Shown one piece after another: positions 1-64,000 of a stretch of 64,000 nt of DNA. A model generated the notes under the pieces. That model worked only from the letters and a program-made list of their open reading frames with translations, searched no databases and had not been told where the DNA came from. A program made the position numbers and the translations under genes. The stretch's first letter is position 1, and every line of letters begins with the position of its first letter. The stretch is from an uncultured Acidobacteriota bacterium (lineage in GTDB: Bacteria; Acidobacteriota; Thermoanaerobaculia; Gp7-AA8): NCBI GenBank assembly GCA_937870635.1, contig CALMZP010000091.1, positions 1 to 64,000 of the forward strand, written 5' to 3'.

Positions 1-1280
1 GGGTCTTGGGAGCGTTTACCTCGGCCGTGAATGCGACGATCGCCGGGCTTCGAGCGACGCAGTCCTTCCTCGAGAACCAGTTCGCCGGTCTGCGCGCGCA
101 GATTACCTGCTACATCAACCAGATCGCGGATCTCGCCAACCAGGTGGCCAACTGGGCCAACACGATCGCGCAGTTCGTCAACGATGCGATCACGGCCACG
201 GGGAATCTCTTCACCCAGATCGGCAACCTCGTCACGCAGATCGGGACCACGTTCGCGAACCTGTACACGGGCATCAGCACGGCGATCACCGGATTTTTCA
301 ATGAGCTCATCGCGCTCGTGCCGACGACGCCGCAGGCGGCGTTCGCACTGCTGACGGGGATCGATCTCTCCGACACATCGTGGATCGATACGCTCGTCGC
401 TCGATTCCCCGTTCTCGAGGCGCCGTGTCCCGATATCGGCGCGGACGCCGGGCCGCTCGGCATCGTGGGGACGCTGGCCGCGGCACAGAAGTCGGACGGC
501 TTTGCCAAGCTCACCAAGATTTTCTACGACGCCGCGCCGAAGGATGTGGCGGGGATGAAGATCAAGCTGGCGATCGCCGCCATCTATCATCCCGCGGAGT
601 ACTGGAATCTCTGCGCGCGAAGCCGCTACGCGATCTCGGAGTGGGACAAGGAAACTGCCCACCGCGCGCTGCTGACGGGCAATCTCAACGTACCGCTCTC
701 GACGCGTGGCACGCTCGTCAGCGGCCGAGCGCTCAGCGCTTCGGTGAGCGAAGTCGACCATGATGTCGCCTTCGCGGCCGGCAAGCTCGATCTGCTCGCT
801 CCGAAGAGCGACGAGCTGCTCCGCCGGCTCGACGCGCCACTCTCAACGAGAGTGAGGCAGACAAGCGTCGACACGCTGCGCGGCACTCTCGGCAACATCG
901 ACCAGAACGTTGCGGTGGTGGAGTCAAAGCTGGATGTTCTGCAGAGCAACGTCCGGCTGAAGGCGCGGCACCAGAGCGAGCGTCAGGTGATGCTCGCCGC
1001 CTTCGAAGAGCTGATGACACGCCTCAGCGTCGAGGACAACCTGCTCGCCGGCAACGTCAATGTGGTCTCGACGTATCAGCTTCCCGAAGCGTTCGGCGGC
1101 CAGCTCGGCCTGGTTCGGTCGATCGTCGAGAAGACGATCGCGGCGATGCTCGCGGCCGGACAGAGCGCGAACAACGCGCAGCGCGAGCTCGAGATCGGGA
1201 ACGCGCTCGTCCCGGTCGGCGACTTCGGGGGCGCATTCAAACAGTTCCGCAAAGCCTATGGCGAAGCGGTCAAACCGTAG
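1..1280 (+). CDS. 5'-truncated secreted tandem paralogue, copy 1
   Basis: The reading frame is open to the left window edge, so the N-terminus lies outside; the first internal start (a TTG at position 6) is not believable as the true start because the paralogue at 1295 has about 225 more residues upstream of the aligned point. What remains: a hydrophobic, Asn/Gln-rich helical stretch (about residues 1-100), a conserved block containing LGIVGTLAAAQKSDGFAKL, a coiled-coil-like segment (SELLRRLD..., VESKLDVLQSNV) and a C-terminal helical hairpin ending in GAFKQFRKAYGEAVKP. I do not recognise a named family. Copy 2 begins 14 nt downstream in the same direction. Role unknown; a secreted or cell-surface protein is inferred from copies 2 and 3. 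Confidence 0.85.
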   Translation, partial: VLGAFTSAVNATIAGLRATQSFLENQFAGLRAQITCYINQIADLANQVANWANTIAQFVNDAITATGNLFTQIGNLVTQIGTTFANLYTGISTAITGFFNELIALVPTTPQAAFALLTGIDLSDTSWIDTLVARFPVLEAPCPDIGADAGPLGIVGTLAAAQKSDGFAKLTKIFYDAAPKDVAGMKIKLAIAAIYHPAEYWNLCARSRYAISEWDKETAHRALLTGNLNVPLSTRGTLVSGRALSASVSEVDHDVAFAAGKLDLLAPKSDELLRRLDAPLSTRVRQTSVDTLRGTLGNIDQNVAVVESKLDVLQSNVRLKARHQSERQVMLAAFEELMTRLSVEDNLLAGNVNVVSTYQLPEAFGGQLGLVRSIVEKTIAAMLAAGQSANNAQRELEIGNALVPVGDFGGAFKQFRKAYGEAVKP

Positions 1281-1294
1281 GAAGCGAGGCGAAG

Positions 1295-3232
1295 ATGAAA
1301 TCACACTCCATTCTCTCGATCCGCCTCGTTGCCGGGCTATGGCTGATGGCCATCGCCGCCGGCGCTGCCTCCGCCTCGGAGCAGGCCGCGTGTGCCCGGA
1401 CCGAGCTGCTGCGCTTCACGGAAGATTTCAGGTCTGTCGTGGGAGTCGATCCTGCGACGGTTGACGAGGCGCGACGCGCGCTCGAGGCCGCTCCTGACGA
1501 GATCATCGTCCCGCTCCATGCCTCGCTGTCGCCGATTCAGGGCTGGCAGCAGATGCCGGGGGTCGTCGCGGAGGTGTCACGCCAGATCGAGGCGCAACAG
1601 TCGGCGCGCGTACAGCGCGCCGTGGATCAGGCAATCAACGGACCCGATGACAGCCCCGAGCGGCTGCGCGGCGACCTCTTGATGTTCGTGACGATGCTGC
1701 GCGCGTTCACGCCGGTCGCCGGCGCGGAGCTGGCTCGACATCTCGATTTCGTGGAGCAGCGTGTTCGCATCGCCACGCCCGGGGAGCTTCGTCAGATCCG
1801 GGCAATCTTCTCCGAGCAGGTGACCGCGTTCCGGAACAATCTGCAGAATCTGACGACCGCCGGTACAGCGCATGGCGCCGGGCTGCGGCCCGTGACGACG
1901 GCTGAGCCGTGCGACAGCATCTGCTCGGACGACCCATTCGGAATCTGCGACGCGATCTGCAATGCCGTCGTATCGGGCTTCAACGCCATCAGTAACGGCA
2001 TCCAGAGCGCGATCAATGGTCTCAACTCGACCATCGCCACACTGCAGAACGAGGTCAATGGATACGTCAACCAGGTGGTGGCGCTCACCGGGCAGATCCA
2101 GGGATTCGTCAATACGGTGGGGAGTTTCGTCACCTCCGCGATCGCCGCGGTGGACAACCTCTTCAGCCAGATCGGCACCGTCCTCTCCGGCCTCGGGACG
2201 ACATTCTCGAACCTCTTCACGCAGATCGGAACGGTTCTGACGGGCTTCTTCACCGAGTTGATCGCGCTGGTTCCCACCACGCCGGAACAGGCTTTCAATC
2301 TCCTCACCGGGATCCAGCTGACGAGCACGGCGTGGGTGGACACGCTGCTCGCGCGATTCCCCGTGCTGGAGGCGCCGTGTCCCGAGTTCGGCACCGACGC
2401 CGGTCCACTGGGGATCGTGGGCACGCTCGCGGCCGCGCAGAAATCGGACGGCTTCGCGAAGCTGACGAAGATTTTCTACGAGGCTGCTCCGTCCGACGTG
2501 GCCGGGATCAAGATCAAGCTGGCGACGGCCGCCATCTATCATCCGGCGGAGTACTGGAACCTCTGCGCGCGCAGCCGGTATGCGATTGCCCAGCACGATC
2601 TGGAATCGGCACACCGGAGTCATCTCGCCGCGAACCTCGACGTTCCGCTGTCCACGCGCGGCTCGCTCGCAAGCGGCGGAGCGCTGAGCGCGGCGGTGAC
2701 GAACGTCGACCAGGATGTGGCGTTCGCGGCAGGGAAGCTCGACCTGCTCGCCCCGAAGAGCGACGAGCTTCTGCGCCGGCTCGATGCCCGTCTGTCCACG
2801 AGAGTGAAGCAGACGAGCGTCGACGACTGGCGCGGCACGTTGCGCAACATCGATCGGAAAGTGGCGGCAGTAGAGTCGAAGCTCGACGTTCTTCAGACCA
2901 ATGTCCGGCAGGAAGCCGCGAACGAACTTGATTTCCAGCGTGGCGTGGAGGAGTTCGAGACGCTCATGACGCGTCTGGCCATCGAGGACAACCTGCTGCC
3001 GGGCAATCCGAATGCAGTCTCGCTGTTTCAGCTGCCGGAGTCCTTCGGCGGCCAGCTGACGCTCGTTCGGTCGATCGTGGAGGAAACCATCGCCGCGATG
3101 ACCGCGGCGGGCCAGACAACGTACAACGCACAGCGCGAGCTGGAGCGCGGCAGCGCCATGATCCCGCTGGGAGACTTTGCTGGGGCGTTCAGACAGTACC
3201 GCAAGGCATACGGCGACGCGGTCAAGCCATAG
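1295..3232 (+). CDS. Secreted tandem paralogue, copy 2 (full length)
   Basis: 645 residues beginning with a Sec signal peptide (MKSHSILSIRLVAGLWLMA, cleavage near ASA/S at about 26). Residues 27-195 are predicted helical; a four-cysteine cluster CDSICSDDPFGICDAIC lies at 206-222; 225-330 is an amphipathic stretch with internal repeats (LFSQIGTVLSG, LFTQIGTVLTG); then the conserved LGIVGTLAAAQKSDGFAKL block, a coiled-coil-like region (about 470-545) and a C-terminal hairpin ending FRQYRKAYGDAVKP. It aligns by eye along almost the whole of copy 1, with long identical runs, so the two are recent tandem duplicates. A purine-rich GAGGCGAAG precedes the ATG. No enzymatic motif is visible; a structural or self-assembling envelope protein is one inference, unproven. 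Confidence 0.9.
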   Translation: MKSHSILSIRLVAGLWLMAIAAGAASASEQAACARTELLRFTEDFRSVVGVDPATVDEARRALEAAPDEIIVPLHASLSPIQGWQQMPGVVAEVSRQIEAQQSARVQRAVDQAINGPDDSPERLRGDLLMFVTMLRAFTPVAGAELARHLDFVEQRVRIATPGELRQIRAIFSEQVTAFRNNLQNLTTAGTAHGAGLRPVTTAEPCDSICSDDPFGICDAICNAVVSGFNAISNGIQSAINGLNSTIATLQNEVNGYVNQVVALTGQIQGFVNTVGSFVTSAIAAVDNLFSQIGTVLSGLGTTFSNLFTQIGTVLTGFFTELIALVPTTPEQAFNLLTGIQLTSTAWVDTLLARFPVLEAPCPEFGTDAGPLGIVGTLAAAQKSDGFAKLTKIFYEAAPSDVAGIKIKLATAAIYHPAEYWNLCARSRYAIAQHDLESAHRSHLAANLDVPLSTRGSLASGGALSAAVTNVDQDVAFAAGKLDLLAPKSDELLRRLDARLSTRVKQTSVDDWRGTLRNIDRKVAAVESKLDVLQTNVRQEAANELDFQRGVEEFETLMTRLAIEDNLLPGNPNAVSLFQLPESFGGQLTLVRSIVEETIAAMTAAGQTTYNAQRELERGSAMIPLGDFAGAFRQYRKAYGDAVKP

Positions 3233-3248
3233 GAAGGACGGCACAATC

Positions 3249-4949
3249 GTGAATACGACTCGGATGCATCTCATGTTCGTCGCGGTTCTGTTCCTCTCGG
3301 TAGGAGCGTTTGCGCAGGAGAAGCTGGATGACCCGGAGCGGTTCCGGGGCGATCTCCGCGTTTATGTCCAGGATCTCTCGCGGCTTTCGCCGGCCGTCGT
3401 CGACCGCGTGTACAAGAAGGAATTCTCGCTGGCGGAGGCCGAAGCGACGATCGAGTCGCTCACGCATGAGGAGTTGCGCCTCATGGAGCAGAACCTCCGC
3501 CTCGTCCCGTTCTGGCGCGAGGTTCCGCAGATGCTCGCGGAAAAATCGCTTTCTGACCCCGCGCTGCAGCAGGCCGCGGCGCCGGCACCGTCGCCGGTCG
3601 CGATCGACGTCGAAGTCTTGCGCAGGCCGATGATGTCTTTCGTCGGATCGCTCCGCTCGATGCCGAAGGATCTGGTGAGCGAGGAGTATCAACGCAGGCT
3701 CGACCGCATCGAAGCGACGCTCGCTCAGCTGGATGCCGCGCAGCTCGTGGAACTGCAGGCCGCGCTCAACGAGCGGATGCCGGCCTGGATCGAGGCGACC
3801 AACAGGCGCGATGCCACCAAGCTCGGGACGGAGGCGCAGGCCAGCTGCACCGGCAGCTTCCCGGCCAACATCCTGTGCGAGCTGAACGCGGTGTTTGCCG
3901 AGATCGCGGCCATTCCGAACAAGGTCGCGACGTTTGCTACCGACGCCGTGAACTTCATCGGAAACGAGCTCAAGAAACTGTTCGAGACCATCAAGGACGC
4001 CATCCCGACCACTCCCCAGGGCGTGATGTCGCTCATCGGCCTCGGCAGCTCCGCTTATACCAGCGTGGTCAGCGGGCTTCCCACGATCGATCCACCGTGC
4101 CCATCGTCGGTTCCCGGAATTGGAACCGTCGGCGACATCCGCGCCATGTACGTCTGCCAGCGCGGCCCCGAATTCCTCGGCCGCGCCCTCTTCAACATCT
4201 TCCCGAAGGACCTGTGGGGAATGAAACCGAAGATCGCCGCGGGCCTGTTCTACTTTCCATGGACGTACCTTTGCGGGACGTGTTTCGGAGGGACCTACGA
4301 GCGAAACGAGGCGCAGGCATCCATCGCGCACCGCAACCTGCTCACGTCGAACCTGAATGCGGTCGCCTCTTCGCTCGTCGATCAGGCCACGGTCAACGAG
4401 GTTCAGGCGAAGGTCACGAACGTTGACGCGGATGTGGCCGTCGTCGAGGCCAAGCTGGATGTCCTCACGACGAAGACGAACGAGCAGCTGAATCGTCTCG
4501 ATGTCGAAGTCACGACGCGTGCGAGCGAGGTGAGTGTGGATGGCGGCCGCGCGGAGGCGCTCGGCGTTCTGGAGGGTGTGGAGATGACGATCTCGAAACT
4601 CGACGTCATCGATCACGAAGTCGTCGCATTGATCGCTGAGCAGAACGAGACCGCCTCGTCGCTGGAGCGGTTCCGCAAACTCGCGGTGCGCCAGCGCATC
4701 GAGGATGACCTGATTCGCAATCCGACCACGGACCGGATTGGTCTTTTCGAGACGCCTCAGGCCCAAGGTGGATTCCTCGAAATGGCGATCGCGATCGTCG
4801 AGGAAACGCTCGCCAATCGACGTGCCGCGGGGGTCGACATGGCGAGCGCAGGCAGAGACTTGCAGGTGGCGCAGGCCGACTACGGCAGAGGGGCGTTCAA
4901 GAGCGCCTACACGTCGTTGCGCAAGGCGTATCAGAGCGCCGTCAAGTAA
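3249..4949 (+). CDS. Secreted tandem paralogue, copy 3 (divergent)
   Basis: 566 residues from a GTG start that follows AGGAAGG; an in-frame ATG five codons later (position 3264) is an equally good start. The signal peptide is MHLMFVAVLFLSVGAFA/QEK. It is the divergent member: the N-terminal helical domain matches copy 2 (DDPERFRGDLRVYVQDLSRL resembles DSPERLRGDLLMFVTMLRAF), the long amphipathic repeat region is much shorter, and the CPSSVPGIGTVGDIRAM block replaces the LGIVGTLAAAQ block. The coiled-coil (VDADVAVVEAKLDVLTTKTN) and the C-terminal hairpin ending AYTSLRKAYQSAVK are retained. Its TAA stop shares one base with the ATG of the HEAT lipoprotein, implying translational coupling. Confidence 0.88.
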   Translation: MNTTRMHLMFVAVLFLSVGAFAQEKLDDPERFRGDLRVYVQDLSRLSPAVVDRVYKKEFSLAEAEATIESLTHEELRLMEQNLRLVPFWREVPQMLAEKSLSDPALQQAAAPAPSPVAIDVEVLRRPMMSFVGSLRSMPKDLVSEEYQRRLDRIEATLAQLDAAQLVELQAALNERMPAWIEATNRRDATKLGTEAQASCTGSFPANILCELNAVFAEIAAIPNKVATFATDAVNFIGNELKKLFETIKDAIPTTPQGVMSLIGLGSSAYTSVVSGLPTIDPPCPSSVPGIGTVGDIRAMYVCQRGPEFLGRALFNIFPKDLWGMKPKIAAGLFYFPWTYLCGTCFGGTYERNEAQASIAHRNLLTSNLNAVASSLVDQATVNEVQAKVTNVDADVAVVEAKLDVLTTKTNEQLNRLDVEVTTRASEVSVDGGRAEALGVLEGVEMTISKLDVIDHEVVALIAEQNETASSLERFRKLAVRQRIEDDLIRNPTTDRIGLFETPQAQGGFLEMAIAIVEETLANRRAAGVDMASAGRDLQVAQADYGRGAFKSAYTSLRKAYQSAVK

Positions 4950-5785
4950 TGGCGATGCGACGAACCGCGCCTCTGGCAGCGCTGCTCATGACGGTGGCCG
5001 GCTGTTCCATACAGCCGGCAGCTCCCGTCGCAGCGCCTCCGCCGGCTTCCGTCGATGCGCTGGTTCGTCAGCTGGAACAGGAAGAGACGAGGGCGGATGC
5101 GCGGAACGATCTGGTCGCTCTCGGAGCGCAAGGCGTGCCCGCTCTGCTCGCTCACACGAGACACCGCTCCGCGGTCGTTCGCTGGGAGCTTGCCAACGTT
5201 CTCGGTCCCGTCGCCGATGCGCGCGCATTGCCGGCGCTCGTCTCCAACGCGACGGCCGACGAGAATCCGCATGTACGCTGGCGGTCGCTGTGGGCGCTAT
5301 CCCACTTCGAGGCTCAGTCCGTGGCGGAAGCTCTGCGGGAGCAACTCCGGCAGGAAGATGAGCCGACACGATGGAACGCGGCCGTTGCCCTTTCGTTCTT
5401 CAACATCGCGGATGGTCTCGATCTGATCCACTCCGGTGTGCGGAATCCCGACGCGTGGCGGCGTTGGGAAGCAATCAACGCGCTTGGCCGGATCCATGAC
5501 GAGTCGAGCCCGGACATTCTCGCTCAGGCGGTGCGCTCGCCGGCGCTGGGCGATCGAACGGAGGCGGTTCTCTCGCTCGGCGTGATCGGGGGGCCGAAAG
5601 CTTCGGCATTGCTCGTCGGAGCGCTCGAGGATCCGGCTTCGGACGTCCGCTGGCGCGCCTGCATGGCCCTCGGCCGCATCGGTGATCCGGCGACCGTCCC
5701 GGCCCTTCAAGCGCTCGACGCCGTCGAGCGTGATCCGCAGGTGCGAGAACAGTTGCGGCTGGCGCTGGCAAAGCTCGCGCGGTAG
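4949..5785 (+). CDS. HEAT-repeat lipoprotein
   Basis: 278 residues. The N-terminal signal ends in a lipobox (LLMTVAGC, Cys at about 19), so it is probably a lipid-anchored periplasmic or outer-membrane protein. The mature part is made of about six HEAT/PBS-lyase-type repeats of roughly 30 residues, e.g. RHRSAVVRWELANVLGPV, ENPHVRWRSLWALSHF, SDVRWRACMALGRIGDP. Such repeats form alpha-solenoid protein-binding surfaces; no catalytic residues are expected. The start codon overlaps the stop of the third tandem paralogue by one base, so it is very likely made together with the secreted paralogues and may bind or present them (inference). Confidence 0.88.
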   Translation: MAMRRTAPLAALLMTVAGCSIQPAAPVAAPPPASVDALVRQLEQEETRADARNDLVALGAQGVPALLAHTRHRSAVVRWELANVLGPVADARALPALVSNATADENPHVRWRSLWALSHFEAQSVAEALREQLRQEDEPTRWNAAVALSFFNIADGLDLIHSGVRNPDAWRRWEAINALGRIHDESSPDILAQAVRSPALGDRTEAVLSLGVIGGPKASALLVGALEDPASDVRWRACMALGRIGDPATVPALQALDAVERDPQVREQLRLALAKLAR

Positions 5786-5871
5786 GCCACGGCCGAGGAC
5801 GTCCCCAAACGGCGAGTGCTTGCAGTACTCGCCCGCGCTCCACTTGGCCCGCGGCTCCACTTCGATTCCCG

Positions 5872-5877
5872 TAGAAT
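5872..5877 (+). promoter_or_regulatory. -10-like TAGAAT for kinase gene
   Basis: TAGAAT lies 10 nt upstream of the ATG at 5888, with no Shine-Dalgarno between, compatible with a leaderless or near-leaderless transcript. Confidence 0.4.
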
Positions 5878-5887
5878 CGGCGCACAC

Positions 5888-8794
5888 ATGAGAGTGACGC
5901 CCGGCACACGCATGGGGCGGTACGAAATTCGCGCGCTCCTCGGGTCGGGAGGGATGGGGGAGGTTTACCGCGCATACGACCGCGACCTCGATCGCGAGGT
6001 CGCTGTCAAAGTCCTGCACGCCGCGGGAGAGGATGCGGACCGTCTGCGGCGATTCGTACAGGAGGCGAAGGCCGCCTCCGCCCTCCATCACCCGAACGTC
6101 GCCCACGTTTACGAGATCGGGTCGCATGAGGACGTGCGCTTCATCGCGATGGAGATCGTCGAGGGAGAAACGCTGCGGCATCGGATCCACGCAGGGCCAC
6201 TGGCGGTCGAGGACGTGATCGACATCGTCACGCAGATCGCCGGCGCGCTGGCTGCCGCCCACAAGAGCGGCATCGTTCACCGCGACATCAAGCCGGAGAA
6301 CGTGATCATCACGCCCGATGGTCACGTGAAGGTCCTCGACTTCGGGCTGGCGAAACTCCGGCAGCTCCGTGGGGCCGATTCCGCGACCATGCTCAAGACG
6401 GCGACCGGCGTGGCGATGGGAACACTCGGCTACATGGCGCCCGAGCAGTTCTTCGACAGCGACGTCACCCCTGCGGCCGACGTCTTTTCGCTCGGCGTGG
6501 TTCTCTACGAGATGGTCGCGGGGAAACGTCCGTTCGACTCGGGTGACACTCCGCGCGACCTGACCGCGGTCCGCCCGGAAGTGTCGCCGAAGCTCGCCGC
6601 GCTCGTCGCGAAGTCGCTGGAGAGGGATCCCGCGCGGCGTCCCGATGACGCGTCGGTGATTCATGAAGAGCTCAGGGAGATCAGCCGGCGCGTGAACGTG
6701 TCACCCGCCGTCGCGAAATCCCGCACTCCCGCCGCCGTCGCGGTGATCTTTGGCGTCGTTCTTCTCGTCGGCATCGGAGGATGGTGGTTTCGTGAGCAGG
6801 GGAGACGACGTGATGCCCTCCGGCAGGCCGACGTGGCGGAGACATTATTGAAGGACAGGAAATACGCCGAGGCGTATGAGCGGGCGGCAGCGGCGGCGAT
6901 GGTGCTTCCGGAGGACGAGCGTCTTCGCGACATCATTCCTCGTGCCGCCGGCCGGCTCACCCTCGAGAGCGTGCCCGCGGGTGCGGCGGTCTTTCTTCAA
7001 CGGTTCAAGGGACCATCTCAACGCGTGCGTGTTGGGCAGACGCCGCTCACGATCCCGCGCGTTCCGCGGACCGATTACCTGCTGACGCTCGAGAAGCCTG
7101 GTTACGCCACGGTCACCCGGGCGCTGTCGCTCACTCCGTTCTATCACGGCGGCGAAGCCCTTCTGGAAGATGCGCAGCAGGTCCGGGTCAGGCTCGTTGA
7201 AGCATCGAAAGTCCCGCCGGGAATGGTGTTTGTCGAGGGAGGGGCGTACCGCCTTTCCGGGTTTCAGCGGCCGAGCGACCGGCTGGTCGAGCTCCGCGAC
7301 TTCTTCATCGACGATCACGAGGTGACGAATCGTGAATACGCGGAGTTCATCCGCGATGGAGGGTATCGCCGCGCGGAATTCTGGAAGCATCCCTTCGTCG
7401 ACGGAGGGCGAAAGCTGACATTCGACGAGGCCGCAGTGCGGTTTCGCGACACGACGGGGCTGCCTGGACCGCGAAGCTGGAGCGGCGGTGCGGCGCCGGA
7501 CGGGCTCGAGGATCATCCTGTCATCGGAGTGACCTGGTACGAGGCCGCGGCGTACGCGGAGTGGAAGGGGAAGAAGCTTCCGACCGTGTATCAGTGGGAA
7601 CGGGCGGCGCGCTATCCCGTCGAGGAGACGGCGGCGAGCTCGTTCCCCTGGGGCAATTACTCCGAAGCGATCGACGTGGGCGAACGCGCGAACTTTCTCG
7701 GTAAGGGTACCCTGCCGGCTGATGCACTGCCGTTCGGCGTCAGCGGGTGGGGAGCGAAGCACATGGCGGGAAACGTTGCGGAGTGGTGCCGGAACGCGCG
7801 TCCGCCGGGATTCACCGTGCGCGGCGGCGCGTGGAACGATGCGGTGTATTCGTTTGGACAGACGGGCGCCTTTCCGGGGTTCTATTCGGCGCCCACGGTG
7901 GGATTCCGATGCGTCGCGGGGGGAGGGGGCGACGAAGGCGACTTCGCATTGATCACCTCGAATTTCGTTCCCGTGCTGCAACCTGCGGACGATGCGGCAT
8001 ACGAGCGTTATCGTGCGCGTTACGACTATCCGAAAACGCCGCTGCAGGCGCGAATCGTCGAAACGATCGATGCGGCCGACTGGACGCGGGAGAAGATCCA
8101 CTACATCGTCGGCGGCAAAACCGTTCCCGCTTATCTTTATCTGCCGAAGCGGATCGCCCGTCCGCTGCAGGTCATCCATTTTGCTCCCGCCGGAGATGTG
8201 ACTGTCGGGTATCGCACGCTGCCGGACAGTCTGGAGGCCCAGCTCGCGGCTCTGATCCGCGGAGGGCGGGCTGTCTTCGCGGTGGAGCAGGAAGGTTTTC
8301 TCGGCAGGCCGCGACCGGCGGGCTGGGTTCGTCCCGATGTGGCCGAGGAAGAGTGGGTGGATCTGAACGTCGAGCGCGTCACCGAGTTGCGCCGCGGCCT
8401 CGATTATCTCGAGTCACGCCCCGACATCGATCGCACGAGGATCGCTTTTCTCGGCATCAGCGCGGGCGGTGGCCCGGGAGTGTTTGCTACCGCGCTCGAA
8501 TCACGGTATCGGTCCGTGATCTTTGCCGGAACCGGAATCTCCAGGCGCGACCTGGCGACGGCAGCGCCTGCGAATCGAATCCATTTCGTTCCGCGGATCC
8601 GCGCGCCGAAGATGATGCTGCAGGGGCGGTACGACGAAGACACGGCGCTGGTGAGCGAGGCCGAACCGATGTTCAAACTGATGATCGAGCCGAAGCGGCT
8701 CGTGGTGTACGAAGGCGGCCATGTTCCGCCGCAGGAAGTCGCCGTCCCGGCGTTCATCCGATGGCTGGACGAGACGATGGGTCCGCCGGGATAG
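5888..8794 (+). CDS. Four-module Ser/Thr kinase: kinase-TM-PEGA-FGE-like-alpha/beta hydrolase
   Basis: 968 residues from the ATG; the longer open frame upstream has no start signal. Modules: Hanks kinase 12-265 (GSGGMGEVY loop, VAVKVL lysine, HRDIKPEN, LDFGLAKL), a transmembrane helix at about 282-302, a PEGA domain at about 357-420 (LTLESVPAGAAV), a sulfatase-modifying-factor/FGE fold at about 445-675 (GMVFVEGGAYRL, DHEVTNREYAEF, FTVRGGAWND, VGFRCVAG) and a C-terminal alpha/beta hydrolase resembling S9-type dipeptidyl peptidases with a probable triad S858 (GISAGGG), D916 (GRYDEDT) and H945 (EGGHVPP). The FGE domain lacks the paired active-site cysteines of true formylglycine-generating enzymes, so it is probably a ligand-binding fold. 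The hydrolase would face outside, the kinase inside. Confidence 0.93.
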   Translation: MRVTPGTRMGRYEIRALLGSGGMGEVYRAYDRDLDREVAVKVLHAAGEDADRLRRFVQEAKAASALHHPNVAHVYEIGSHEDVRFIAMEIVEGETLRHRIHAGPLAVEDVIDIVTQIAGALAAAHKSGIVHRDIKPENVIITPDGHVKVLDFGLAKLRQLRGADSATMLKTATGVAMGTLGYMAPEQFFDSDVTPAADVFSLGVVLYEMVAGKRPFDSGDTPRDLTAVRPEVSPKLAALVAKSLERDPARRPDDASVIHEELREISRRVNVSPAVAKSRTPAAVAVIFGVVLLVGIGGWWFREQGRRRDALRQADVAETLLKDRKYAEAYERAAAAAMVLPEDERLRDIIPRAAGRLTLESVPAGAAVFLQRFKGPSQRVRVGQTPLTIPRVPRTDYLLTLEKPGYATVTRALSLTPFYHGGEALLEDAQQVRVRLVEASKVPPGMVFVEGGAYRLSGFQRPSDRLVELRDFFIDDHEVTNREYAEFIRDGGYRRAEFWKHPFVDGGRKLTFDEAAVRFRDTTGLPGPRSWSGGAAPDGLEDHPVIGVTWYEAAAYAEWKGKKLPTVYQWERAARYPVEETAASSFPWGNYSEAIDVGERANFLGKGTLPADALPFGVSGWGAKHMAGNVAEWCRNARPPGFTVRGGAWNDAVYSFGQTGAFPGFYSAPTVGFRCVAGGGGDEGDFALITSNFVPVLQPADDAAYERYRARYDYPKTPLQARIVETIDAADWTREKIHYIVGGKTVPAYLYLPKRIARPLQVIHFAPAGDVTVGYRTLPDSLEAQLAALIRGGRAVFAVEQEGFLGRPRPAGWVRPDVAEEEWVDLNVERVTELRRGLDYLESRPDIDRTRIAFLGISAGGGPGVFATALESRYRSVIFAGTGISRRDLATAAPANRIHFVPRIRAPKMMLQGRYDEDTALVSEAEPMFKLMIEPKRLVVYEGGHVPPQEVAVPAFIRWLDETMGPPG

Positions 8795-8838
8795 TGGAGT
8801 GCGGCAGCTTGCCCCGTCAGTCCCCCGAGCGGCCCCAC

Positions 8839-10524
8839 CTAAGCCGGCTGGCCCCAGAAGTAGCCCTGGCCGAACTCGACTCCGAGGTCCCGAACGAGCT
8901 CGAGGTCATCGGCGGTCTCGATTCCTTCGGCCACGACCTGACATCCCAGGGTGCGCGCTACGTTCACGTAGCGCCGGAGGTTGTCGGCCTTCGATCGGTC
9001 ATTGCTGATTCCCATCACGCAGCGCTTGTCGATCTTGATCAGGTCCGGCTCGAGCATGACCAGGCTCTCGAGGCAGCTGCTGCCGAAGCCGACGTCATCG
9101 ATGGCGATGAGAAGCCCGGCCGCCCGCAGCGTTTTCACGATCTCGGTCAGATACGACGGATCTCCGATGATCTGCTGCTCGCTGATCTCGAGGCAGAACT
9201 GCTCGGCCGGCAGGGGTGAAGGAAAGACCTCGAGCAGATGCTCGACTGGCACGCCGAGGAGCGTGGTCGGAAAGATGTTGACGTGGAATCGGGCGTAGGG
9301 CGGCAGGAGCATCGCCGCTTCGACCGACTTGCGCAGGCACACGTGGTCGACGATGGTCAGGACGTTCCGCTCCGAGCACATGCGGAAGAAGTTGTCGGGA
9401 ACTTCGTACACGCCGTTCGAATAGCGCGAGAGGAACTCGTAGCCCACGGGACTCTCGTCATCGAGCCGGAAGATCGGCTGCTTCACGGTCACGACGTAGT
9501 TGCCGTGCGTGAGGTTCGTGCACATGTCGGCCTGCGCGAGAAGACGCTTGTCCGTGTCGTCGAATCCGGCCGACTGAAACGTCACGCGGTTCTTTCCTCC
9601 GGCCTTCGCACGCGACAGCATCAGGTTTGCGCGTGAGAGAAGCTGATCGACCGCAGGCATGTAGGCCGTCAGCATCATCGATGCGATCGATGCCGTGAGC
9701 GTGACCATGCCGGTGCTGTGCTGAATGACCGAGGTGGCGATGCGCAGGCGGATGCGCTCGGCGATCCGCGCGACCTGTTCGGGGTCGGTCTCCGGAAGGA
9801 CGATCATGAACTCGTCGCCTCCGACGCGGCCGACGTAGTCGATGCCTCGGACCGTGGCGCGGAGACGGCGGGCCATCTCCTTCAGGACGACATCGCCCAC
9901 GGCGTGGCCGAGGGCTCTGTTGATGACGGCGAAGTCATCGAGATCGACGACGAGAACGGCTGCGGCTTTGAGTCCCGCGTTGAGGTGCCTGACCTCGCGT
10001 GATACGGCCTGCTGGAGGCCGCGGCGGTTCAGCAGCTCCGTGAGCGGGTCGATCAGGGTCAGGCGCTCCAGGTCGCGGTTCGCGAGCTCGAGCTGCTGCG
10101 TCATGTGCGCGAGATCGCGAACGCTGCGGTGGCGCTCGATCGCGTAGCGGATGGAGCGCGACAGCGACTCGAAGTTCATCGACCCCTTCAGCAGGTAATC
10201 CTCGGCACCGCAGCGAAGAGCGTCGGTGGCGAGCGTTTCGTCGGCGCTCCCGGTGAGGACGATGACGGGGACCTCGCGCAGCCTGCTGTCGAGTGCGCTC
10301 AGCGCTTCGAGCTCGGCGGCGTCGGGAAGGTTGAGATCGAGAATGATCACGTCCGGCTGGTATTCATCCACGGCTTCGCACGCCGCGGCAGCGGTATTGA
10401 CGTGATGAATGTCGTATCGCGGCGTGTCGCAACTGCGGAGCAGATTCCGGATCGCGTTGGCGGAGCGAAGGTCATCCTCGACGAGAAGGAGGCGCGTCGT
10501 ACGTGTGTGTGCAAGAACAGTCAC
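8839..10524 (-). CDS. Response regulator with GGDEF and EAL domains
   Basis: 561 residues. REC domain 1-125 with acidic pocket VEDD and phosphoacceptor D63 (ILDLNLPD); GGDEF domain about 155-320 with an intact GGDEF at 235-239 and an RxxD inhibitory site at 226-229 (RGID) exactly five residues before it; EAL-type domain from about 340 to the end. In the EAL domain the signature is YEFLSR (glutamate kept, alanine replaced), the loop-6 motif is DDVGFGSS rather than DDFGTGYSS, and AEGIET is intact. The cyclase half therefore looks active and product-inhibited; phosphodiesterase activity is possible but the EAL domain is somewhat degenerate. No sensor kinase gene is adjacent. Confidence 0.92.
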   Translation of the reverse strand: MTVLAHTRTTRLLLVEDDLRSANAIRNLLRSCDTPRYDIHHVNTAAAACEAVDEYQPDVIILDLNLPDAAELEALSALDSRLREVPVIVLTGSADETLATDALRCGAEDYLLKGSMNFESLSRSIRYAIERHRSVRDLAHMTQQLELANRDLERLTLIDPLTELLNRRGLQQAVSREVRHLNAGLKAAAVLVVDLDDFAVINRALGHAVGDVVLKEMARRLRATVRGIDYVGRVGGDEFMIVLPETDPEQVARIAERIRLRIATSVIQHSTGMVTLTASIASMMLTAYMPAVDQLLSRANLMLSRAKAGGKNRVTFQSAGFDDTDKRLLAQADMCTNLTHGNYVVTVKQPIFRLDDESPVGYEFLSRYSNGVYEVPDNFFRMCSERNVLTIVDHVCLRKSVEAAMLLPPYARFHVNIFPTTLLGVPVEHLLEVFPSPLPAEQFCLEISEQQIIGDPSYLTEIVKTLRAAGLLIAIDDVGFGSSCLESLVMLEPDLIKIDKRCVMGISNDRSKADNLRRYVNVARTLGCQVVAEGIETADDLELVRDLGVEFGQGYFWGQPA

Positions 10525-10604
10525 GTAGATACGAATAAGACCTCGCCGGACGTCGCAGCCGTGACGGGAATCACGAAGTCTCCGGCGTCACGACGGGCTC
10601 ATCC

Positions 10605-10745
10605 ATGACGCGAATCGGCGGTGATCCCCGCGAAAAGGGAGTATGGTGGATGTCCGCCGGGGAACCTTCCTCGCCCTTCAGACCTCTGAGCTAAGTCAGA
10701 CGCCCTGAATCCTTCCTCTTAGCCAACTGGCGAATCTGAAGGAGA
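10605..10745 (+). other. Possible structured leader upstream of PH-like/GlsB pair
   Basis: The 227-bp spacer between the divergent genes at 10524 and 10752 contains two alternative stems that cannot form together: GGCGG (10617-10621) with CCGCC (10654-10658), and CCCCG (10626-10630) with CGGGG (10658-10662). It also holds a two-copy motif (GCTAAGTCAGACGCCCTGAAT and AGCCAACTGGCGAAT). It ends in the GAAGGAG ribosome site. It does not match any riboswitch class I can recall confidently. Confidence 0.25.
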
Positions 10746-10751
10746 ACAGCC

Positions 10752-11162
10752 GTGGTCTACGTCCTTTACGCAGCGGTCGCAATCATCCTCGTGCTGCTGG
10801 CGCGCAGCCTCTACAAGCGCCTCGCGTCGGACAGCATCGTCGCGTTCACCGACAAGCGCCGCCCCACGTCGCTCCTGGTCAGCCGTGGAGAGCTCGTGGA
10901 TGGCAACCGCCATCTGAACGTCGCGCTCTCGCTCACAGAGTCCATGCTGATTTACGAGAACCCTGATTTCGAAGGAAGTCTGGACCGCACCACGATCCAC
11001 GAGGTCGAGTACGAGAACGAGCTTGCCACCGGCCAGCCGGTCTACGACGGCAAGGTGATGCGTCTTCGATGCTTCAGCAAGACCTTCGAGTTCGTGATTC
11101 CGGCGAACGAAATGCGCCAGTGGGAATCGGTCATGCCTGCTCACCGGATGGGCGCGTCATAG
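10752..11162 (+). CDS. Membrane-anchored PH-like small protein
   Basis: 136 residues from a GTG preceded by GAAGGAGA at optimal spacing. One N-terminal transmembrane helix (VLYAAVAIILVLLARSLY), then a soluble beta-rich domain of about 100 residues (LNVALSLTESMLIYENPDFEGSLDR ... LRCFSKTFEFVIPANEM) that reads like a PH/GRAM-type sandwich exposed to the cytoplasm. I do not recognise a named family. Ten bases separate it from the GlsB/YeaQ-type gene, so the two are probably cotranscribed, suggesting a shared envelope-stress or membrane role (inference). Confidence 0.75.
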   Translation: MVYVLYAAVAIILVLLARSLYKRLASDSIVAFTDKRRPTSLLVSRGELVDGNRHLNVALSLTESMLIYENPDFEGSLDRTTIHEVEYENELATGQPVYDGKVMRLRCFSKTFEFVIPANEMRQWESVMPAHRMGAS

Positions 11163-11171
11163 GGGGAGAGA

Positions 11172-11459
11172 ATGTCGTATCTGTTCATCGTCGTCATTGG
11201 AGCGGTCGCAGGCTGGATCGCCGGGCAGTACATCAAAGGCAGTGAGATGGGAATGTTGCCGGACATCATCGCCGGCGCGGTGGGGGCCTGTGCGCTGGTG
11301 CTCTTTGCCCGCGTGATCGGGATCTCCGCGGCAACGGGTTTCTTCATGAGCTTCGTCGTCGCCATCATCGGCGGCGCCGCGACGCTCTACGCGATGCGGT
11401 TCGCGATGAAGGAGAAGCCGGTCGTCGTGACGAGACCGCGCAGACGGCCGACCAGGTAA
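11172..11459 (+). CDS. GlsB/YeaQ/YmgE-family stress membrane protein
   Basis: 95 residues, three hydrophobic segments with the small-residue pattern of the transglycosylase-associated/YeaQ family (VVIGAVAGWIAGQYIKG, GMLPDIIAGAVGA, GFFMSFVVAIIGGAATLYA) and a basic tail RPRRRPTR. The family is associated with general stress responses; its biochemical role is not settled. GGGGGAGAG provides a ribosome site before the ATG. It follows the PH-like gene by 10 nt and ends 33 bp before a CGTCATCC-type palindrome that separates it from the convergent lipoprotein gene. Confidence 0.85.
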   Translation: MSYLFIVVIGAVAGWIAGQYIKGSEMGMLPDIIAGAVGACALVLFARVIGISAATGFFMSFVVAIIGGAATLYAMRFAMKEKPVVVTRPRRRPTR

Positions 11460-11491
11460 CGAGCACCACTTGCGCCTGCGACAAACGTGTC

Positions 11492-11591
11492 ACGTCATCC
11501 TCAACCGGCGAAGCGCGGTGAAGGATCTCAAAATGCGAAACTTTGGCATCTTGAGATCCTTCGGCGTCTCACAGCCTCTCAGGATGACGTG
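11492..11591. repeat. Long imperfect palindrome of the CGTCATCC family
   Basis: Left arm ACGTCATCCTCA...AAGGATCTCAA, right arm TTGAGATCCTT...CTCAGGATGACGT. It lies between convergent genes and could act as a bidirectional terminator or REP-like element. Related copies lie at 25658-25752 and 61105-61195. Confidence 0.8.
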
Positions 11592-11596
11592 GCCAC

Positions 11597-12109
11597 CTAC
11601 AGTTTGCCGAGGATCACGTGGGCGATGGCGGTCGTCTCGCCTTTGCGCGTGGCGGCGTCGCCCGTGCCGCCCATGACCTGGACGCTGATGGGCGTCGAAC
11701 CTTTCTGTGCGACGAGAGTGCCGGTCGGGAACTGGCCGGTCTTCCCGTCGATGTAGAAGGCTTTCTCACCAACTGCGGTCACCTCTTCGGCAGTCGCTCC
11801 GTACTGACCCTCGAACGCGCTGCGCGCGGAGTCGTAAGCCGATGCGTATGGGTAGACCTGCACGATCACGCTGCGTCCGCTGGCGGTCCATGTGCATACG
11901 TCCGCTCCGCCACTCTTCGAGGACTGTCCGCTCGCCTCGGTCAGTCCGGCGGCGGTCTTCAACTCATCCATCGTGAGCATCCCGCAGACATCGCGCTCCG
12001 CCGGGGCCGTGGCGGTCGACGGCGCGGGCGCGGACGTGTCGGTGGAGCTTTCCTGCTGGCAACCCGCGGTGAGAACGAGGAGAACGACAAGTGCTGCACG
12101 AAGGGCCAT
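11597..12109 (-). CDS. DUF3558-like lipoprotein
   Basis: 170 residues. Lipoprotein signal MALRAALVVLLVLTAGC with Cys at 17, an acidic/Thr-Pro-Ala linker (about 20-40), then a compact domain starting RDVCGMLTMDELKTAAGL and containing a second cysteine (DVCTWTAS) that could pair with the first. The pattern 'CGML...ELKTAAGL...C.W' resembles the DUF3558 group of secreted small-molecule or peptide-binding-like lipoproteins; assignment is by pattern only. AGGAGG stands five bases before the ATG, a leadered gene unlike many others here. Monocistronic; convergent with the GlsB-type gene. Confidence 0.8.
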   Translation of the reverse strand: MALRAALVVLLVLTAGCQQESSTDTSAPAPSTATAPAERDVCGMLTMDELKTAAGLTEASGQSSKSGGADVCTWTASGRSVIVQVYPYASAYDSARSAFEGQYGATAEEVTAVGEKAFYIDGKTGQFPTGTLVAQKGSTPISVQVMGGTGDAATRKGETTAIAHVILGKL

Positions 12110-12239
12110 TCGATTCCTCCTGAGTGTTTCTCTGCTGAACGGCCTGCATGATACGGGCCTGAGTGCACCGTAAACCCGGTGTCCATCGTCACTGCGCCGG
12201 CCCCTGCCCTTCCTTCACAGTCCCGGGAAAGGAGTGAGC

Positions 12240-13415
12240 ATGGGACTGCATACGAAGGCCATTCACGCCGGGCTCCAGCCCGAGAAACACCACGGGGCGG
12301 TGTCGGTGCCGATTTATCAGAGCTCGACGTTCGCGTTTCCTTCCGCCGAGGAGGGGGCGGCTCGTTTTGCGGGGGACTCCGAGGGGCCGATCTACACGCG
12401 CCTCGGAAATCCGACGGTGCAGGCGCTCGAAGAAGCGGTCGCGGAGCTCGAGAACGGGCGGGGCGCCGTGGCCACCGCGACCGGCATGGCCGCGGTCAGC
12501 GCGGTCTTTCTGGCGATGCTCAATCAGGGTGATCACATCGTGAGCACGGCGCCGATCTACGGCGCTACGCGCAAGCTGATCGAAGACCGCCTGGCACGGC
12601 TCGGCGTCTCTTCGACGTTCGTTCCCGCAATCGAAGGTCCGGAAGCGATCAGGAGCGCCATTCGTCCGCGGACGCGCCTCATCTACATCGAGACGCCGGC
12701 GAATCCGACGCTCGACCTGGTCGACATCGAAGGCGCAGCGGGGATCGGAAAGATTCCGCTCGTGGTCGACAACACGTTCGCGGGGCCGCATCTGCAGCGA
12801 CCGCTCGACCTGGGCGCCGACGTTGTGCTGCACTCGATGACGAAGTCTCTCAATGGCCACAGCGATGTCGTCGCGGGCGTAGTCGTAGCGTCCGATCCGG
12901 CGATCATTCGTTCGGTGCGCGAAGCGGCGATCGCGTGGGGCCTGACCATGGATCCGCACCAGGCGTGGCTGGTGCTGCGGGGCATCCGCACGCTGGGTAT
13001 GCGCGTCGAGCGCGCGCAGGCGAATGCGATCGAGATCGCGCAGTGGCTGGAAGGGCATCCGCTGATCGAATGGGTGAGCTATCCCGGGCTGCCGTCGCAC
13101 CGGCAGTACGACCTGGCGAAAAAGCAGATGTCCGGCCCGGGCTCGGTGCTGGCGTTCGAGCTGCGCGGCGGCATCGAGGCGGGGCGCGTCCTCATGAACA
13201 ACGTCCGCGTGATCACGCTGGCGGTGTCGCTCGGCGGCGTCGAGTCTCTGATCGAGCATCCGGCGTCGATGACGCACAAGGAGAATGTCACTCCCGGCCT
13301 GGTGCGGCTGTCGGTGGGCTGCGAGGACGTCGACGACCTGAGGGCTGATCTCGCCCAGGCGCTGGAGATGGTGGCTCAGGCGCGCGCAAAGGCCGCGTCC
13401 CTGGATGGTCGTTAG
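12240..13415 (+). CDS. PLP-dependent trans-sulfuration enzyme (cystathionine gamma-synthase / methionine gamma-lyase type)
   Basis: 391 residues from the ATG at 12240, chosen over the GTG at 12234 because AAAGGAG lies five bases before the ATG. Fold-type I Cys/Met metabolism PLP enzyme: YTRLGNPT substrate/PLP loop, ATGMAAVSAVF, YIETPANPT, DNTFAGPHLQ, and the Schiff-base lysine K202 in HSMTKSLNGHSD. C-terminal LVRLSVGCEDVDDLRADL is typical. The subgroup cannot be fixed from motifs alone: candidates are cystathionine gamma-synthase, cystathionine gamma-lyase and methionine gamma-lyase. It stands alone between a lipoprotein and a membrane protein, both on the opposite strand. Confidence 0.9.
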   Translation: MGLHTKAIHAGLQPEKHHGAVSVPIYQSSTFAFPSAEEGAARFAGDSEGPIYTRLGNPTVQALEEAVAELENGRGAVATATGMAAVSAVFLAMLNQGDHIVSTAPIYGATRKLIEDRLARLGVSSTFVPAIEGPEAIRSAIRPRTRLIYIETPANPTLDLVDIEGAAGIGKIPLVVDNTFAGPHLQRPLDLGADVVLHSMTKSLNGHSDVVAGVVVASDPAIIRSVREAAIAWGLTMDPHQAWLVLRGIRTLGMRVERAQANAIEIAQWLEGHPLIEWVSYPGLPSHRQYDLAKKQMSGPGSVLAFELRGGIEAGRVLMNNVRVITLAVSLGGVESLIEHPASMTHKENVTPGLVRLSVGCEDVDDLRADLAQALEMVAQARAKAASLDGR

Positions 13416-13550
13416 AGGCGACACCAGAGAGAACACAGAGGCGAGGATTCTCCGTCGCTGGCTCCACGAGCTTCTCGATCAAGGTCGATCCCGACACCCG
13501 TCAACAATACTTGTCGACGCGGGCGCTCAGTGGAGCGCGACTCCACCTGC

Positions 13551-14108
13551 CTACGGCCAGAGCCAGCCGAACGTGCCACCCAGCAGCAGGGCGTAGATCA
13601 GACCATCGACCGTATCCATGATCGTGTACTTCAGCGAGCGGTGGAACCAGATCCACATGTGCCAGAGACCGAGAGCGTACGCGATGAACGCCGTCGCTCC
13701 GGCGAACCGATGCACGTCGAGATAGCTCGCGCCCGGCGGAAGAGCGCGGCCGGCGATGTACGCCGCGAAGAAACTGACGACGAGGAGATAGACGAACCAC
13801 AATGCGAGTGCGCGACCCATCCCCATCCGGCTCGCGGGGATGACCGTCGCGATCATGATCGGGCCACGGTCGAGCTTCGCCTTGAACTCGGGCTTTTTCA
13901 TCTCGTCCATGTTCGATGCGCGCGGAAGCATGTAATCACCGGGAGGGATGTTGAGCGGCGACAGAGCATCCTGGACTGCATCCGAGTTCGGCATGGCCGG
14001 ATAGTCATTCTTATGCCATAGGGGCAACATGTGGATGATCGCGCTGGCGACGAACACGATCACGGCGGAAACCACGATGGGCAGCAACAGGGAAGTCAGG
14101 GGAGTCAT
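13551..14108 (-). CDS. Four-TM membrane protein of unknown function
   Basis: 185 residues. Hydrophobic segments at about 7-27, 108-128, 138-158 and 165-183; between the first and second lies a conserved-looking loop (LWHKNDYPAMPNSDAVQDAL ... PPGDYMLP) and a basic RMGMGRALA turn. The last half, HRFAGATAFIAYALGLWHMWIWF and a final GGTFGWLWP, is rich in His and Trp. No catalytic motif recognised. AAGGAGG precedes the ATG. The 135-bp spacer downstream (13416-13550) contains only a short GGAGCGCGACTCC palindrome. Confidence 0.75.
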   Translation of the reverse strand: MTPLTSLLLPIVVSAVIVFVASAIIHMLPLWHKNDYPAMPNSDAVQDALSPLNIPPGDYMLPRASNMDEMKKPEFKAKLDRGPIMIATVIPASRMGMGRALALWFVYLLVVSFFAAYIAGRALPPGASYLDVHRFAGATAFIAYALGLWHMWIWFHRSLKYTIMDTVDGLIYALLLGGTFGWLWP

Positions 14109-14262
14109 CTGGAGTGCCTCCTTCTTTCATGGGATTGTGTCACGGGTGTCATCGCGGGAGGTCAGTCTTCGGGTGGCGGTTACGTGTTTTCAATAACTTA
14201 CGATGGTAGCTGCTTTGCCCTATCGGAGCCCAGTGTCCAAGGGTCCAACGGAGGGAAAGCAA

Positions 14263-14625
14263 ATGAGCGCCAGGCGGAGAATTCTGATCGTGGATGACGA
14301 AGTGCAGATCCGGAACCTCGTGCGAAGCGTGCTCGAGCGTGCCGGATTCGAGGTCACCGCTGCACGCAACGGCTGCGAAGCCATCGAGCTGCTCGCCGCG
14401 AGCGACTATGACGTGGTCCTGCTCGACGTGATGATGCCGAAACTCGACGGCCTCGAGGTCGTGGACGAGCTGCGCAAAGCGAGCAGCCCCGTCCTTGCCC
14501 ACACGTACCTCCTGACCGCCGGCGACGCGAACCAGCTGAACGATCTACCGGTTCGAGGAGTCATCGCCAAGCCGTTCGACATCTCGGTGCTGGTGGCCGA
14601 GACGAAGGACTGCATTGGGCACTAG
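14263..14625 (+). CDS. Single-domain response regulator (CheY-like)
   Basis: 120 residues, a complete receiver domain with no output domain: acidic pair DDE at 11-13, phosphoacceptor D55 in VVLLDVMMP, Thr switch in YLLTAG, and conserved lysine in VIAKPFD. The ATG at 14263 is chosen because GGAGGG lies seven bases upstream; the longer frame from 14203 has no ribosome site. Such proteins relay phosphoryl groups or act on motility or kinase targets; no partner histidine kinase is in the window. It is followed at once by a heptamer inverted repeat. Confidence 0.9.
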   Translation: MSARRRILIVDDEVQIRNLVRSVLERAGFEVTAARNGCEAIELLAASDYDVVLLDVMMPKLDGLEVVDELRKASSPVLAHTYLLTAGDANQLNDLPVRGVIAKPFDISVLVAETKDCIGH

Positions 14626-14631
14626 GTGACT

Positions 14632-14714
14632 GGACCTTGGACCTTGGACCTTAGACCTTGGACCTTGGGATAAACACGGGACTCCCAAGGTCCAAGGTCC
14701 AGGGTCCAAGGTCC
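14632..14714. repeat. Heptamer inverted repeat, GGACCTT/AAGGTCC word
   Basis: Five tandem GGACCTT units (one variant with TAGACC) on the left, a 12-20 nt loop, then four AAGGTCC/AGGGTCC units on the right; period exactly 7 bp. Sits between the response regulator and the convergent AtoE gene. Confidence 0.9.
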
Positions 14715-14715
14715 T

Positions 14716-16068
14716 TTACAAGGAAAGCGCGATGATCCAGCAGTAAACGAGGACCAGCGGCGTGTGGAACAGCAGCTGGAGAATCGAGTAGCCAGCCAGG
14801 TCTTTTGCGCGAACGTTGAGGATGCCCATCAGCGGGAGCATGAAGAACGGGTTGAGGAGGTTGGGGAGGGTTTCGGCGGCGTTGTAGGTCTGGATCGTCC
14901 AGCCGAGATGCATGTCGAGCGCTTTCGCTGCCTCCATGACGTATGGGGCTTCGACCACCCACAGGCCGCCGCCCGACGGGATGAAGACGCCGAGGATGAA
15001 TGAGTAGATGGTGAGGATGGGGTTGAAGGTGTCGGGACTGGCGATGCGGATGAACAGTTCCGAGAGCGTGTTCTGAATCCCCGTCTTCGAAATCAGGCCG
15101 AAAATGCCGGCGTAGAATGGGAACTGCACGAGCACGCCGGCCGTGGCGGGAACCGCCCCGCCGACCGCGCGCAGAAAATTGCGCGGCCGCCAGTGCAGCA
15201 GAAGGCCGAGGGCGAGAAACGCGAAGTTGAAGCTGTTGAGATCGATCGCGCTGAATCCCTTCGATACGAGAAACGCCGCCATCAGCGCCACGATGAGAAT
15301 GGTCAGGATGGGGCTGTGCTCGATCCGCTCAGCCGGCGTTCGTGGGGCGTCCTCCGCGATCGTGATCTCTTCGAACACGACGCCCATCGACCGAGCGTTC
15401 CTGATTCGTTCACCCGTAGGGGCCGAGTAGTACGCGATGGCAGTCGACACGGCGATGAGAATCGCCGCCAGCAGGATGCTTTGCCAGAGGAAGATCGTCT
15501 GCGTCAGCGGAATGACTCCGGTGATCGGCAGCAGATCTTTCGGGATGGCCGACTCGGTGGCCATCATCATGGCCGGCGACGACGAGAGGCCGAGCGACCA
15601 CACGCTGCCCAGGCCAAGGTAGGCGGCGCCGCCGAGGGCGCGGAAGTCGACGTTGTCGATGCGCCGGACGATGGCTCGCACCAGCAGTCCCGTGAAAATC
15701 AGCGAGAAGCCCCACGACAGAAGCGAGCTGACCATGGAGAAGAGCGCGACAAATGCGATCGTCCCACGCGGCGTCTTCGGGTAGCGCGCCAGTGCTTCGA
15801 TGATCCGCGCGCACGGCCGCGAGCTCGCCACGACGAACCCGCCGATGATGATCAGCGCCATCTGCATCGTGAACGGAACGAGAACCCAGAAGCCTTCACC
15901 GAACGCATGAACGAGCGTCATCGGCTGCTCGCCGAGCGACAGCCCGAAGACGAACACGACGATCACCGCGGCGAGTGCGAATACGAACGCGTCGGGAAAG
16001 TATCGATCGGTCAGGCCGGCAATGCGGGAGCCGAGGCGAGCCAGCGGGACGTCGCGGTCAGGGTGCAA
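14716..16068 (-). CDS. atoE: AtoE-family short-chain fatty acid transporter
   Basis: 450 residues, about 11-12 hydrophobic segments. Matches the AtoE/short-chain fatty acid transporter family in order: LTDRYFPDAFVFALAAVI, GFWVLVPFTMQMALIIIGG, SSLLSWGFSLIFTGLLVRAI, YLGLGSVWSLGLSSSPA, QFPFYAGIFGLI, FIPSGGGLWVVEAPYV, and the terminal LPLMGI. Expected role: inner-membrane uptake of acetoacetate, butyrate or related acids. The open frame continues upstream into a low-complexity spacer without start codons; a TTG at 16066-16068 with TACCAT (on the minus strand) nine bases before it is the best start. Symbol by family resemblance only. Confidence 0.9.
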   Translation of the reverse strand: MHPDRDVPLARLGSRIAGLTDRYFPDAFVFALAAVIVVFVFGLSLGEQPMTLVHAFGEGFWVLVPFTMQMALIIIGGFVVASSRPCARIIEALARYPKTPRGTIAFVALFSMVSSLLSWGFSLIFTGLLVRAIVRRIDNVDFRALGGAAYLGLGSVWSLGLSSSPAMMMATESAIPKDLLPITGVIPLTQTIFLWQSILLAAILIAVSTAIAYYSAPTGERIRNARSMGVVFEEITIAEDAPRTPAERIEHSPILTILIVALMAAFLVSKGFSAIDLNSFNFAFLALGLLLHWRPRNFLRAVGGAVPATAGVLVQFPFYAGIFGLISKTGIQNTLSELFIRIASPDTFNPILTIYSFILGVFIPSGGGLWVVEAPYVMEAAKALDMHLGWTIQTYNAAETLPNLLNPFFMLPLMGILNVRAKDLAGYSILQLLFHTPLVLVYCWIIALSL

Positions 16069-16083
16069 GCGGGGGGAATGGTA

Positions 16084-16200
16084 GCGGAGGGTGGGGGGGG
16101 AGCGATTCGGCTCACCATTGCCCTTCGCCCCCACCGAAGAGTGGGGGAGAAGGTGGCCCCGAAGGCCGCGTGAGGGGGGGCGGGTTGAAGACGGAATCTT
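16084..16200. other. Low-complexity G/C-skewed spacer
   Basis: Runs of G and C with CCCCCACCGAAGAGTGGGGG (a short hairpin) and a CCTTCGGGGCCACCTTC-like segment in reverse. No coding evidence; it carries the presumed AtoE promoter at its left end (ATGGTA, 16078-16083) and runs into the heptamer array at 16201. Confidence 0.4.
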
Positions 16201-16273
16201 GAATGTTCAATGTTGAATGTTGAATGTTGAAGGAGGTTGCCATTGAACATTGAACATTCAACATTGAACATTT
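16201..16273. repeat. Heptamer inverted repeat, GAATGTT/AACATTC word
   Basis: GAATGTT CAATGTT GAATGTT GAATGTT on the left; ATTGAAC x2, ATTCAAC, ATTGAAC on the right; strict 7-bp period, short loop. Between divergent AtoE and the MBL gene. Confidence 0.9.
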
Positions 16274-16379
16274 CGTCTCTTAGACATCCCCTCATCCGTC
16301 GCTTCGCGACACCTTCCCAGCGGAGGCCGGCGCCGGGTAGGGTTTTGACCCCGGCCGGCACTCCTTCTTCAAACACAAT
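16274..16379. other. Leader of MBL gene, no gene seen
   Basis: Contains GCCGGCGCCGGGT...ACCCCGGCCGGC, a possible hairpin at about 16325-16365, but no convincing open frame. It leads into the GAGGAGG ribosome site at 16380. Confidence 0.35.
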
Positions 16380-16391
16380 CGAGGAGGTTCC

Positions 16392-17819
16392 ATGGCCACC
16401 ACGCGTGTCCTCGCTGACGACGTCGTGAAGCTCTATGACGCCACGGATTCGAAGAAGCTCGTCGCGACCTGCTTCTGGGGCGACACATTGAAAGAGGTCC
16501 GCCGCAGCGGCGGCCGCCCGGTCTTTGCGCTCCCTCGGGCCGTCTGGAACGAGTCGAAGAACCGCTACGACAACGTCACGACTGAAGTCCAGCCGAAGAA
16601 GGATGTCGATTTCCAGGACGAGCCGGCGCTCAAGGTGCGATTCGTCGATGTCGGGCAGGGCGACGCGGCCATGATCGAGACACCGCGGGGACAGAGGATC
16701 CTGATCGACGGCGGCGAGGGCCCCTGGTTCCGCCGCTACCTTCGCGTCGCGTACGCGCACGTGCTGAAGTCGAAGTCACTCCACTGTGATGCCATCGTCG
16801 TGACGCACGGCGATGCCGACCATTATGACGGCCTCACCGAGCTGGTCACGTGGAAGCGCAACGCAGACGACCCGATGATCACCGCGGACCGTGTCTTTCA
16901 CAACGGACTGGTCAAGGGGAGCGGATCGGATGCGAAAACGATCTTCGGAAAGACGAGGAGCCAGAACGGCGAGGTCTACGCGACGGGACTCGTCGGCGAC
17001 ATCCGCCAGGTCCCCCTCTCTCAGTTGAACCGCCCGTTCCAGGCGTGGCAGTCGGCGCTGAAGGGACTGCAGTCTTCCAACGGCCCGGTCAAAGTCAAAA
17101 GGCTCGGCTACGGTGACGACGCGGAATTCGACTTCATCACCGACCCGAAGCTGGAGATGCGTGTTTTGGGGCCGGTCGTCGACGACCTGAACGGAACGCC
17201 GGCTCTGCCCCTTCTGCACAAGCCTGGCTCGTCGTCGTATTCCGCGTCACACACCATCAATGGACACTCGGTCGTGCTGAAGATGACGTACGGCAATGTT
17301 CGTTTTCTCTTCGGCGCCGATCTCAATGAGGAGTCGGAGGAGAGGCTGGCCACGCATGCGCGAACCGTGGGCGATTCGCTCGCCGCGGAAATTCTCAAGG
17401 TCCCGCATCACGGCAGCGCCGATTTCAGTCCAAGGATGCTCGAGGCCGTGCGGCCCGTCGTCAGCGTGATCTCCAGCGGCGACGAGAGCGTGGCGAAGGA
17501 ATACATCCATCCTCGCGCGGGACTGGTCGGGGCCATCGGAAAATACTCGAGGGCGACCGTCGACAAGCCGCTCATCTACGTGACGGAGATGGTGGCGTTC
17601 TTCCGGCGAGTCAGAAATGCCTTCGAAACGGTCGGCGGCCAGGACAAGCCGATCCGGAACGCCTACGAGAAGCTGCAGTTCGGAATCGTTCATGTTCGCA
17701 CGGACGGCGAGCGGGTACTGGTCGCCACGCACAGTGGAAAAGACGATCAGAAAGAGAGTTACGCGTTCCGGGTCGACGAGCAGGGAGGGATCACGTGGGA
17801 GGAAACCTCGATCGTTTGA
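16392..17819 (+). CDS. ComEC-like metallo-beta-lactamase-fold hydrolase
   Basis: 475 residues; GAGGAGG precedes the ATG. An N-terminal segment of about 78 residues without a clear match is followed by an MBL fold of the ComEC/Rec2 soluble-domain type: VRFVDVGQGDAAMIET, LIDGG, the metal motif THGDADHYDG (HxDxDH), VVLKMTYGNVRFLFGADL, KVPHHGSADFS and the C-terminal VSVISSGDES...HP. Unlike ComEC it has no membrane segments, so it is a free hydrolase, likely a nuclease or phosphodiesterase. Substrate unknown. The stop lies 25 bp before the next gene's probable GTG start, so cotranscription is likely. Confidence 0.88.
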   Translation: MATTRVLADDVVKLYDATDSKKLVATCFWGDTLKEVRRSGGRPVFALPRAVWNESKNRYDNVTTEVQPKKDVDFQDEPALKVRFVDVGQGDAAMIETPRGQRILIDGGEGPWFRRYLRVAYAHVLKSKSLHCDAIVVTHGDADHYDGLTELVTWKRNADDPMITADRVFHNGLVKGSGSDAKTIFGKTRSQNGEVYATGLVGDIRQVPLSQLNRPFQAWQSALKGLQSSNGPVKVKRLGYGDDAEFDFITDPKLEMRVLGPVVDDLNGTPALPLLHKPGSSSYSASHTINGHSVVLKMTYGNVRFLFGADLNEESEERLATHARTVGDSLAAEILKVPHHGSADFSPRMLEAVRPVVSVISSGDESVAKEYIHPRAGLVGAIGKYSRATVDKPLIYVTEMVAFFRRVRNAFETVGGQDKPIRNAYEKLQFGIVHVRTDGERVLVATHSGKDDQKESYAFRVDEQGGITWEETSIV

Positions 17820-17844
17820 TTCGCGAACCCTCCCCCCCCATCGC

Positions 17845-19068
17845 GTGCTGCTCCCGTTTCACGCGTCGGTGCCGACCGCTGAAGGCGCATGGGTCGTCGA
17901 CTGGTGGTTCCGCAATGACGGCGATCGCGCCGTGGACCTGTTCCCACTCGCGGTCATCGGAGGCTTGCCACCGCCGGGTCCCCCAGAGTTCGTTTCCATC
18001 GCCAGTTATCCGGCGGCGCCGCCAAACTCGACGCTGAAGTCTCCCGCTGGGGACGTGATCCCGACCCTTTTTGTGCCGCCGTTCGTGCCGGTAAAGACGA
18101 GAACACCGGGCGCGTTCCTGTACGTGGAGGATCCCGGTCGATCAGGCATCGCGATCGGCGGAACACTCATGAAACGCGGACCGGCAACGTCGAGTTTCCT
18201 TCCAAGGTCGAACGTCGAATCCCCCGAAGGAATTGACGATGTTGAGAACGCCGAACAATCCCGCACATTATTTAAAATCGAACGGTTGGACCCGCGCATC
18301 CTCGTTGCTGCCGTAGCCCTCGCCGTGATTCTCGTCGCGCTCGTGTGGCATTCGATGGCGGCACTGCCGCGGTGGCGGGCGGTGGCGTTCTGGGTTTCGG
18401 TGCTCATGTACGGATTGCTGCGCGCATGTTTCCAGTCCGCGATGGCGAGGCCCGCCGGCGCCACGGTGGTCGGGGTGGCAGGGTTCGCGATCACGCTGTA
18501 TCTGGCCTGGTGGCTTGGCGGACATTGGACCTACCTCATCGCCCAGGTCGCCCTGGCCTCCATCTTCCTCGGCGCCATGGGCTGGGCGATCGACAGCGCG
18601 GCGCTCGCTCTCAGCGTGCCGGACGCCGGAATCGTGGAATGGTTCTTCTCCGGGATCGACTTCCTCCTGCCTTTCGCGGCGATCACCGGGCGATGGAAGT
18701 GGCGCTGGTGGACGCTGCTCTTCTTTCCCGTTCACTTCGCGGGGCATCTGCTGCCCGCTGACTGCCTGGATGTCGTCCACTGGTCCATTGCGGTGATCGT
18801 GGCGGCGATCGCGCTGCGAACGACCGTCGAGCACAAGCCATTCAGCGATATGCGTGAGTGGGTGCCGACGCTGGCATTCGGCTCGGTGGTGGCCGGGATC
18901 GTTGTCGCGGGGGTGGGACGACCGCGGGTTCTCATTTCGCTCGTACCGGCGCTCGCGATCTGGGTGAGTGTGCTCGGTGGTCTGCGTCTGCGCTGGTTGC
19001 GGCGTCACTGGGCTTGGGTGCTGGTCGCGATTGTGTTGGCGTCCTGGGGATGGTTCCTGACGGGATGA
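17845..19068 (+). CDS. Chimeric protein: 'VLLPFHA' beta domain plus polytopic membrane domain
   Basis: 407 residues from a GTG at 17845, the only start codon near the end of the preceding gene in this frame. Residues 1-110 (VLLPFHASVPTAEGAWVVDW ... RTPGAFLYVEDPG) resemble a beta-sandwich domain usually found on exported acidobacterial proteins, yet no signal peptide precedes it. From about residue 150 come 9-10 transmembrane helices (ILVAAVALAVILVALVW, VSVLMYGLLRACF, ..., AWVLVAIVLASWGWFL). Either the start is wrong and an N-terminal part was lost, or two genes have fused. Frames upstream of 17845 overlap the MBL gene and show no signal peptide. Function unknown. Confidence 0.65.
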   Translation: MLLPFHASVPTAEGAWVVDWWFRNDGDRAVDLFPLAVIGGLPPPGPPEFVSIASYPAAPPNSTLKSPAGDVIPTLFVPPFVPVKTRTPGAFLYVEDPGRSGIAIGGTLMKRGPATSSFLPRSNVESPEGIDDVENAEQSRTLFKIERLDPRILVAAVALAVILVALVWHSMAALPRWRAVAFWVSVLMYGLLRACFQSAMARPAGATVVGVAGFAITLYLAWWLGGHWTYLIAQVALASIFLGAMGWAIDSAALALSVPDAGIVEWFFSGIDFLLPFAAITGRWKWRWWTLLFFPVHFAGHLLPADCLDVVHWSIAVIVAAIALRTTVEHKPFSDMREWVPTLAFGSVVAGIVVAGVGRPRVLISLVPALAIWVSVLGGLRLRWLRRHWAWVLVAIVLASWGWFLTG

Positions 19069-19098
19069 AAATTGGGCGCAGCAAGCTGCCGCACTCGA

Positions 19099-20766
19099 TT
19101 AATTGAGGCCGTGGCCGAGGGGGTAGAAGCCGGGGATTTCGATCGGAAGTCTTCCGCGATACGGGATCTCGCCGGTGAGAGCTTTGATGGCGGCGAGCTC
19201 GGAGGCCTGGCCGATGTCGTAGGTCACGGCGTAGGCCGGAAGCTCGGGGACGTGCATCAGAACGTACGGGCTGCCGAAGGCGGTGAAGGCGAGAGGTTTC
19301 TTCGACGCTGACAGATCGCGAAGCAATTTCGTCTGCGCATCATTGAGGTTGATCGATCCTTTGTAAGAGGCGACGCGAACGAAGCCGTTCACGACGAGCG
19401 CGTCGGCCAGACCGGCCAGCTTGCGCACCAGTTCATATTCTGCGGGTGTGGTCTGGTCATCGACATGGACCGTGACCGAACGCGGAAAGCGTTTCGCCAG
19501 CTCGGCGGCGAGAACCTTTCCCACGGGGCCTTCGCGCCATCCGGTGCGCGTGTCGAGCACGTTGATCTGAACGACCCTGAGCTCTGTGGATGGCCTCAGC
19601 GGAAGTACCTTTTTATCGTCGCGGACGAGCGTGATGGCCTGATCGGCCACGCGCTGCGCGACGGCCCGGTTCGCGGGACTGCCGACGGTCTCGACCAGGC
19701 GAACGATGTCGACGGTGCGGTTTCGGTCGAGTCCCAGCGACGATTTCGCGCGCAGAACGCGCCGCACGGACTGGTCGAGGCGAGCCGTGGAAATCCGTCC
19801 GCTGCGCACCGACGCCTGCAGCGCACGATAGGCGGCTTCGACATCGGGTGGCGTGACGAGGATGTCGGCGCCTGCTTCTATGGCCAAAACCGCGGCCTCT
19901 TCGACGGAGAACGCGCTCGTCACACCGCGCATCCCCATCGAATCGGTGAACAGGACTCCTTCGAATTTCAGATCATCGCGGAGCAGGGCGGTCAGCACCG
20001 GCTTCGACAGCGTGGCCGGCAAACCTTCCTTCGGCTCGAGTTTCGGCAGCCAGATGTGCGCCGTCATGAATGCGCCGGCGCCGGCCTCGATGGCCGCGCG
20101 GAACGGAGGCAGTTCGATCGCGTCCAGCCTCTGCCGCGCGACGTCGAGCGTCGGCATCTCCAGGTGAGAATCGACCGCCACATCGCCATGCCCGGGAAAA
20201 TGCTTCGCCGTGGCGAGCTGTCCGTTCTCCTGGATGCCGCGCACATATGCGGCGACGAATCTCGATACCGTCGCAGGGTCCTCGCCGAACGAGCGGATGT
20301 TGATGATCGGGTTGGCCGGATTGTTGTTTACGTCCGCGACGGGGTAAAAGTTCACGTTGACGCCGGCCGCGCGGCCTTCCCGCGCGGTCACGCGCGCCGC
20401 TTCGTAAGCAAGTCGCTCGTCCCCTGTCGCCGCGATCGCCATCGCCAGTGGCATCCGCGTCGCGCCGTACAGGACGTAGCCGGCGCCGCCCTCGAGATTC
20501 GCCGACGTCAGCAGCGGAACTTTCGACATCCGCTGGAGCTCATTGAGCGTCACCGCGACGGCCGCGGCATCGCCGATGCCGCCGTGAATGCTTCCGACGT
20601 GAAACTCCTCGATGGCGCGCCACGCGTCCCGGATCGGCTCACTGCGAGCCATGACCAGCTGCCCGATCTTTTCGTCGACGGTCATCGAGCGAAGGGTCCG
20701 CTCGACCCATCGGTCATCGGCATGGACGGAGGAGGCGACGAGCAGAAGTACGAAGAACGTTCTCAT
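19099..20766 (-). CDS. GH3 beta-N-acetylhexosaminidase (NagZ-like), secreted
   Basis: 555 residues from the ATG giving the signal peptide MRTFFVLLLVASSVHA; the frame continues upstream only through repeat sequence. GH3 catalytic domain about 20-330 with the NagZ hallmarks KHFPGHGD (K188/H189, H193), a DSH near 199-201, and nucleophile D275 in FTDSMGMRGV. A second GH3 alpha/beta sandwich domain follows (about 370-555, VRDDKKVLPL ... PLGHGLN). Expected reaction: removal of terminal beta-GlcNAc, in peptidoglycan or chitin degradation, in the periplasm or outside. TAAGCT lies seven bases before the ATG with no ribosome site. Confidence 0.9.
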   Translation of the reverse strand: MRTFFVLLLVASSVHADDRWVERTLRSMTVDEKIGQLVMARSEPIRDAWRAIEEFHVGSIHGGIGDAAAVAVTLNELQRMSKVPLLTSANLEGGAGYVLYGATRMPLAMAIAATGDERLAYEAARVTAREGRAAGVNVNFYPVADVNNNPANPIINIRSFGEDPATVSRFVAAYVRGIQENGQLATAKHFPGHGDVAVDSHLEMPTLDVARQRLDAIELPPFRAAIEAGAGAFMTAHIWLPKLEPKEGLPATLSKPVLTALLRDDLKFEGVLFTDSMGMRGVTSAFSVEEAAVLAIEAGADILVTPPDVEAAYRALQASVRSGRISTARLDQSVRRVLRAKSSLGLDRNRTVDIVRLVETVGSPANRAVAQRVADQAITLVRDDKKVLPLRPSTELRVVQINVLDTRTGWREGPVGKVLAAELAKRFPRSVTVHVDDQTTPAEYELVRKLAGLADALVVNGFVRVASYKGSINLNDAQTKLLRDLSASKKPLAFTAFGSPYVLMHVPELPAYAVTYDIGQASELAAIKALTGEIPYRGRLPIEIPGFYPLGHGLN

Positions 20767-20790
20767 TGGGGACAGCTTAATCTTTGTTCT

Positions 20791-20960
20791 CCCGAGCGTG
20801 AGCGCTTCATCCCGAGCGTTAGCGAGGGATCTGGGGGTCGGGGGGGTACGAGGCATGAGTTTCGTGCCACCCAGCCCCCAGATTCCCTCGCTCACGCTCG
20901 GGATGACAGCTTCTCGGCATGACAGCTTCTCCACGACTTTCACGCTCGGGATGACAGGGT
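20791..20960. repeat. CCCGAGCG...CGCTCGGG palindrome cluster
   Basis: Left copies CCCGAGCGTGAGCG and ATCCCGAGCGTTAGCGAGGGATCTGGG, right copy CCCAGATTCCCTCGCTCACG followed by GGGATGACAGC, then partial repeats. Same family as 22297-22323, 22860-22905 and 36503-36532. Intergenic between NagZ-like and PFK genes. Confidence 0.75.
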
Positions 20961-21010
20961 CACAGCCGCACGGACCGAGCGTACCTCGGTCTACAGGGCG
21001 TGGAATCTCT

Positions 21011-22120
21011 TCAATCGCCGAACGAGATGCCGAGGTCGCGTGCGGTCAGCATCGAGTCGGAGTCGAGAGGAACGACTTTCATCCGGCGCGTCGCTTCCTC
21101 CAGCGGCACGTATTTCACGGTAGGCGGATCGAGCGCCACCATCACGCCGCTGTGTCCTTCCTCCAGCGCACGCACGGCCGCCGCGCCAAAGCGCAGCGAC
21201 AGCAGCCGGTCGAACGTGCTCGGAGTGCCGCCGCGCAGCAGGTGGCCGAGAACGACGGTGCGGATCTCGCGGCCGGTCAGCTCCACGAGGTCTTCCGTGA
21301 GCCGTTCCCCGGCGCCGCCCAGCCGTTCGACGCCGCCGAGGTCGCGCGCCTTGAGCACAGACGTTCCGCCCCCTTTCGGCTTCGCGCCCTCGGCGACGAC
21401 CACGATCGCGTGCTTCTGCCCTTCGGTCTCGACCTGGCGGATCTTCTTCGCCACGACCTCGATGTCGTACGGAATCTCCGGAATCAGGATCACGTCCGCC
21501 GATGCCGAGATGCCGGAGTTGAGCGCGATCCATCCCGCGTACCGGCCCATGACTTCGACGACCATCACCCGCCGATGCGCATCGGCCGTCGTGTGCAGGC
21601 GGTCGATCGCTTCGGTGGCAAACGAGACTGCGGTGTCGAATCCGAAGGTGATGACCGTTCCGTCGAGGTCGTTGTCGATCGTCTTCGGCACGCCGACGAC
21701 GCGCATGCCTTTCTTCGCGAGGATGGAGGCGATGCCGAGAGAGCCGTCGCCGCCGATGGTGACGAGTGCGTCGATGCCCTGCCGCCCGAACTCGCTCACC
21801 AGTTCATCGCAGCGATCCACCTCGGTCACCGTCCCGTCGGGATTCGTGACGGGGAAGCGGGTCGGGTTCCCGCGGTTCGTGGTGCCGAGGATCGTGCCGC
21901 CGAGGGGGGTGATGCCGCGGACGGTGTCGCGGTCGAGGGGGATGATGCCGCGGTCGCCGTACTGGTCGGGCATCAGCAGACCGTTGTAGCCGTCACGGAT
22001 GCCGACACATCTCCATCCGCGCTTCTTCGCTGCGAGCGTCGTGGCGCGTATGACCGCGTTGAGCCCCGGCGCGTCGCCGCCGCCCGTGGAGATCGCGATG
22101 CACTGAATGTTGTTCGGCAT
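21011..22120 (-). CDS. pfkA: 6-phosphofructokinase, group III type
   Basis: 369 residues. Phosphorylates fructose 6-phosphate in glycolysis. Motifs: STGGGDAPGLNAVIR, GGDGS at 123-127, PKTIDND at 145-151 with the catalytic Asp, MGRYAGWIAL, EGAKPKGG and GHLLRGGTPSTFDR. The Gly at the GGDGS position is the ATP-type residue, while the Lys in PKTIDND is common in PPi-type and actinobacterial enzymes, so donor specificity (ATP or PPi) is open, with ATP favoured. TATGAT (minus strand) lies only six bases before the ATG and there is no ribosome site, a strong leaderless candidate. Confidence 0.93.
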   Translation of the reverse strand: MPNNIQCIAISTGGGDAPGLNAVIRATTLAAKKRGWRCVGIRDGYNGLLMPDQYGDRGIIPLDRDTVRGITPLGGTILGTTNRGNPTRFPVTNPDGTVTEVDRCDELVSEFGRQGIDALVTIGGDGSLGIASILAKKGMRVVGVPKTIDNDLDGTVITFGFDTAVSFATEAIDRLHTTADAHRRVMVVEVMGRYAGWIALNSGISASADVILIPEIPYDIEVVAKKIRQVETEGQKHAIVVVAEGAKPKGGGTSVLKARDLGGVERLGGAGERLTEDLVELTGREIRTVVLGHLLRGGTPSTFDRLLSLRFGAAAVRALEEGHSGVMVALDPPTVKYVPLEEATRRMKVVPLDSDSMLTARDLGISFGD

Positions 22121-22126
22121 GAGTGA

Positions 22127-22132
22127 ATCATA
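22127..22132 (-). promoter_or_regulatory. -10 TATGAT of the PFK gene
   Basis: TATGAT on the minus strand, six nt before the PFK ATG; transcription would begin at or within a base or two of the start codon. Confidence 0.5.
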
Positions 22133-22170
22133 GACGGGTTGGCGTGCGGCAGCTCGCTGCGCTCTTCACG

Positions 22171-22267
22171 ATTCACCATTGACCATTCAACATTCACCAT
22201 TCCCGTCTCTCTCAGCAGAGTACGGGAATGGTGAATGGTCAATGGTGAATGGTGAGTGGTGAATGGG
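22171..22267. repeat. Heptamer inverted repeat, AATGGTG/CACCATT word
   Basis: ATTCACC ATTGACC ATTCAAC ATTCACC ATTCCCG on the left, AATGGTG AATGGTC AATGGTG AATGGTG AGTGGTG AATGG on the right, loop with CTCTCTCAGCAGAG hairpin. A GTGCGGCAGCTCGCTGC palindrome lies just left (22144-22160). Confidence 0.9.
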
Positions 22268-22296
22268 GTTCGTGAAGTCCGATCCTGCCGGTGCTT

Positions 22297-22323
22297 CCGA
22301 AGATCCCTCGCTTCGCTCGGGAT
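22297..22323. repeat. Short CCCTCGCTTCGCTCGGG palindrome
   Basis: ATCCCTCGCTTCGCTCGGGAT; partial copy of the CCCGAGCG family ending at the -10 of the nuclease gene. Confidence 0.6.
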
Positions 22324-22336
22324 AAACTCGCGGCCG

Positions 22337-22813
22337 ATGCGCCGGATCGCTCTCACTCTTGCCCTCCTCCTTGCCGCCTGTTCGGCGGAGGGGCGGCCTC
22401 TCCGCGCCACCGTCACCCACGTTGCCGACGGCGATTCGTTTCACGCGCGCGACGCGCGGGGGAGGAAGCTGGAGATCCGGATCCTGGCCATCGATGCGCC
22501 GGAGCGCAATCAACCGTACGCCGACGCTTCGCGCCGCGCGCTTACCAGCATGATCGGCGGGAAAGAGATCGAGATCCACGTCGCCGAGCCCGACCGGCAC
22601 GGGCGTCTCGTGAGCCGTGTCATGCGGGGCGGTGTCGACGTCGGCCTCACGCAGCTGAAAAGCGGGATGGCGTGGGTGTATCCGTTCGCCGGGAAGATGC
22701 CGGCGGGCTATCGCGAGGCGGAGCGCGCCGCGCGCAAAGCACGCGCCGGCCTGTGGCGCGACGCGAAGCCGCGCGAGCCGTGGAAGTATCGCCGCCAGCC
22801 CTATAATCAATGA
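22337..22813 (+). CDS. SNase-family nuclease lipoprotein
   Basis: 158 residues from the ATG at 22337 (TAAACT at 22323-22328, eight bases before; no ribosome site). Lipoprotein signal MRRIALTLALLLAAC. Staphylococcal-nuclease/thermonuclease fold: VTHVADGDSFHAR, the catalytic arginine and glutamate in IRILAIDAPER, and the second arginine in DRHGRLVSRV, followed by LKSGMAWVYPF and a typical REAERAARKARAGLW helix. Expected role: calcium-dependent hydrolysis of DNA or RNA outside the inner membrane, for nutrient use or eDNA turnover. Monocistronic. Confidence 0.9.
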   Translation: MRRIALTLALLLAACSAEGRPLRATVTHVADGDSFHARDARGRKLEIRILAIDAPERNQPYADASRRALTSMIGGKEIEIHVAEPDRHGRLVSRVMRGGVDVGLTQLKSGMAWVYPFAGKMPAGYREAERAARKARAGLWRDAKPREPWKYRRQPYNQ

Positions 22814-22859
22814 CACTCGTGAATATACAGACCGGTACTCGCTTCCGAGGCACGAGTTG

Positions 22860-22905
22860 CGGGCAACCCAGCCCCCAGATCCTTCGCTCACGCTCGGGAT
22901 GACAC
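22860..22905. repeat. CCCAGATCC...CTCGGGATGACA partial palindrome
   Basis: GCCCCCAGATCCTTCGCTCA then CGCTCGGGATGACACC, a half-copy of the CCCGAGCG family between convergent genes. Confidence 0.6.
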
Positions 22906-22924
22906 CTTGTTGCAGACGTGACCC

Positions 22925-25501
22925 TCAAAACACGTTCGTGATCACTTCCAGCGGCTGCGTCGTCGAGGCGTCGCGGCGCGAGATGATCACTTCTTTTCCG
23001 TCGGGCATGAGCACGTAGTCGTTGGTGCCGATCGGGCGGTGCTTCACGGGTGTGCCGATGGCCAGACCGTTCGCGGTGGAGATCTCCACGCTCATCAGCT
23101 GGCTCTCCCCGTTCACGAAGAACAGCCGGCCGCTGGCGGACCATCTAGGCGACGAACCTCCGCCGGATGAGATCTGCGAGCGGCTCCCGTCGGGAGGGAA
23201 AGGCTGGAGATAGAGCTCGCTGCGGCCGGTATCGTCGGATTGATAGGTAATCCATTTTCCGTCCGGTGAGAAGCGGCCGGAGCTCTCGGCGAATGGAGTC
23301 TTCGCAAAGGGAGTGATCTTCTTCGTCGTCATGTCGAAGATCAGAAGGTCCATGCGCGTGGCCGGCGTGTAACCCTCGGCGAGGAGATAACGGCCGTCAC
23401 GAGTCCAGTCGATGATCTCCATTCCCTGCTCGTTGCTGCCGGTGAAGATGATCTCTTCCTGGCCACCGCCGCCGGAGGGCCGCGTCCGGACCGAAGCTGT
23501 GGTGGCGCCGGCGACGGCGTAGATCAGCGTCTTTCCGTCCCCTGACCAGACCGCTCCAATCTCCTCGGTAGGTTCGAAGGTGATGCGCGTGCTGATGCCG
23601 CGACGGAGGTCGTAGGTCCAGATGTCGCTGTTGCGCTGTTGCGCCGGGATTCGATTCATGGCGAGCCGCGTGCCGTCTCGTGAAAGATCGATGTTCACGC
23701 CGTCGACGCTCAGGCGCGTCTCGCTGTCTCCGTCGACCGGCATGCGGATCAACGACGTCACCGCCTCGGGCCCCCGGCGATGAAAGACGAGGCGGCCGTT
23801 CCGCGACACCGAAAAGCCCGCCGTACCGTATTGCCCGTTGTACTCGACGCCGCGCGCGATCAGGAAGCCGTCGCCCGTGGTTGCACGGCGCTCGAGGTCG
23901 AACGGCTGCGCGTAGAGCTCGAAGTCGTTGAGGTAAACGAGGTAACCCGGCGGGGCGTAGACCGCCGGCGTGGCCATCGGGAGCACGCGGTGCACTTCCG
24001 TGCTGTCGAGGGATCCGAGGAAGACGCCGGCTTCGTCGGAGTTCTCGCTCATGGTCATGAAAAGGAAGTGCCGGCCGTCAGGAAGAAACGACGGCCGCCA
24101 GTGACCGATCTCTTTGCGGCCGGCGTCGAGTTTCGTGACCGGCTGCGGAGTGCCCCCGGTTGACGGCACCCGATGGATCGGCGATGACGGCGAAGGGCTG
24201 AAGAGAATGGTGCCGTCTGCTGCCCATGTACCGCCGCGGGTCTCTCCGCCGTTGCAGATGGTGATGACCGACGAAGTGGCCAGGTCGACGCGCCGCAGTT
24301 TGCCGGAGACGAAGAACGCGACGTGCCTGCCGTCGGGGGACCAGAACGGATCGTAGGCGCCTTCCGTGCCGCGAATGGGCTTGATCTCGGTCGAATCGAA
24401 CTCACGCACGTGCAACGGCTCGCGGTCGGGTCCGGAAAGACGAACGATGTACCGCGTCCCGTCCGGAGAGAGGAGGGCCGGCCCGTCGACGACGTTGTAG
24501 CGGAGGTTCGGCGGAGGCATCACCTCGAAGCGGAATCGCTGCTGCGGTGGCTGCTTCCTGCCGCGGTCGACGATGAAGAACGCGATCGCCAGCACGGCAA
24601 TCAGTGCGGCCGCCGCCCATCCCGCCCACGACTTCCCGCGGGCGGGCGCCGCGGCCGGAACCATTGACAGCGATTCGAGCTCGAGCTTCACGTCGTGAAT
24701 CGACTGCCATCGTTCGTCCGGATCTTTCCGGAGGCAGAGCTGCACGATTCGTTCGAGCCCGGCAGGCGTCAGCGGCTGGATCCCGCTCAAGGGCTGCGGC
24801 TCGGTGGCGAGGATGGCCGCGATGACACTCGAGCGCGTCTTTCCTTCGAACGCGCGTTTGCCGCTGAGCATCTCGTAGACGACGACGCCGAACGCGAAGA
24901 TGTCGGTCCTGGCGTCGGCAGGGGCGCCCTCGAGCTGTTCCGGCGCCATGTACTGAAAGGTGCCGAGGATCATCCCTTCTTCGGTGATCGGTTTTCGCTC
25001 GGTGAGGAGGGTCACTCCCTGAGGCTCGGTAGTCTCGCGCTGCTTGGCGAGGCCGAAGTCGAGAAGCTTCGCGCCGGTACGGGTGAGCATGATGTTGCCC
25101 GGCTTGAGGTCGCGATGAGTGATGCCGCGGCGATGCGCTTTGTCGAGCGCATCGGCAATCTGCATCGCATAGCGCAGCGCTTCGTCCAGCGGAAGCGGGC
25201 CGCGAGAGAGCCGGTCGGCGAGCGTCTCTCCCTCGAGATGCTCCATGACCAGGTAATCGATGCCGTCCTGATTGCCGACGTCGTGGAGGATGCAGATGTG
25301 GGGGTGGGCGAGGGAGGAGATGGCTTTGGCCTCGCGCTCGAATCTCGCGCGGAACTGATCGCTGGTGGACGAGAGGATCTTCACCGCGACGATGCGGTCG
25401 AGCCGCGTGTCGCGCGCCCGGTACACCTCACCCATGCCGCCGGCGCCAATCGGCGCGAGGATCTCGTAGGGTCCCAGGCGTTTGCCGGCTTCGATGGCCA
25501 T
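22925..25501 (-). CDS. Ser/Thr kinase with extracytoplasmic TolB-like propeller
   Basis: 858 residues. Hanks kinase 12-275 (GAGGMGEVY, VAVKIL, HRDLKPGN, LDFGLAKQ, GTFQYMAPEQ), a single transmembrane helix at about 287-307 (GWAAAALIAVLAIAFFIVD) and a C-terminal seven-bladed propeller (about 325-858) with repeated SPDG/DGR turns (LLSPDGTRYIV, WSPDGRHVAFF, SWSGDGKTL-like, FSPDGKWITY). The propeller is typical of acidobacterial receptor kinases and would sense or bind a ligand outside. Close kin of the kinase at 32948. Divergent from the BlaI gene across the 358-bp repeat-rich spacer; TATCCT lies 15 bases before the ATG. Confidence 0.92.
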   Translation of the reverse strand: MAIEAGKRLGPYEILAPIGAGGMGEVYRARDTRLDRIVAVKILSSTSDQFRARFEREAKAISSLAHPHICILHDVGNQDGIDYLVMEHLEGETLADRLSRGPLPLDEALRYAMQIADALDKAHRRGITHRDLKPGNIMLTRTGAKLLDFGLAKQRETTEPQGVTLLTERKPITEEGMILGTFQYMAPEQLEGAPADARTDIFAFGVVVYEMLSGKRAFEGKTRSSVIAAILATEPQPLSGIQPLTPAGLERIVQLCLRKDPDERWQSIHDVKLELESLSMVPAAAPARGKSWAGWAAAALIAVLAIAFFIVDRGRKQPPQQRFRFEVMPPPNLRYNVVDGPALLSPDGTRYIVRLSGPDREPLHVREFDSTEIKPIRGTEGAYDPFWSPDGRHVAFFVSGKLRRVDLATSSVITICNGGETRGGTWAADGTILFSPSPSSPIHRVPSTGGTPQPVTKLDAGRKEIGHWRPSFLPDGRHFLFMTMSENSDEAGVFLGSLDSTEVHRVLPMATPAVYAPPGYLVYLNDFELYAQPFDLERRATTGDGFLIARGVEYNGQYGTAGFSVSRNGRLVFHRRGPEAVTSLIRMPVDGDSETRLSVDGVNIDLSRDGTRLAMNRIPAQQRNSDIWTYDLRRGISTRITFEPTEEIGAVWSGDGKTLIYAVAGATTASVRTRPSGGGGQEEIIFTGSNEQGMEIIDWTRDGRYLLAEGYTPATRMDLLIFDMTTKKITPFAKTPFAESSGRFSPDGKWITYQSDDTGRSELYLQPFPPDGSRSQISSGGGSSPRWSASGRLFFVNGESQLMSVEISTANGLAIGTPVKHRPIGTNDYVLMPDGKEVIISRRDASTTQPLEVITNVF

Positions 25502-25517
25502 TCGGAAGTGCGTAAGG

Positions 25518-25587
25518 ATAACCGGGAACCGGTAACCGTTAACCGTTAACCGTTAACCGTTAACCGTTAACCGTTAACCGTTAACCG
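25518..25587. repeat. Heptamer tandem array, TTAACCG word (left arm)
   Basis: Seven perfect TTAACCG units (25539-25587) preceded by three decayed units (ATAACCG, GGAACCG, GTAACCG). Pairs with the CGGTTAA units at 25767-25797, enclosing the palindrome at 25658-25752. Confidence 0.95.
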
Positions 25588-25657
25588 TGCGATGGGCTTA
25601 TCACATCCCGTGGCTGTGTGTCCTTACCTGTTCCCCGCGAGCCAGCGACCGTGCCTC

Positions 25658-25752
25658 CCACGTCACCCTGAGCCGCGAAGACGGCGAAGGGCCTCGAGCT
25701 ACGTAACCTGAGGTCCTTCGCCGCGCTGCGCCGGCTCAGGATGACGTGACCT
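25658..25752. repeat. Long CGTCACCC...GGATGACGTGAC palindrome
   Basis: Left arm CACGTCACCCTGAGC...GGCGAAGGGCCTC, right arm GAGGTCCTTCGCC...GCTCAGGATGACGTGAC. Same family as 11492-11591. It is nested between the two heptamer arms in a divergent intergenic region, so it cannot simply be a terminator. 25588-25657 shows nothing recognisable. Confidence 0.85.
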
Positions 25753-25766
25753 GGTTACGTCTCCGC

Positions 25767-25797
25767 GGTTAACGGTCAACGGTTAACGGTCAACGGC
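25767..25797. repeat. Heptamer tandem array, GGTTAAC word (right arm)
   Basis: GGTTAAC GGTCAAC GGTTAAC GGTCAAC GG, four units with period 7; reverse-complementary to the array at 25518-25587. Ends six bases before the BlaI -35 box. Confidence 0.9.
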
Positions 25798-25802
25798 CCC
25801 CC

Positions 25803-25845
25803 TTGACAACGACTACAGTTGTAATCCATATTGCTTACAGTTGTA
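25803..25845 (+). promoter_or_regulatory. BlaI-type promoter with two operator dyads
   Basis: -35 TTGACA (25803-25808) and -10 CATATT (25827-25832), 18-bp spacing. Two identical TACAGTTGTA dyads at 25814-25823 and 25836-25845, start to start 22 bp (two helical turns). The first lies between -35 and -10, the second over the expected transcription start. This matches the TACA/TGTA operator core of BlaI/MecI repressors and implies autorepression. Confidence 0.88.
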
Positions 25846-25859
25846 GGCAAGGAGACGAC

Positions 25860-26234
25860 ATGGCGCGGCCACCACAGATCTCGGGCGCTGAATGGGAAGT
25901 GATGAAGGTCCTCTGGGAAGCTTCGCCGCTCACCGGGTCGGAAGTCGCCGAGCGCATCGGCGGGCACCCCAAGACCGTCAAGACACTCCTCGGCCGCCTC
26001 GTCCGCAAGGGCGCACTCCGCTACACGGAAGAGGGGAACCGGTACCTCTACCGGCCCACCCTGGCGCGTGAGAAATATGTGGCCGAGGAGTCGAAGTCGT
26101 TTCTGCGGCGGGTGTTCGGGGGAGAGGCCACACCCGCTCTCGTCCACTTTGTGGAAACAGTCGACCTCAGCGAAGAGGAGATCCAGGAACTCCGCGAGCT
26201 TCTCGACCGTAGAGCGAAGGGAGAGAAATCATGA
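25860..26234 (+). CDS. blaI: BlaI/MecI-family transcriptional repressor
   Basis: 124 residues; ATG chosen because AAGGAG lies five bases upstream and the operators precede it. N-terminal winged helix (ISGAEWEVMKVLWEASPLTG, PKTVKTLLGRLVRKGALR) and the C-terminal helical dimerisation region (SFLRRVFGGEATPALVHFVE ... EIQELRELLDRR), as in BlaI/MecI. It should repress its own promoter and the M56 gene that overlaps it by four bases (ATGA). Family knowledge: the repressor is inactivated by proteolysis linked to its M56 partner; an HF pair in ALVHFVE may be the counterpart of the known cleavage site (inference). No beta-lactamase gene is adjacent. Confidence 0.92.
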   Translation: MARPPQISGAEWEVMKVLWEASPLTGSEVAERIGGHPKTVKTLLGRLVRKGALRYTEEGNRYLYRPTLAREKYVAEESKSFLRRVFGGEATPALVHFVETVDLSEEEIQELRELLDRRAKGEKS

Positions 26235-27769
26235 CGACCACTTCGCTCGTGCTCTGGCTGTTCGATACGACGATGAAGGGATCGCTCATGATCCTGCTCG
26301 TCGCCTCCCTTCAGTGGATGATCGGCTCGCGCGTCGACGCGCGATGGCGGCATCTGCTTTGGGTCGTCGTTCTTCTGCGCCTCGTCATCCCGCAGACGCC
26401 GGCATCGAGGCTGAGTCTCTTCAATTTATTGCCGGCCGCCGAGCCGATTGCGTTCGCCGCTCGCGCCGTCCTCGTGGAAGCTCCGCCACCGCCGGTTTTG
26501 ATGGCCACCGCCGAGCGGCAAGTGGTCGCCGTCACGCCGGCGCCGATCCCCGCAGCGCTGCGCTGGGCATTCTGGATCTGGCTTGCCGGCGTGCTCTTCT
26601 TCGGGCTCCGAATCGTGGTCGCATCGATTCATGCGCGGCGGGCCGTCGCGTCCGGGCGGCGCAGCGAATCGTCCGGCCCGCTGCCCATCGTCGAATGCGA
26701 CCTCGTGCGCGCCCCGGCGCTGCACGGCCTCTTCCGCCCGGTGCTCCTTCTGCCGCGCGGATTCCTGACCTCATTCACGTCCGAGGAGTTGCGGCATGTG
26801 GTGCTGCATGAGACGTGGCATCTGAAGCGGATGGATGTCGCGGTGAGCTGGCTGCTCGCCGCGGCGCAGTCGATCCACTGGTTCAATCCCCTGGTGTGGT
26901 TCGCCGCTTCGCGGATCCGCGAGGAGCGGGAACTCTCCTGTGACGAGCTGGCGCTCTCCTTACTCGAGGAGGAAGAGCGCACGGGCTACGGCAGGACGAT
27001 TCTCAAGCTGCTCGAACGGTTCCGTCCCGTGGCACCGGTCCCGGCGCTCGTTGGGATCGTCAATCAGAAACAGAAGATGAAAAGGAGACTCACGATGATC
27101 GCTTCGTTCCGAAACGGAACCCGCTTCACAACGCTTTTCCTCACTCTCGTCGCCGCGGTCGGCATTGCCGGCCTCACCGACGCCCAGGGCACCCGCCGCA
27201 TCATGAAGAAGCTCGACCCCGCGTCGGTCGAGAACGTCGAGCGCCTTCACCAGCGCGTTTCGTTCGAGCTTACCGACGCGTCGTTCGGCGACCTGCTGAA
27301 TGCGGTCGGCAACAAGATCGGCGCGACGGTGCTGCAGTCGCCCGCGATTGCCACCTCCGCGATTCAGAACGCGCGGTTCACGCTCAAGGCCGACAACGTC
27401 CCCGCGCACGCCCTGCTCATGGAAGCCCTGATGCCGTTCGAGCTGAGTGTCGAGCCGACGGAGTCGGGTATCACGATCAGTGACGAGCCGCCGGCGCGAC
27501 GCATTTTCGTGCACGGCTCCGAGGGTCACGCAGAAGAACATGTGATCGTGACCAACGGTGACAAGCGGGAAATGAAGCGCATGATCAAGATCGAGGGAAA
27601 GCCCGCTGTCGATGGCGAAGTCGAGGAGCGGATCATCGTCAACAAGATCAAGGGCGAGGGCCACGGCTCGTTCGATGATGCCGGCAAGCTGCGCCGCGAG
27701 CTGACGTTGAACCTCGACGAGAACGGCGTGAAGAGCGAAGGCAAGCTCACGATCGAGATCACGAAGTAA
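26231..27769 (+). CDS. M56 (BlaR1-like) membrane metalloprotease with STN-like tail
   Basis: 512 residues, start overlapping the BlaI stop by four bases. N-terminal membrane helices (SLMILLVASLQWMI, LLWVVVLLRLVIP, LRWAFWIWLAGVLFF), then the zinc protease motif HETWH (VVLHETWHLKRMD, about residue 193) with the downstream ligand region RELSCDELAL. A further helix follows (FTTLFLTLVAAVGIAGLT, about 300-318), then an extracytoplasmic region that is not a penicillin-binding sensor: residues 340-415 look like an STN/secretin-type fold (VSFELTDASFGDLLNAVGNK ... ARFTLKADNVPAHALLMEAL), followed by a charged tail. It probably senses a signal other than beta-lactams and relieves BlaI repression. Confidence 0.88.
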   Translation: MTTTSLVLWLFDTTMKGSLMILLVASLQWMIGSRVDARWRHLLWVVVLLRLVIPQTPASRLSLFNLLPAAEPIAFAARAVLVEAPPPPVLMATAERQVVAVTPAPIPAALRWAFWIWLAGVLFFGLRIVVASIHARRAVASGRRSESSGPLPIVECDLVRAPALHGLFRPVLLLPRGFLTSFTSEELRHVVLHETWHLKRMDVAVSWLLAAAQSIHWFNPLVWFAASRIREERELSCDELALSLLEEEERTGYGRTILKLLERFRPVAPVPALVGIVNQKQKMKRRLTMIASFRNGTRFTTLFLTLVAAVGIAGLTDAQGTRRIMKKLDPASVENVERLHQRVSFELTDASFGDLLNAVGNKIGATVLQSPAIATSAIQNARFTLKADNVPAHALLMEALMPFELSVEPTESGITISDEPPARRIFVHGSEGHAEEHVIVTNGDKREMKRMIKIEGKPAVDGEVEERIIVNKIKGEGHGSFDDAGKLRRELTLNLDENGVKSEGKLTIEITK

Positions 27770-27780
27770 AGGGTCATGCT

Positions 27781-27868
27781 GGAGTGCGGCAGCGAGAAGA
27801 TTTTGGATTTTGGATTTTGGATTTTGGATTGATCCAAAATCCAAAATCTTCTCTCGCTGCCGCACTCC
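27781..27868. repeat. Composite hairpin: GATTTTG heptamers inside a GGAGTGCGGCAGC palindrome
   Basis: Outer arms GGAGTGCGGCAGCGAGAAG and its complement ending at 27868; inner arms of four GATTTTG units and two to three CCAAAAT units. Nearly perfect over about 35 bp per side. Lies between codirectional M56 and S9 peptidase genes. Confidence 0.95.
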
Positions 27869-27889
27869 GAGTTACCCTCTTGGGCGCTC

Positions 27890-29953
27890 ATGCGCGCCAG
27901 ATCCATCCTTCTCCTTCTCATACTCTCTGCGTGTGCCACCGCGCCTTCGTCCGACCCTTATCGATGGCTCGAAGGCGTCGATGACCCGAAGGCCCTGACC
28001 TGGGTCGCCGAACAGAACGAGCGCACGCGCCGGTCGTTCACCAGCATGCCCGGGTTCGCGGAGATGCAGCAGCAGGCGCTCGCCGCGCTGAGCTCCACCT
28101 CGCGCGTGCCGAACGTCGAGTACCACGGCCGCTACCTCTACAACCTCTGGAAGGATGCCGCGCACCCCCGCGGTCTTTACCGACGCACGACGCTCGACGA
28201 GCTGCGCAAAGCGTCGCCCGCGTGGACGACGGTCCTCGACATCGACGCGATGTCGAAGCGCGACAGCAAGCCGTGGGTATTGAAGAGCATGACCTGCCTG
28301 CCGCCGGCAGAACGGCGGTGCCTGGTCTCGCTGTCGGCGGGCGGCGGCGACGCGGTCGAAATCCGGGAGTTCGACAGCGACGCGCTGCAATTCGTCGAGG
28401 ATGGGTTCTCTCTGCCCGAAGCGAAGTCGAACATCGCCTGGATCGACGAGAACGCGGTCTTCGTCGGCACCGACTTCGGCAGCGGCTCGCGCACGGAATC
28501 GGGCTATCCGCGCATCGTGAAACGGTGGCAACGCGGAACGCCACTCTCTGCCGCCGAGACGTTGTACGAGGGCGCGACATCCTCGGTCTCCGTATCGGGG
28601 CGGCGCATCCGGACCGAGACCGGCAACATCGACCTCATCGAAGAAGGCGTGTCGTTCTGGAAGAGGAAGCGATTTCTCGTCGAGAGCTCGACGCTGCGGC
28701 CGCTCGCATTGCCGGAGACGGCGCTCATCGAAGGGGGATTGCGCGGACGCCTCGTCGTCGCGCTGCAGGAGCCATGGAACGATCACGCCGCGGGCTCCGT
28801 GCTGCTCGTCGATCCGAAAACGATGGCGACGGAGCTCGTCGTGGCCTCGACGCCGGCCACGATCGTACAGACCACCGCGGTCAGCGTGACGGACCAGGCC
28901 ATTCTCGTTCCCGTTCTGGAGAACGTGCGCGGGCGTCTCCTGCGATTCAAACCTGGCCGGGCAGGGGAGCGCATCGCTTTTCCGGACCACGGAGCGCTCA
29001 CCGTCGCCACGACGGACGACGACAGCGGGAATGCGCTCGTGGAGTTCGAGACATTCACCGATCCTCCGGCGCTCTATCTCGTGAGAAATGGCAGCACCGT
29101 TCCCGAGAAGATCCTCGCGCAGGAACCTACCTTCGATGGATCGCGCTTCGAAGTTCTCCAGCAGTGGGCTACCTCGAAGGATGGAACCCGCATCCCGTAC
29201 TTCGTGGTAGCGGCGAAGGGCATGAAGCGCGACGGGAGCAATCCGACGCACATCTTTTCGTACGGCGGATTCCGAAGCTCTCTCACGCCGTCGTATTCAG
29301 GTTCGTACGAGTCGCATTACGGTGCCTACGGCAAGCTGTGGCTCGAGCGCGGCGGTGTCTTCGTCCTCGCCAACATTCGCGGCGGCGCGGAGTTCGGTCC
29401 GTCGTGGCACGCCGCGGCGCTGAAAAAGAACCGCAGTCTCGCATTCGAGGACTTCGAAGCCGTCGCCGACGATCTCATTCGCACCCGCATCACCACGGCC
29501 GACCGCCTCGGCATCGAAGGACGCAGCAACGGAGGATTGCTGACGCTCGCCACGATGGTCCGCCGTCCCGAACTCTACGGCGCGGTCATCAGCGGCGCGC
29601 CGCTCGCCGACATGCAGCGCTATCACGAGATGCTCGCCGGCGCGAGCTGGATCGCCGAGTACGGCGATCCGCGCATTCCCGCTGAATGGGAGTACATCCG
29701 CGAGTACTCGCCGTATCAGAACTTCCGCGCCGGTGAGGATTACCCGTCGCTCTTCGTGTACGCATCGACGCGCGACGATCGCGTTCACCCCGGCCACGCC
29801 CGCAAAACGGTCGCCCGCCTCCAGGACCTCGGCCAGGAGGTCTGGTATTTCGAGAACGTCGAAGGCGGCCACGGCGGGTCGAGCACGAACGAACAGCTGG
29901 CCTATCGCATCGCGCTCTCTTACGCGCATCTGTGGCGGGAGTTGGGGAGGTAG
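27890..29953 (+). CDS. S9A prolyl oligopeptidase lipoprotein
   Basis: 687 residues. Lipoprotein signal MRARSILLLLILSAC. N-terminal beta-propeller opening with the family hallmark DPYRWLEGVDDPKALTWV, and a C-terminal alpha/beta hydrolase with triad S546 (GRSNGGLL), D629/D630 (STRDDRVHP) and H661 (EGGHGGSS). The order and length fit prolyl oligopeptidases, which cut short peptides after proline; the lipobox puts this one in the periplasm or on the surface. TACCCT ends 11 bases before the ATG. It follows a hairpin rather than the M56 stop directly, so regulation by BlaI is possible but unproven. Confidence 0.92.
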   Translation: MRARSILLLLILSACATAPSSDPYRWLEGVDDPKALTWVAEQNERTRRSFTSMPGFAEMQQQALAALSSTSRVPNVEYHGRYLYNLWKDAAHPRGLYRRTTLDELRKASPAWTTVLDIDAMSKRDSKPWVLKSMTCLPPAERRCLVSLSAGGGDAVEIREFDSDALQFVEDGFSLPEAKSNIAWIDENAVFVGTDFGSGSRTESGYPRIVKRWQRGTPLSAAETLYEGATSSVSVSGRRIRTETGNIDLIEEGVSFWKRKRFLVESSTLRPLALPETALIEGGLRGRLVVALQEPWNDHAAGSVLLVDPKTMATELVVASTPATIVQTTAVSVTDQAILVPVLENVRGRLLRFKPGRAGERIAFPDHGALTVATTDDDSGNALVEFETFTDPPALYLVRNGSTVPEKILAQEPTFDGSRFEVLQQWATSKDGTRIPYFVVAAKGMKRDGSNPTHIFSYGGFRSSLTPSYSGSYESHYGAYGKLWLERGGVFVLANIRGGAEFGPSWHAAALKKNRSLAFEDFEAVADDLIRTRITTADRLGIEGRSNGGLLTLATMVRRPELYGAVISGAPLADMQRYHEMLAGASWIAEYGDPRIPAEWEYIREYSPYQNFRAGEDYPSLFVYASTRDDRVHPGHARKTVARLQDLGQEVWYFENVEGGHGGSSTNEQLAYRIALSYAHLWRELGR

Positions 29954-30179
29954 GGGCGTAGCAGAAGGAAAAGGAGGATCGCCGCGCGGCCGATCGCATG
30001 TGGCCGCACGACGTTCCCGGCGGGAGGCTTTGCGACGTCGAAGAGATGCCGGAGGCGATACGCGTCGGGGAACCGGTCCACGGGGTTGACCGTCGGCGCG
30101 CACGTCGAATCCGCGACGGCGATGAAGATGATCGCGAGGAGCGCCAGAAGGCGGCCGAACGTGGTGGGGAGCGTGGCGT
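29954..30179. other. Spacer with a start-less hydrophobic minus-strand frame
   Basis: No plus-strand gene. On the minus strand a frame of about 85 codons reads LLALLAIIFIAVADSTCAPT ... PVDRFPDAYRLRHLFDV ... AAILLFLLLRPYLPN and then stops, but no ATG, GTG or TTG precedes its first helix. It could be a decayed small membrane gene. Confidence 0.25.
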
Positions 30180-30185
30180 TATTCT
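30180..30185 (+). promoter_or_regulatory. -10 TATTCT of the DUF2207 gene
   Basis: TATTCT six nt before the ATG at 30192; leaderless candidate. Confidence 0.45.
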
Positions 30186-30191
30186 AATTCC

Positions 30192-32132
30192 ATGCGCCGC
30201 GTGCTGACGATCCTTCTCCTGGCCGTTGCGATGAGCGACGCTGCCGCTCAGGAGCGCATGCTCGCCTGGAAGTCGCTCGACGTCACCGCGAAGATCGACG
30301 GCAACGGGATGATGACGGTCTCCGAGCGCCATCGAATGCTATTCGACGGGGCATGGAATGGCGGCGAGCGGAAGTTTCGCGTGGCTCCGGGCCAGATTCT
30401 TCAGTTCAAGGGCATCACCTGGATTCATCCGGATACGGGCCTGGGCATCCCTCTCATCGCCTCCAGCGGCTCCGTTCCTCTGCATCACTACGCCCTCAAC
30501 GGGAACACCCTGCGGTGGCGCGCGCGAGAGGAGGCGGATCCTCCGTTCGACAACAGAGAGCTGACGTACGTCATCGACTACGTGCTCATGAATGTCATCG
30601 TGAAAAAGGGCGAGGGTTACAGTCTCGAGCACGACTTCGCGTTCGCCGAGCGCAACGGCGTCATCGAGTCCTATTCGCTCGATCTCGACTTCGATCCCGT
30701 CTGGAAAGTGCCCGAAGGATTCGAGACGCACGTCGAGCGGAAGATGATCCCGCCCGGCGAGAGTGTGATCGTCGACGTCCTCCTCGGCTGGACCGGTGAA
30801 GGTCAACCGGCTTACCTCGGCGTCGACCCCGCGGTGTACGCCGCGCAGCCCGTCGAGGATGAAGAGCCTTCTGCGCCGGCCGCGCCGGCGGTGCCGATGC
30901 CGGTTCGCGTGGGCGCGCTGGGCGTGTTCTTTCTGGTCCTTCTCGCGTTCCGGCTCTGGTTCGTGAGACGCGAGGAACGGCTGGGTCGCTATGCGACGCC
31001 CGAGGTGAACCGGTTATGGATCGAACGGACGCTGCTTCCCATCAAGCCGGAGGTTGTCGGTACCGCATGGGATGACTCGACAGGCCGGGCCGAAGTGGCG
31101 GCGCTGATTGCGCGCATGGCGATCGAGAGGAAGCTGGAGAATCAGCCGGGGCAGAGCCCCCGGTTGAAACTCCTCGTTCCACGCGAGTCACTCGAAGGGT
31201 ACGAGCGCGAATTCATCGATCGGCTCTTCGTGAGCGGGGATGAGATCACCCCTGCCGGGCTGAAGAACGTGTACGCGGCCACCGGTTTCGAGCCGCAGGA
31301 ACCGTTGCGGCGTCCGCTCAGCGACGCGGCGGCGAAGGTCGTCGGCGCATCGAAATTCGTCTCAGGATGCGCGGCGACCATCGCCGGTCTGGTCCTGATC
31401 GCCTTCGCTGCCCCGGGAGCATTCGCGAAAATCGCGGGGGTCGTTGCTTTCCTCTTTTCAGTCGCGCTCGCGGTCATCTATCGCACGCAGCTCGGCGGAC
31501 GAACCTCGGCGGCGTTTCTACCCGTGCCCCTGGCGCTCTTTGCCATCGTCGTCTCGCTCACCGCGGCCAGCGAACTGTCGCTCGCGATCGCACTTCTGGC
31601 GGCGCTCTTTCTGGTCAACATCGTTCTGTACATCGGAGCGTGGACGGCCCGGCCGGACGAGCTGGCGATGCTGAAGGGACTGCGCGCCGCGCGCGATTAC
31701 TTCAAGGCTCTGCTCGAGAAGAAGGAGGAGATCGAGGAGCGCTGGATTCCCTACATCCTGGCTTTCGGTCTCGGCGACGATCTCGATCGGTGGTCCGTGG
31801 AGCCCCCGGCCCGGCCCGACGAGGAAACAGTGAGGCGCGATCGCGCGCGGCCTTCGCTTTCCGTTCCGGCCACGCCGTCTGCGCCAGCCGTTCCCACGTT
31901 TCGGGCGGGAGGAGGGGCGTTCGGTGGAGCGGGTGCTACGGGCGGCTGGGCCAAGTCGGTCGGTTCGTTTGCGGCAGCGGTGCCGAAACCGGCGCCGCCG
32001 CGAAGTTCGGGGAGCTCATCGGGATGGTCGTCCGGCTCTTCGGGCTCATCGTCGCGATCGTCGAGCTCGAGCAGCAGCACGCGGAGCAGCGGCGGCAGCC
32101 GATCGGGCGGCGGAGGCGGCGGAGGGTGGTAG
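30192..32132 (+). CDS. DUF2207-family membrane protein
   Basis: 646 residues. Signal peptide MRRVLTILLLAVAMSDAAA, then an extracytoplasmic beta domain (about 20-220: WKSLDVTAKIDGNGMMTVSE ... VIVDVLLGWTGEG) typical of DUF2207/YciQ proteins. Membrane helices at about 236-258, 390-432 and 443-482, with a cytoplasmic domain between (EVNRLWIERTLLPIKPEVVG). The C-terminus is an S/G-rich tail ending in a run of glycines and a final Trp, also typical of the family. Function is not established. It precedes the peroxiredoxin gene by 15 bp. Confidence 0.9.
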   Translation: MRRVLTILLLAVAMSDAAAQERMLAWKSLDVTAKIDGNGMMTVSERHRMLFDGAWNGGERKFRVAPGQILQFKGITWIHPDTGLGIPLIASSGSVPLHHYALNGNTLRWRAREEADPPFDNRELTYVIDYVLMNVIVKKGEGYSLEHDFAFAERNGVIESYSLDLDFDPVWKVPEGFETHVERKMIPPGESVIVDVLLGWTGEGQPAYLGVDPAVYAAQPVEDEEPSAPAAPAVPMPVRVGALGVFFLVLLAFRLWFVRREERLGRYATPEVNRLWIERTLLPIKPEVVGTAWDDSTGRAEVAALIARMAIERKLENQPGQSPRLKLLVPRESLEGYEREFIDRLFVSGDEITPAGLKNVYAATGFEPQEPLRRPLSDAAAKVVGASKFVSGCAATIAGLVLIAFAAPGAFAKIAGVVAFLFSVALAVIYRTQLGGRTSAAFLPVPLALFAIVVSLTAASELSLAIALLAALFLVNIVLYIGAWTARPDELAMLKGLRAARDYFKALLEKKEEIEERWIPYILAFGLGDDLDRWSVEPPARPDEETVRRDRARPSLSVPATPSAPAVPTFRAGGGAFGGAGATGGWAKSVGSFAAAVPKPAPPRSSGSSSGWSSGSSGSSSRSSSSSSSTRSSGGSRSGGGGGGGW

Positions 32133-32135
32133 GCA

Positions 32136-32141
32136 TACAAT
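32136..32141 (+). promoter_or_regulatory. -10 TACAAT of the peroxiredoxin gene
   Basis: TACAAT six nt before the ATG at 32148, right after the DUF2207 stop; leaderless candidate with its own promoter. Confidence 0.45.
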
Positions 32142-32147
32142 CCGCGC

Positions 32148-32630
32148 ATGAAACACGCACTCATCCTCTTTCTCTTCGCGTCGTCTCTCGTGGCCGGCGA
32201 GTTTCCGCCGGTCGGCAGCGCCGCACCCGGTTTCCCCGAGCTCGAGAGCTATCGCGGCAAGTGGGTGGTCCTCTACTTCTATCCCAAGGATTTCACCAGC
32301 GGCTGCACGTTGCAGGCGCACAACTTCCAGCGCGATCAGCCGAAATACGAAGAGCGCAACGCGGTCGTGGTCGGCGTGAGCGTCGATTCCGAGGAGTCGC
32401 ACAAGGACTTCTGTGCGAAGGAAGGGCTGAGCTTCAAGCTCGTCTCCGATCCCGACGCGTCGATCTCGAAGGCCTACAACTCGGTCGCGGAGTACCAGGG
32501 GAAGATGTACTCCTCCCGCAACACTTTCCTGATCGATCCGAAGGGCAACCTCGTCCGTGTGTTCGAGAAGGCGAAGCCGGCGACGAACAGCGAGGAAGTG
32601 CTGGCGGCGCTGGATGCGCTGGAGCGTTAA
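32148..32630 (+). CDS. Exported peroxiredoxin (BCP/PrxQ type)
   Basis: 160 residues with signal peptide MKHALILFLFASSLVAG. Thioredoxin-fold peroxiredoxin: YFYPKDFTSGCTLQA holds the PxxxTxxC active site with peroxidatic C53; VVVGVSVDSEESHKDFCAKE gives a second cysteine that may be the resolving one; SSRNTFLIDPKGNLVRVF is the family's late strand. Reduces hydroperoxides; the signal peptide places it outside the cytoplasm, which is unusual for BCP-type enzymes and requires an exported reductant. Its TAA stop lies in a GCGTTAACGGTTAACGC palindrome. Confidence 0.9.
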   Translation: MKHALILFLFASSLVAGEFPPVGSAAPGFPELESYRGKWVVLYFYPKDFTSGCTLQAHNFQRDQPKYEERNAVVVGVSVDSEESHKDFCAKEGLSFKLVSDPDASISKAYNSVAEYQGKMYSSRNTFLIDPKGNLVRVFEKAKPATNSEEVLAALDALER

Positions 32631-32640
32631 CGGTTAACGC
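32624..32640. repeat. Two-unit GTTAACG heptamer palindrome over a stop codon
   Basis: GCGTTAACGGTTAACGC, perfect 17-bp palindrome; its first TAA is the peroxiredoxin stop. Smallest member of the TTAACCG group. Confidence 0.7.
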
Positions 32641-32644
32641 CCCG

Positions 32645-32884
32645 TCAGCTCATCGGAACCCAGGCCGTCGACAGCTCTACCTTCGTCTGTCCCTCCGGCC
32701 ATGCGGGGATGGAGAGGTAGAAGTAGCCGTCGCCCATGCGCCGGGCTTTGCGCACCAGTTCGGTCATGCTGCGGCATACGGCTTCGCTGCCGCGCACGGT
32801 CTTGCGATCGACGGTGTTCCCGGTTCGTTCGGCAACACCTTCGTAAACGATGATCTCGTCGAACATCTGGTTTCCGCGCAGCAT
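32645..32884 (-). CDS. Small conserved-looking protein, unknown
   Basis: 79 residues from the first ATG, or 73 from an internal ATG (MFDEIIVYEG, end at 32866). Soluble, mixed charge: FDEIIVYEGVAERTG, GSEAVCRSMTELVRKARRMG, GYFYLSIPAWPEGQTKVELS. The aromatic-rich second half suggests a small alpha/beta fold. No family recognised. It fills the only space between the peroxiredoxin and the kinase gene and is on the opposite strand to both. Confidence 0.55.
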   Translation of the reverse strand: MLRGNQMFDEIIVYEGVAERTGNTVDRKTVRGSEAVCRSMTELVRKARRMGDGYFYLSIPAWPEGQTKVELSTAWVPMS

Positions 32885-32947
32885 GTTACGAGGGGAACGA
32901 TATCACGGTGATGATCCGCGTAGCCGCGGCTGTTACCATGTCCGCCG

Positions 32948-35664
<2,717 letters not shown>

Positions 35665-35668
<4 letters not shown>

Positions 35669-36432
35669 ACCAGCCGGTCGCCATCACTCGCGCCGTGAGC
35701 CCCCGCATCAACGAATGCGAGCTGACGTATGCGGACCGTGAGCCCATCGACCCGGCCCGTGCCCGCGCCCAGCATGAAACGTATGAGGCATGGCTCGAGA
35801 CGCAGGGACTGAGGATTGTCCGCGCGAAAGACGCTCCCGACAACCCTGACGGAGTGTTCGTGGAGGACACGGCGATCGTGCTCGACGAAGTGGCTATCAT
35901 CACGCGCCCGGGCGCGGCGTCGCGGCGGTCGGAAACCGAGAGCGTCGCCAGCGTGCTCAAACCCTATCGTGAGCTGAAGCACATCGTGGCGCCGGCGACG
36001 ATCGACGGCGGCGACGTGCTTCGACACGGCAAGCGCATCTACGTCGGGCTCTCGACGCGGACGAGCGACGCGGTGCTCGATCAGCTCGGACCGATCGTCG
36101 ATCCCTTCGGATACCGGATCGATCTCGTCCCGCTGAAACGCTGCCTTCACCTCAAGTCGGCGGCGACGCTGATCAGCGATGACACGATCCTCTACAACCC
36201 GGCGTGCGTGCACGACGAAGCCTTCCACCATGTGCGCATGCTGGAGGTCGACTCCTCCGAGCCCGGCGCGGCGAACGTTCTTCGTGTCAACGACCGCCTG
36301 CTGATCTCCTCATCTTTTCCTCGAACGGCGGAAATGCTGATGAGGGAAGGGTTCGTGGTCGATGTTCTCCACTACGACGAGCTGGAGAAGGCCGAAGCCG
36401 GGGTGACCTGCTGCAGCATTCTGGTGAGCTGA
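35665..36432 (+). CDS. ddaH: Dimethylarginine dimethylaminohydrolase (DDAH)
   Basis: 255 residues, guanidine-modifying superfamily. Motifs: GVFVEDTAIV, TIDGGDV (112-118), H162 in CLHLKSA and C249 in GVTCCSILVS. The His and Cys positions coincide with those I recall for the Pseudomonas aeruginosa enzyme, and the length is nearly the same. Reaction: hydrolysis of methylated arginines to citrulline and methylamines; related members act on other guanidino compounds. The 4-nt overlap with the upstream receptor kinase is an unusual pairing and suggests that methylarginine use is linked to the signal sensed by that kinase (inference). Confidence 0.92.
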
Positions 36433-36439
36433 ATGAGCG

Positions 36440-36575
36440 CAGGCGGCCTCGCCCGCGTCGCCTCCAGAGAAATCGAATGCGGCAGCCTTGCGGCCGCTCC
36501 ACTGTCATCCCGAGCGTAATGAGGGATCTGGGATCTTCTCCTTCAACGTCATCCTCAGGCCGCCGAGAGATGACA
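36440..36575. repeat. Mosaic of three palindrome families
   Basis: In order: GGCGGCCTCGCCCGCGTC, TGCGGCAGCCTTGCGGCCGC, GTCATCCCGAGCG...GAGGGATCTGGG (36503-36532), and GTCATCCTCAGG...GATGAC. Pieces of the CTCGCCCGCG, GTGCGGCAGC and CCCGAGCG families side by side. Confidence 0.6.
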
Positions 36576-36594
36576 GCGAGTGTACCCTTCACGC

Positions 36595-36783
36595 GTGCGC
36601 GACTTCATCCCCGTCATGTGCCCGTACTGCGGATCGGTTTCCGAGCTCGATGTCGAAGAGACCGGGTGGAGCCGACAGTCCTACGTGCAGGATTGCCCGG
36701 TCTGCTGTCAGCCCTGGCAGGTGGAGCTGACCCGCGATCCTGATGGCGATTGGGAGGCGGTCATCAAGACCGGCGATGAGTGA
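36595..36783 (+). CDS. CPXCG-motif zinc-binding small protein
   Basis: 62 residues. Two cysteine pairs: CPYCGS near the N-terminus and CPVCCQPW in the middle, the second with an extra cysteine, followed by VELTRDPDGDWEAVI. This is the pattern of the CPXCG-motif cysteine-rich proteins. The start is uncertain: GTG at 36595 (chosen), GTG at 36580 or the ATG at 36616; no ribosome site helps. Its stop is one base from the stop of the convergent secreted protein gene. Role unknown; zinc binding is inferred. Confidence 0.75.
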   Translation: MRDFIPVMCPYCGSVSELDVEETGWSRQSYVQDCPVCCQPWQVELTRDPDGDWEAVIKTGDE

Positions 36784-36784
36784 C

Positions 36785-37528
36785 TCAGTTCGCCGGCGTG
36801 AGCGTCGCTTCGATGGACTGGTAGTACAGCGTCGTCTTTCCTTCGAACGCCGAGTCCGTGCCGACTACCAGCCACAGCTCGCCGAACTCGTTCGACGTCA
36901 CCACCTCCGGATGCGTGTGCTGCCAGCCGAGGGTGCGGAAGGGAGCGGTCTCGCTGCAGTTCGAGGAGCCGTTGCCAATGGTGCCGGCCACGCTCGCCGC
37001 GGCGCCGCTCTGCGACTGCTGGCCTTTGTCGAAGTTGACCTGGTAAAGATCCGAGGAGAGTTCCACGCGCGGAGCCGTCGGCGTTGCGCCGGCCTTCAGA
37101 TAGACACTGTCTCCAGGCGACCCGCCGATGCCAACGCAACCGCTCCCCGCGCTCGACGCGGCCGTGATGTTGAACCGTACCCGATACCGCTGATTCGGCA
37201 GGATCCCGTCCGCCGCCGTCAGCTTCTTCGACAGAAACATGAAGAGGTCATCCGAGCGGTTGTGCCCCGTGATCCAGAATCCGGTTCCCGCGACGCCGAG
37301 CTCCGGCGGCAACGGACGCATCCCGGAATCGAGCTCCATCACCGGGGCGCTGACAGGGGAGTAATCCGCGAACGCCGCGGTCCAGCCGAGGGCTCCGTTG
37401 CGGAAGTCGTCGCTGACGACCACTGCCGAGGTTGATTTCCGTGCCACGGCGCGGCGCCGTGACTGCGCTTCCAGACCCGAGGAAACGGTGCTGATGATGA
37501 GGAGAAAGACTGTCAGAAAGACTCTCAT
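36785..37528 (-). CDS. Secreted beta-rich protein, unknown
   Basis: 247 residues from the ATG giving the signal peptide MRVFLTVFLLIISTVSSGLEA; the open frame upstream antisense to the ADA-like gene is a shadow. The mature part reads as a jelly-roll or beta-sandwich (DDFRNGALGWTAAFADY, GMRPLPPELGVAGTGFWITG, LPNQRYRVRFNI, GGSPGDSVYLKAG, FGELWLVVGTDSAFEGKTTL, YYQSIEATLTP). Two cysteines (SGCVGIG, SNCSET) could form one disulfide. No enzyme motif; carbohydrate-binding-like folds are one possibility. Divergent from the ADA-like gene with 30 bp between starts. Confidence 0.82.
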   Translation of the reverse strand: MRVFLTVFLLIISTVSSGLEAQSRRRAVARKSTSAVVVSDDFRNGALGWTAAFADYSPVSAPVMELDSGMRPLPPELGVAGTGFWITGHNRSDDLFMFLSKKLTAADGILPNQRYRVRFNITAASSAGSGCVGIGGSPGDSVYLKAGATPTAPRVELSSDLYQVNFDKGQQSQSGAAASVAGTIGNGSSNCSETAPFRTLGWQHTHPEVVTSNEFGELWLVVGTDSAFEGKTTLYYQSIEATLTPAN

Positions 37529-37558
37529 GACAGCAATCGAAGATAGCATGCACCCAGC

Positions 37559-39205
37559 ATGGAAGCGCCCCTGACACAACGCCTCACGAAATTGTTCACA
37601 CAGCTCATCAGCGAGACCAACGGCCTCGCTCTCGAAGACACGCTCGTGCTCGCCGAGCAGTCGCCCCAACTCGATGACGAGCCCGACCTCCTCGCCTCCG
37701 TCCGCGACTTTCACTCCCGCCTGGGCCGCTTCCGCCTTGGCGCCGCGCCGATCGGCGAGCTTCTCGAGCATCCCGTCTCCGGCGCGCTCGCGCAGATCTT
37801 CCTGCGCTTCCCGATCCCGTTCCGCGAGGAGCACATCCATCTCACCGGCTCGCTCGCCGCCGACTTCGTCTATCCGCGTCTCGTCCCGCTGGTGGAAGGA
37901 CCCGAGGGGAAGCTGTACGAGGCGAGGATCAAGGCGGTGTATGGAGAGAAGAGCCTCCCCATCCGCAGCGCCGCCGACGTCGACCGCCTCCTCCGCCTCG
38001 GCGACGAAGAGCGGTTCGACCGCTATCTGAAGATCCTCTATCTGCCGAAGCTCGTGCTCACCACACGCGAGGCGCATCGCGACGCCGCGTACCACATGGC
38101 GAAGCGGCTGTATCACACGGGGAACGTCGGCTCGATCCGCCTCAAGTTCACGCTCTTTCGCGAGACGACCGATCCCACCGAACAGATCCCGGGGCTCTCG
38201 CACCTGACGCCCGAGGATGTGGTGCTGGGGTTGTATGAAGGGTTCCGGGCGTTTCAGCAGGAGCTGCCGGTCTTTCAATTCATCCTCTCGCCGAGCTTCC
38301 GCAAAGAGGCGGGTTTCTTCGACGCGAAGCGTTACGCGTCGAAACGGGAGAGTTTCGACGATCAGGCCCGCCAGATCGTGGAGATCCTGAAGAGGCATCC
38401 GGAGCTGCAGAGCGTCGTCACGGAGATTGACACGGTCGGCGACGAGCGAGGCTTCTATCGCAAGGCGCATTTCCAGGAGATGCGCGTCGGCATCCGCAAG
38501 CTGCAGGCGTACGGTTTTCGCACACGAAGCCATCACGGCGAAACGTGGCACACGCTGCGGCAGGGGATCCAGGCCGTCGACAACGCGATGAACATCTGGC
38601 ACGTCGAGGCCATCGAGCACGGCCTGAGCATGGGCATCAATCCCAATCTCTACTTTCACAGCCTTCTGCAGCGCGTGTTGCGCGCGAACCGCGCGCTCGA
38701 GCCGATGCGGCCCGGATCGCGCGAGCACTCCGAGATCATGGACATGGACTGGAGCGGGCGGGAGGAGATCCGCCAGAAGCTGCTGGCCGGGCAGCCGCTC
38801 ACGGAGAAAGAGACGATTCGTGCGACGAAGACGAAGTTTCACCACGCGAGCGAAGTCGAGCACTACCAGCACGACGTGCTGAACCGGATGATCGACAAGC
38901 GCCTGACTCTGGTCTCACTCCCGTCGTCGAACACGAAGCTGACCGGGACGCTCAACGACTACAGCGACCACCCTTTCTCCTGGTGGGAAAAGAAAGGTCT
39001 CCGCCTCGGCGTCGGGACGGACAACGACATCACGCTCAGCAGCAGCTTCGTGCGCGAGATGCTGATCCTGCTCTACACCGATCCGCTGGAGCTGAAGATC
39101 ACGAAGCTCCTGATCGTGACGACGGGGGAGTCGAGACGGTCGTACATCTCGCACATGCTGTGGCAGATGCGGAAGGAGAGCGAGGGCGGGCGGACAGAAT
39201 CTTGA
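37559..39205 (+). CDS. Long adenosine-deaminase-superfamily hydrolase
   Basis: 548 residues, much longer than ordinary adenosine deaminases (about 330-370). Motifs in order: EEHIHLTGSL (HxH metal pair, about residue 91), SHHGETWHT (His-Gly-Glu catalytic set, about 325), the NIWHVEAIEHG region, SLPSSNTKLTG, YSDHPFSWW and LGVGTDNDI with the metal Asp. Extra material is an N-terminal helical region of about 90 residues and a long insertion (about 130-300). Zinc-dependent deamination of a purine nucleoside or related compound is likely; the substrate cannot be told. TAGCAT lies nine bases before the ATG. The stop falls at the start of a GATTTTG heptamer repeat. Confidence 0.87.
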   Translation: MEAPLTQRLTKLFTQLISETNGLALEDTLVLAEQSPQLDDEPDLLASVRDFHSRLGRFRLGAAPIGELLEHPVSGALAQIFLRFPIPFREEHIHLTGSLAADFVYPRLVPLVEGPEGKLYEARIKAVYGEKSLPIRSAADVDRLLRLGDEERFDRYLKILYLPKLVLTTREAHRDAAYHMAKRLYHTGNVGSIRLKFTLFRETTDPTEQIPGLSHLTPEDVVLGLYEGFRAFQQELPVFQFILSPSFRKEAGFFDAKRYASKRESFDDQARQIVEILKRHPELQSVVTEIDTVGDERGFYRKAHFQEMRVGIRKLQAYGFRTRSHHGETWHTLRQGIQAVDNAMNIWHVEAIEHGLSMGINPNLYFHSLLQRVLRANRALEPMRPGSREHSEIMDMDWSGREEIRQKLLAGQPLTEKETIRATKTKFHHASEVEHYQHDVLNRMIDKRLTLVSLPSSNTKLTGTLNDYSDHPFSWWEKKGLRLGVGTDNDITLSSSFVREMLILLYTDPLELKITKLLIVTTGESRRSYISHMLWQMRKESEGGRTES

Positions 39206-39257
39206 GGATTTTGGATTTTGGATTTGAACCAGTGCAAAAGCCCGAATCCAAAATCCG
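39204..39257. repeat. Heptamer inverted repeat, GATTTTG word
   Basis: GGATTTTGGATTTTGGATTT, 17-nt loop, GAATCCAAAATCC. The TGA stop of the ADA-like gene overlaps its left edge. Confidence 0.85.
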
Positions 39258-39331
39258 CGTGACATTCGTCACGCGGCGATGTTCTTCGTACTCCAGCAGG
39301 AGCGCCGTAGAGCGCGTAAAAGAGATTCACT

Positions 39332-39799
39332 ATGAGCAAAACCAACGTCAGGAATCCTCCACGCCCCGCGATGATGTATCTCGCGGGCGGCTCGGCCGGC
39401 GTGCTGGTCGGCCTCCTCATCCTCTGGATCGTCCTTCCCCTCGGCGCCGCGTCGTCGTCCTCGACGCCCACGTCATTCGGGACGATCGAAGTCTCCGACC
39501 TGAAGTCGATGGTCGAGAAGAACGAGGTCACCATCATCGACGTGCGTAACATCGAGCCCTATCTCGCCGCCCACATTCCGGGCGCGCTGCAGATCCCGGT
39601 ATCGATGATCGAGGGAGAGATCGCCCATCTTCCGAAAGGGAAGAAGATCGTGACGTACTGCACATGCCCCGCGGAAGAGTCCAGCGGCCAGGCGGCGATG
39701 ATCCTCGCGCACGGCGGGATCACCGATGTCGTGGCGCTCGAGGGCGGCTTCGACGCGTGGGTGGCGGCAGGATTGCCGACGGCCGCGGGAAGGCCGTGA
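39332..39799 (+). CDS. Membrane-anchored rhodanese-domain protein
   Basis: 155 residues. An N-terminal transmembrane anchor (MYLAGGSAGVLVGLLILWIV, about 15-34) with a Ser/Thr linker, then a single rhodanese domain (about 50-150): IDVRNIEPYLAAHIPGALQI, the active-site loop with nucleophilic Cys in VTYCTCPAEESS, and LEGGFDAWVAAGLP. The loop's CTCPAEES form has two cysteines, of which the second occupies the usual catalytic place. Probably faces the periplasm and handles sulfane sulfur or a redox partner. Confidence 0.88.
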   Translation: MSKTNVRNPPRPAMMYLAGGSAGVLVGLLILWIVLPLGAASSSSTPTSFGTIEVSDLKSMVEKNEVTIIDVRNIEPYLAAHIPGALQIPVSMIEGEIAHLPKGKKIVTYCTCPAEESSGQAAMILAHGGITDVVALEGGFDAWVAAGLPTAAGRP

Positions 39800-39803
39800 G
39801 AGC

Positions 39804-39854
39804 GATTGTGGATTTTGGATTCGTGCGCAATCCAGAATCCAAAATCCAAAATTC
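39804..39854. repeat. Heptamer inverted repeat, GATTTTG word
   Basis: GATTGTGGATTTTGGATT and AATCCAGAATCCAAAATCC with a 7-nt loop; some units mutated. Confidence 0.85.
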
Positions 39855-39883
39855 GCTCGTGCTCGCGATAAACTCGCGCCCGC

Positions 39884-40390
39884 ATGTGGACCGCCCGGCG
39901 CATTCTCAAAGAGCTCACCGACACCAGTCTTCGGAAGAAGATCCTGACCGCCTTCTGGCGCTATGGGGAGCCGCACTCGAGGCTGCTCGCGACGCACCAG
40001 CTCGCGCAGGCGATGCGTTTCCGCGACGAGACGCTGAAGAAGATGCCCAATGAGAAAAAGGCCGAGCTGCTGTCGTCGCGGATCGGTTCGCCCGAATTCG
40101 ATCAGTTCCTCGAGATGGCGCTCATGCAGTATCACACGCACGAGAAGAACGAGATGATGGGTACGTTTCTCGACCGGTGGCAGATCCCGCACGAGAACGG
40201 ATCGATCGAGGCCGACGAGTACAAGCGTCCGACCGCGGACGAAGTTCGGAGCGCGGTCGGGGAGCTCTCGCAGTTCGACAGGAAAGACGTCGCGGTCTAT
40301 CTCGCATCCGCCGGCCTACTGATGGATGACGAGTGGCGGGCCGCGGTGTGGCCGGTGGCCGAAGAGCTCCGGTTGAACGATGAACGATGA
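39884..40390 (+). CDS. Conserved-looking soluble protein, unknown
   Basis: 168 residues, mostly helical: WTARRILKELTDTSLRKKIL, AFWRYGEPHSRLLATHQLAQ, FDQFLEMALMQYHTHEKNEM, ADEVRSAVGELSQFDRKDVA. No family recognised; the repeated His and Met residues (MQYHTHEKNEMM) might bind metal but this is a guess. TAAACT lies nine bases before the ATG, the same TAAACTCGCG context as the nuclease gene at 22337. The last codons (LNDER and stop) are written by the GAACGAT heptamer repeat. Confidence 0.75.
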   Translation: MWTARRILKELTDTSLRKKILTAFWRYGEPHSRLLATHQLAQAMRFRDETLKKMPNEKKAELLSSRIGSPEFDQFLEMALMQYHTHEKNEMMGTFLDRWQIPHENGSIEADEYKRPTADEVRSAVGELSQFDRKDVAVYLASAGLLMDDEWRAAVWPVAEELRLNDER

Positions 40391-40434
40391 TGAACGCGAT
40401 CATCGTTCATCGATCATCGATCATCGTTCGTTCC
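40374..40434. repeat. Heptamer inverted repeat, GAACGAT/ATCATCG word
   Basis: GAACGAT GAACGAT GATGAAC on the left, ATCATCG TTCATCG ATCATCG ATCATCG TTCG on the right; period 7. It contains the stop codon of the upstream gene and reaches the stop of the convergent pseudouridine synthase. Confidence 0.9.
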
Positions 40435-41199
40435 ACCGAGGCGCTGTCCCTCACTCGCCCCAGATAGCGCCCTCCGCTCGTCCGCGGTCAGCTCGCGGGT
40501 CTTGCCGATCGCCAGGGCGCCGATCCGGATCGAGCCGATCGCGACCCTCACGAGCTTGAGGACCTTCGCGTCGAGCGCCTCCACCATCCGGCGCACCTGA
40601 CGGTTGCGCCCCTCGGTGATTGTGATTTCGAACACCGACTTTCCGCCGGATTCGCGGATACGCTCTACGACAGCTGGCCGCGTCGGTCCGTCGCGCAGCT
40701 CCAGTCCATGTCGTAAACGGTCGAGATCCGCGTCGGTCAGATGCTTCGATGCTTTGACGAGGTAGGTCTTCGGAACCTTGAAGTCGGGATTCGTCACCCG
40801 CTCGGCAAACGCGGTGTCGTTCGTGAGGATCAGCAGGCCGCTGGTATCGAGGTCCAGCCGGCCGACGGAAAAGAGGTAGCGGTCGCGGTCAGGGAGAAGG
40901 TCGTAAATCGTGGGGCGGCCCTGCGGGTCGTCGTACGTCGTCAGGTAGCCGGTGGGCTTGTAGAGGAGGAGATAGACAGGTTCCTGTTTCTCGAGTGGCT
41001 TCCCGTCGAAGAAGACTTTGTCGCGTTCGAGATCGACCCAGGTATCCGGATCTTTCACGATGCGCCCATTGACCTTCACCCGGCCCGCCGTCACCCACTT
41101 CCGCGCCTCGGTTCTCGAACCGACGCCGGCTTTCGAGAGAACGCGCTCGAGGGTCTTGAGGGGGCGATTGCCGGCGGGCGGCTTCGAGATCTGTCTCAA
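40414..41199 (-). CDS. rluB: RsuA/RluB-family pseudouridine synthase
   Basis: 261 residues. N-terminal S4 RNA-binding domain (LERVLSKAGVGSRTEARKWV ... GRVKVNG), then the synthase domain with catalytic Asp in VGRLDLDTSGLLILTND and the RsuA/RluB-type late motif EGRNRQVRRMVEAL. Converts a uridine in ribosomal RNA to pseudouridine; the target (23S for RluB, 16S for RsuA) is not certain from motifs. The C-terminal tail (GASEGQRLGGTNDDR) runs into the heptamer repeat. A TTG start is supported by TATACT eight bases upstream. Confidence 0.9.
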   Translation of the reverse strand: MRQISKPPAGNRPLKTLERVLSKAGVGSRTEARKWVTAGRVKVNGRIVKDPDTWVDLERDKVFFDGKPLEKQEPVYLLLYKPTGYLTTYDDPQGRPTIYDLLPDRDRYLFSVGRLDLDTSGLLILTNDTAFAERVTNPDFKVPKTYLVKASKHLTDADLDRLRHGLELRDGPTRPAVVERIRESGGKSVFEITITEGRNRQVRRMVEALDAKVLKLVRVAIGSIRIGALAIGKTRELTADERRALSGASEGQRLGGTNDDR

Positions 41200-41207
41200 C
41201 CGGGTCG

Positions 41208-41213
41208 AGTATA
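41208..41213 (-). promoter_or_regulatory. -10 TATACT of the pseudouridine synthase gene
   Basis: TATACT on the minus strand, eight nt before the TTG start; supports TTG initiation on a near-leaderless message. Confidence 0.45.
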
Positions 41214-41235
41214 GAAACCCTTCCCTCTCTGTACA

Positions 41236-41913
41236 ATGAGCGAGGTCCGCACACTCAGCATGACAGATGCTCAGACCGACACGGCTGATCCTGTCGACGG
41301 AGAGCTGTCACCGCCGGCGGCCGTGCTCCATCCGGGCGTCGTCATCAACGACCGATGAGACCGGTCTGTCGCGCAAGACTCCGGGTCGCGGCCGCCTGAG
41401 CTACGAATATCTGGAAGGCGCGGTGCTCGCTCTGGTCGAGCTCAAACGCTGGGATGCTGCAGTGAGGGCCGTCGAACGTTACTGCACGCAATATCCTCAC
41501 GAATGCCATTCGCATGATCTGTACCTCTACTTCATTCACTGGATGTCCGGCGCGCGTCCCCAACGAGTGTCCGATGACCGTGGCACCGACCTTTATCGCT
41601 ACTGGGCCCTCGAGTTCCGGCTGGCAAACGGCGAGGATCCGCACACACTGCTCCCGCTGGCGCGCGCCGAAGTGAAGCGGAAGGGCAGTGCAGCGGCACT
41701 CGTGCGGTCCCCGAGGCCGTCCTTCTCGACATGACGGGCGAACATGAAGCGGCCCGTACGGGCGCGAGAAACGCGCTGGAACAGACGACGGCCGCACTGA
41801 TCAGCGACACCGCGGCTCGCGCGCATCGCGAGCTGGTCAGGGAGCGCGCGAGAAGGATCGCCGAAAGAACGCCCATCCCGACAGGAGCAGCACAAGCGTC
41901 GTCAGGGAAATGA
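41236..41913 (+). pseudogene. Frameshifted gene, unknown TPR-like protein
   Basis: Three successive frames together read as one protein. Frame 1 starts at ATG 41236 (MSEVRTLSMTDAQTDTADP ... HPGVVINDR, stop). Frame 2 runs from about 41350 to 41734 (GRLSYEYLEGAVLALVELKR, AVERYCTQYPHECHSHDLYL, EDPHTLLPLARAEVKRKG). Frame 3 continues from about 41705 to 41913 (AVPEAVLLDMTGEHEAARTG, SDTAARAHRELVRERARR). The middle piece looks like a helical TPR-type segment. At least two frameshifts, real or from assembly error. The 3' end overlaps the end of the YfhO-like gene on the other strand. Confidence 0.6.
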
Positions 41914-44155
41914 CTGCTCCGGTTACGAACGACCGGGGCCGATACCTGAACGTCACGGTGTGCTCTCCTCCGGGCACGTGGACAGCCATGAATGCGTGGT
42001 TCGCGAACCGGATAGGCTGCGGCTTTCCGTCCACGTGCGCCTGCCAGCCCTTCCACGCCGTGTTGGTCACGACGAGCCATCCAGCGGATTGCATCGTCGC
42101 TGTGAGCTTCAGGTAGCCGCCATTCGCCGAGACGATCGTCACTCGGCCAGGACCGTTCCGATGGACGGCGCGCCGGGAGGCACCTGTCTCGATCTGGCTG
42201 ATCTTCGCGAAATCCGAGGTGGACGCGGCGTGGAGATACCAGTCCGGCGGATCATGCGGGGTCTGCTCCACCTGCAACGGGACGAACGCGCGCGGAGTCA
42301 CGCCGAGGTTCTCCGCGACGCGATATGCGGGAAATGCGGCGCGCTCGATCCATTCAGCCGGCAGCACGGCGTTGGGGGGTACCAGGGCAAAGCGCACGTT
42401 CAGCAGCGACAGGAACGGTGACCTCAGATCATCCACGCGGTTGAACCACACCGGCTGACGGCGGCACCACATCGCGTACGTGTCGCCGTAGCGCTCGTGA
42501 GTGATCGCCTGAAATCCGCGGACATCCTCGAGTCCGTAGTGAGTCGACAATGCGGGCGGCAGTATCAGACCCATGGCAACGAAACGAAAGGGTTCGTCGG
42601 CGGTCATGAGCTCGAGACCTGGGAAAGGCGGGTAGAACGCCGCCGCCGGAAGCGTCGGCTGGATTCCCCGCGTTTCCGCGGTGCGCTGGATGAGAAGCAG
42701 CCCGACCATGACGCACGCGGCGGCGCGCGGGCTGAGCGCGAGGATCGCCGCGATGGAAAGGGCGATGGGGAGGATGGCGCGGGTGGCGCCCGTCGCGACA
42801 TAGTCTGAAGACAGACCCGTCGGGACGAGTGCCGCCGCGCCGATGAGCATCGCGGCGATGACCGCGATGCCGGCCATGCGCCGGTTGAGCACCTCCAGGC
42901 CGGATGCGGCAAGCATCGAAATCCCCAGCGCAGCGAAGGCGACCATGCGGTCATTGACCGCGACGTCCAAACCGGGGACGAGACCGAGCAGCTCGGTCAC
43001 CCCCGGTGCCGCCGCGCCGGCTGCCAGCCCGAAGATCGTCGCCGCGGCGAAAAACCATCGCTCCCGTGAGTGTCCGCGCGCGAGCCCATGAATTGCCGGG
43101 GCAAACAACAGCGCGCCCGCGTAGGCGCTGGGAAGCCATCCGTGACGCAACCCGGGATCGTGAGGACTCTCTTCAACCCCGGAAGAGCCTTCGAGGAAGG
43201 GCAGGAAACTGGCGCGCAGGATATGCAGCATCAGCCGCGTCGACGAAGCACGCTGTTCGTAGCCCGTGCTGCGGTGGGCGTACTCCTCACTCTGCGCGAT
43301 CGCCTCGACATGCGGAAGAAGAAAGACCGCTGCCAGAAGGAGAGCGGCCAGGCCGCCGAGAAAGCCGGTGGCCAGCACTTTCGCGAGGCGGGATGGACGA
43401 AGCGTGAGGATCAGAAAAACGACGTAAACAACGCCGAAGAGCACTACATGCAGCAGGGTTTCCGGATGTCCGCTCAATGTGAGCAGCAGCAGAGCCGCGG
43501 CGAGGGTCAGTCCTGACCGCGGGCCCGGTTCCGTCACCGCGCGGCGGGCGCCGAGGAGGACGAGGGGAGCGACGCTGATCGCGTTCGCGAGAGCTGTCCC
43601 GGCAAAGAAGACGACATGAGCCGACGCCATCCAGGCCACGGCGGCGAAGAGGGCCGCGGGTTCTGAGTCGACGATTTCCCTCGCCAGGAGAAACGCCGAG
43701 ATGGCGGCGAACAGATACATCATGGACGCCGCGAATCCGAAGAAGGAAGGCAGTGGTACGAGCAATCCGGCGACGGTGATCGGGTGGTACGGCGCCACCT
43801 GCGCGGCGCCGGCCAGCGGGGTCCCGCCCAGTTCGTACGGGTTCCAGAGCGGCCATTCCCCGCGCGCGAGGGAACGGCGCAAAGCGTCGTGCCACGGAAA
43901 GAACTCGGTATAGACATCGGAGATCGACGGGTTCGAGACTGCTCCCACGCCCGCGTCAGCGGCGACTGACGCGAGCGGTTCCGACGTGTAAGCGAGATCG
44001 AGCGGACCATAGACGCTGGAGGTGAGAAGGGTCCGGGTCGTGAGCACGAGGGGCAGGAGCAGAAGGGCCAGCGCAAACGGAAACGAGATTTCCCGCACGC
44101 GGCGCGCGATCGCCAGCGTGGCGACGGAACAGACCAGGTAGATGAGAGCTGGCAT
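41837..44155 (-). CDS. YfhO-like polytopic membrane protein
   Basis: 772 residues. About 12-13 hydrophobic helices in the first 500 residues with the YfhO/GT-C pattern: SDVYTEFFPWHDALRRSLAR, GEWPLWNPYELGGTPLAGAA, SGHPETLLHVVLFGVVYVVF and a late soluble region (VRFALVPPNAVLPAEW, YRVAENLGVTPRAFVPLQVE), then VVTNTAWKGWQAHVDGKPQP and a final helix. YfhO proteins are thought to act on lipid-linked sugars or teichoic acid glycosylation; the acidic loop between the first helices fits a GT-C catalytic loop. Divergent from the gene at 44190 with a 34-bp gap. Confidence 0.87.
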   Translation of the reverse strand: MPALIYLVCSVATLAIARRVREISFPFALALLLLPLVLTTRTLLTSSVYGPLDLAYTSEPLASVAADAGVGAVSNPSISDVYTEFFPWHDALRRSLARGEWPLWNPYELGGTPLAGAAQVAPYHPITVAGLLVPLPSFFGFAASMMYLFAAISAFLLAREIVDSEPAALFAAVAWMASAHVVFFAGTALANAISVAPLVLLGARRAVTEPGPRSGLTLAAALLLLTLSGHPETLLHVVLFGVVYVVFLILTLRPSRLAKVLATGFLGGLAALLLAAVFLLPHVEAIAQSEEYAHRSTGYEQRASSTRLMLHILRASFLPFLEGSSGVEESPHDPGLRHGWLPSAYAGALLFAPAIHGLARGHSRERWFFAAATIFGLAAGAAAPGVTELLGLVPGLDVAVNDRMVAFAALGISMLAASGLEVLNRRMAGIAVIAAMLIGAAALVPTGLSSDYVATGATRAILPIALSIAAILALSPRAAACVMVGLLLIQRTAETRGIQPTLPAAAFYPPFPGLELMTADEPFRFVAMGLILPPALSTHYGLEDVRGFQAITHERYGDTYAMWCRRQPVWFNRVDDLRSPFLSLLNVRFALVPPNAVLPAEWIERAAFPAYRVAENLGVTPRAFVPLQVEQTPHDPPDWYLHAASTSDFAKISQIETGASRRAVHRNGPGRVTIVSANGGYLKLTATMQSAGWLVVTNTAWKGWQAHVDGKPQPIRFANHAFMAVHVPGGEHTVTFRYRPRSFVTGAVISLTTLVLLLSGWAFFRRSFSRAP

Positions 44156-44189
44156 CGATCAGGCGGCCGTGCATTGTACGCTTGGCTCA

Positions 44190-45023
44190 ATGAGGAATCT
44201 GCTGCTGATCTGTTCGTTGGTGCTGGCTGTGCGGGCATTGGGGAATTACCCCGGGAAAGACTTGTGGCTCCCCGTTGCCGGACACGCGGCCGGTTCGGAT
44301 GGGCGCATCCATGCAACGACGGTGTTCATCACGAACACGAGCGATCACGCTGCGGACGTTCGCATGTCGCTTCACGCGTCTGGTGAAGTTGGAAAGGAGC
44401 CGCGTGCCGTCTCGGTGCGCATCGCGCCCGGCGCGACCCATGTTCACGATCTCGCGGACAGGCTGGCAACAGCGCAACGACCCATCGGTTCACTCCGCAT
44501 CAGCGCGTCGGAGCCAGTCGTGGCGGATGCGTGGCTGTACAACCAATCGGCCATGCAACCCGGTTCGACCGCCTCGGTCCTCGCCGCGATTCCCTCGGAA
44601 TTTGCGATCGGCTCCGGCGAATCAGCGGTGACGCATGCATCGACGAACGAGGCGCGATTCAAGCTCTATGTTGCGGAGACCCGTGGGTTCCCATTGTATT
44701 TCTCGGTGACGGCATACGATGCGAGTGGCCGGCGGACGTCGGCCCGCCGCCTGTTCGTCGATCGCCACGACCAGCGTTCGTGGGAGCTTCCGGGTCAATT
44801 CGTAGCGCTTCAAGTCGCCGGCGTGAACGGCAGCGGAACAATCGTCTTCGCCGGGGCCCGGATCGACAACGCCACGCAGGACACGAGCTTCTTCCCGATG
44901 ACGCTGCCAGTCAGAGCGAGGCACCGCATCGGTGCGATCGAGTGGACCGCCTATGCTCTCGCCGCTGCCGCACTGCTGTTCGCGGCCCTCAGGACCGGGG
45001 CAGAGGCGCCGAATCGCCCGTAA
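44190..45023 (+). CDS. Secreted surface protein with C-terminal membrane anchor
   Basis: 277 residues from the ATG giving signal peptide MRNLLLICSLVLAVRALG (TACGCT seven bases before). The mature N-terminal domain, LWLPVAGHAAGSDG ... ATTVFITNTSDHAADVRMSL, is the recurrent beta-sandwich found on acidobacterial exported proteins; a second similar half follows (RFKLYVAETRGFPLYFSVTA). The C-terminus has one transmembrane helix (IEWTAYALAAAALLFAAL), so the protein is probably held in the membrane facing out. Function unknown. Its 3' end overlaps the NDH-2 remnant by 35 bp. Confidence 0.8.
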   Translation: MRNLLLICSLVLAVRALGNYPGKDLWLPVAGHAAGSDGRIHATTVFITNTSDHAADVRMSLHASGEVGKEPRAVSVRIAPGATHVHDLADRLATAQRPIGSLRISASEPVVADAWLYNQSAMQPGSTASVLAAIPSEFAIGSGESAVTHASTNEARFKLYVAETRGFPLYFSVTAYDASGRRTSARRLFVDRHDQRSWELPGQFVALQVAGVNGSGTIVFAGARIDNATQDTSFFPMTLPVRARHRIGAIEWTAYALAAAALLFAALRTGAEAPNRP

Positions 45024-45218
45024 TCAATCTCGCGCCGCGCTGGTAGGTCGCGTACGCCCACGCCCACCGCGTGATCACGAGGAACCGGTTGCGGAATCCG
45101 ATCAGGAAGAAGATGTGGATCGCCAGCCACGCGATGACTTGCTTCGCCGAACGTTCCTCAGGCCGCGCGCGGCGTAGAGGCCGCCGAATCCGCCGCCAAT
45201 GATGACGACGTGCTTCAC
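44989..45218 (-). pseudogene. ndh: NDH-2 (type II NADH dehydrogenase) internal-deletion remnant
   Basis: The first codons, GTG then KHVVIIGGGFGGLYAARGL, are the FAD-binding start of an NDH-2. After GLRN the frame shifts and the rest reads SAKQVIAWLAIHIFFLIGFR, NRFLVITRWAWAYATYQRGARLITGD, the membrane-binding C-terminus of the same family. About 1 kb coding for the middle of the enzyme is missing, and the joint is out of frame. The start overlaps the stop of the gene at 45215-45646 (GTGA), as expected of an old operon. Confidence 0.8.
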
Positions 45219-45646
45219 TGTTTCTTCTTCTGAGTGCCGGCGGTCGGCGCAGAGCCGATCTTCGCGGCGGAGGGATGGCCGCTCCACGTTCCCCACGAGA
45301 AACATCGGACACACGTGAACGTGTAGTCAGCGTAACCGGTGTTGGGATTCTCTTTCGTATCCACTTCCATCTTCGACTGGCAGCGGTAACAGAGGATCTG
45401 GTCGCCGCGCTGAAGATTCTCCACGAGCCCTTCCACCTGCTGGTCGAAGAACTCCATCTGCTTCGGCCTCTGCGGAATCTGGATCGTCTCTTTTCCTCGG
45501 GGGCAGGTGAGGAAGAGGTGATCGGCGAACGTCGTCTGGACGAAGCTGCCCGTCATGGTCACGCCACGGTGTTTCGGGCACTCGATCGCTTCACCCGCCC
45601 AGTACTTCCGCGCAAGCTCCCGGAACTCGTCCACTTCGGTCGGCAT
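45215..45646 (-). CDS. Cysteine-rich zinc-ribbon-like protein, unknown
   Basis: 143 residues with three cysteine groups: ECPKHRGVTM (single Cys plus His), LTCPRGKET, and the pairs CYRCQ and CVRCFSW, the last two about 26 residues apart and likely a zinc ribbon. Between them is a soluble helix (QMEFFDQQVEGLVENLQRGD). Lysine-rich C-terminus. No family recognised. Formerly coupled by a GTGA overlap to an NDH-2 gene that is now only a remnant, so a link to redox metabolism is possible. Confidence 0.75.
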   Translation of the reverse strand: MPTEVDEFRELARKYWAGEAIECPKHRGVTMTGSFVQTTFADHLFLTCPRGKETIQIPQRPKQMEFFDQQVEGLVENLQRGDQILCYRCQSKMEVDTKENPNTGYADYTFTCVRCFSWGTWSGHPSAAKIGSAPTAGTQKKKQ

Positions 45647-45663
45647 ACGGCGCGATGATAGCT

Positions 45664-45717
45664 CAACGTTAACCGTTGACCGTTAACGGTGAACGGTGAA
45701 CGGCTACCGGTTAACGG
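45664..45717. repeat. Heptamer array, GTTAACC/GGTTAAC word
   Basis: GTTAACC GTTGACC GTTAACG GTGAACG GTGAACG GCTACCG GTTAACG, period 7, changing orientation half-way. Ends at the dipeptidase stop. Confidence 0.85.
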
Positions 45718-46847
45718 GCGGCCCGTTCCACCGCCTCGAACACCCGCAGAAAGTTTCCGCCCAGCACCTTCAGGACATCCTCCTCGGGCATTCCCCGGGC
45801 CAGGAGACGCTCGGTGATCGCGGGCATCGTGGCCGCGGTGTGCAGCCCTTCCGGCAGCGCCGGAACGCCGTCGAAGTCGCTGCCGATGCCGACGTGATCG
45901 ACGCCGGCGACCATCGCCGCGTGAATGATGTGGTCGATCACATCTTCGAACTTCGCGTTGGGAAGGCCGAGGGCGCGGAACCATTCCAGGTAGGAAGCCC
46001 AGTCGGTGCGGTCGTTCGGGATCTCCTCGTTGGGGCCGTCTCCATCGTCCTTCTGCGGACGCTTCTGCGCTTTCATGATCGCCTGGGCCACGTCGTCGTT
46101 GATGAACGCGGAGAAGAAGTTGATCATGCACACCCCGCCGTTCTTCGCGAGCGCGCGCAGCATCTCGTCGGTCATGTTCCGCGGGTGGCGGCAGATGGCG
46201 CGGCACGAGGAGTGCGTTGCGACGATCGGCGTGCGAGTGGTCTCGATCGTCTGGAAGAACGCATTGTCCGAAACGTGAGAGATGTCCACGACCATGCCGA
46301 GGTCGTTCATGGTGCGGACGACCTCGCGGCCGAAGTCGGTGAGGCCGCCGTGCGTTCCGCCGTCGCCCGATGAATCGCACCAGTTGTTCGTGTTGACGTG
46401 CGTGAGCGTCATGTAACGGACGCCCTTCGCGTAGAAATCACGGAGGATGTCGAGCGAATCTTCGATGGCGTGCCCGCCTTCGACGCCGATCATGATCGCG
46501 TGTCCGCCGTCGCGTTTCGCCTCGCGGATTCCTTTGCTGTCGCTACAGAAGCGCAGGAGGCCGGGGTGGCGGGCCGTCTCGGAGCGGATCAGGTCGATGA
46601 GGTGGTAGGCGAACCTTGCCGCTCCGCGCCCGGCGTAATGAGGAGGGACGTAGGCGGCGAAGAAGCTCGCGGTGATGCCGCTCTCGCGCAGGATGCTGAG
46701 ATCGAGCTGGGCCTCGGGATCGGGATCATCGAGGTGCAGGCCGTGGCGGTGCAGCCTGTAGGGAGTGTCGCAATGGCCGTCGATGATGATCGCGCGCCGG
46801 TGCACCGCGTCCGCTGGCGCCTTGCTGTCAGTCTCTAAAGTAGTCAT
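45711..46847 (-). CDS. Membrane dipeptidase (M19)
   Basis: 378 residues, M19/renal-dipeptidase family. Metal ligands and motifs: IIDGHCDTPY (HxD), IGVEGGHAIEDS (bridging Glu), TLTHVNTNNWCDSS, VVDISHVSD, IVATHSSCRA, and GSDFDGV with the final Asp. No signal peptide at the N-terminus, so cytoplasmic. Hydrolyses dipeptides, including those with a D-residue. The start lies 20 bp inside the end of the upstream HAD gene, so the two are cotranscribed; the pair may recycle cell-wall or dietary dipeptides and a phosphorylated product (inference). Confidence 0.92.
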   Translation of the reverse strand: MTTLETDSKAPADAVHRRAIIIDGHCDTPYRLHRHGLHLDDPDPEAQLDLSILRESGITASFFAAYVPPHYAGRGAARFAYHLIDLIRSETARHPGLLRFCSDSKGIREAKRDGGHAIMIGVEGGHAIEDSLDILRDFYAKGVRYMTLTHVNTNNWCDSSGDGGTHGGLTDFGREVVRTMNDLGMVVDISHVSDNAFFQTIETTRTPIVATHSSCRAICRHPRNMTDEMLRALAKNGGVCMINFFSAFINDDVAQAIMKAQKRPQKDDGDGPNEEIPNDRTDWASYLEWFRALGLPNAKFEDVIDHIIHAAMVAGVDHVGIGSDFDGVPALPEGLHTAATMPAITERLLARGMPEEDVLKVLGGNFLRVFEAVERAAR

Positions 46848-47493
46848 CGACCGTTTCGATCTTCCTCACGAGCTCTTCGACGTCTTCGAAGAGGAATTCT
46901 GCCTTCTGGAGGAGGTTGCGCTCGAAGCCCCCCGACAGGACCGCCGCGATGGGCAGCGCCGCCCGGTGTGCTGCGAGGATGTCGTACGGAGTATCCCCGA
47001 CGACGAGCGTTCGAGCCGGGTCCGTCTTCAGGCGCTCGAGTCCGGCCTGAAAAATCTCCGGCGATGGCTTCGAAAACTCCGCGTCCTCCTTCGACGTCGT
47101 CCCCTCGAGCACATCCTCGACGCCGAGAAGCCCGGAATAGTACTCCACCTCCTCCGGATCGGCCGACGATGAAAGGACGATGCGGATCCCCCGCGCGTGC
47201 AGCGCGCGGAGGTAGTCGCCGGCCAACGGAAACGGCTTGATCGTCTTCATGTATTTTTCCTTGAAGAGCGTCCCGCGATACTCCTTGAGCTTTTCTCCGA
47301 ACCGGCGCATCTCCTTTGCGTTGAGAAGATCGGGCACCAGGAGGTCTCCACCTTTGCCGATGTGGTGGCGGACCGCGTCGAATTCGATGGTTTTGCCGAA
47401 ATGCTGGAACGCTTCCACCCAGACGCGGGCGTGGATGTCGTTGGAGTCGACGAGCGTCCCGTCGATATCGAAAAGGATTCCCTGGATCTTCAC
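46828..47493 (-). CDS. HAD-superfamily phosphatase (PGP-like)
   Basis: 221 residues from a GTG at 47491-47493; the longer frame upstream is antisense to the acetyltransferase. Motif I ILFDIDGTLVDSN, a helical cap (AVRHHIGKGGDLLVPDLL), motif II LSSSAD, motif III K in FSKPSPEIF, motif IV VVGDTPYDILAA. The order and cap fit subfamily IA, near phosphoglycolate phosphatase and beta-phosphoglucomutase; substrate unknown. The last 20 bp overlap the dipeptidase start. Confidence 0.88.
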   Translation of the reverse strand: MKIQGILFDIDGTLVDSNDIHARVWVEAFQHFGKTIEFDAVRHHIGKGGDLLVPDLLNAKEMRRFGEKLKEYRGTLFKEKYMKTIKPFPLAGDYLRALHARGIRIVLSSSADPEEVEYYSGLLGVEDVLEGTTSKEDAEFSKPSPEIFQAGLERLKTDPARTLVVGDTPYDILAAHRAALPIAAVLSGGFERNLLQKAEFLFEDVEELVRKIETVDDYFRD

Positions 47494-47527
47494 GAGTCCC
47501 GGACAGAGCAACTTCACTGCCCGAGAG

Positions 47528-47590
47528 GTGGAGCCGCGGGCGATCCCGCCCGCGGTGACGTTTTCGCGGGCGGGATCGCCCGCGCTCCAC
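47528..47590. repeat. GTGGAG(C)CGCGGGCGATCCCGCCCGCG inverted repeat
   Basis: Two arms of about 27 bp with a short loop, ending in CTCCAC three bases before TATAAT of the GNAT gene. Same family as 54455-54522, differing mainly in GATCC versus GACCT at the centre of each arm. Confidence 0.85.
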
Positions 47591-47592
47591 TC

Positions 47593-47598
47593 TATAAT
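47593..47598 (+). promoter_or_regulatory. -10 TATAAT of the GNAT/acyl-CoA operon
   Basis: Consensus TATAAT 27 nt before the ATG at 47626; the -35 region lies inside the hairpin at 47528-47590 and shows no consensus. Confidence 0.5.
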
Positions 47599-47625
47599 GC
47601 GCGCCCGGTGCGGACCGATCGAGAC

Positions 47626-48204
47626 ATGCAAGACCAGCCTCGCGACTCCCGGCGGCGGTTCATGATCGCCGGGGAGCACGTCATCCTGCGCGCGTTCGAG
47701 CGGGAGGATGCCGAGCGCTGCTATCGCTGGATGAACGACCCGAACATTGTCCGGACCCTCAAGAGCCGCTATCCGATCGCCTTCTCCAACGAAGTGGAAT
47801 GGCTCGACCGGGCCATGCAGCCCCGCGAGGACGAGCGCCATTTCGCAATCGAGCGGAAGGACGACCGGGCCCACATCGGCAATGCGTCCATTCAGGAGAT
47901 CGACTGGGTTTCCCGCACGGCATGGTTCGGACTCTTCATCGGCGATCCGACGGCGTGGAACCGCGGCTTCGGCAGCGATGCCATCGAAACCCTGGTCCGG
48001 TTCGCGTTCGACGAGATGAACCTGCACAAGCTCCGCATCCAGGTGTTCGACTACAACGAGCGCGCGAAAACCATCCTCGCTTCGCGCGGATTCGTCCAGG
48101 AGGGAAAGCTCGTTCGCGATTTCTATAGGGAGGGTACGTGGCACGACATTGTCATCCTCTCCATTTTCCGCGACGGGCTGCGCTCGCCGGAGGACCACTC
48201 ATGA
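47626..48204 (+). CDS. GNAT N-acetyltransferase (RimJ/RimL type)
   Basis: 192 residues from the ATG at 47626; an internal ATG at 47662 ([20 protein letters not shown]) is a possible alternative. Fold landmarks: [40 protein letters not shown], the acetyl-CoA loop [40 protein letters not shown] and [20 protein letters not shown]. This matches RimJ/RimL-type acetyltransferases that modify protein N-termini or small amines. First gene of a chain of overlapping genes: its stop shares ATGA with the B12-binding subunit. Confidence 0.88.
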
Positions 48205-48599
48205 CTGACAGGAAAATCCGCGTCCTGATCGCCAAACCAGGCCTGGACGGCCACGATCGCGGCGCGAAGATCATCGCCCGGGCCCTGCGCGACGCGGGCA
48301 TGGAAGTGATCTACACGGGTCTGCGGCAGACTCCGGAGCAGATCGTTTCGGCGGCGGTGCAGGAAGACGTCGACGCCATCGGCCTTTCGATTCTCTCCGG
48401 CGCCCACAACGTGCTCTTCCCCGAGATCATGCGCCTCCTCAAAGCAGAAGGGGCCCAGGACATCGTCGTCGTTGCCGGCGGCATCATCCCCGAACAGGAC
48501 ATCCCCAGGCTCAAGGAGATGGGCATCCGGGAGATCTTCCTTCCAGGCACGACCACCGCTGCCGCCGTGAATGCGATTCGACAAGCGGTCGCTCGCTGA
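48201..48599 (+). CDS. Methylmalonyl-CoA mutase B12-binding subunit
   Basis: 132 residues, a stand-alone cobalamin-binding domain: [20 protein letters not shown] carries the DxHxxG motif with the cobalt-ligand H18, then [13 protein letters not shown] and [19 protein letters not shown], the loops that enclose the B12 tail. As in two-subunit mutases it should pair with a separate catalytic chain, which is not in the window. Reaction with that partner: (R)-methylmalonyl-CoA to succinyl-CoA. It starts at ATGA with the GNAT gene and overlaps the enoyl-CoA hydratase by 29 bp. Confidence 0.92.
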
Positions 48600-49251
48600 T
48601 CGCGTCGAGATCGTCTTCGACGACGGAGGGATGAACCTTCTCTCCTCGTCCGCGCTCGATGAGCTCTCGTCCGTCATCGCCGGCGCGGAAGCGACCAACC
48701 TCCTCGTCTTCCGCTCGGGGAGGCCCGGGCTCTTCGCCGCGGGTGCGGACATGGCTGAGATGAAGGAGTTCTCGCCCGCGGAAGCCGAAGTCTTTGCGGC
48801 GAAGGGGCAGGAGTTGTTCGGCAGGATCGAAAAGCTGCCGGGGATCACCGTCGCGATCATCGACGGCGACTGCTTCGGCGGTGCCCTCGATCTCGCGCTC
48901 TCCTTCGATCTTCGGTTCGCCACGCCCCGCGCGCGCTTCGCTCATCCCGGCGCCCGGATCGGCATCGCCACGGGCTTTGGCGGCACGACGCGCTGGAGGA
49001 AAGTCCTGCAGCGCCCCGCCGCCCAGGCCATGTTCATCGGCAACCGCATCCTCGGCACCTCCGAAGCGGAACGATCCGGCCTGGTCGATGCCGTGGCTGA
49101 AGACTTCGAGGATTCACTGGCTGCGCTGGCGAAGGCCGAGCCGCGCGCCGTCCGGCTCGTGAAAGAGCTCAGTGCGCACGCTCCATCGCTGTCGCGTTCT
49201 CAGCTGCAATTGCTGGCGGAGCGCTTGGGACGCTTATACTTCGATTTTTGA
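48571..49251 (+). CDS. Enoyl-CoA hydratase/isomerase family protein
   Basis: 226 residues, slightly shorter than the usual 255-260. Crotonase fold: [32 protein letters not shown] (first oxyanion-hole strand), [20 protein letters not shown] (second oxyanion residue and the GGGxE-like site, here FGGALD), [19 protein letters not shown]. The usual catalytic glutamate after GGG is Asp or Ala here, so hydration may be weak or the activity different. Start lies 29 bp inside the B12 subunit gene. Its last codons (YFDF stop) run into a heptamer repeat. Confidence 0.85.
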
Positions 49252-49314
49252 TTTTGGATTTTGGATTTGAAAAGCGGCGTCAATCCAAAATCCAAAATCC
49301 AAAATCCAAAATCG
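49242..49314. repeat. Heptamer inverted repeat, GATTTTG word
   Basis: GATTTTTGATTTTGGATTTTGG on the left, four to five AATCCAA units on the right. It contains the TGA stop of the enoyl-CoA hydratase gene and lies inside what otherwise looks like one operon. Confidence 0.9.
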
Positions 49315-49318
49315 CAAG

Positions 49319-50926
49319 ATGGAACCTCTCGAGACACATCTGGACATCACTTCCGACGAATTCAAGTCGAATCGCGAGCGCATCCAGGGACTCGTCGACG
49401 ACCTGAACCGCCGGCTGGCCGCGTCTCGCCAGGGTGGCGGCGAGAAATACGTCGCCCGGCACCGTGAGCAGGGGAAAGTGCCTCCGCGGGAGCGGATCGC
49501 GGCGCTGCTCGATCCCGACACCCCGTTTCTCGAGCTCTCTCCACTCGCCGCCAGCGGCATGTACGACGATGAAGCGCCGGCCGCGGGCATGATCACCGGC
49601 GTGGGCCGGGTGCACGGCCGTGAATGTCTCATCATCGCCAACGACGCCACGGTCAAGGGCGGCACGTACCTGCCGATGACCGTGAAGAAGCACCTTCGAG
49701 CGCAGGAAGTCGCTCTGCAGAACCACCTGCCGTGCATCTACCTCGTCGATTCGGGCGGCGCGTTTCTCCCGCTCCAGGCCGACGTCTTTCCCGACCGCGA
49801 GCATTTCGGCCGCATCTTCTACAACCAGGCGGTGATGTCGGCCAGCGAGATCCCGCAGATCTCCGCGGTTCTCGGTTCCTGCACGGCCGGTGGGGCTTAC
49901 GTCCCGGCGATGTCCGACGAAGCGGTCATCGTCAAGGGGACAGGAACGATCTTTCTCGGCGGCCCGCCGCTGGTGAAGGCGGCAACCGGTGAAGAAGTGA
50001 CGGCCGAGGAGCTGGGCGGCGCGGATGTGCACACGCGCATCAGCGGCGTCGCCGACCATTTTGCCGAGGATGATTACGACGCTCTGGCGATCGTGCGGAA
50101 CATCGTGGAGAACCTTCCGCTCGACAAGCACGAGCCGGAGACGCGCGTCGAGCCGGAGGATCCTCTCTTCGATCCGAAAGAGATTTACGGCGTGATTCCG
50201 AACGACCTCCGCCGGCCCTACGATGTTCGCGAGGTCATCGCGCGCATCGTTGACGGCTCGCGTTTTCAGGAGTTCAAGGAACGTTACGCCACCACGATCG
50301 TCACCGGCTTCGCGAGGATCTTCGGATACAAGGTCGGGATCCTTGCGAACAACGGCGTTCTCTTCAGCGAGTCGGCACTGAAGGCAACGCACTTCATCGA
50401 GCTGTGCGGCCAGCGCCGGATTCCCCTCGTCTTTCTTCAGAACATCACCGGGTTCATGGTCGGCAAGCAGTACGAGCGCGGCGGAATCGCCAAGGATGGC
50501 GCGAAGCTCGTTCACGCGGTGGCCAATGCCAGCGTGCCGAAGTTCACGGTCATCATCGGCGGCTCGTTCGGCGCCGGGAACTACGGGATGTGCGGCCGCG
50601 CGTACTCACCGCGATTCCTCTGGATGTGGCCGAACGCCCGGATCTCAGTCATGGGAGGGGAGCAGGCGGCCGGCGTCCTGACCACGGTCAAGCGCGATCA
50701 GCTGGCGCGGGAGGGGAAGACGATGACGACCGAAGAGGAGCGCGCCATCGCCGACCCGGTCCTGCAGAAGTACGAGACCGAAGGCGGCCCGTACTACAGC
50801 ACGGCGCGTCTGTGGGATGACGGCGTCATCGATCCTGCCGAAACGCGCACCTGGCTCGGCCTCGGCCTTTCCGTGTCGTACAACGCCCCGATCGACGCGC
50901 CGCGTTTCGGCGTCTTCAGGATGTGA
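49319..50926 (+). CDS. Acyl-CoA carboxylase carboxyltransferase beta subunit (methylcrotonyl-CoA type)
   Basis: 535 residues, full length for the family. Carboxyltransferase N-domain ([76 protein letters not shown]) and C-domain ([53 protein letters not shown]). The [16 protein letters not shown] run is characteristic of methylcrotonyl-CoA carboxylase beta chains (leucine breakdown). The biotin-carrying alpha chain is not in the window. Stop overlaps the next start (GTGA). Confidence 0.92.
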
Positions 50927-51540
50927 TCTTGGCCGACGTCAACTGGTTCCTCTTCGATCTCGGTAATACCGTCATCAAGCTCGCATACGAGCGGGTGATG
51001 GCGAACATCTGCCGCGATTCGAGCGTCGATCGCGATCAGCTTCTGGAGATTTTCGAGGAGGCCGGCGGTTACCGAGACATGGAGCGGGGAGCCACGACCT
51101 TCTGGGACTTCCACGAGTTCGTGAGCAGCCGTGCGGGTTATCGGGGCGACATTCGCAGGTTTCGTGAAGTGTGGAGCGATTTCTTCGACGGCACGATTCC
51201 CGGGATCGAAGAGGTGCTGCAGCGAATCCGCGCGCGGTATCGGGTGGCATTTCTCTCGAACTCGAACGAGATCCATGCGGAAGTCATCCCTCGAAAATTC
51301 GCCGGGCTGTTTCAAAAAGACGACCGGTTCATCTTTTCCTACCGGTTCCGCGTGGCGAAGCCGGATCCGGAGATGTTCCACCGCGCCCTGGAGGTAGTCG
51401 GTGCGCTGCCAGCACAGGCAGTTCTCGTCGACGACCTCATCGAGAATGTCCTCGGCGCGCGGGCCATAGGCATGCGGGCCTACCAGTTCCGGGACAGCGC
51501 GACGCTCTTGCGCGACCTGACGGCGGACGGCCTGCTATGA
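50923..51540 (+). CDS. HAD-IA phosphatase (YihX-like)
   Basis: 205 residues from a GTG overlapping the carboxyltransferase stop by four bases. Motif [13 protein letters not shown] (nucleophile Asp with DLGN in place of DxDGT, as in YihX-type sugar phosphatases), motif II LSNSNE, motif III K in [15 protein letters not shown] and motif [12 protein letters not shown]. Likely dephosphorylates a small phosphosugar; its position ahead of nucleotide-sugar genes supports that. Stop shared with the next start (ATGA). Confidence 0.87.
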
Positions 51541-52739
51541 GCGGCTTTCAGTATGACGTCTGCGTCGTGGGTGGCTGCGGTCACGTCGGACTGCCGCTCG
51601 CGCTCACCTTCGCCGATTCCGGACTGAACGTGAGCATCTACGACACGAACGACGAGAGCGTCGCCACCGTTCGCGGGGGGAAAATGCCGTTCCGCGAGAC
51701 CGGCGCACAGGAGCTCCTCGAGAGGACGCTGGCTTCGAACAGGCTGGAAGTGCGGAATGACCCTCATCTCGTCACCGCGTCACGGCAGATCATCGTCGTG
51801 ATCGGAACGCCAGTCGACGAGCATCTGAATCCCACCTTCTACGCGATGCGGCGGTTCTTCCTGCATCTCACGCAGTACCTGCGCGACGGCCAGCTCATCG
51901 TCCTGCGCAGTACGGTCTACCCCGGGACGACGGAAAAAGTGGACGAGCTGGTTCGCGAGGCCGGCCTGAAGATCCACGTTGCGTTCTGTCCGGAACGGAT
52001 CGCCGAGGGGCGGGCGCTGGAAGAGCTGCGGGAGCTTCCGCAGATCGTGTCCGGGTGCGATCCGGAAGCGGAGCAGCAGGCCGCCGACCTCTTTCTTCGC
52101 ATTGCCAGAAAAGTGGTCCGGCTCAACCCGCTGGAGGCCGAGCTGGCCAAGATCATCACGAACTCCTGGCGTTACATCCAGTTCGCGGCGGCGAACCAGT
52201 TCTTCATGATCGCCGCCGATCACGGTCTCGACTTTTACCGCCTGTACGATGCGCTGACGCACGACTATCCGCGCATGGCGGGAATGCCCGGCAGCGGGTT
52301 TGCGGCGGGACCATGCCTGTTCAAAGACACGATGCAGCTCGCCGCCGCGAACAACAACAACTTTCAGCTCGGCCATGCGGCCATGCTCATCAACGAGGGA
52401 TTGCCCAACTTCATCGTGCGACATCTCCGTCAGCAGTACGAGCTGCACGACCACTCCGTGGGCATCCTTGGAATGGCCTACAAGGCCGAGAGCGATGATC
52501 CCCGTTCGTCGCTCTCGTACAAGCTGCGCAAGATCCTCGAGTACGAGGCGAAGGAAGTGTTGTGCGCAGACGAGTACGTGTCCGATCCGAGGCTGATTCC
52601 GGCGGAGGAGCTGGTGGAACGGGCGGACATCGTGATCCTGGGCGCCCCCCACAAACGATATCGGTCGCTCGCCATCCCGGACGGGAAGCCGGTGATCGAC
52701 GTTTGGAACTACTTCGGCAAGGGAGTGTGTCTGCCTTGA
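51537..52739 (+). CDS. UDP-glucose/GDP-mannose dehydrogenase family (WecC-like)
   Basis: 400 residues from the ATG that overlaps the HAD stop; the open frame before it is a shadow. Rossmann start VCVVGGCGHVGLPLALTF, IVVIGTPVDEHLNP, LRSTVYPGTTEKV, AFCPERIAEGRALEEL, the conserved Lys/Asn region ELAKIITNSWRYIQF, catalytic C260 in GPCLFKDTMQLA and the C-terminal GILGMAYKAESDDPRSSLSY. Oxidises a nucleotide sugar at C6 to a uronic acid in two NAD steps; which sugar cannot be told. TTGA overlap with the epimerase gene. Confidence 0.92.
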   Translation: MSGFQYDVCVVGGCGHVGLPLALTFADSGLNVSIYDTNDESVATVRGGKMPFRETGAQELLERTLASNRLEVRNDPHLVTASRQIIVVIGTPVDEHLNPTFYAMRRFFLHLTQYLRDGQLIVLRSTVYPGTTEKVDELVREAGLKIHVAFCPERIAEGRALEELRELPQIVSGCDPEAEQQAADLFLRIARKVVRLNPLEAELAKIITNSWRYIQFAAANQFFMIAADHGLDFYRLYDALTHDYPRMAGMPGSGFAAGPCLFKDTMQLAAANNNNFQLGHAAMLINEGLPNFIVRHLRQQYELHDHSVGILGMAYKAESDDPRSSLSYKLRKILEYEAKEVLCADEYVSDPRLIPAEELVERADIVILGAPHKRYRSLAIPDGKPVIDVWNYFGKGVCLP

Positions 52740-53755
52740 AGGTTCTCGTGACCGGCTCGGCGGGATTCATCGCCGGATATCTCGTCGAAGACCTGCTCGG
52801 CGCCGGCTATGACGTCGTCGGCATCGACAACTTCTCGAAGTACGGCGAGACGCGTCGCGATCATGACTCGCATCCCCGTTACCAGTTCGTGCGCGGGGAT
52901 GCGAAGGACATAGACCTGGTCAAGAAGCTTCTCGCCGACTGCGACCATTTCATCGCCGGCGCGGCGATCATCGGCGGGATCTCACTCTTTCACGAGCTCG
53001 CATACGACCTCCTTGCGGAGAACGAGCGGATCACCGCCGCCGCGTTCGACGCCGCGATCTGGGCCTTTCGTGAGAAGAAGCTGAAGAAGATCACCGTGAT
53101 GTCGTCCTCGATGGTGTTCGAGTCGGCCGATGTGTTTCCGACAGCCGAAGGGGAGCAGCGGCGCTGCGCACCTCCTCAGTCGACGTACGGATTCCAGAAG
53201 CTGGCAACCGAATACTTCGCTCAGGGCGCCCGCGAGCAGTACGGCCTGCCGTACACGATCGTACGACCGTTCAACTGCATCGGAGTGGGTGAGTCGAGGG
53301 CCGCGATCGAGCGCGAGGTGATGTCCGGCAACATCCGCCTGGCGATGAGTCACGTCGTGCCCGACCTCGTACAGAAGGTGATCAAAGGCCAGGATCCGCT
53401 GCACATCCTCGGGAACGGAAATCAGGTCCGGCATTACACGTACGGCGGCGACCTCGCCCGCGGTATCCGGATGACCCTGGAGTCGGAAGCGGCGACGAAC
53501 GAGGATTTCAATCTCTCGACCGATGAAGGGACGACGGTCCTGGAGCTGGCCGAGATGATCTGGACGAAGATCCGTCCGGGCGTCCCTTTCCGCTACACGA
53601 GCGACGCAGCGTATCCCTACGACGTCCAGCGGCGCGTCCCCTCGACCACCAAAGCCAGGGAGATCCTCGGATTCACCGCCCGCGTCCCGCTCTCGGATGC
53701 GCTGGACAGGATCATCCCGTGGGTTCGTCATCAGGTGGAGCTCGGTGCGATCTGA
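52736..53755 (+). CDS. NAD-dependent nucleotide-sugar epimerase/dehydratase
   Basis: 339 residues from a TTG overlapping the previous stop (TTGA). Extended SDR fold: VLVTGSAGFIAGYLVEDLLG (GxxGxxG), VVGIDNFSKYGE, MSSSMVF with the catalytic Ser, YGFQKLATEY (YxxxK), VRPFNCIGVGE and VRHYTYGGDLARGI. Likely epimerises or decarboxylates the product of the adjacent dehydrogenase (inference). The GT2 gene starts 11 bp inside its end. Confidence 0.9.
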   Translation: MKVLVTGSAGFIAGYLVEDLLGAGYDVVGIDNFSKYGETRRDHDSHPRYQFVRGDAKDIDLVKKLLADCDHFIAGAAIIGGISLFHELAYDLLAENERITAAAFDAAIWAFREKKLKKITVMSSSMVFESADVFPTAEGEQRRCAPPQSTYGFQKLATEYFAQGAREQYGLPYTIVRPFNCIGVGESRAAIEREVMSGNIRLAMSHVVPDLVQKVIKGQDPLHILGNGNQVRHYTYGGDLARGIRMTLESEAATNEDFNLSTDEGTTVLELAEMIWTKIRPGVPFRYTSDAAYPYDVQRRVPSTTKAREILGFTARVPLSDALDRIIPWVRHQVELGAI

Positions 53756-54455
53756 GCCGCGCATCGACTTCGTCGTGCCGGTGTACAACGAGGCCGACAA
53801 TTTCGAGCCGATGGTCCGTGAGCTCTACGGCAAGGTGCCGCTCGACAAACGGCTCCTCGTCGTTTACGACCGCGATGAAGACACGACTCTTCCGGTGGCG
53901 CGGCGGCTGCAGAGTGAGTTTCCCGGAATCGAGCTCGTTCGCAACGCGCATGGCCGCGGCGTCCTGAACGCGATCCGCACCGGCATTGCCGCGGCAACGG
54001 GCGACGTCGTGATCGTCACGATGGCCGACCTTTCCGACGATCCCTCGGTCGTGCCCGCGATGGTTCAGCAGATCCGCGATGGCGAGGCGGACGTCGTCAT
54101 CGGCTCGCGCTACATGAAGGGCGGGCGGCAGATCGGCGGACCGTTGCTCAAACGGACCCTCTCCCGCCTGGCGGGCCTGAGTCTCTACTGGACGGGTGCG
54201 CTTCGCGTGCACGATGCCACCAATGCGTTTCGCGCGTACCGGCGCGAGGTGTTGCAGTCGATCGAGATCGAGAGCACCGCGGGCTTCGAGTATTCACTGG
54301 AAGTGACCGCGAAAGCGCAGGCGAAGGGCTACAGGATCGCGGAGGTACCGAGCACGTGGCGCGACCGCTCGGCGGGTGAATCGCGGTTCCGGCTGATGAA
54401 GTGGCTGCCTCAGTATCTGCGCTGGTACTGGTACGCGCTCAAGAACCGGCGGTGA
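53745..54455 (+). CDS. GT2 glycosyltransferase (dolichol-phosphate-mannose-synthase-like)
   Basis: 236 residues from a GTG within the end of the epimerase gene. GT-A fold: IDFVVPVYNEADNFEPMV, the nucleotide loop LLVVYDRDEDTT, VLNAIRTGIAAATGDVVIVT, metal site MADLSDDPS in place of DxD, VIGSRYMKGGRQIGG and a C-terminal region without the membrane helices seen in some relatives. Transfers a sugar from a nucleotide or to a lipid carrier; acceptor unknown. Last gene of the overlapping cassette; its stop lies inside a strong hairpin. Confidence 0.9.
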   Translation: MRSEPRIDFVVPVYNEADNFEPMVRELYGKVPLDKRLLVVYDRDEDTTLPVARRLQSEFPGIELVRNAHGRGVLNAIRTGIAAATGDVVIVTMADLSDDPSVVPAMVQQIRDGEADVVIGSRYMKGGRQIGGPLLKRTLSRLAGLSLYWTGALRVHDATNAFRAYRREVLQSIEIESTAGFEYSLEVTAKAQAKGYRIAEVPSTWRDRSAGESRFRLMKWLPQYLRWYWYALKNRR

Positions 54456-54522
54456 GTGGAGCGCGGGCGACCTCGCCCGCGCATTGGGGGAGTGGGGCGG
54501 GCGAGGTCGCCCGCGCTCCACT
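54455..54522. repeat. AGTGGAGCGCGGGCGACCTC inverted repeat
   Basis: Two arms of about 26 bp around a 16-nt loop (CATTGGGGGAGTGGG). It directly follows the GT2 stop and faces a convergent gene, so a terminator role is plausible; same family as 47528-47590. Confidence 0.85.
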
Positions 54523-54549
54523 GGGTTGCGCTGAAAACGCGCGCTCCGA

Positions 54550-55557
54550 TTACATCATCCCGTTTGCGATCGTCTTCGTGAGGGCGTCGTCGCCGTACCA
54601 CTGGCGATGGAACTTGAGAAGCTCATCACGTCCGGTGGGGCCGGCCGGAGCCTTCTGAGTTTTTCCGGCGAGACGCGGAAAATCGTAAAGCACGTACTCG
54701 AAGTTGCGCTTCTCGTACTCTTCGCCGAGGCGGGCGAATGCGTCGCCGTCGATGGAGAATTTGGTGGTTCCGCGGTACGAGAGGTCAACGCGCGAGTAGC
54801 GCTTGTCGCGAACTTTCTTCGCGAATTCGAGCAGGGCAGTGTGAACGTCGATCGGCGTCTGTTTGACGCTGAGCTCCTTGAGGTCGTAGACCACGACTCC
54901 CGGAATCACCCAATACTGATAGTGCGCTGAGACGCGCATGCCGTTGAACGCGGCATTGCTTTTCAGGACTTCGTCGACGGGCTTCTGAAGAAGGACGGCG
55001 TTCGCCGTGTAGCCGACGACCGCGGCGATGAGAGGCGTGCCTACGAAGACCATCTTCATCTTCCGGAGGGCGGGGAGGGGGATGGCCACCCGTTCCATAC
55101 GCAGCTGTTGCGTCAGAAACCTGCGGAAAGACCGCTTTTTACCTCCCTGCGCAGGAGGTTCCACGGGAATCGCGTAATAGGCGATGGAGAGCAGCAGGCC
55201 GGCGCCGATCGAGACGATTCCGACGGGGCGGAAGACCAGCAGAGCGGCCAGGCCGAAAAGATAGGCGACCCAGCTCGCGTAATTGACGCGGCTGCGGATC
55301 TTCGCCGCGCGCGCGCGGTAGTACTCCTCGTTGACGATCTCGGAACAGTGCCGGCACCGGATGGCGATGGTCTCGATCTCCCCGCCGCAGAAATTGCACG
55401 GCTGATAGGTTCGATCCGCGGCACGGCGCTTCTGCCCGGCATAGTCTTCCGCGCGGCGCTTGGGAGCCGAATTCAGGAGGATCAGTCCACAGCTGCCACA
55501 TGCGGCCGCGCCCGGTTCGGTCTGGGCATGACATTCAGGGCATTGCATGCCCTCCAA
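54550..55557 (-). CDS. Double zinc-ribbon membrane protein, unknown
   Basis: 335 residues. Two N-terminal zinc-ribbon pairs: CPECHAQ with CGSCGL, and CNFCGGE with CRHCSE. Then two transmembrane helices (YASWVAYLFGLAALLVF, IVSIGAGLLLSIAYYAI, about 93-130) and a third at about 170-195 (KMVFVGTPLIAAVVGY), and a long C-terminal soluble domain (VWIPGVVVYDLKELS-like region, RYSRVDLSYRGTTKFSIDGD, DELLKFHRQWYGDDAL). The start is a TTG (MEGMQC) or the ATG three codons on (MQCPEC). Function unknown. Confidence 0.82.
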   Translation of the reverse strand: MEGMQCPECHAQTEPGAAACGSCGLILLNSAPKRRAEDYAGQKRRAADRTYQPCNFCGGEIETIAIRCRHCSEIVNEEYYRARAAKIRSRVNYASWVAYLFGLAALLVFRPVGIVSIGAGLLLSIAYYAIPVEPPAQGGKKRSFRRFLTQQLRMERVAIPLPALRKMKMVFVGTPLIAAVVGYTANAVLLQKPVDEVLKSNAAFNGMRVSAHYQYWVIPGVVVYDLKELSVKQTPIDVHTALLEFAKKVRDKRYSRVDLSYRGTTKFSIDGDAFARLGEEYEKRNFEYVLYDFPRLAGKTQKAPAGPTGRDELLKFHRQWYGDDALTKTIANGMM

Positions 55558-55648
55558 TTCTGCAAACCAGCCGCCACGTTCCCGGCGTCCGCTAAAGCGT
55601 TCGGTCCGTGCTGGTTATCGGCGGTTCGCACAGTTCCGTAGCGCGGTC

Positions 55649-55654
55649 TATGAT
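55649..55654 (+). promoter_or_regulatory. -10 TATGAT of the polytopic membrane protein gene
   Basis: TATGAT eight nt before the TTG at 55663; a TTCGCA at 55625-55630 gives a weak -35 with 18-bp spacing. Confidence 0.45.
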
Positions 55655-55662
55655 CAGGGCGT

Positions 55663-57312
55663 TTGGTTCGCCCGAAATTCCTCATCGCCCTCTCATCAAT
55701 CGTGTTGTGTGCCGCGCCCGCCGTGGCGGGATGGCTCATCTATACCTATGGTGTCGATGTCCCCTTTGCCGACCAGATCGAGGTCGCCGAGTTTCTGATC
55801 CGGAACCACGGAAGAGCGTTCCCTGCCGCCGGCGACCTCCTCGCGTTCCACAACGAGAGCCGGATGGTCTTTCCTCGCATCGTATTTTTCTACCTCGCCC
55901 GCATGAGCGGCTGGAACGTGAAATGGGAGATGGCGGTTTCGCTCCTGATGGCTTGCGGCACGATCGCCCTCATCGGCTATCTGGCGCGGTTCCACTTCGA
56001 TCGCCTGGCTGCATGCACGGCCACGGCGGCGGCGGCGATTCTCGTTTTCTCTCCCGTTCAGTGGTGGGACTGGACCGTGGGCTTTCAGATGGTCATGTTC
56101 TTTTCGCCGCTGCTGATGGCGCTCGCGCTCGTCGCGTTGTCCCGTGGATGGTTCTGGCCGGCGGTTGCCGCGGCAGCAGTTGCCACGTTCTCGTTCGTGA
56201 ACGGACTCTTTCTGTGGGGCGCTCTCCTTCCCGCCGTCGTGCTCATCGATGGGGACCGGAAGCGCCGGTGGCTGATTCCCGGCTGGATCGTGTTCGGGAC
56301 GATATCGATCGCTTTGTTCTTCTATGGTTATGAGAAGCCGCCGGGACATCCGGCGGTGGTGATGCCGTGGGAAGCGCCTCTCCGCTTCACCGCCTACGTC
56401 CTGGCCTTCCTCGGACATCCGCTCGCGTGGAATCAGGAAGTGCCGGAATCGATCGCCGTCGGGGCCGTTCTCGTCACGACGTTCGTCGTGGGGGTCGCGG
56501 TGGCGTGGCGTACCCGGCAGCGCTCGGCAGTCATCTGGGCAGCGTTCGCGCTGTATGCCGCGATGTCGGCAGGAGCCGCTGCGGCGGGCCGGCTCAGGAT
56601 GAGCGTCGCCCAGTCTCTGGAGCCACGCTATGCAGCGATCAGCATTTATCTCGCGGTGGGCACGATCCTGATGCTCTTCGCCGTCGCCCGGCCCCGAGTC
56701 GTCGGACTTGCCGTCGCCCTCGTCGTCGCCGCGCATCTGCTTGCGGTACGTTCGGAGTGGCCGGTCATGCAGCTGTTTCATCGCGAACGGCTTGCGGGAC
56801 GCGCTGCCGTCGACCTGGCTCTGGTCATTCCTGACCACACCGCGCTAGGCGAGCTCGTATGGCGCGACGTCGTGAGAATGCGCAAAGTGATCAGGGATAT
56901 GGCGGCGATCGGCTATCTCGAGCCGCTGCGCTCGGCGAGAATCGAGGCCATCGACGCCGGTGCGCCGCCATGGTTCGGCGATTTCGTCGGTGTGAAGACG
57001 CTTCCTGCCGGTCTCGGTGTTTATGGATGGGCCTCGCTTCCCGGTGCGCGTCCGGCGGATGCCGTTCTTCTGACATGGATCACGCCGCGGGGAGAAGAGG
57101 TCATGTCCGTCGCGCGTTACGCCTGGCTCCCGCGACCCGCGCTCGCACAGATCGAACCGTCGCTGCTGGCGTCTGGATGGCAGCACGAGTTCCCGCTGCG
57201 GCTCCCGGACGGAACGAGACTGGCCGCGTGGGCTTACGACACAAAGGAGCGGCGCGCTTACCGGATCGCGGGACGGTTCATCGTCTCCGGCCAAACCGCC
57301 GCTCGATATTGA
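55663..57312 (+). CDS. Polytopic membrane protein, possible GT-C type
   Basis: 549 residues from a TTG start (MVRPKFLIALSSIVLC). About 10 transmembrane helices over the first 390 residues, with an early acidic loop after the first helix (GVDVPFADQIEVAEFLIRNH) that fits the GT-C arrangement, and the periplasmic HNESRMVFPRIVFFYLARMS segment. The C-terminal 150 residues are soluble and beta-rich (VYGWASLPGARPADAVLLTW). No named family is clear; a membrane glycosyltransferase is one option. The 3' end overlaps the convergent DUF5777 gene by 35 bp. Confidence 0.78.
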   Translation: MVRPKFLIALSSIVLCAAPAVAGWLIYTYGVDVPFADQIEVAEFLIRNHGRAFPAAGDLLAFHNESRMVFPRIVFFYLARMSGWNVKWEMAVSLLMACGTIALIGYLARFHFDRLAACTATAAAAILVFSPVQWWDWTVGFQMVMFFSPLLMALALVALSRGWFWPAVAAAAVATFSFVNGLFLWGALLPAVVLIDGDRKRRWLIPGWIVFGTISIALFFYGYEKPPGHPAVVMPWEAPLRFTAYVLAFLGHPLAWNQEVPESIAVGAVLVTTFVVGVAVAWRTRQRSAVIWAAFALYAAMSAGAAAAGRLRMSVAQSLEPRYAAISIYLAVGTILMLFAVARPRVVGLAVALVVAAHLLAVRSEWPVMQLFHRERLAGRAAVDLALVIPDHTALGELVWRDVVRMRKVIRDMAAIGYLEPLRSARIEAIDAGAPPWFGDFVGVKTLPAGLGVYGWASLPGARPADAVLLTWITPRGEEVMSVARYAWLPRPALAQIEPSLLASGWQHEFPLRLPDGTRLAAWAYDTKERRAYRIAGRFIVSGQTAARY

Positions 57313-58126
57313 ACCCCAGTTGAATGTCGCCGGAGCGCAGCCCCGCGCCCTGATAGGTGGAGGTCGTGTACTGGTCAGCCGTCGTGGCGTTGTTGTTCGT
57401 CAGCAGGACCTCGAACCAGTGTCCGCCCAGGGCCTGCTTGATCCCGAAAGCCCAGCCGAAGTCGGCGTCCACGGAATCGGGGAGGTCGCCGTTCGGCGGC
57501 ACGACCTCGACCACCAGGCTCAACCCGCGACGGACCATGAAAGACGCACCGACGGGGACGTTGAACGCGTTGTCGAAAAGCGCGACCGACGCGTCGCCCG
57601 ATGATGCGCGTCCGGCGTTGGTGACGAACGTCGGCATCACGTAGACCGCGGCGCGCGAGCCGAACTGCCGCGACACGATCGCCTGCGCGAACAAGGAGAG
57701 GCGATCGTCGACGTTGCGCTCGGAACGCCAGTCGGCGCCGCCGCGAAGCGCCGCGGAGAGAGGAATCGCCGCGGCCTGCTGGAAGAGGAGATATTTCGCC
57801 GACATTTCGAGGGTGTCGAGCACGTTGCTGCGCGCGATGGCCAGCTGCAGATCGCGCATCGGAACGTAGGACAGGCCCATCGTGACGTTTGCGCCGCTGT
57901 CGAGCCCGAAGAGGCTGTGCACGGCCTCGCCTTCGTCGATCGATTGGTTGAAGCGATGGGAGAACTTCACTTCCCACGTCCCACGCTCCGGCATATGCGA
58001 GGTGGGAAGGGTGAGCAGGACGTCGCCCAGTGGGAGCGGGCGGAAGGGCTTCGTCTCGTCCTGCGCTTGTGCTGCCACTGCCGACACGAAAAAGACGAGC
58101 AAAAGGGCGATCCGCCGGTCAGTCAT
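57278..58126 (-). CDS. DUF5777-like beta-barrel protein
   Basis: 282 residues with signal peptide MTDRRIALLLVFFVSAVAAQ. The rest alternates polar and hydrophobic residues in beta-strand style with frequent turns (GTWEVKFSHRFNQSID, GLSYVPMRDLQLAIARS, EMSAKYLLFQQ, RGLSLVVEVVPPNGDL, GDIQLGFNIERRF), ending in the IERRF-type strand of outer-membrane barrels. Matches DUF5777 by general appearance and by its partner: it starts 8 bp inside the end of a cytochrome-like lipoprotein gene, a pairing I recall for this family. Role unknown. Confidence 0.83.
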   Translation of the reverse strand: MTDRRIALLLVFFVSAVAAQAQDETKPFRPLPLGDVLLTLPTSHMPERGTWEVKFSHRFNQSIDEGEAVHSLFGLDSGANVTMGLSYVPMRDLQLAIARSNVLDTLEMSAKYLLFQQAAAIPLSAALRGGADWRSERNVDDRLSLFAQAIVSRQFGSRAAVYVMPTFVTNAGRASSGDASVALFDNAFNVPVGASFMVRRGLSLVVEVVPPNGDLPDSVDADFGWAFGIKQALGGHWFEVLLTNNNATTADQYTTSTYQGAGLRSGDIQLGFNIERRFGRRR

Positions 58127-58544
58127 TCGGTGCTCCTCGCCGGATCCAGTCGCGCACGAGATTCAGCTGCGCGTCGTTGAGATAGGGGCCGCCCTGCGGC
58201 ATGCGTTCGCCGCTGATGCCGGCGCCGGTCAGTTTCCGGTAGAGATAGGAATCGGCGAAGTTTCCAGGGTCGACGCGGCGAAGCGATGGCATCTGCTCGC
58301 TCGGCACGCCCACGATCTGTCCATAGGCAAGAGCGGGAGTGAGCCTCAGGTTCTGCTGCCGTCCGACCTGGTCGTGGCAGCCAACGGCCGTGCAGTTCGG
58401 CGTGAAAATCTCGTTCTGCACCCGGGTGAACGTCGCCGTCGGATCGACAGGAGGACCACCTCCGCCGGGAGCAGTGATCTCATTCAGCTTGCCGCAGGAG
58501 AGCGCGAAGAGAAGGAAGGGGATGATGGCCACCGCCTTGCGCAT
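58119..58544 (-). CDS. Cytochrome-c-like lipoprotein with CX4CH motif
   Basis: 141 residues from the ATG giving signal MRKAVAIIPFLLFALSC (lipobox). Mature part: FTRVQNEIFTPNCTAVGCHD has a CX4CH heme-like motif in place of CX2CH; later SYLYRKLTGAGISGERMPQG supplies the Met ligand candidate, and LNLVRDWIRRGAPND is the usual last helix of such domains. Resembles the cytochrome-like part of planctomycete and acidobacterial lipoproteins. Probably heme-binding, at the outer face, acting with the barrel encoded next to it. Confidence 0.82.
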   Translation of the reverse strand: MRKAVAIIPFLLFALSCGKLNEITAPGGGGPPVDPTATFTRVQNEIFTPNCTAVGCHDQVGRQQNLRLTPALAYGQIVGVPSEQMPSLRRVDPGNFADSYLYRKLTGAGISGERMPQGGPYLNDAQLNLVRDWIRRGAPND

Positions 58545-58619
58545 TCGGGCGAAGCGTAGCACGCCGCCATGCGATAATCCCTCGAATAGGGCAGGTGCCC
58601 ACCAGATCCCCCAGGACTC

Positions 58620-60548
58620 GTGCGTTCGATGCAGACTCTGACACTGCTTCACTCGGATACTTTTCCCATCGCAAAGTACGCCGAGGCGTTGTCCCGGGAA
58701 GCGATCGCACCGAAGGTGGTGAGAAGCGCGCTGCCGCCCGCCGACGGCAACGGTCTGGCGGTCCTTCTCGTCGACCGCGGCAACCACGCCAACGGAACAG
58801 TGATGGACGGGCACACGGCAGTCGTCGGGATCGGCCTCGACGAACAGCCGCGGTGGTTGTCGGAGGACGACATCTATCTGCAGCTGCCCGACAACCCGTC
58901 GGCCCCGGTCCTGCTCAGCGCGGTCAAGCGCGCGTACCAGTTTCTGTATCAGAAGATGCGCGCCGATCAGCTCGAAAAGCAGCTCAGCGACCGCACGAGA
59001 GAGCTCCGCAAGGTCAGCGAAGTAGGCATTGCGCTGGCGACGGAGCGTGACCACGCCGTCCTTCTGACGATGATCCTGAGCAAGGCCAGGGAGCTGGCCC
59101 GTGCCGATGCCGGATCCCTCTATCTCCTCGACGAGATCGAAGGCGAGGGCGACGTCCTGCGCTGGAAGCTCGCGCAGAACGATTCGCTGGACGTGTCGTT
59201 CGAGGAAAAGGTCCTGCCGGCGACGCGCCGCAGCCTTGCCGGCTACGTCGCCATGACCGGCGAGACGCTCGTGATCGACGACGCGTACGACCTTCCCGCC
59301 GATGCCGAGTACTCGATCAACCGTTCCTTCGACGAAGAGAACGGATATCTCACCCGGTCGCTGCTCGTGCTGCCGATGACCAACCATGCCGGCGACATCA
59401 TCGGAGTGCTGCAGCTGATCAACCGCAAACGCGCCGGCGCACCGATGCCGCTGACCGCGCGAACCGTGCCGGACGCGGTCATTCCGTTCGATGCCGAGAC
59501 GGTGGAGATCATGCGTGCGCTCGCCGGACAGGCCGCGGTCGCCGTGGAGAACAACCTTCTCTACGAATCGATCGAGCGTCTTTTCGAAGGATTCGTCACC
59601 GCCGCCGTCACGGCGATCGAACAGCGCGATCCGACCACTTCCGGTCACTCGTTTCGCGTGGCAGATCTCACGGTCGAGCTGGCGCGGGTCATCGATCACA
59701 TGGACGACGGCCCATACCGGCACATCAACTTCTCCGGCGAGCAGGTGCGGGAGATCCGCTATGCGTCCCTCCTCCACGACTTCGGCAAGGTCGGAGTCCG
59801 CGAACAGGTCCTGGTCAAGGAGAAGAAGCTTTACCCGCTGCAGCTCGAGACGATCCGCGCGCGGTTCGACTTCGTGATGAAGAACGTCGAGAACGAGGCC
59901 GCCCAACGGCGGATCGACTATCTGCTCCAGTTCGGCCGCGACGGATTCGACCAGTTCAGCGCCCGGCTCGAGGAAGAGACGCGCGCAGAACTGGAACGCC
60001 TCCGCAACGACTTCGCCTTCATCGCCAAGTCGAACGAGCCGACCGTCCTGCCGGAAGGGGAGTTTCAGCACCTCCAGCAACTGGCGGCGAGGGACTACGA
60101 AGACATTCGCGGCGAGAAGCGCCTGCTGCTCGATCCCGAGGAAGTGCGGATCCTCTCGATCCGCAAGGGGAACCTCGATCCCGGCGAACGCGGCGAGATC
60201 GAGAGCCACGTGACGCACACGTTCAACTTTCTCCAGAAGATCCCGTGGACGAAGGACCTCGTCAGCGTTCCGACGATTGCCTTCGCCCACCATGAGAAGC
60301 TCAATGGCCGCGGCTATCCGCGAAAGCTCACCGCGGCGGACATCCCGATCCAGTCACGAATGATGACCGTCTCGGACATTTACGACGCCCTCACCGCGAC
60401 CGACCGCCCCTACAAGCGTGCCGTGACGACGGAACGTGCCATCGACATCCTGAAGATGGAAGTGAACGACGGCCTCCTCGACAACTCACTGGTGGACCTC
60501 TTCGTCGAAGCGAAGGTGTACGAGAGAGCCGGTGTGCAGAGAACCTGA
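58620..60548 (+). CDS. GAF-HD-GYP cyclic-di-GMP phosphodiesterase
   Basis: 642 residues from a GTG at 58620; the ATG at 58629 (MQTLTLLHSD) is equally possible. N-terminal receiver-like or unknown domain (about 1-115, LLHSDTFPIAKYAEAL), a short coiled coil (RADQLEKQLSDRTRELRKVS), GAF domain about 135-300 (RADAGSLYLLDEIEGEG, RSLLVLPMTNHAGDIIGVLQ) and HD-GYP domain about 325-640 with GHSFRVADLT, LLHDFGKVGV (HD), HHEKLNGRGYP and the GYP-type turn. An insertion of about 120 residues (QLETIRARFDFVMKNVENEA ... VRILSIRKGNL) splits the HD-GYP domain. Expected to hydrolyse cyclic di-GMP. Confidence 0.92.
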   Translation: MRSMQTLTLLHSDTFPIAKYAEALSREAIAPKVVRSALPPADGNGLAVLLVDRGNHANGTVMDGHTAVVGIGLDEQPRWLSEDDIYLQLPDNPSAPVLLSAVKRAYQFLYQKMRADQLEKQLSDRTRELRKVSEVGIALATERDHAVLLTMILSKARELARADAGSLYLLDEIEGEGDVLRWKLAQNDSLDVSFEEKVLPATRRSLAGYVAMTGETLVIDDAYDLPADAEYSINRSFDEENGYLTRSLLVLPMTNHAGDIIGVLQLINRKRAGAPMPLTARTVPDAVIPFDAETVEIMRALAGQAAVAVENNLLYESIERLFEGFVTAAVTAIEQRDPTTSGHSFRVADLTVELARVIDHMDDGPYRHINFSGEQVREIRYASLLHDFGKVGVREQVLVKEKKLYPLQLETIRARFDFVMKNVENEAAQRRIDYLLQFGRDGFDQFSARLEEETRAELERLRNDFAFIAKSNEPTVLPEGEFQHLQQLAARDYEDIRGEKRLLLDPEEVRILSIRKGNLDPGERGEIESHVTHTFNFLQKIPWTKDLVSVPTIAFAHHEKLNGRGYPRKLTAADIPIQSRMMTVSDIYDALTATDRPYKRAVTTERAIDILKMEVNDGLLDNSLVDLFVEAKVYERAGVQRT

Positions 60549-60557
60549 AAACGAACG

Positions 60558-61049
60558 ATGAGACTCAGAACTCTGTCCGCCATTCCGCTACTGTTCGTTG
60601 CCGCCGCCGCCTCGGCCGACGATTGTGATCACACCGCGCCGCACCGCCTCAGCGCCGACCTCAAGGGGGCGACGTCCGTCGCGGTCATCGCCCGCGCCGG
60701 GAGCCTCCGAGTGACCGGCACCTCCGCCGGCGCCGTCACCGCGTCGGGCACCGCCTGCGCCTCCGACCGCGAGTACCTGAGGAGAATTCGCATCGAAGCG
60801 CGGCGGGAGGGTTCGGAGCTCGTGATCGAGGCCATCATCCCGGAGCGCACGCACATCTTCGGATGGCACGAAGCCCGGCTGGATATGGAGGTCAACGTTC
60901 CGCGGGCCATCGCGCTCCGGATCAAGGATGGGAGCGGATCGACGGAGATCCGCGATGTCGAGCGCGACGTGACGATCGAGGACGACGGCTCCGGCGGCGT
61001 GCAGTACGACCGCGTGGGGGGGAGGGTGAGGGTGCCCCGGGAACGGTAA
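60558..61049 (+). CDS. Secreted DUF4097-like beta-repeat protein
   Basis: 163 residues with signal peptide MRLRTLSAIPLLFVAAAASA. After it comes a beta-strand repeat protein (VAVIARAGSLRVTGTSAGAV, LDMEVNVPRAIALRIKDGSG, STEIRDVERDVTIEDDGSGG, VQYDRVGGRVRVPRE), the parallel-beta pattern of DUF4097 proteins. It is shorter than most relatives, but ends with the VxVPR tail that many have, so it is probably complete. Ten bases after the HD-GYP stop, so likely cotranscribed. Two cysteines (DDCDHT, TACASD) may form a disulfide. Confidence 0.82.
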   Translation: MRLRTLSAIPLLFVAAAASADDCDHTAPHRLSADLKGATSVAVIARAGSLRVTGTSAGAVTASGTACASDREYLRRIRIEARREGSELVIEAIIPERTHIFGWHEARLDMEVNVPRAIALRIKDGSGSTEIRDVERDVTIEDDGSGGVQYDRVGGRVRVPRER

Positions 61050-61050
61050 T

Positions 61051-61083
61051 GGGACCTGGACCCTGGCCCCTGGACCTTGGGAG
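61051..61083. repeat. Heptamer array, GGACCTT word (left arm)
   Basis: GGACCTGGACCCTGGCCCCT then GGACCTTGG; degenerate units with 7-bp period. Pairs with 61203-61236 across the palindrome at 61105-61195. Confidence 0.8.
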
Positions 61084-61104
61084 TTACGGGTGACGTGTTC
61101 ACGT

Positions 61105-61195
61105 CATCCGCCGGCGAAGCGCGGGCGTTGGATCTCAGGTTACGCATCTTGAGACCCTTCGGCGTCTGCGCCCCTCAGAGGCTGTGACGACGTCG
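61105..61195. repeat. CGTCATCC-family palindrome, degenerate
   Basis: Left CGTCATCCGCCGGCGAAGCG and TTGGATCTCAGG, right CTTGAGACCCTTCGGCG and CAGAGGCTGTGACGACG. Third copy of the family at 11492 and 25658; again enclosed by heptamer arms. Confidence 0.75.
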
Positions 61196-61202
61196 CTGAT
61201 TA

Positions 61203-61236
61203 CTCCCAAGGTCCAAGGTCCAAGGTCCAGGGTCCA
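61203..61236. repeat. Heptamer array, AAGGTCC word (right arm)
   Basis: CCCAAGGTCCAAGGTCCAAG then GTCCAGGGTCC; complementary to 61051-61083 and the same word as 14632-14714. Confidence 0.85.
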
Positions 61237-61239
61237 GCC

Positions 61240-61941
61240 TTACCCCTCGCAAATGGCGGCCAGCATCCCCCGCAAATCCTCAGCACTTTCGAAAAAGTGG
61301 CTGGGGTGCTCCGCCCGCAGCAGCTCGGCCGGCGTCTTGCCGCTGGCCACCGCGATCGTGGTGGCGTCGTAGGGCGCGCCGCAGCGGACGTCGTAGATCG
61401 AGTCGCCGATGATCACCACATCCGGACCTTCGAACCGATAGCCATCGCGCTGTGATGCGCGTTCGACCGCGATGGGCGGCAGGTCCGAACGGTTCGCGGA
61501 ATCGCTGCCGAAGGCGCCGAACGAGAAATATTCGTTGAGGGCCGGCGGCTCGAGCTTGAGCCGCGCCCCCGGCTCGATGTTCCCCGTAAGAAGCGCGAGA
61601 GTGATGGTGTCCATGGCCCGCAGAGCCTCGAGAAGAGCGGCCATTCCCGGAAGCGACCGGACCCGGTCGGGCGTCGCGTTGCGCTGCAGCCCGGCGATGT
61701 ACGCATGCCACAGCGCCGGGAGCTTGGCGGCGATCTCCTCGTCGCTGAATCCGTCGTCGCGCAGAACCATGTAGGCGATGTACGGATCCGTGCGTCCCGA
61801 GAAGTCGTAGCGGCCGACATCGCCGCGGTACCCGTATACGGTCGCGAGCGCCTGGGCGAACGCGTCGCGCGAAGCCCCGCCGTCGTTGACGAGCGTTCCA
61901 TCGATATCGAAGAGGATCAGGCGTCTCGAGGCAGGTCGCAC
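61240..61941 (-). CDS. HAD-superfamily hydrolase
   Basis: 233 residues from a GTG. Motif I LILFDIDGTLVNDGG, cap with DFSGRTDPYIAYMVLRDDGF, motif II LALLTGNIEPG, motif III K-region AVERASQRDGYRF, motif IV VVIIGDSIYDVRCGA. Subfamily IA phosphatase with the TGN form of motif II seen in phosphoglycolate-phosphatase-like proteins; substrate unknown. TAGACT (minus strand, 61950-61955) lies eight bases before the GTG. Convergent with the DUF4097-like gene, separated from it by the heptamer-flanked palindrome. Confidence 0.88.
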   Translation of the reverse strand: MRPASRRLILFDIDGTLVNDGGASRDAFAQALATVYGYRGDVGRYDFSGRTDPYIAYMVLRDDGFSDEEIAAKLPALWHAYIAGLQRNATPDRVRSLPGMAALLEALRAMDTITLALLTGNIEPGARLKLEPPALNEYFSFGAFGSDSANRSDLPPIAVERASQRDGYRFEGPDVVIIGDSIYDVRCGAPYDATTIAVASGKTPAELLRAEHPSHFFESAEDLRGMLAAICEG

Positions 61942-61949
61942 AGGCCGGC

Positions 61950-61955
61950 AGTCTA
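61950..61955 (-). promoter_or_regulatory. -10 TAGACT of the HAD gene
   Basis: TAGACT on the minus strand, eight nt before the GTG at 61941; leaderless candidate. Confidence 0.45.
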
Positions 61956-61957
61956 AT

Positions 61958-62045
61958 TGGATTTTCGATTTTGGATTTTGGATTTTGGATTGCCCGGCCG
62001 CCCTCGCGGATCAATCCAAAATCCAAAATCCAAAATCCAAAATCA
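61958..62045. repeat. Heptamer inverted repeat, GATTTTG word
   Basis: Five GATTTTG-type units (one GATTTTC), loop CCCGGCCGCCCTCGCGG, then five CCAAAAT units. Between divergent HAD and MFS genes, directly between their -10 boxes. Confidence 0.95.
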
Positions 62046-62047
62046 AA

Positions 62048-62053
62048 TAGACT
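62048..62053 (+). promoter_or_regulatory. -10 TAGACT of the MFS gene
   Basis: TAGACT eight nt before the TTG at 62062; the identical hexamer and distance to the divergent HAD gene on the other side of the repeat. Confidence 0.45.
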
Positions 62054-62061
62054 CTCCATGC

Positions 62062-63312
62062 TTGCGCCGCGCCTCCCTCCTCGTCCTTTTCCTCACGGTG
62101 TTCATCGACCTCATCGGCTTCGGGATGGTCATCCCGTTCCTGTCGTTCTACGCGCGCGAGTACGGCGCGAGCGGCGTGGTCGTCGGCGCCGTCGTCGGCG
62201 TTTACTCCATCATGCAGTTCTTCTTCGCGCCGGTGTGGGGACGGCTGTCCGACCGGATCGGCCGCCGCCCGGTCATCCTGATCAGCCTCACCGCCAGCTT
62301 CTGCGGATACTTCCTCTTCGCCATTGCCGACAATCTGGCGATCCTCTTTCTCTCGAGGATCATCGCCGGCGCCGGTGGTGCGAACATCGGAACCGCTCAG
62401 GCGTACATCACGGACATCACCACCGATCGCGAGCGCGCCCGCGGCATGGGCCTCATCGGCGCCGCCTTCGGCCTCGGCTTCATCCTCGGACCCCCACTCA
62501 GCGGAATTCTCTCCGCGATTGGAACGAGTCGCGGACTGACCGGCAACCTGCTCCCTGGCCTGGTCGCGGCGGGGCTGTCGCTCATCGCGCTGATCCTCGC
62601 GTTCAGCGTTCTGGCCGAGTCGAAGCCGCCCGGCGTGCATCCACGCAGCGCGAGGCCGCCGCAGTTCGATCCACGCCTCTGGAAAGCCGTCGGCAGCCAG
62701 GGATCGCTGACGGCCCTGATGTCGGGACTTTTTCTGACGCTCATCGCGGTCGCCGGGATGGAGATCACCGTCACCCTTCACGCGCGCGATCGCTTTCATT
62801 TCGCGCAGCTCGACCTCGCGTACCTCTTTCTGTTCATGGGCGTGATCGTCGGTGCGATTCAGGGCGGGCTCATTGGTAAGTTCGCGAACGCGGTCGGTGA
62901 GAAGCGGCTGATCGTCATCGGCGCGCTGTCGTTCTCGATCGCCTTCATCGCGGTGCCCGATCTCTGGAGCATTCCGCTGCTCTACGTCGCGGCGTTCTTC
63001 GTCGCGATCGGCCAGGGACTCACGTATCCATCGCTCACGTCGCTCGTCTCGAAGGCCGCGCCGATCTCCGAGCGCGGCAGCATCCTCGGATTCGCCACCG
63101 CGGTCGGATCGCTGGCGCGTTTCATCGGTCCGATCGTCTCCGGCTTCTTCTACGACCTCGGAGGTCCGCGCGGTGCGTTCTACGGCGCCGCCGGCTTCAC
63201 GATTCTGGCGATGATCATTGCCACGACGATCCGGCAACCTGTTGACAAGGACCCGGTCGAAACGGCGGCAGCCGAGGTGGCGGCAGGTGATCCGACGATC
63301 CAGTCGAGTTAG
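62062..63312 (+). CDS. MFS transporter (TetA-like, 12 TM)
   Basis: 416 residues from a TTG at 62062. The frame upstream is only heptamer repeat, and the ATG at 62058 is in another frame. Twelve helices with MFS motif A in GRLSDRIGRRPVILISLT, motif around DLIGFGMVIPFLSFYAREYG at the start of helix 1, FLSRIIAGAGGANIGTAQAY, LIGAAFGLGFILGPPLSG, and the second-half copy GLIGKFANAVGEKRLIVIGA. Closest in style to tetracycline and multidrug efflux proton antiporters; substrate unknown. Its stop lies 11 bp before the deformylase start. Confidence 0.9.
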   Translation: MRRASLLVLFLTVFIDLIGFGMVIPFLSFYAREYGASGVVVGAVVGVYSIMQFFFAPVWGRLSDRIGRRPVILISLTASFCGYFLFAIADNLAILFLSRIIAGAGGANIGTAQAYITDITTDRERARGMGLIGAAFGLGFILGPPLSGILSAIGTSRGLTGNLLPGLVAAGLSLIALILAFSVLAESKPPGVHPRSARPPQFDPRLWKAVGSQGSLTALMSGLFLTLIAVAGMEITVTLHARDRFHFAQLDLAYLFLFMGVIVGAIQGGLIGKFANAVGEKRLIVIGALSFSIAFIAVPDLWSIPLLYVAAFFVAIGQGLTYPSLTSLVSKAAPISERGSILGFATAVGSLARFIGPIVSGFFYDLGGPRGAFYGAAGFTILAMIIATTIRQPVDKDPVETAAAEVAAGDPTIQSS

Positions 63313-63322
63313 AGTAGCGCCC

Positions 63323-63838
63323 ATGTCGATTTTGAAAGTGGCCCGTCTCGGGCATCCCGTACTGCGCGAAAAAGCTTCCGACGTCGAGATCAAGGACATC
63401 AAGGCGGGGAAGTTCCGTACCCTCGTCGAAGACATGGTCGAGACCATGCACGCCTACGAAGGCGTCGGCCTGGCCGGACCGCAGGTCCATCTGCCATTGC
63501 GGGTCTTCGTGTTCGAGGTGCAGGAGCGCGTGGCCAAACGGCGCAACGTGAAATCGCTCGGCGTCGGCGCGATCTTCAACGCCACTTACGAACCCGTGGG
63601 CGAAGAAAAAGTCAGCGACTGGGAAGGCTGTCTGAGCGTCCCCTTCCTCGGCGGCGAGCTCTCGCGCTACAACAAGGTGCGCCTGCGCGGGATCGATCAC
63701 GATGGGGAACCGCTCGATGTCGAGGTGGACGACTTCACGGCACGCATCTTCCAGCACGAGATCGACCACACCGACGGCCACGTCTATCTCGACCGTATGC
63801 CCGACCTGCGGTCGCTCGGCTACACGATCGTGCTGTAG
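63323..63838 (+). CDS. def: Peptide deformylase
   Basis: 171 residues from the ATG at 63323; TAGAGT (63310-63315, using the MFS stop TAG) is seven bases before it. Removes the formyl group from new proteins. Motif I GVGLAGPQV (47-55), motif II EGCLS with metal ligand C103, motif III QHEIDHTDG with H145, E146 and H149. All catalytic residues are present. Motif I has AGPQ rather than AAxQ, an allowed variant. The C-terminal helix is short, as in type I enzymes. Confidence 0.95.
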   Translation: MSILKVARLGHPVLREKASDVEIKDIKAGKFRTLVEDMVETMHAYEGVGLAGPQVHLPLRVFVFEVQERVAKRRNVKSLGVGAIFNATYEPVGEEKVSDWEGCLSVPFLGGELSRYNKVRLRGIDHDGEPLDVEVDDFTARIFQHEIDHTDGHVYLDRMPDLRSLGYTIVL

Positions 63839-63842
63839 GCGG

Positions 63843-64000
63843 TCAGCGGGCCGCGGAACGGCGTCGTGATGGGGATGCCGTGAGGAAGAGATCTCTTGAT
63901 TTCTCGACGCTCAAGCCGGTAGCGGCCGGCACGATGGTCGTCGCGCGGATTTTTCCACCGCCCCGGATATCCGCTGTCACGAGCAGAAATTCGGCGCCGC
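63843..64000 (-). CDS. C-terminal fragment of a minus-strand gene
   Basis: Open minus-strand frame entering from the right edge and ending at a TGA at 63843-63845. Visible residues: AEFLLVTADIRGGGKIRATT, IVPAATGLSVEKSRDLFLT and a basic tail ASPSRRRSAAR. Strand-like beginning and an Arg-rich end; no family can be named from 50 residues. Convergent with the deformylase gene four bases away. Confidence 0.45.
   Translation of the reverse strand, partial: GAEFLLVTADIRGGGKIRATTIVPAATGLSVEKSRDLFLTASPSRRRSAAR

What the first reader, a model, noticed from the sequence alone, without database searches (positions are those of the whole stretch)
1..5785. Tandem array of large secreted paralogues coupled to a HEAT lipoprotein
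Three consecutive exported proteins of one unrecognised family, two of them nearly identical over long stretches, are followed without a gap by a lipid-anchored alpha-solenoid. Their layout (helical head, Cys cluster, amphipathic repeat, coiled coil, C-terminal hairpin) looks structural rather than enzymatic. One possibility is a self-assembling extracellular fibre or sheath with the HEAT lipoprotein as anchor or chaperone. This is the best candidate in the window for an undescribed gene system.
Basis: partly seen in the sequence, partly recalled or inferred. Interest (0 to 1): 0.65.

Follow-up and report, generated by a model that had tools for sequence, protein, structure and literature searches.

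The report
Tandem secreted coiled-coil protein family
A soil-type Acidobacteriota genome carries a tandem run of secreted, rod-like proteins belonging to a patchily distributed, undescribed Acidobacteriota family that has been duplicated side by side again and again; they are probably extracellular structural or adhesive proteins, and the neighbouring HEAT gene is not a conserved partner.

Summary
The observation mostly holds. Window 3-5782 encodes three exported paralogues (first cut by the contig edge) followed, with stop and start overlapping (TAATG), by a HEAT-repeat lipoprotein. Copies 1 and 2 are 67% identical (72% in DNA), not nearly identical; copy 3 is about 30%. The same genome holds a second tandem pair on another contig, without a HEAT gene. 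A profile of the C-terminal domain finds relatives scattered through several Acidobacteriota classes. They share a signal peptide, variable helical head, Cys-containing loops, an amphipathic or hydrophobic middle, a coiled-coil stalk (clear 11-residue repeats in some) and a conserved ~90-residue C-terminal domain ending in one TPR-like hairpin. No Pfam, NCBIfam or PDB family matches beyond TPR. In several genomes tandem copies are each other's closest relatives: repeated independent duplication. In one lineage the genes sit beside giant DUF11/BACON/Kelch extracellular proteins, in another beside a propeller-type two-component system. The HEAT gene lies next to none of the other members. Best reading: an uncharacterised family of oligomeric extracellular rod proteins, structural or adhesive. 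The "HEAT-coupled system" is not supported. A multi-component alpha-helical pore former remains a weaker, unexcluded rival. Fold prediction was too poor, except for the C-terminal domain, to decide.

The parts
3..1280 (+). copy 1 (C-terminal 425 codons; 5' end cut by the contig edge, N-terminal part probably at the end of contig C71)
1295..3232 (+). copy 2, complete, 645 aa: signal peptide, helical head (~35-200), Cys cluster (206-222), amphipathic helix (~225-325), PCP...LC domain (~327-430), coiled-coil stalk (~460-560), C-terminal domain (~557-645)
3249..4949 (+). copy 3, complete, ~566 aa (GTG start; ATG possible a few codons later), most divergent copy
2963..3229 (+). conserved C-terminal domain of copy 2 (the family-defining ~90 residues ending in a TPR-like hairpin)
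4949..5785 (+). HEAT-repeat lipoprotein, start overlaps stop of copy 3 (TAATG); not conserved with the family elsewhere

Best explanation
The three genes encode Sec-exported, probably disulfide-containing, mostly helical rod proteins of an undescribed Acidobacteriota family. Shown: signal peptides, shared architecture, patchy distribution, repeated tandem duplication, tight operon-like spacing. Inferred: after export the amphipathic and coiled-coil segments make the proteins oligomerise (paralogues probably co-assemble or replace one another), projecting the variable head; the conserved C-terminal three-helix/TPR-like domain caps the rod or docks it to a partner on the cell surface. The assemblies act outside the cytoplasm as structural or adhesive elements. 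In this genome the HEAT lipoprotein is probably co-translated and may serve as a local envelope-bound helper, but it is not a conserved part.
For: Signal peptides detected on nearly all complete members. Conserved C-terminal domain in genomes of at least three classes. 11-residue repeats with 56-64% lag-11 identity in G014, G007 and G462 members, heptad-like lag in G394. All-helical prediction of copy 2 with long helices (low confidence); C-terminal domain predicted with pLDDT 79-88 and matching consensus TPR sequences. Neighbours in lineage f80 are giant DUF11, BACON, He_PIG, HYR, Kelch and SBBP extracellular proteins at all six loci with usable flanks; a G009 remnant abuts a beta-helix/Calx-beta protein with an IPTL-CTERM-like tail. 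Tandem copies pair as sisters in the tree for C91 copies 1/2, C33, G459, G408, and group together for G609/G602. Mostly even Cys counts (2, 4 or 6) after the signal peptide.
Against: No fold, oligomer state or location was tested; AlphaFold confidence outside the C-terminus is low (mean pLDDT 43 and 53). In the window copies themselves the 11-residue repeat is weak. Giant surface-protein neighbours occur in one lineage, plus the G009 remnant; other lineages have regulators or unrelated genes. No outer-membrane anchor was identified.
Confidence: 0.45

Rival explanations
1. A multi-component alpha-helical pore-forming system used against neighbouring cells: two or three secreted paralogues from one operon, each a helical bundle with a central hydrophobic or amphipathic segment that inserts into a target membrane, working like ClyA-family tripartite toxins without being homologous to them.
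For: Order helical region - hydrophobic segment - long helices - C-terminus, exported, 2-3 paralogues in tandem; central hydrophobic stretches with Kyte-Doolittle means of 1.3-2.3 over 19 residues in many members; a very weak NCBIfam NheC match of copy 2, E 0.044. Tripartite alpha-PFTs are three proteins of one operon (PMC6602965).
Against: No Pfam or PDB profile match to any alpha-PFT in 12 scanned members or in two family profiles. Many members are single genes; highly polar NND-type 11-residue stalks and a TPR-like C-terminus are not features of that family as I know it; the window copies reach only ~1.5 on the hydrophobicity scale.
Confidence: 0.12
2. Lipid- or surface-binding proteins: the long amphipathic helix (period ~3.6) binds lipid or envelope surfaces in the manner of apolipoprotein-like amphipathic repeats, and the rest is a spacer.
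For: Strong amphipathic periodicity at 253-318 of copy 2 and 472-560 of the C33 copies; none of 200 shuffles of the chosen segment reached it (the segment was chosen as the best, which inflates this). Sub-threshold hits to apolipoprotein-type models.
Against: The segment is replaced by a different hydrophobic region in short members; matches to phage tape-measure and similar models over the same segment look compositional.
Confidence: 0.15
3. A dedicated two-part system in which the HEAT lipoprotein anchors or chaperones the exported paralogues.
For: Overlapping TAATG junction and tight spacing; lipobox.
Against: HEAT gene absent from the second tandem pair in the same genome and from the flanks of the other family loci examined; no close homologue in the class; the downstream kinase's relatives carry neither.
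Confidence: 0.08

Closest known systems
Tetrabrachion of Staphylothermus marinus (S-layer stalk with 11-residue repeats, right-handed four-helix coiled coil; PMC5744192)
   Same: Exported protein with a stalk predicted from 11-residue repeats in some family members
   Different: Window copies show only a weak 11-residue signal; no beta-rich arms predicted in the window copies; no sequence relation shown; oligomer state unknown
ClyA-family tripartite alpha-pore-forming toxins (Ahl, Smh, Nhe, Hbl; PMC6602965, PMC7979752)
   Same: Tandem exported paralogues, helical, with a central hydrophobic segment
   Different: No profile match; conserved TPR-like C-terminus; polar 11-residue stalks; many single-gene members
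Tetratricopeptide repeat (Pfam TPR clan)
   Same: Last ~30 residues match consensus TPR
   Different: One hairpin only, at the end of a three-helix domain; below Pfam gathering scores
PBS-lyase HEAT-like repeat proteins (HEAT_2, PF13646)
   Same: Window 4949-5782 is a member by clear Pfam score
   Different: Lipobox-bearing, and beside the paralogues only in this genome

Membership tests
ClyA-type (tripartite) alpha-PFT | recognisable sequence or profile similarity to the family | tested here: not met
   no alpha-PFT among Pfam or PDB-sequence matches of the family profiles and members; NheC E 0.044 only, far below cut-off
ClyA-type (tripartite) alpha-PFT | two or three exported components encoded in one operon | tested here: met
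   three tandem copies with 14-16 bp gaps; pairs in other genomes
ClyA-type (tripartite) alpha-PFT | five-helix tail bundle with hydrophobic alpha3-alpha4 head | tested here: inconclusive
   helical prediction, but pLDDT too low; fold search uninformative
ClyA-type (tripartite) alpha-PFT | pore formation | not testable with these tools
   needs a lytic or leakage assay
Right-handed (11-residue) coiled-coil stalk protein | continuous 11-residue repeats | tested here: inconclusive
   clear in G014, G007 and G462 members (lag-11 identity 56-64%), weak in window copies
Right-handed (11-residue) coiled-coil stalk protein | parallel right-handed tetramer | not testable with these tools
   no multimer prediction on hand
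Trimeric autotransporter adhesin | C-terminal beta-barrel (YadA-type) anchor | tested here: not met
   C-terminus is three helices; no YadA anchor in Pfam scans
TPR | 34-residue helix-turn-helix motif with conserved small and aromatic positions | tested here: met
   profile A4 positions 53-82 match consensus TPR, whole-sequence E down to 6e-16 for a many-repeat designed protein, 1e-5 to 1e-7 for shorter ones; a single motif, sub-threshold in Pfam
HEAT_2 / PBS-lyase HEAT | Pfam HEAT repeats above cut-off | tested here: met
   HEAT_2 111.6 bits against a cut-off of 27.7 for window 4949-5782

The most novel reading that the evidence does not exclude
A previously undescribed class of secreted, stalked Acidobacteriota proteins that diversify by recurrent local tandem duplication and assemble, possibly as hetero-oligomers of the paralogues, into extracellular rods or fibres, deployed with lineage-specific giant surface proteins; or, in the stronger version, into a new type of multi-component pore or contact-dependent effector.
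Probability: 0.3. Interest if true: 0.6.

Novelty: new variant of a known kind. Interest (0 to 1): 0.38.

Why it matters
Little seems to be known about the cell surface of soil Acidobacteriota (my general knowledge; literature searches found nothing on this family). This defines an exported family missing from Pfam, NCBIfam and the PDB, with a C-terminal signature that allows annotation, and shows recurrent tandem duplication, a pattern expected of surface proteins under diversifying pressure. It also removes a misleading gene partnership (HEAT).

Tried and rejected
Named-genome scans with copy 2 found nothing and with the C-terminal alignment only two relatives; full alignments had no stretch conserved enough. 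AlphaFold was limited to window and the search for related loci sequences (3-5 rows), so the models are poor and Foldseek was uninformative; VIA-align listed only small three-helix bundles such as 4fzo (Z 7.7, rmsd 1.9, 65 aligned) for the C-terminal domain, no more than a common helical arrangement. Phage tape-measure hits (PHROGs), Baculo_PEP_C and similar are confined mainly to the amphipathic segment and sub-threshold or compositional: rejected. PADLOC: only weak or HEAT-generic hits. Plasmids: no match. No RNA family in the window. Considered and rejected: that the HEAT gene belongs with the downstream kinase instead; relatives of the kinase lack it upstream. Distribution outside Acidobacteriota was not tested.

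Full report
WHAT IS THERE. The window is contig C91 of the held genome from base 1. Frames at 3-1277 (cut), 1295-3229 and 3249-4946 form one family; gaps are 14 and 16 bp. Copy 3 ends TAA and the HEAT gene starts on its last A (TAATG). Copies 1/2 share 67% protein and 71.6% DNA identity, up to 86% in 100-nt blocks, with no exact run of 25 nt; copy 3 is about 30% identical.

ARRAY START. Contig C71 ends inside the N-terminal part (241 codons) of a family member, 32% identical to copy 2 over its head. Its last 33 bp and the first 33 bp of C91 agree at 30 positions; 2000 control placements gave at most 17. The likeliest reading is one gene split by an assembly break at strain variation, which makes copy 1 about as long as copy 2 and the first gene of the array. 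Upstream on C71, on the opposite strand, lie a small protein that looks to me like a sigma factor (no Pfam hit), a putative anti-sigma protein (weak zf-HC2/NrsF hits) and a TPR-CHAT protein.

SECOND CLUSTER. Contig C33 carries two adjacent longer members (L009:7220-9889, 9915-12521) with an extended helical head. The next gene downstream is a solute-binding protein of an ABC transporter; there is no HEAT gene.

THE FAMILY. A C-terminal profile found clear relatives in 3 of 148 other genomes of the class (G014, G009 and the divergent G007; G009 only as a 129-codon remnant), in 6 further genomes among 396 sampled across the phylum, in 16 of 162 of another class and 4 of 41 of a third, one of these weak. 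Recurrent layout: signal peptide; helical head (long in C33 and G459; a different, apparently beta-rich head in G394); a Cys-containing region; amphipathic or hydrophobic middle; coiled-coil region; ~90-residue C-terminal domain 'LxLRxxIExxL...LFxLPxxxGGxLExVRxIVxETI...GxxKxAYxxxRKAY'. Periodicity: lag-11 identity of 56-64% in G014, G007 and G462b members, heptad-like lag 7 in G394a, weak in window copies. The C-terminal hairpin matches consensus TPR sequences and is the only well-predicted part (pLDDT 79-88).

TANDEM DUPLICATION. In a maximum-likelihood tree adjacent copies are sisters: C91 copies 1/2 (100/99, with copy 3 next, 93/79), C33a/b (100/99), G408 pair (99/99), G459 pair (96/97; their physical adjacency is inferred from a second head at the edge of contig C150). 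The G609 and G602 tandem copies form one clade (100/100). So side-by-side duplication happened repeatedly rather than once. C91 and C33 clusters of one genome are not sisters in this tree, but the deep forks are weakly supported.

NEIGHBOURS. All-against-all comparison of flanks: in lineage f80 every usable locus (L106, L107, L108, L109, L113, L114) has a very large exported-looking ORF directly next to the family gene: DUF11, BACON, He_PIG, Kelch, HYR, SBBP proteins; in G609/G602 the pair sits between two such giants. The G009 remnant lies beside a beta-helix/Calx-beta protein with an IPTL-CTERM-like tail. In lineage f37 the neighbours are a Reg_prop histidine kinase and response regulators. 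Around the window there is no such giant. Such giants may be common in these genomes, so the association is suggestive only.

HEAT GENE. A phmmer search with the HEAT lipoprotein in the predicted proteins of the window start and 24 other stretches around family genes found only itself; a class-wide search (148 genomes) at E <= 1e-20 found only itself; flanks of kinase relatives lack both HEAT and the family. The link is local to this genome.

MECHANISM. I favour extracellular rod-like oligomers (0.45), with lipid binding (0.15) and a multi-component pore (0.12) as rivals; the remainder is unassigned. Export and architecture are shown by sequence; oligomerisation, surface location and adhesive or structural function are inferred. 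The 11-residue stalk recalls tetrabrachion (PMC5744192) in how it may work, not in descent. The tripartite pore-former comparison uses PMC6602965; sequence membership was tested and not met, fold membership is inconclusive.

LIMITS. Periodicity statistics were computed on the best-scoring segment, so their shuffle counts are optimistic.

Noticed in passing
window 5888-8791 (+): Ser/Thr kinase fused to PEGA, FGE-sulfatase and an esterase-like C-terminus; 63% identical relative in G007, 55% in G002.
   Followed up: partly
window 8842-10587 (-): Response regulator with GGDEF and EAL domains.
   Followed up: no
window 25773-27766 (+): By eye a BlaI/MecI-like repressor followed by a BlaR1-like membrane protein.
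   Followed up: no
window 30132-32129 (+): Exported-looking protein ending in a Ser/Gly-rich tail (SSGGSRSGGGGGGGW).
   Followed up: no
L064:6984-7315: Five direct repeats of about 36 nt with ~35-nt spacers, apparently a CRISPR array, about 6 kb from the family gene in G459.
   Followed up: partly
L108, L109, L113: Pairs of family genes next to 1400-2560 aa DUF11 / BACON proteins, conserved between genera.
   Followed up: partly
L101, L102, L103: Family gene followed by a cysteine desulfurase (NifS-like by eye) gene in three genomes of lineage f37.
   Followed up: no
L021:4483-4869 (-): A 129-codon C-terminal remnant of the family in G009, apparently decayed, beside a beta-helix/Calx-beta protein.
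   Followed up: partly
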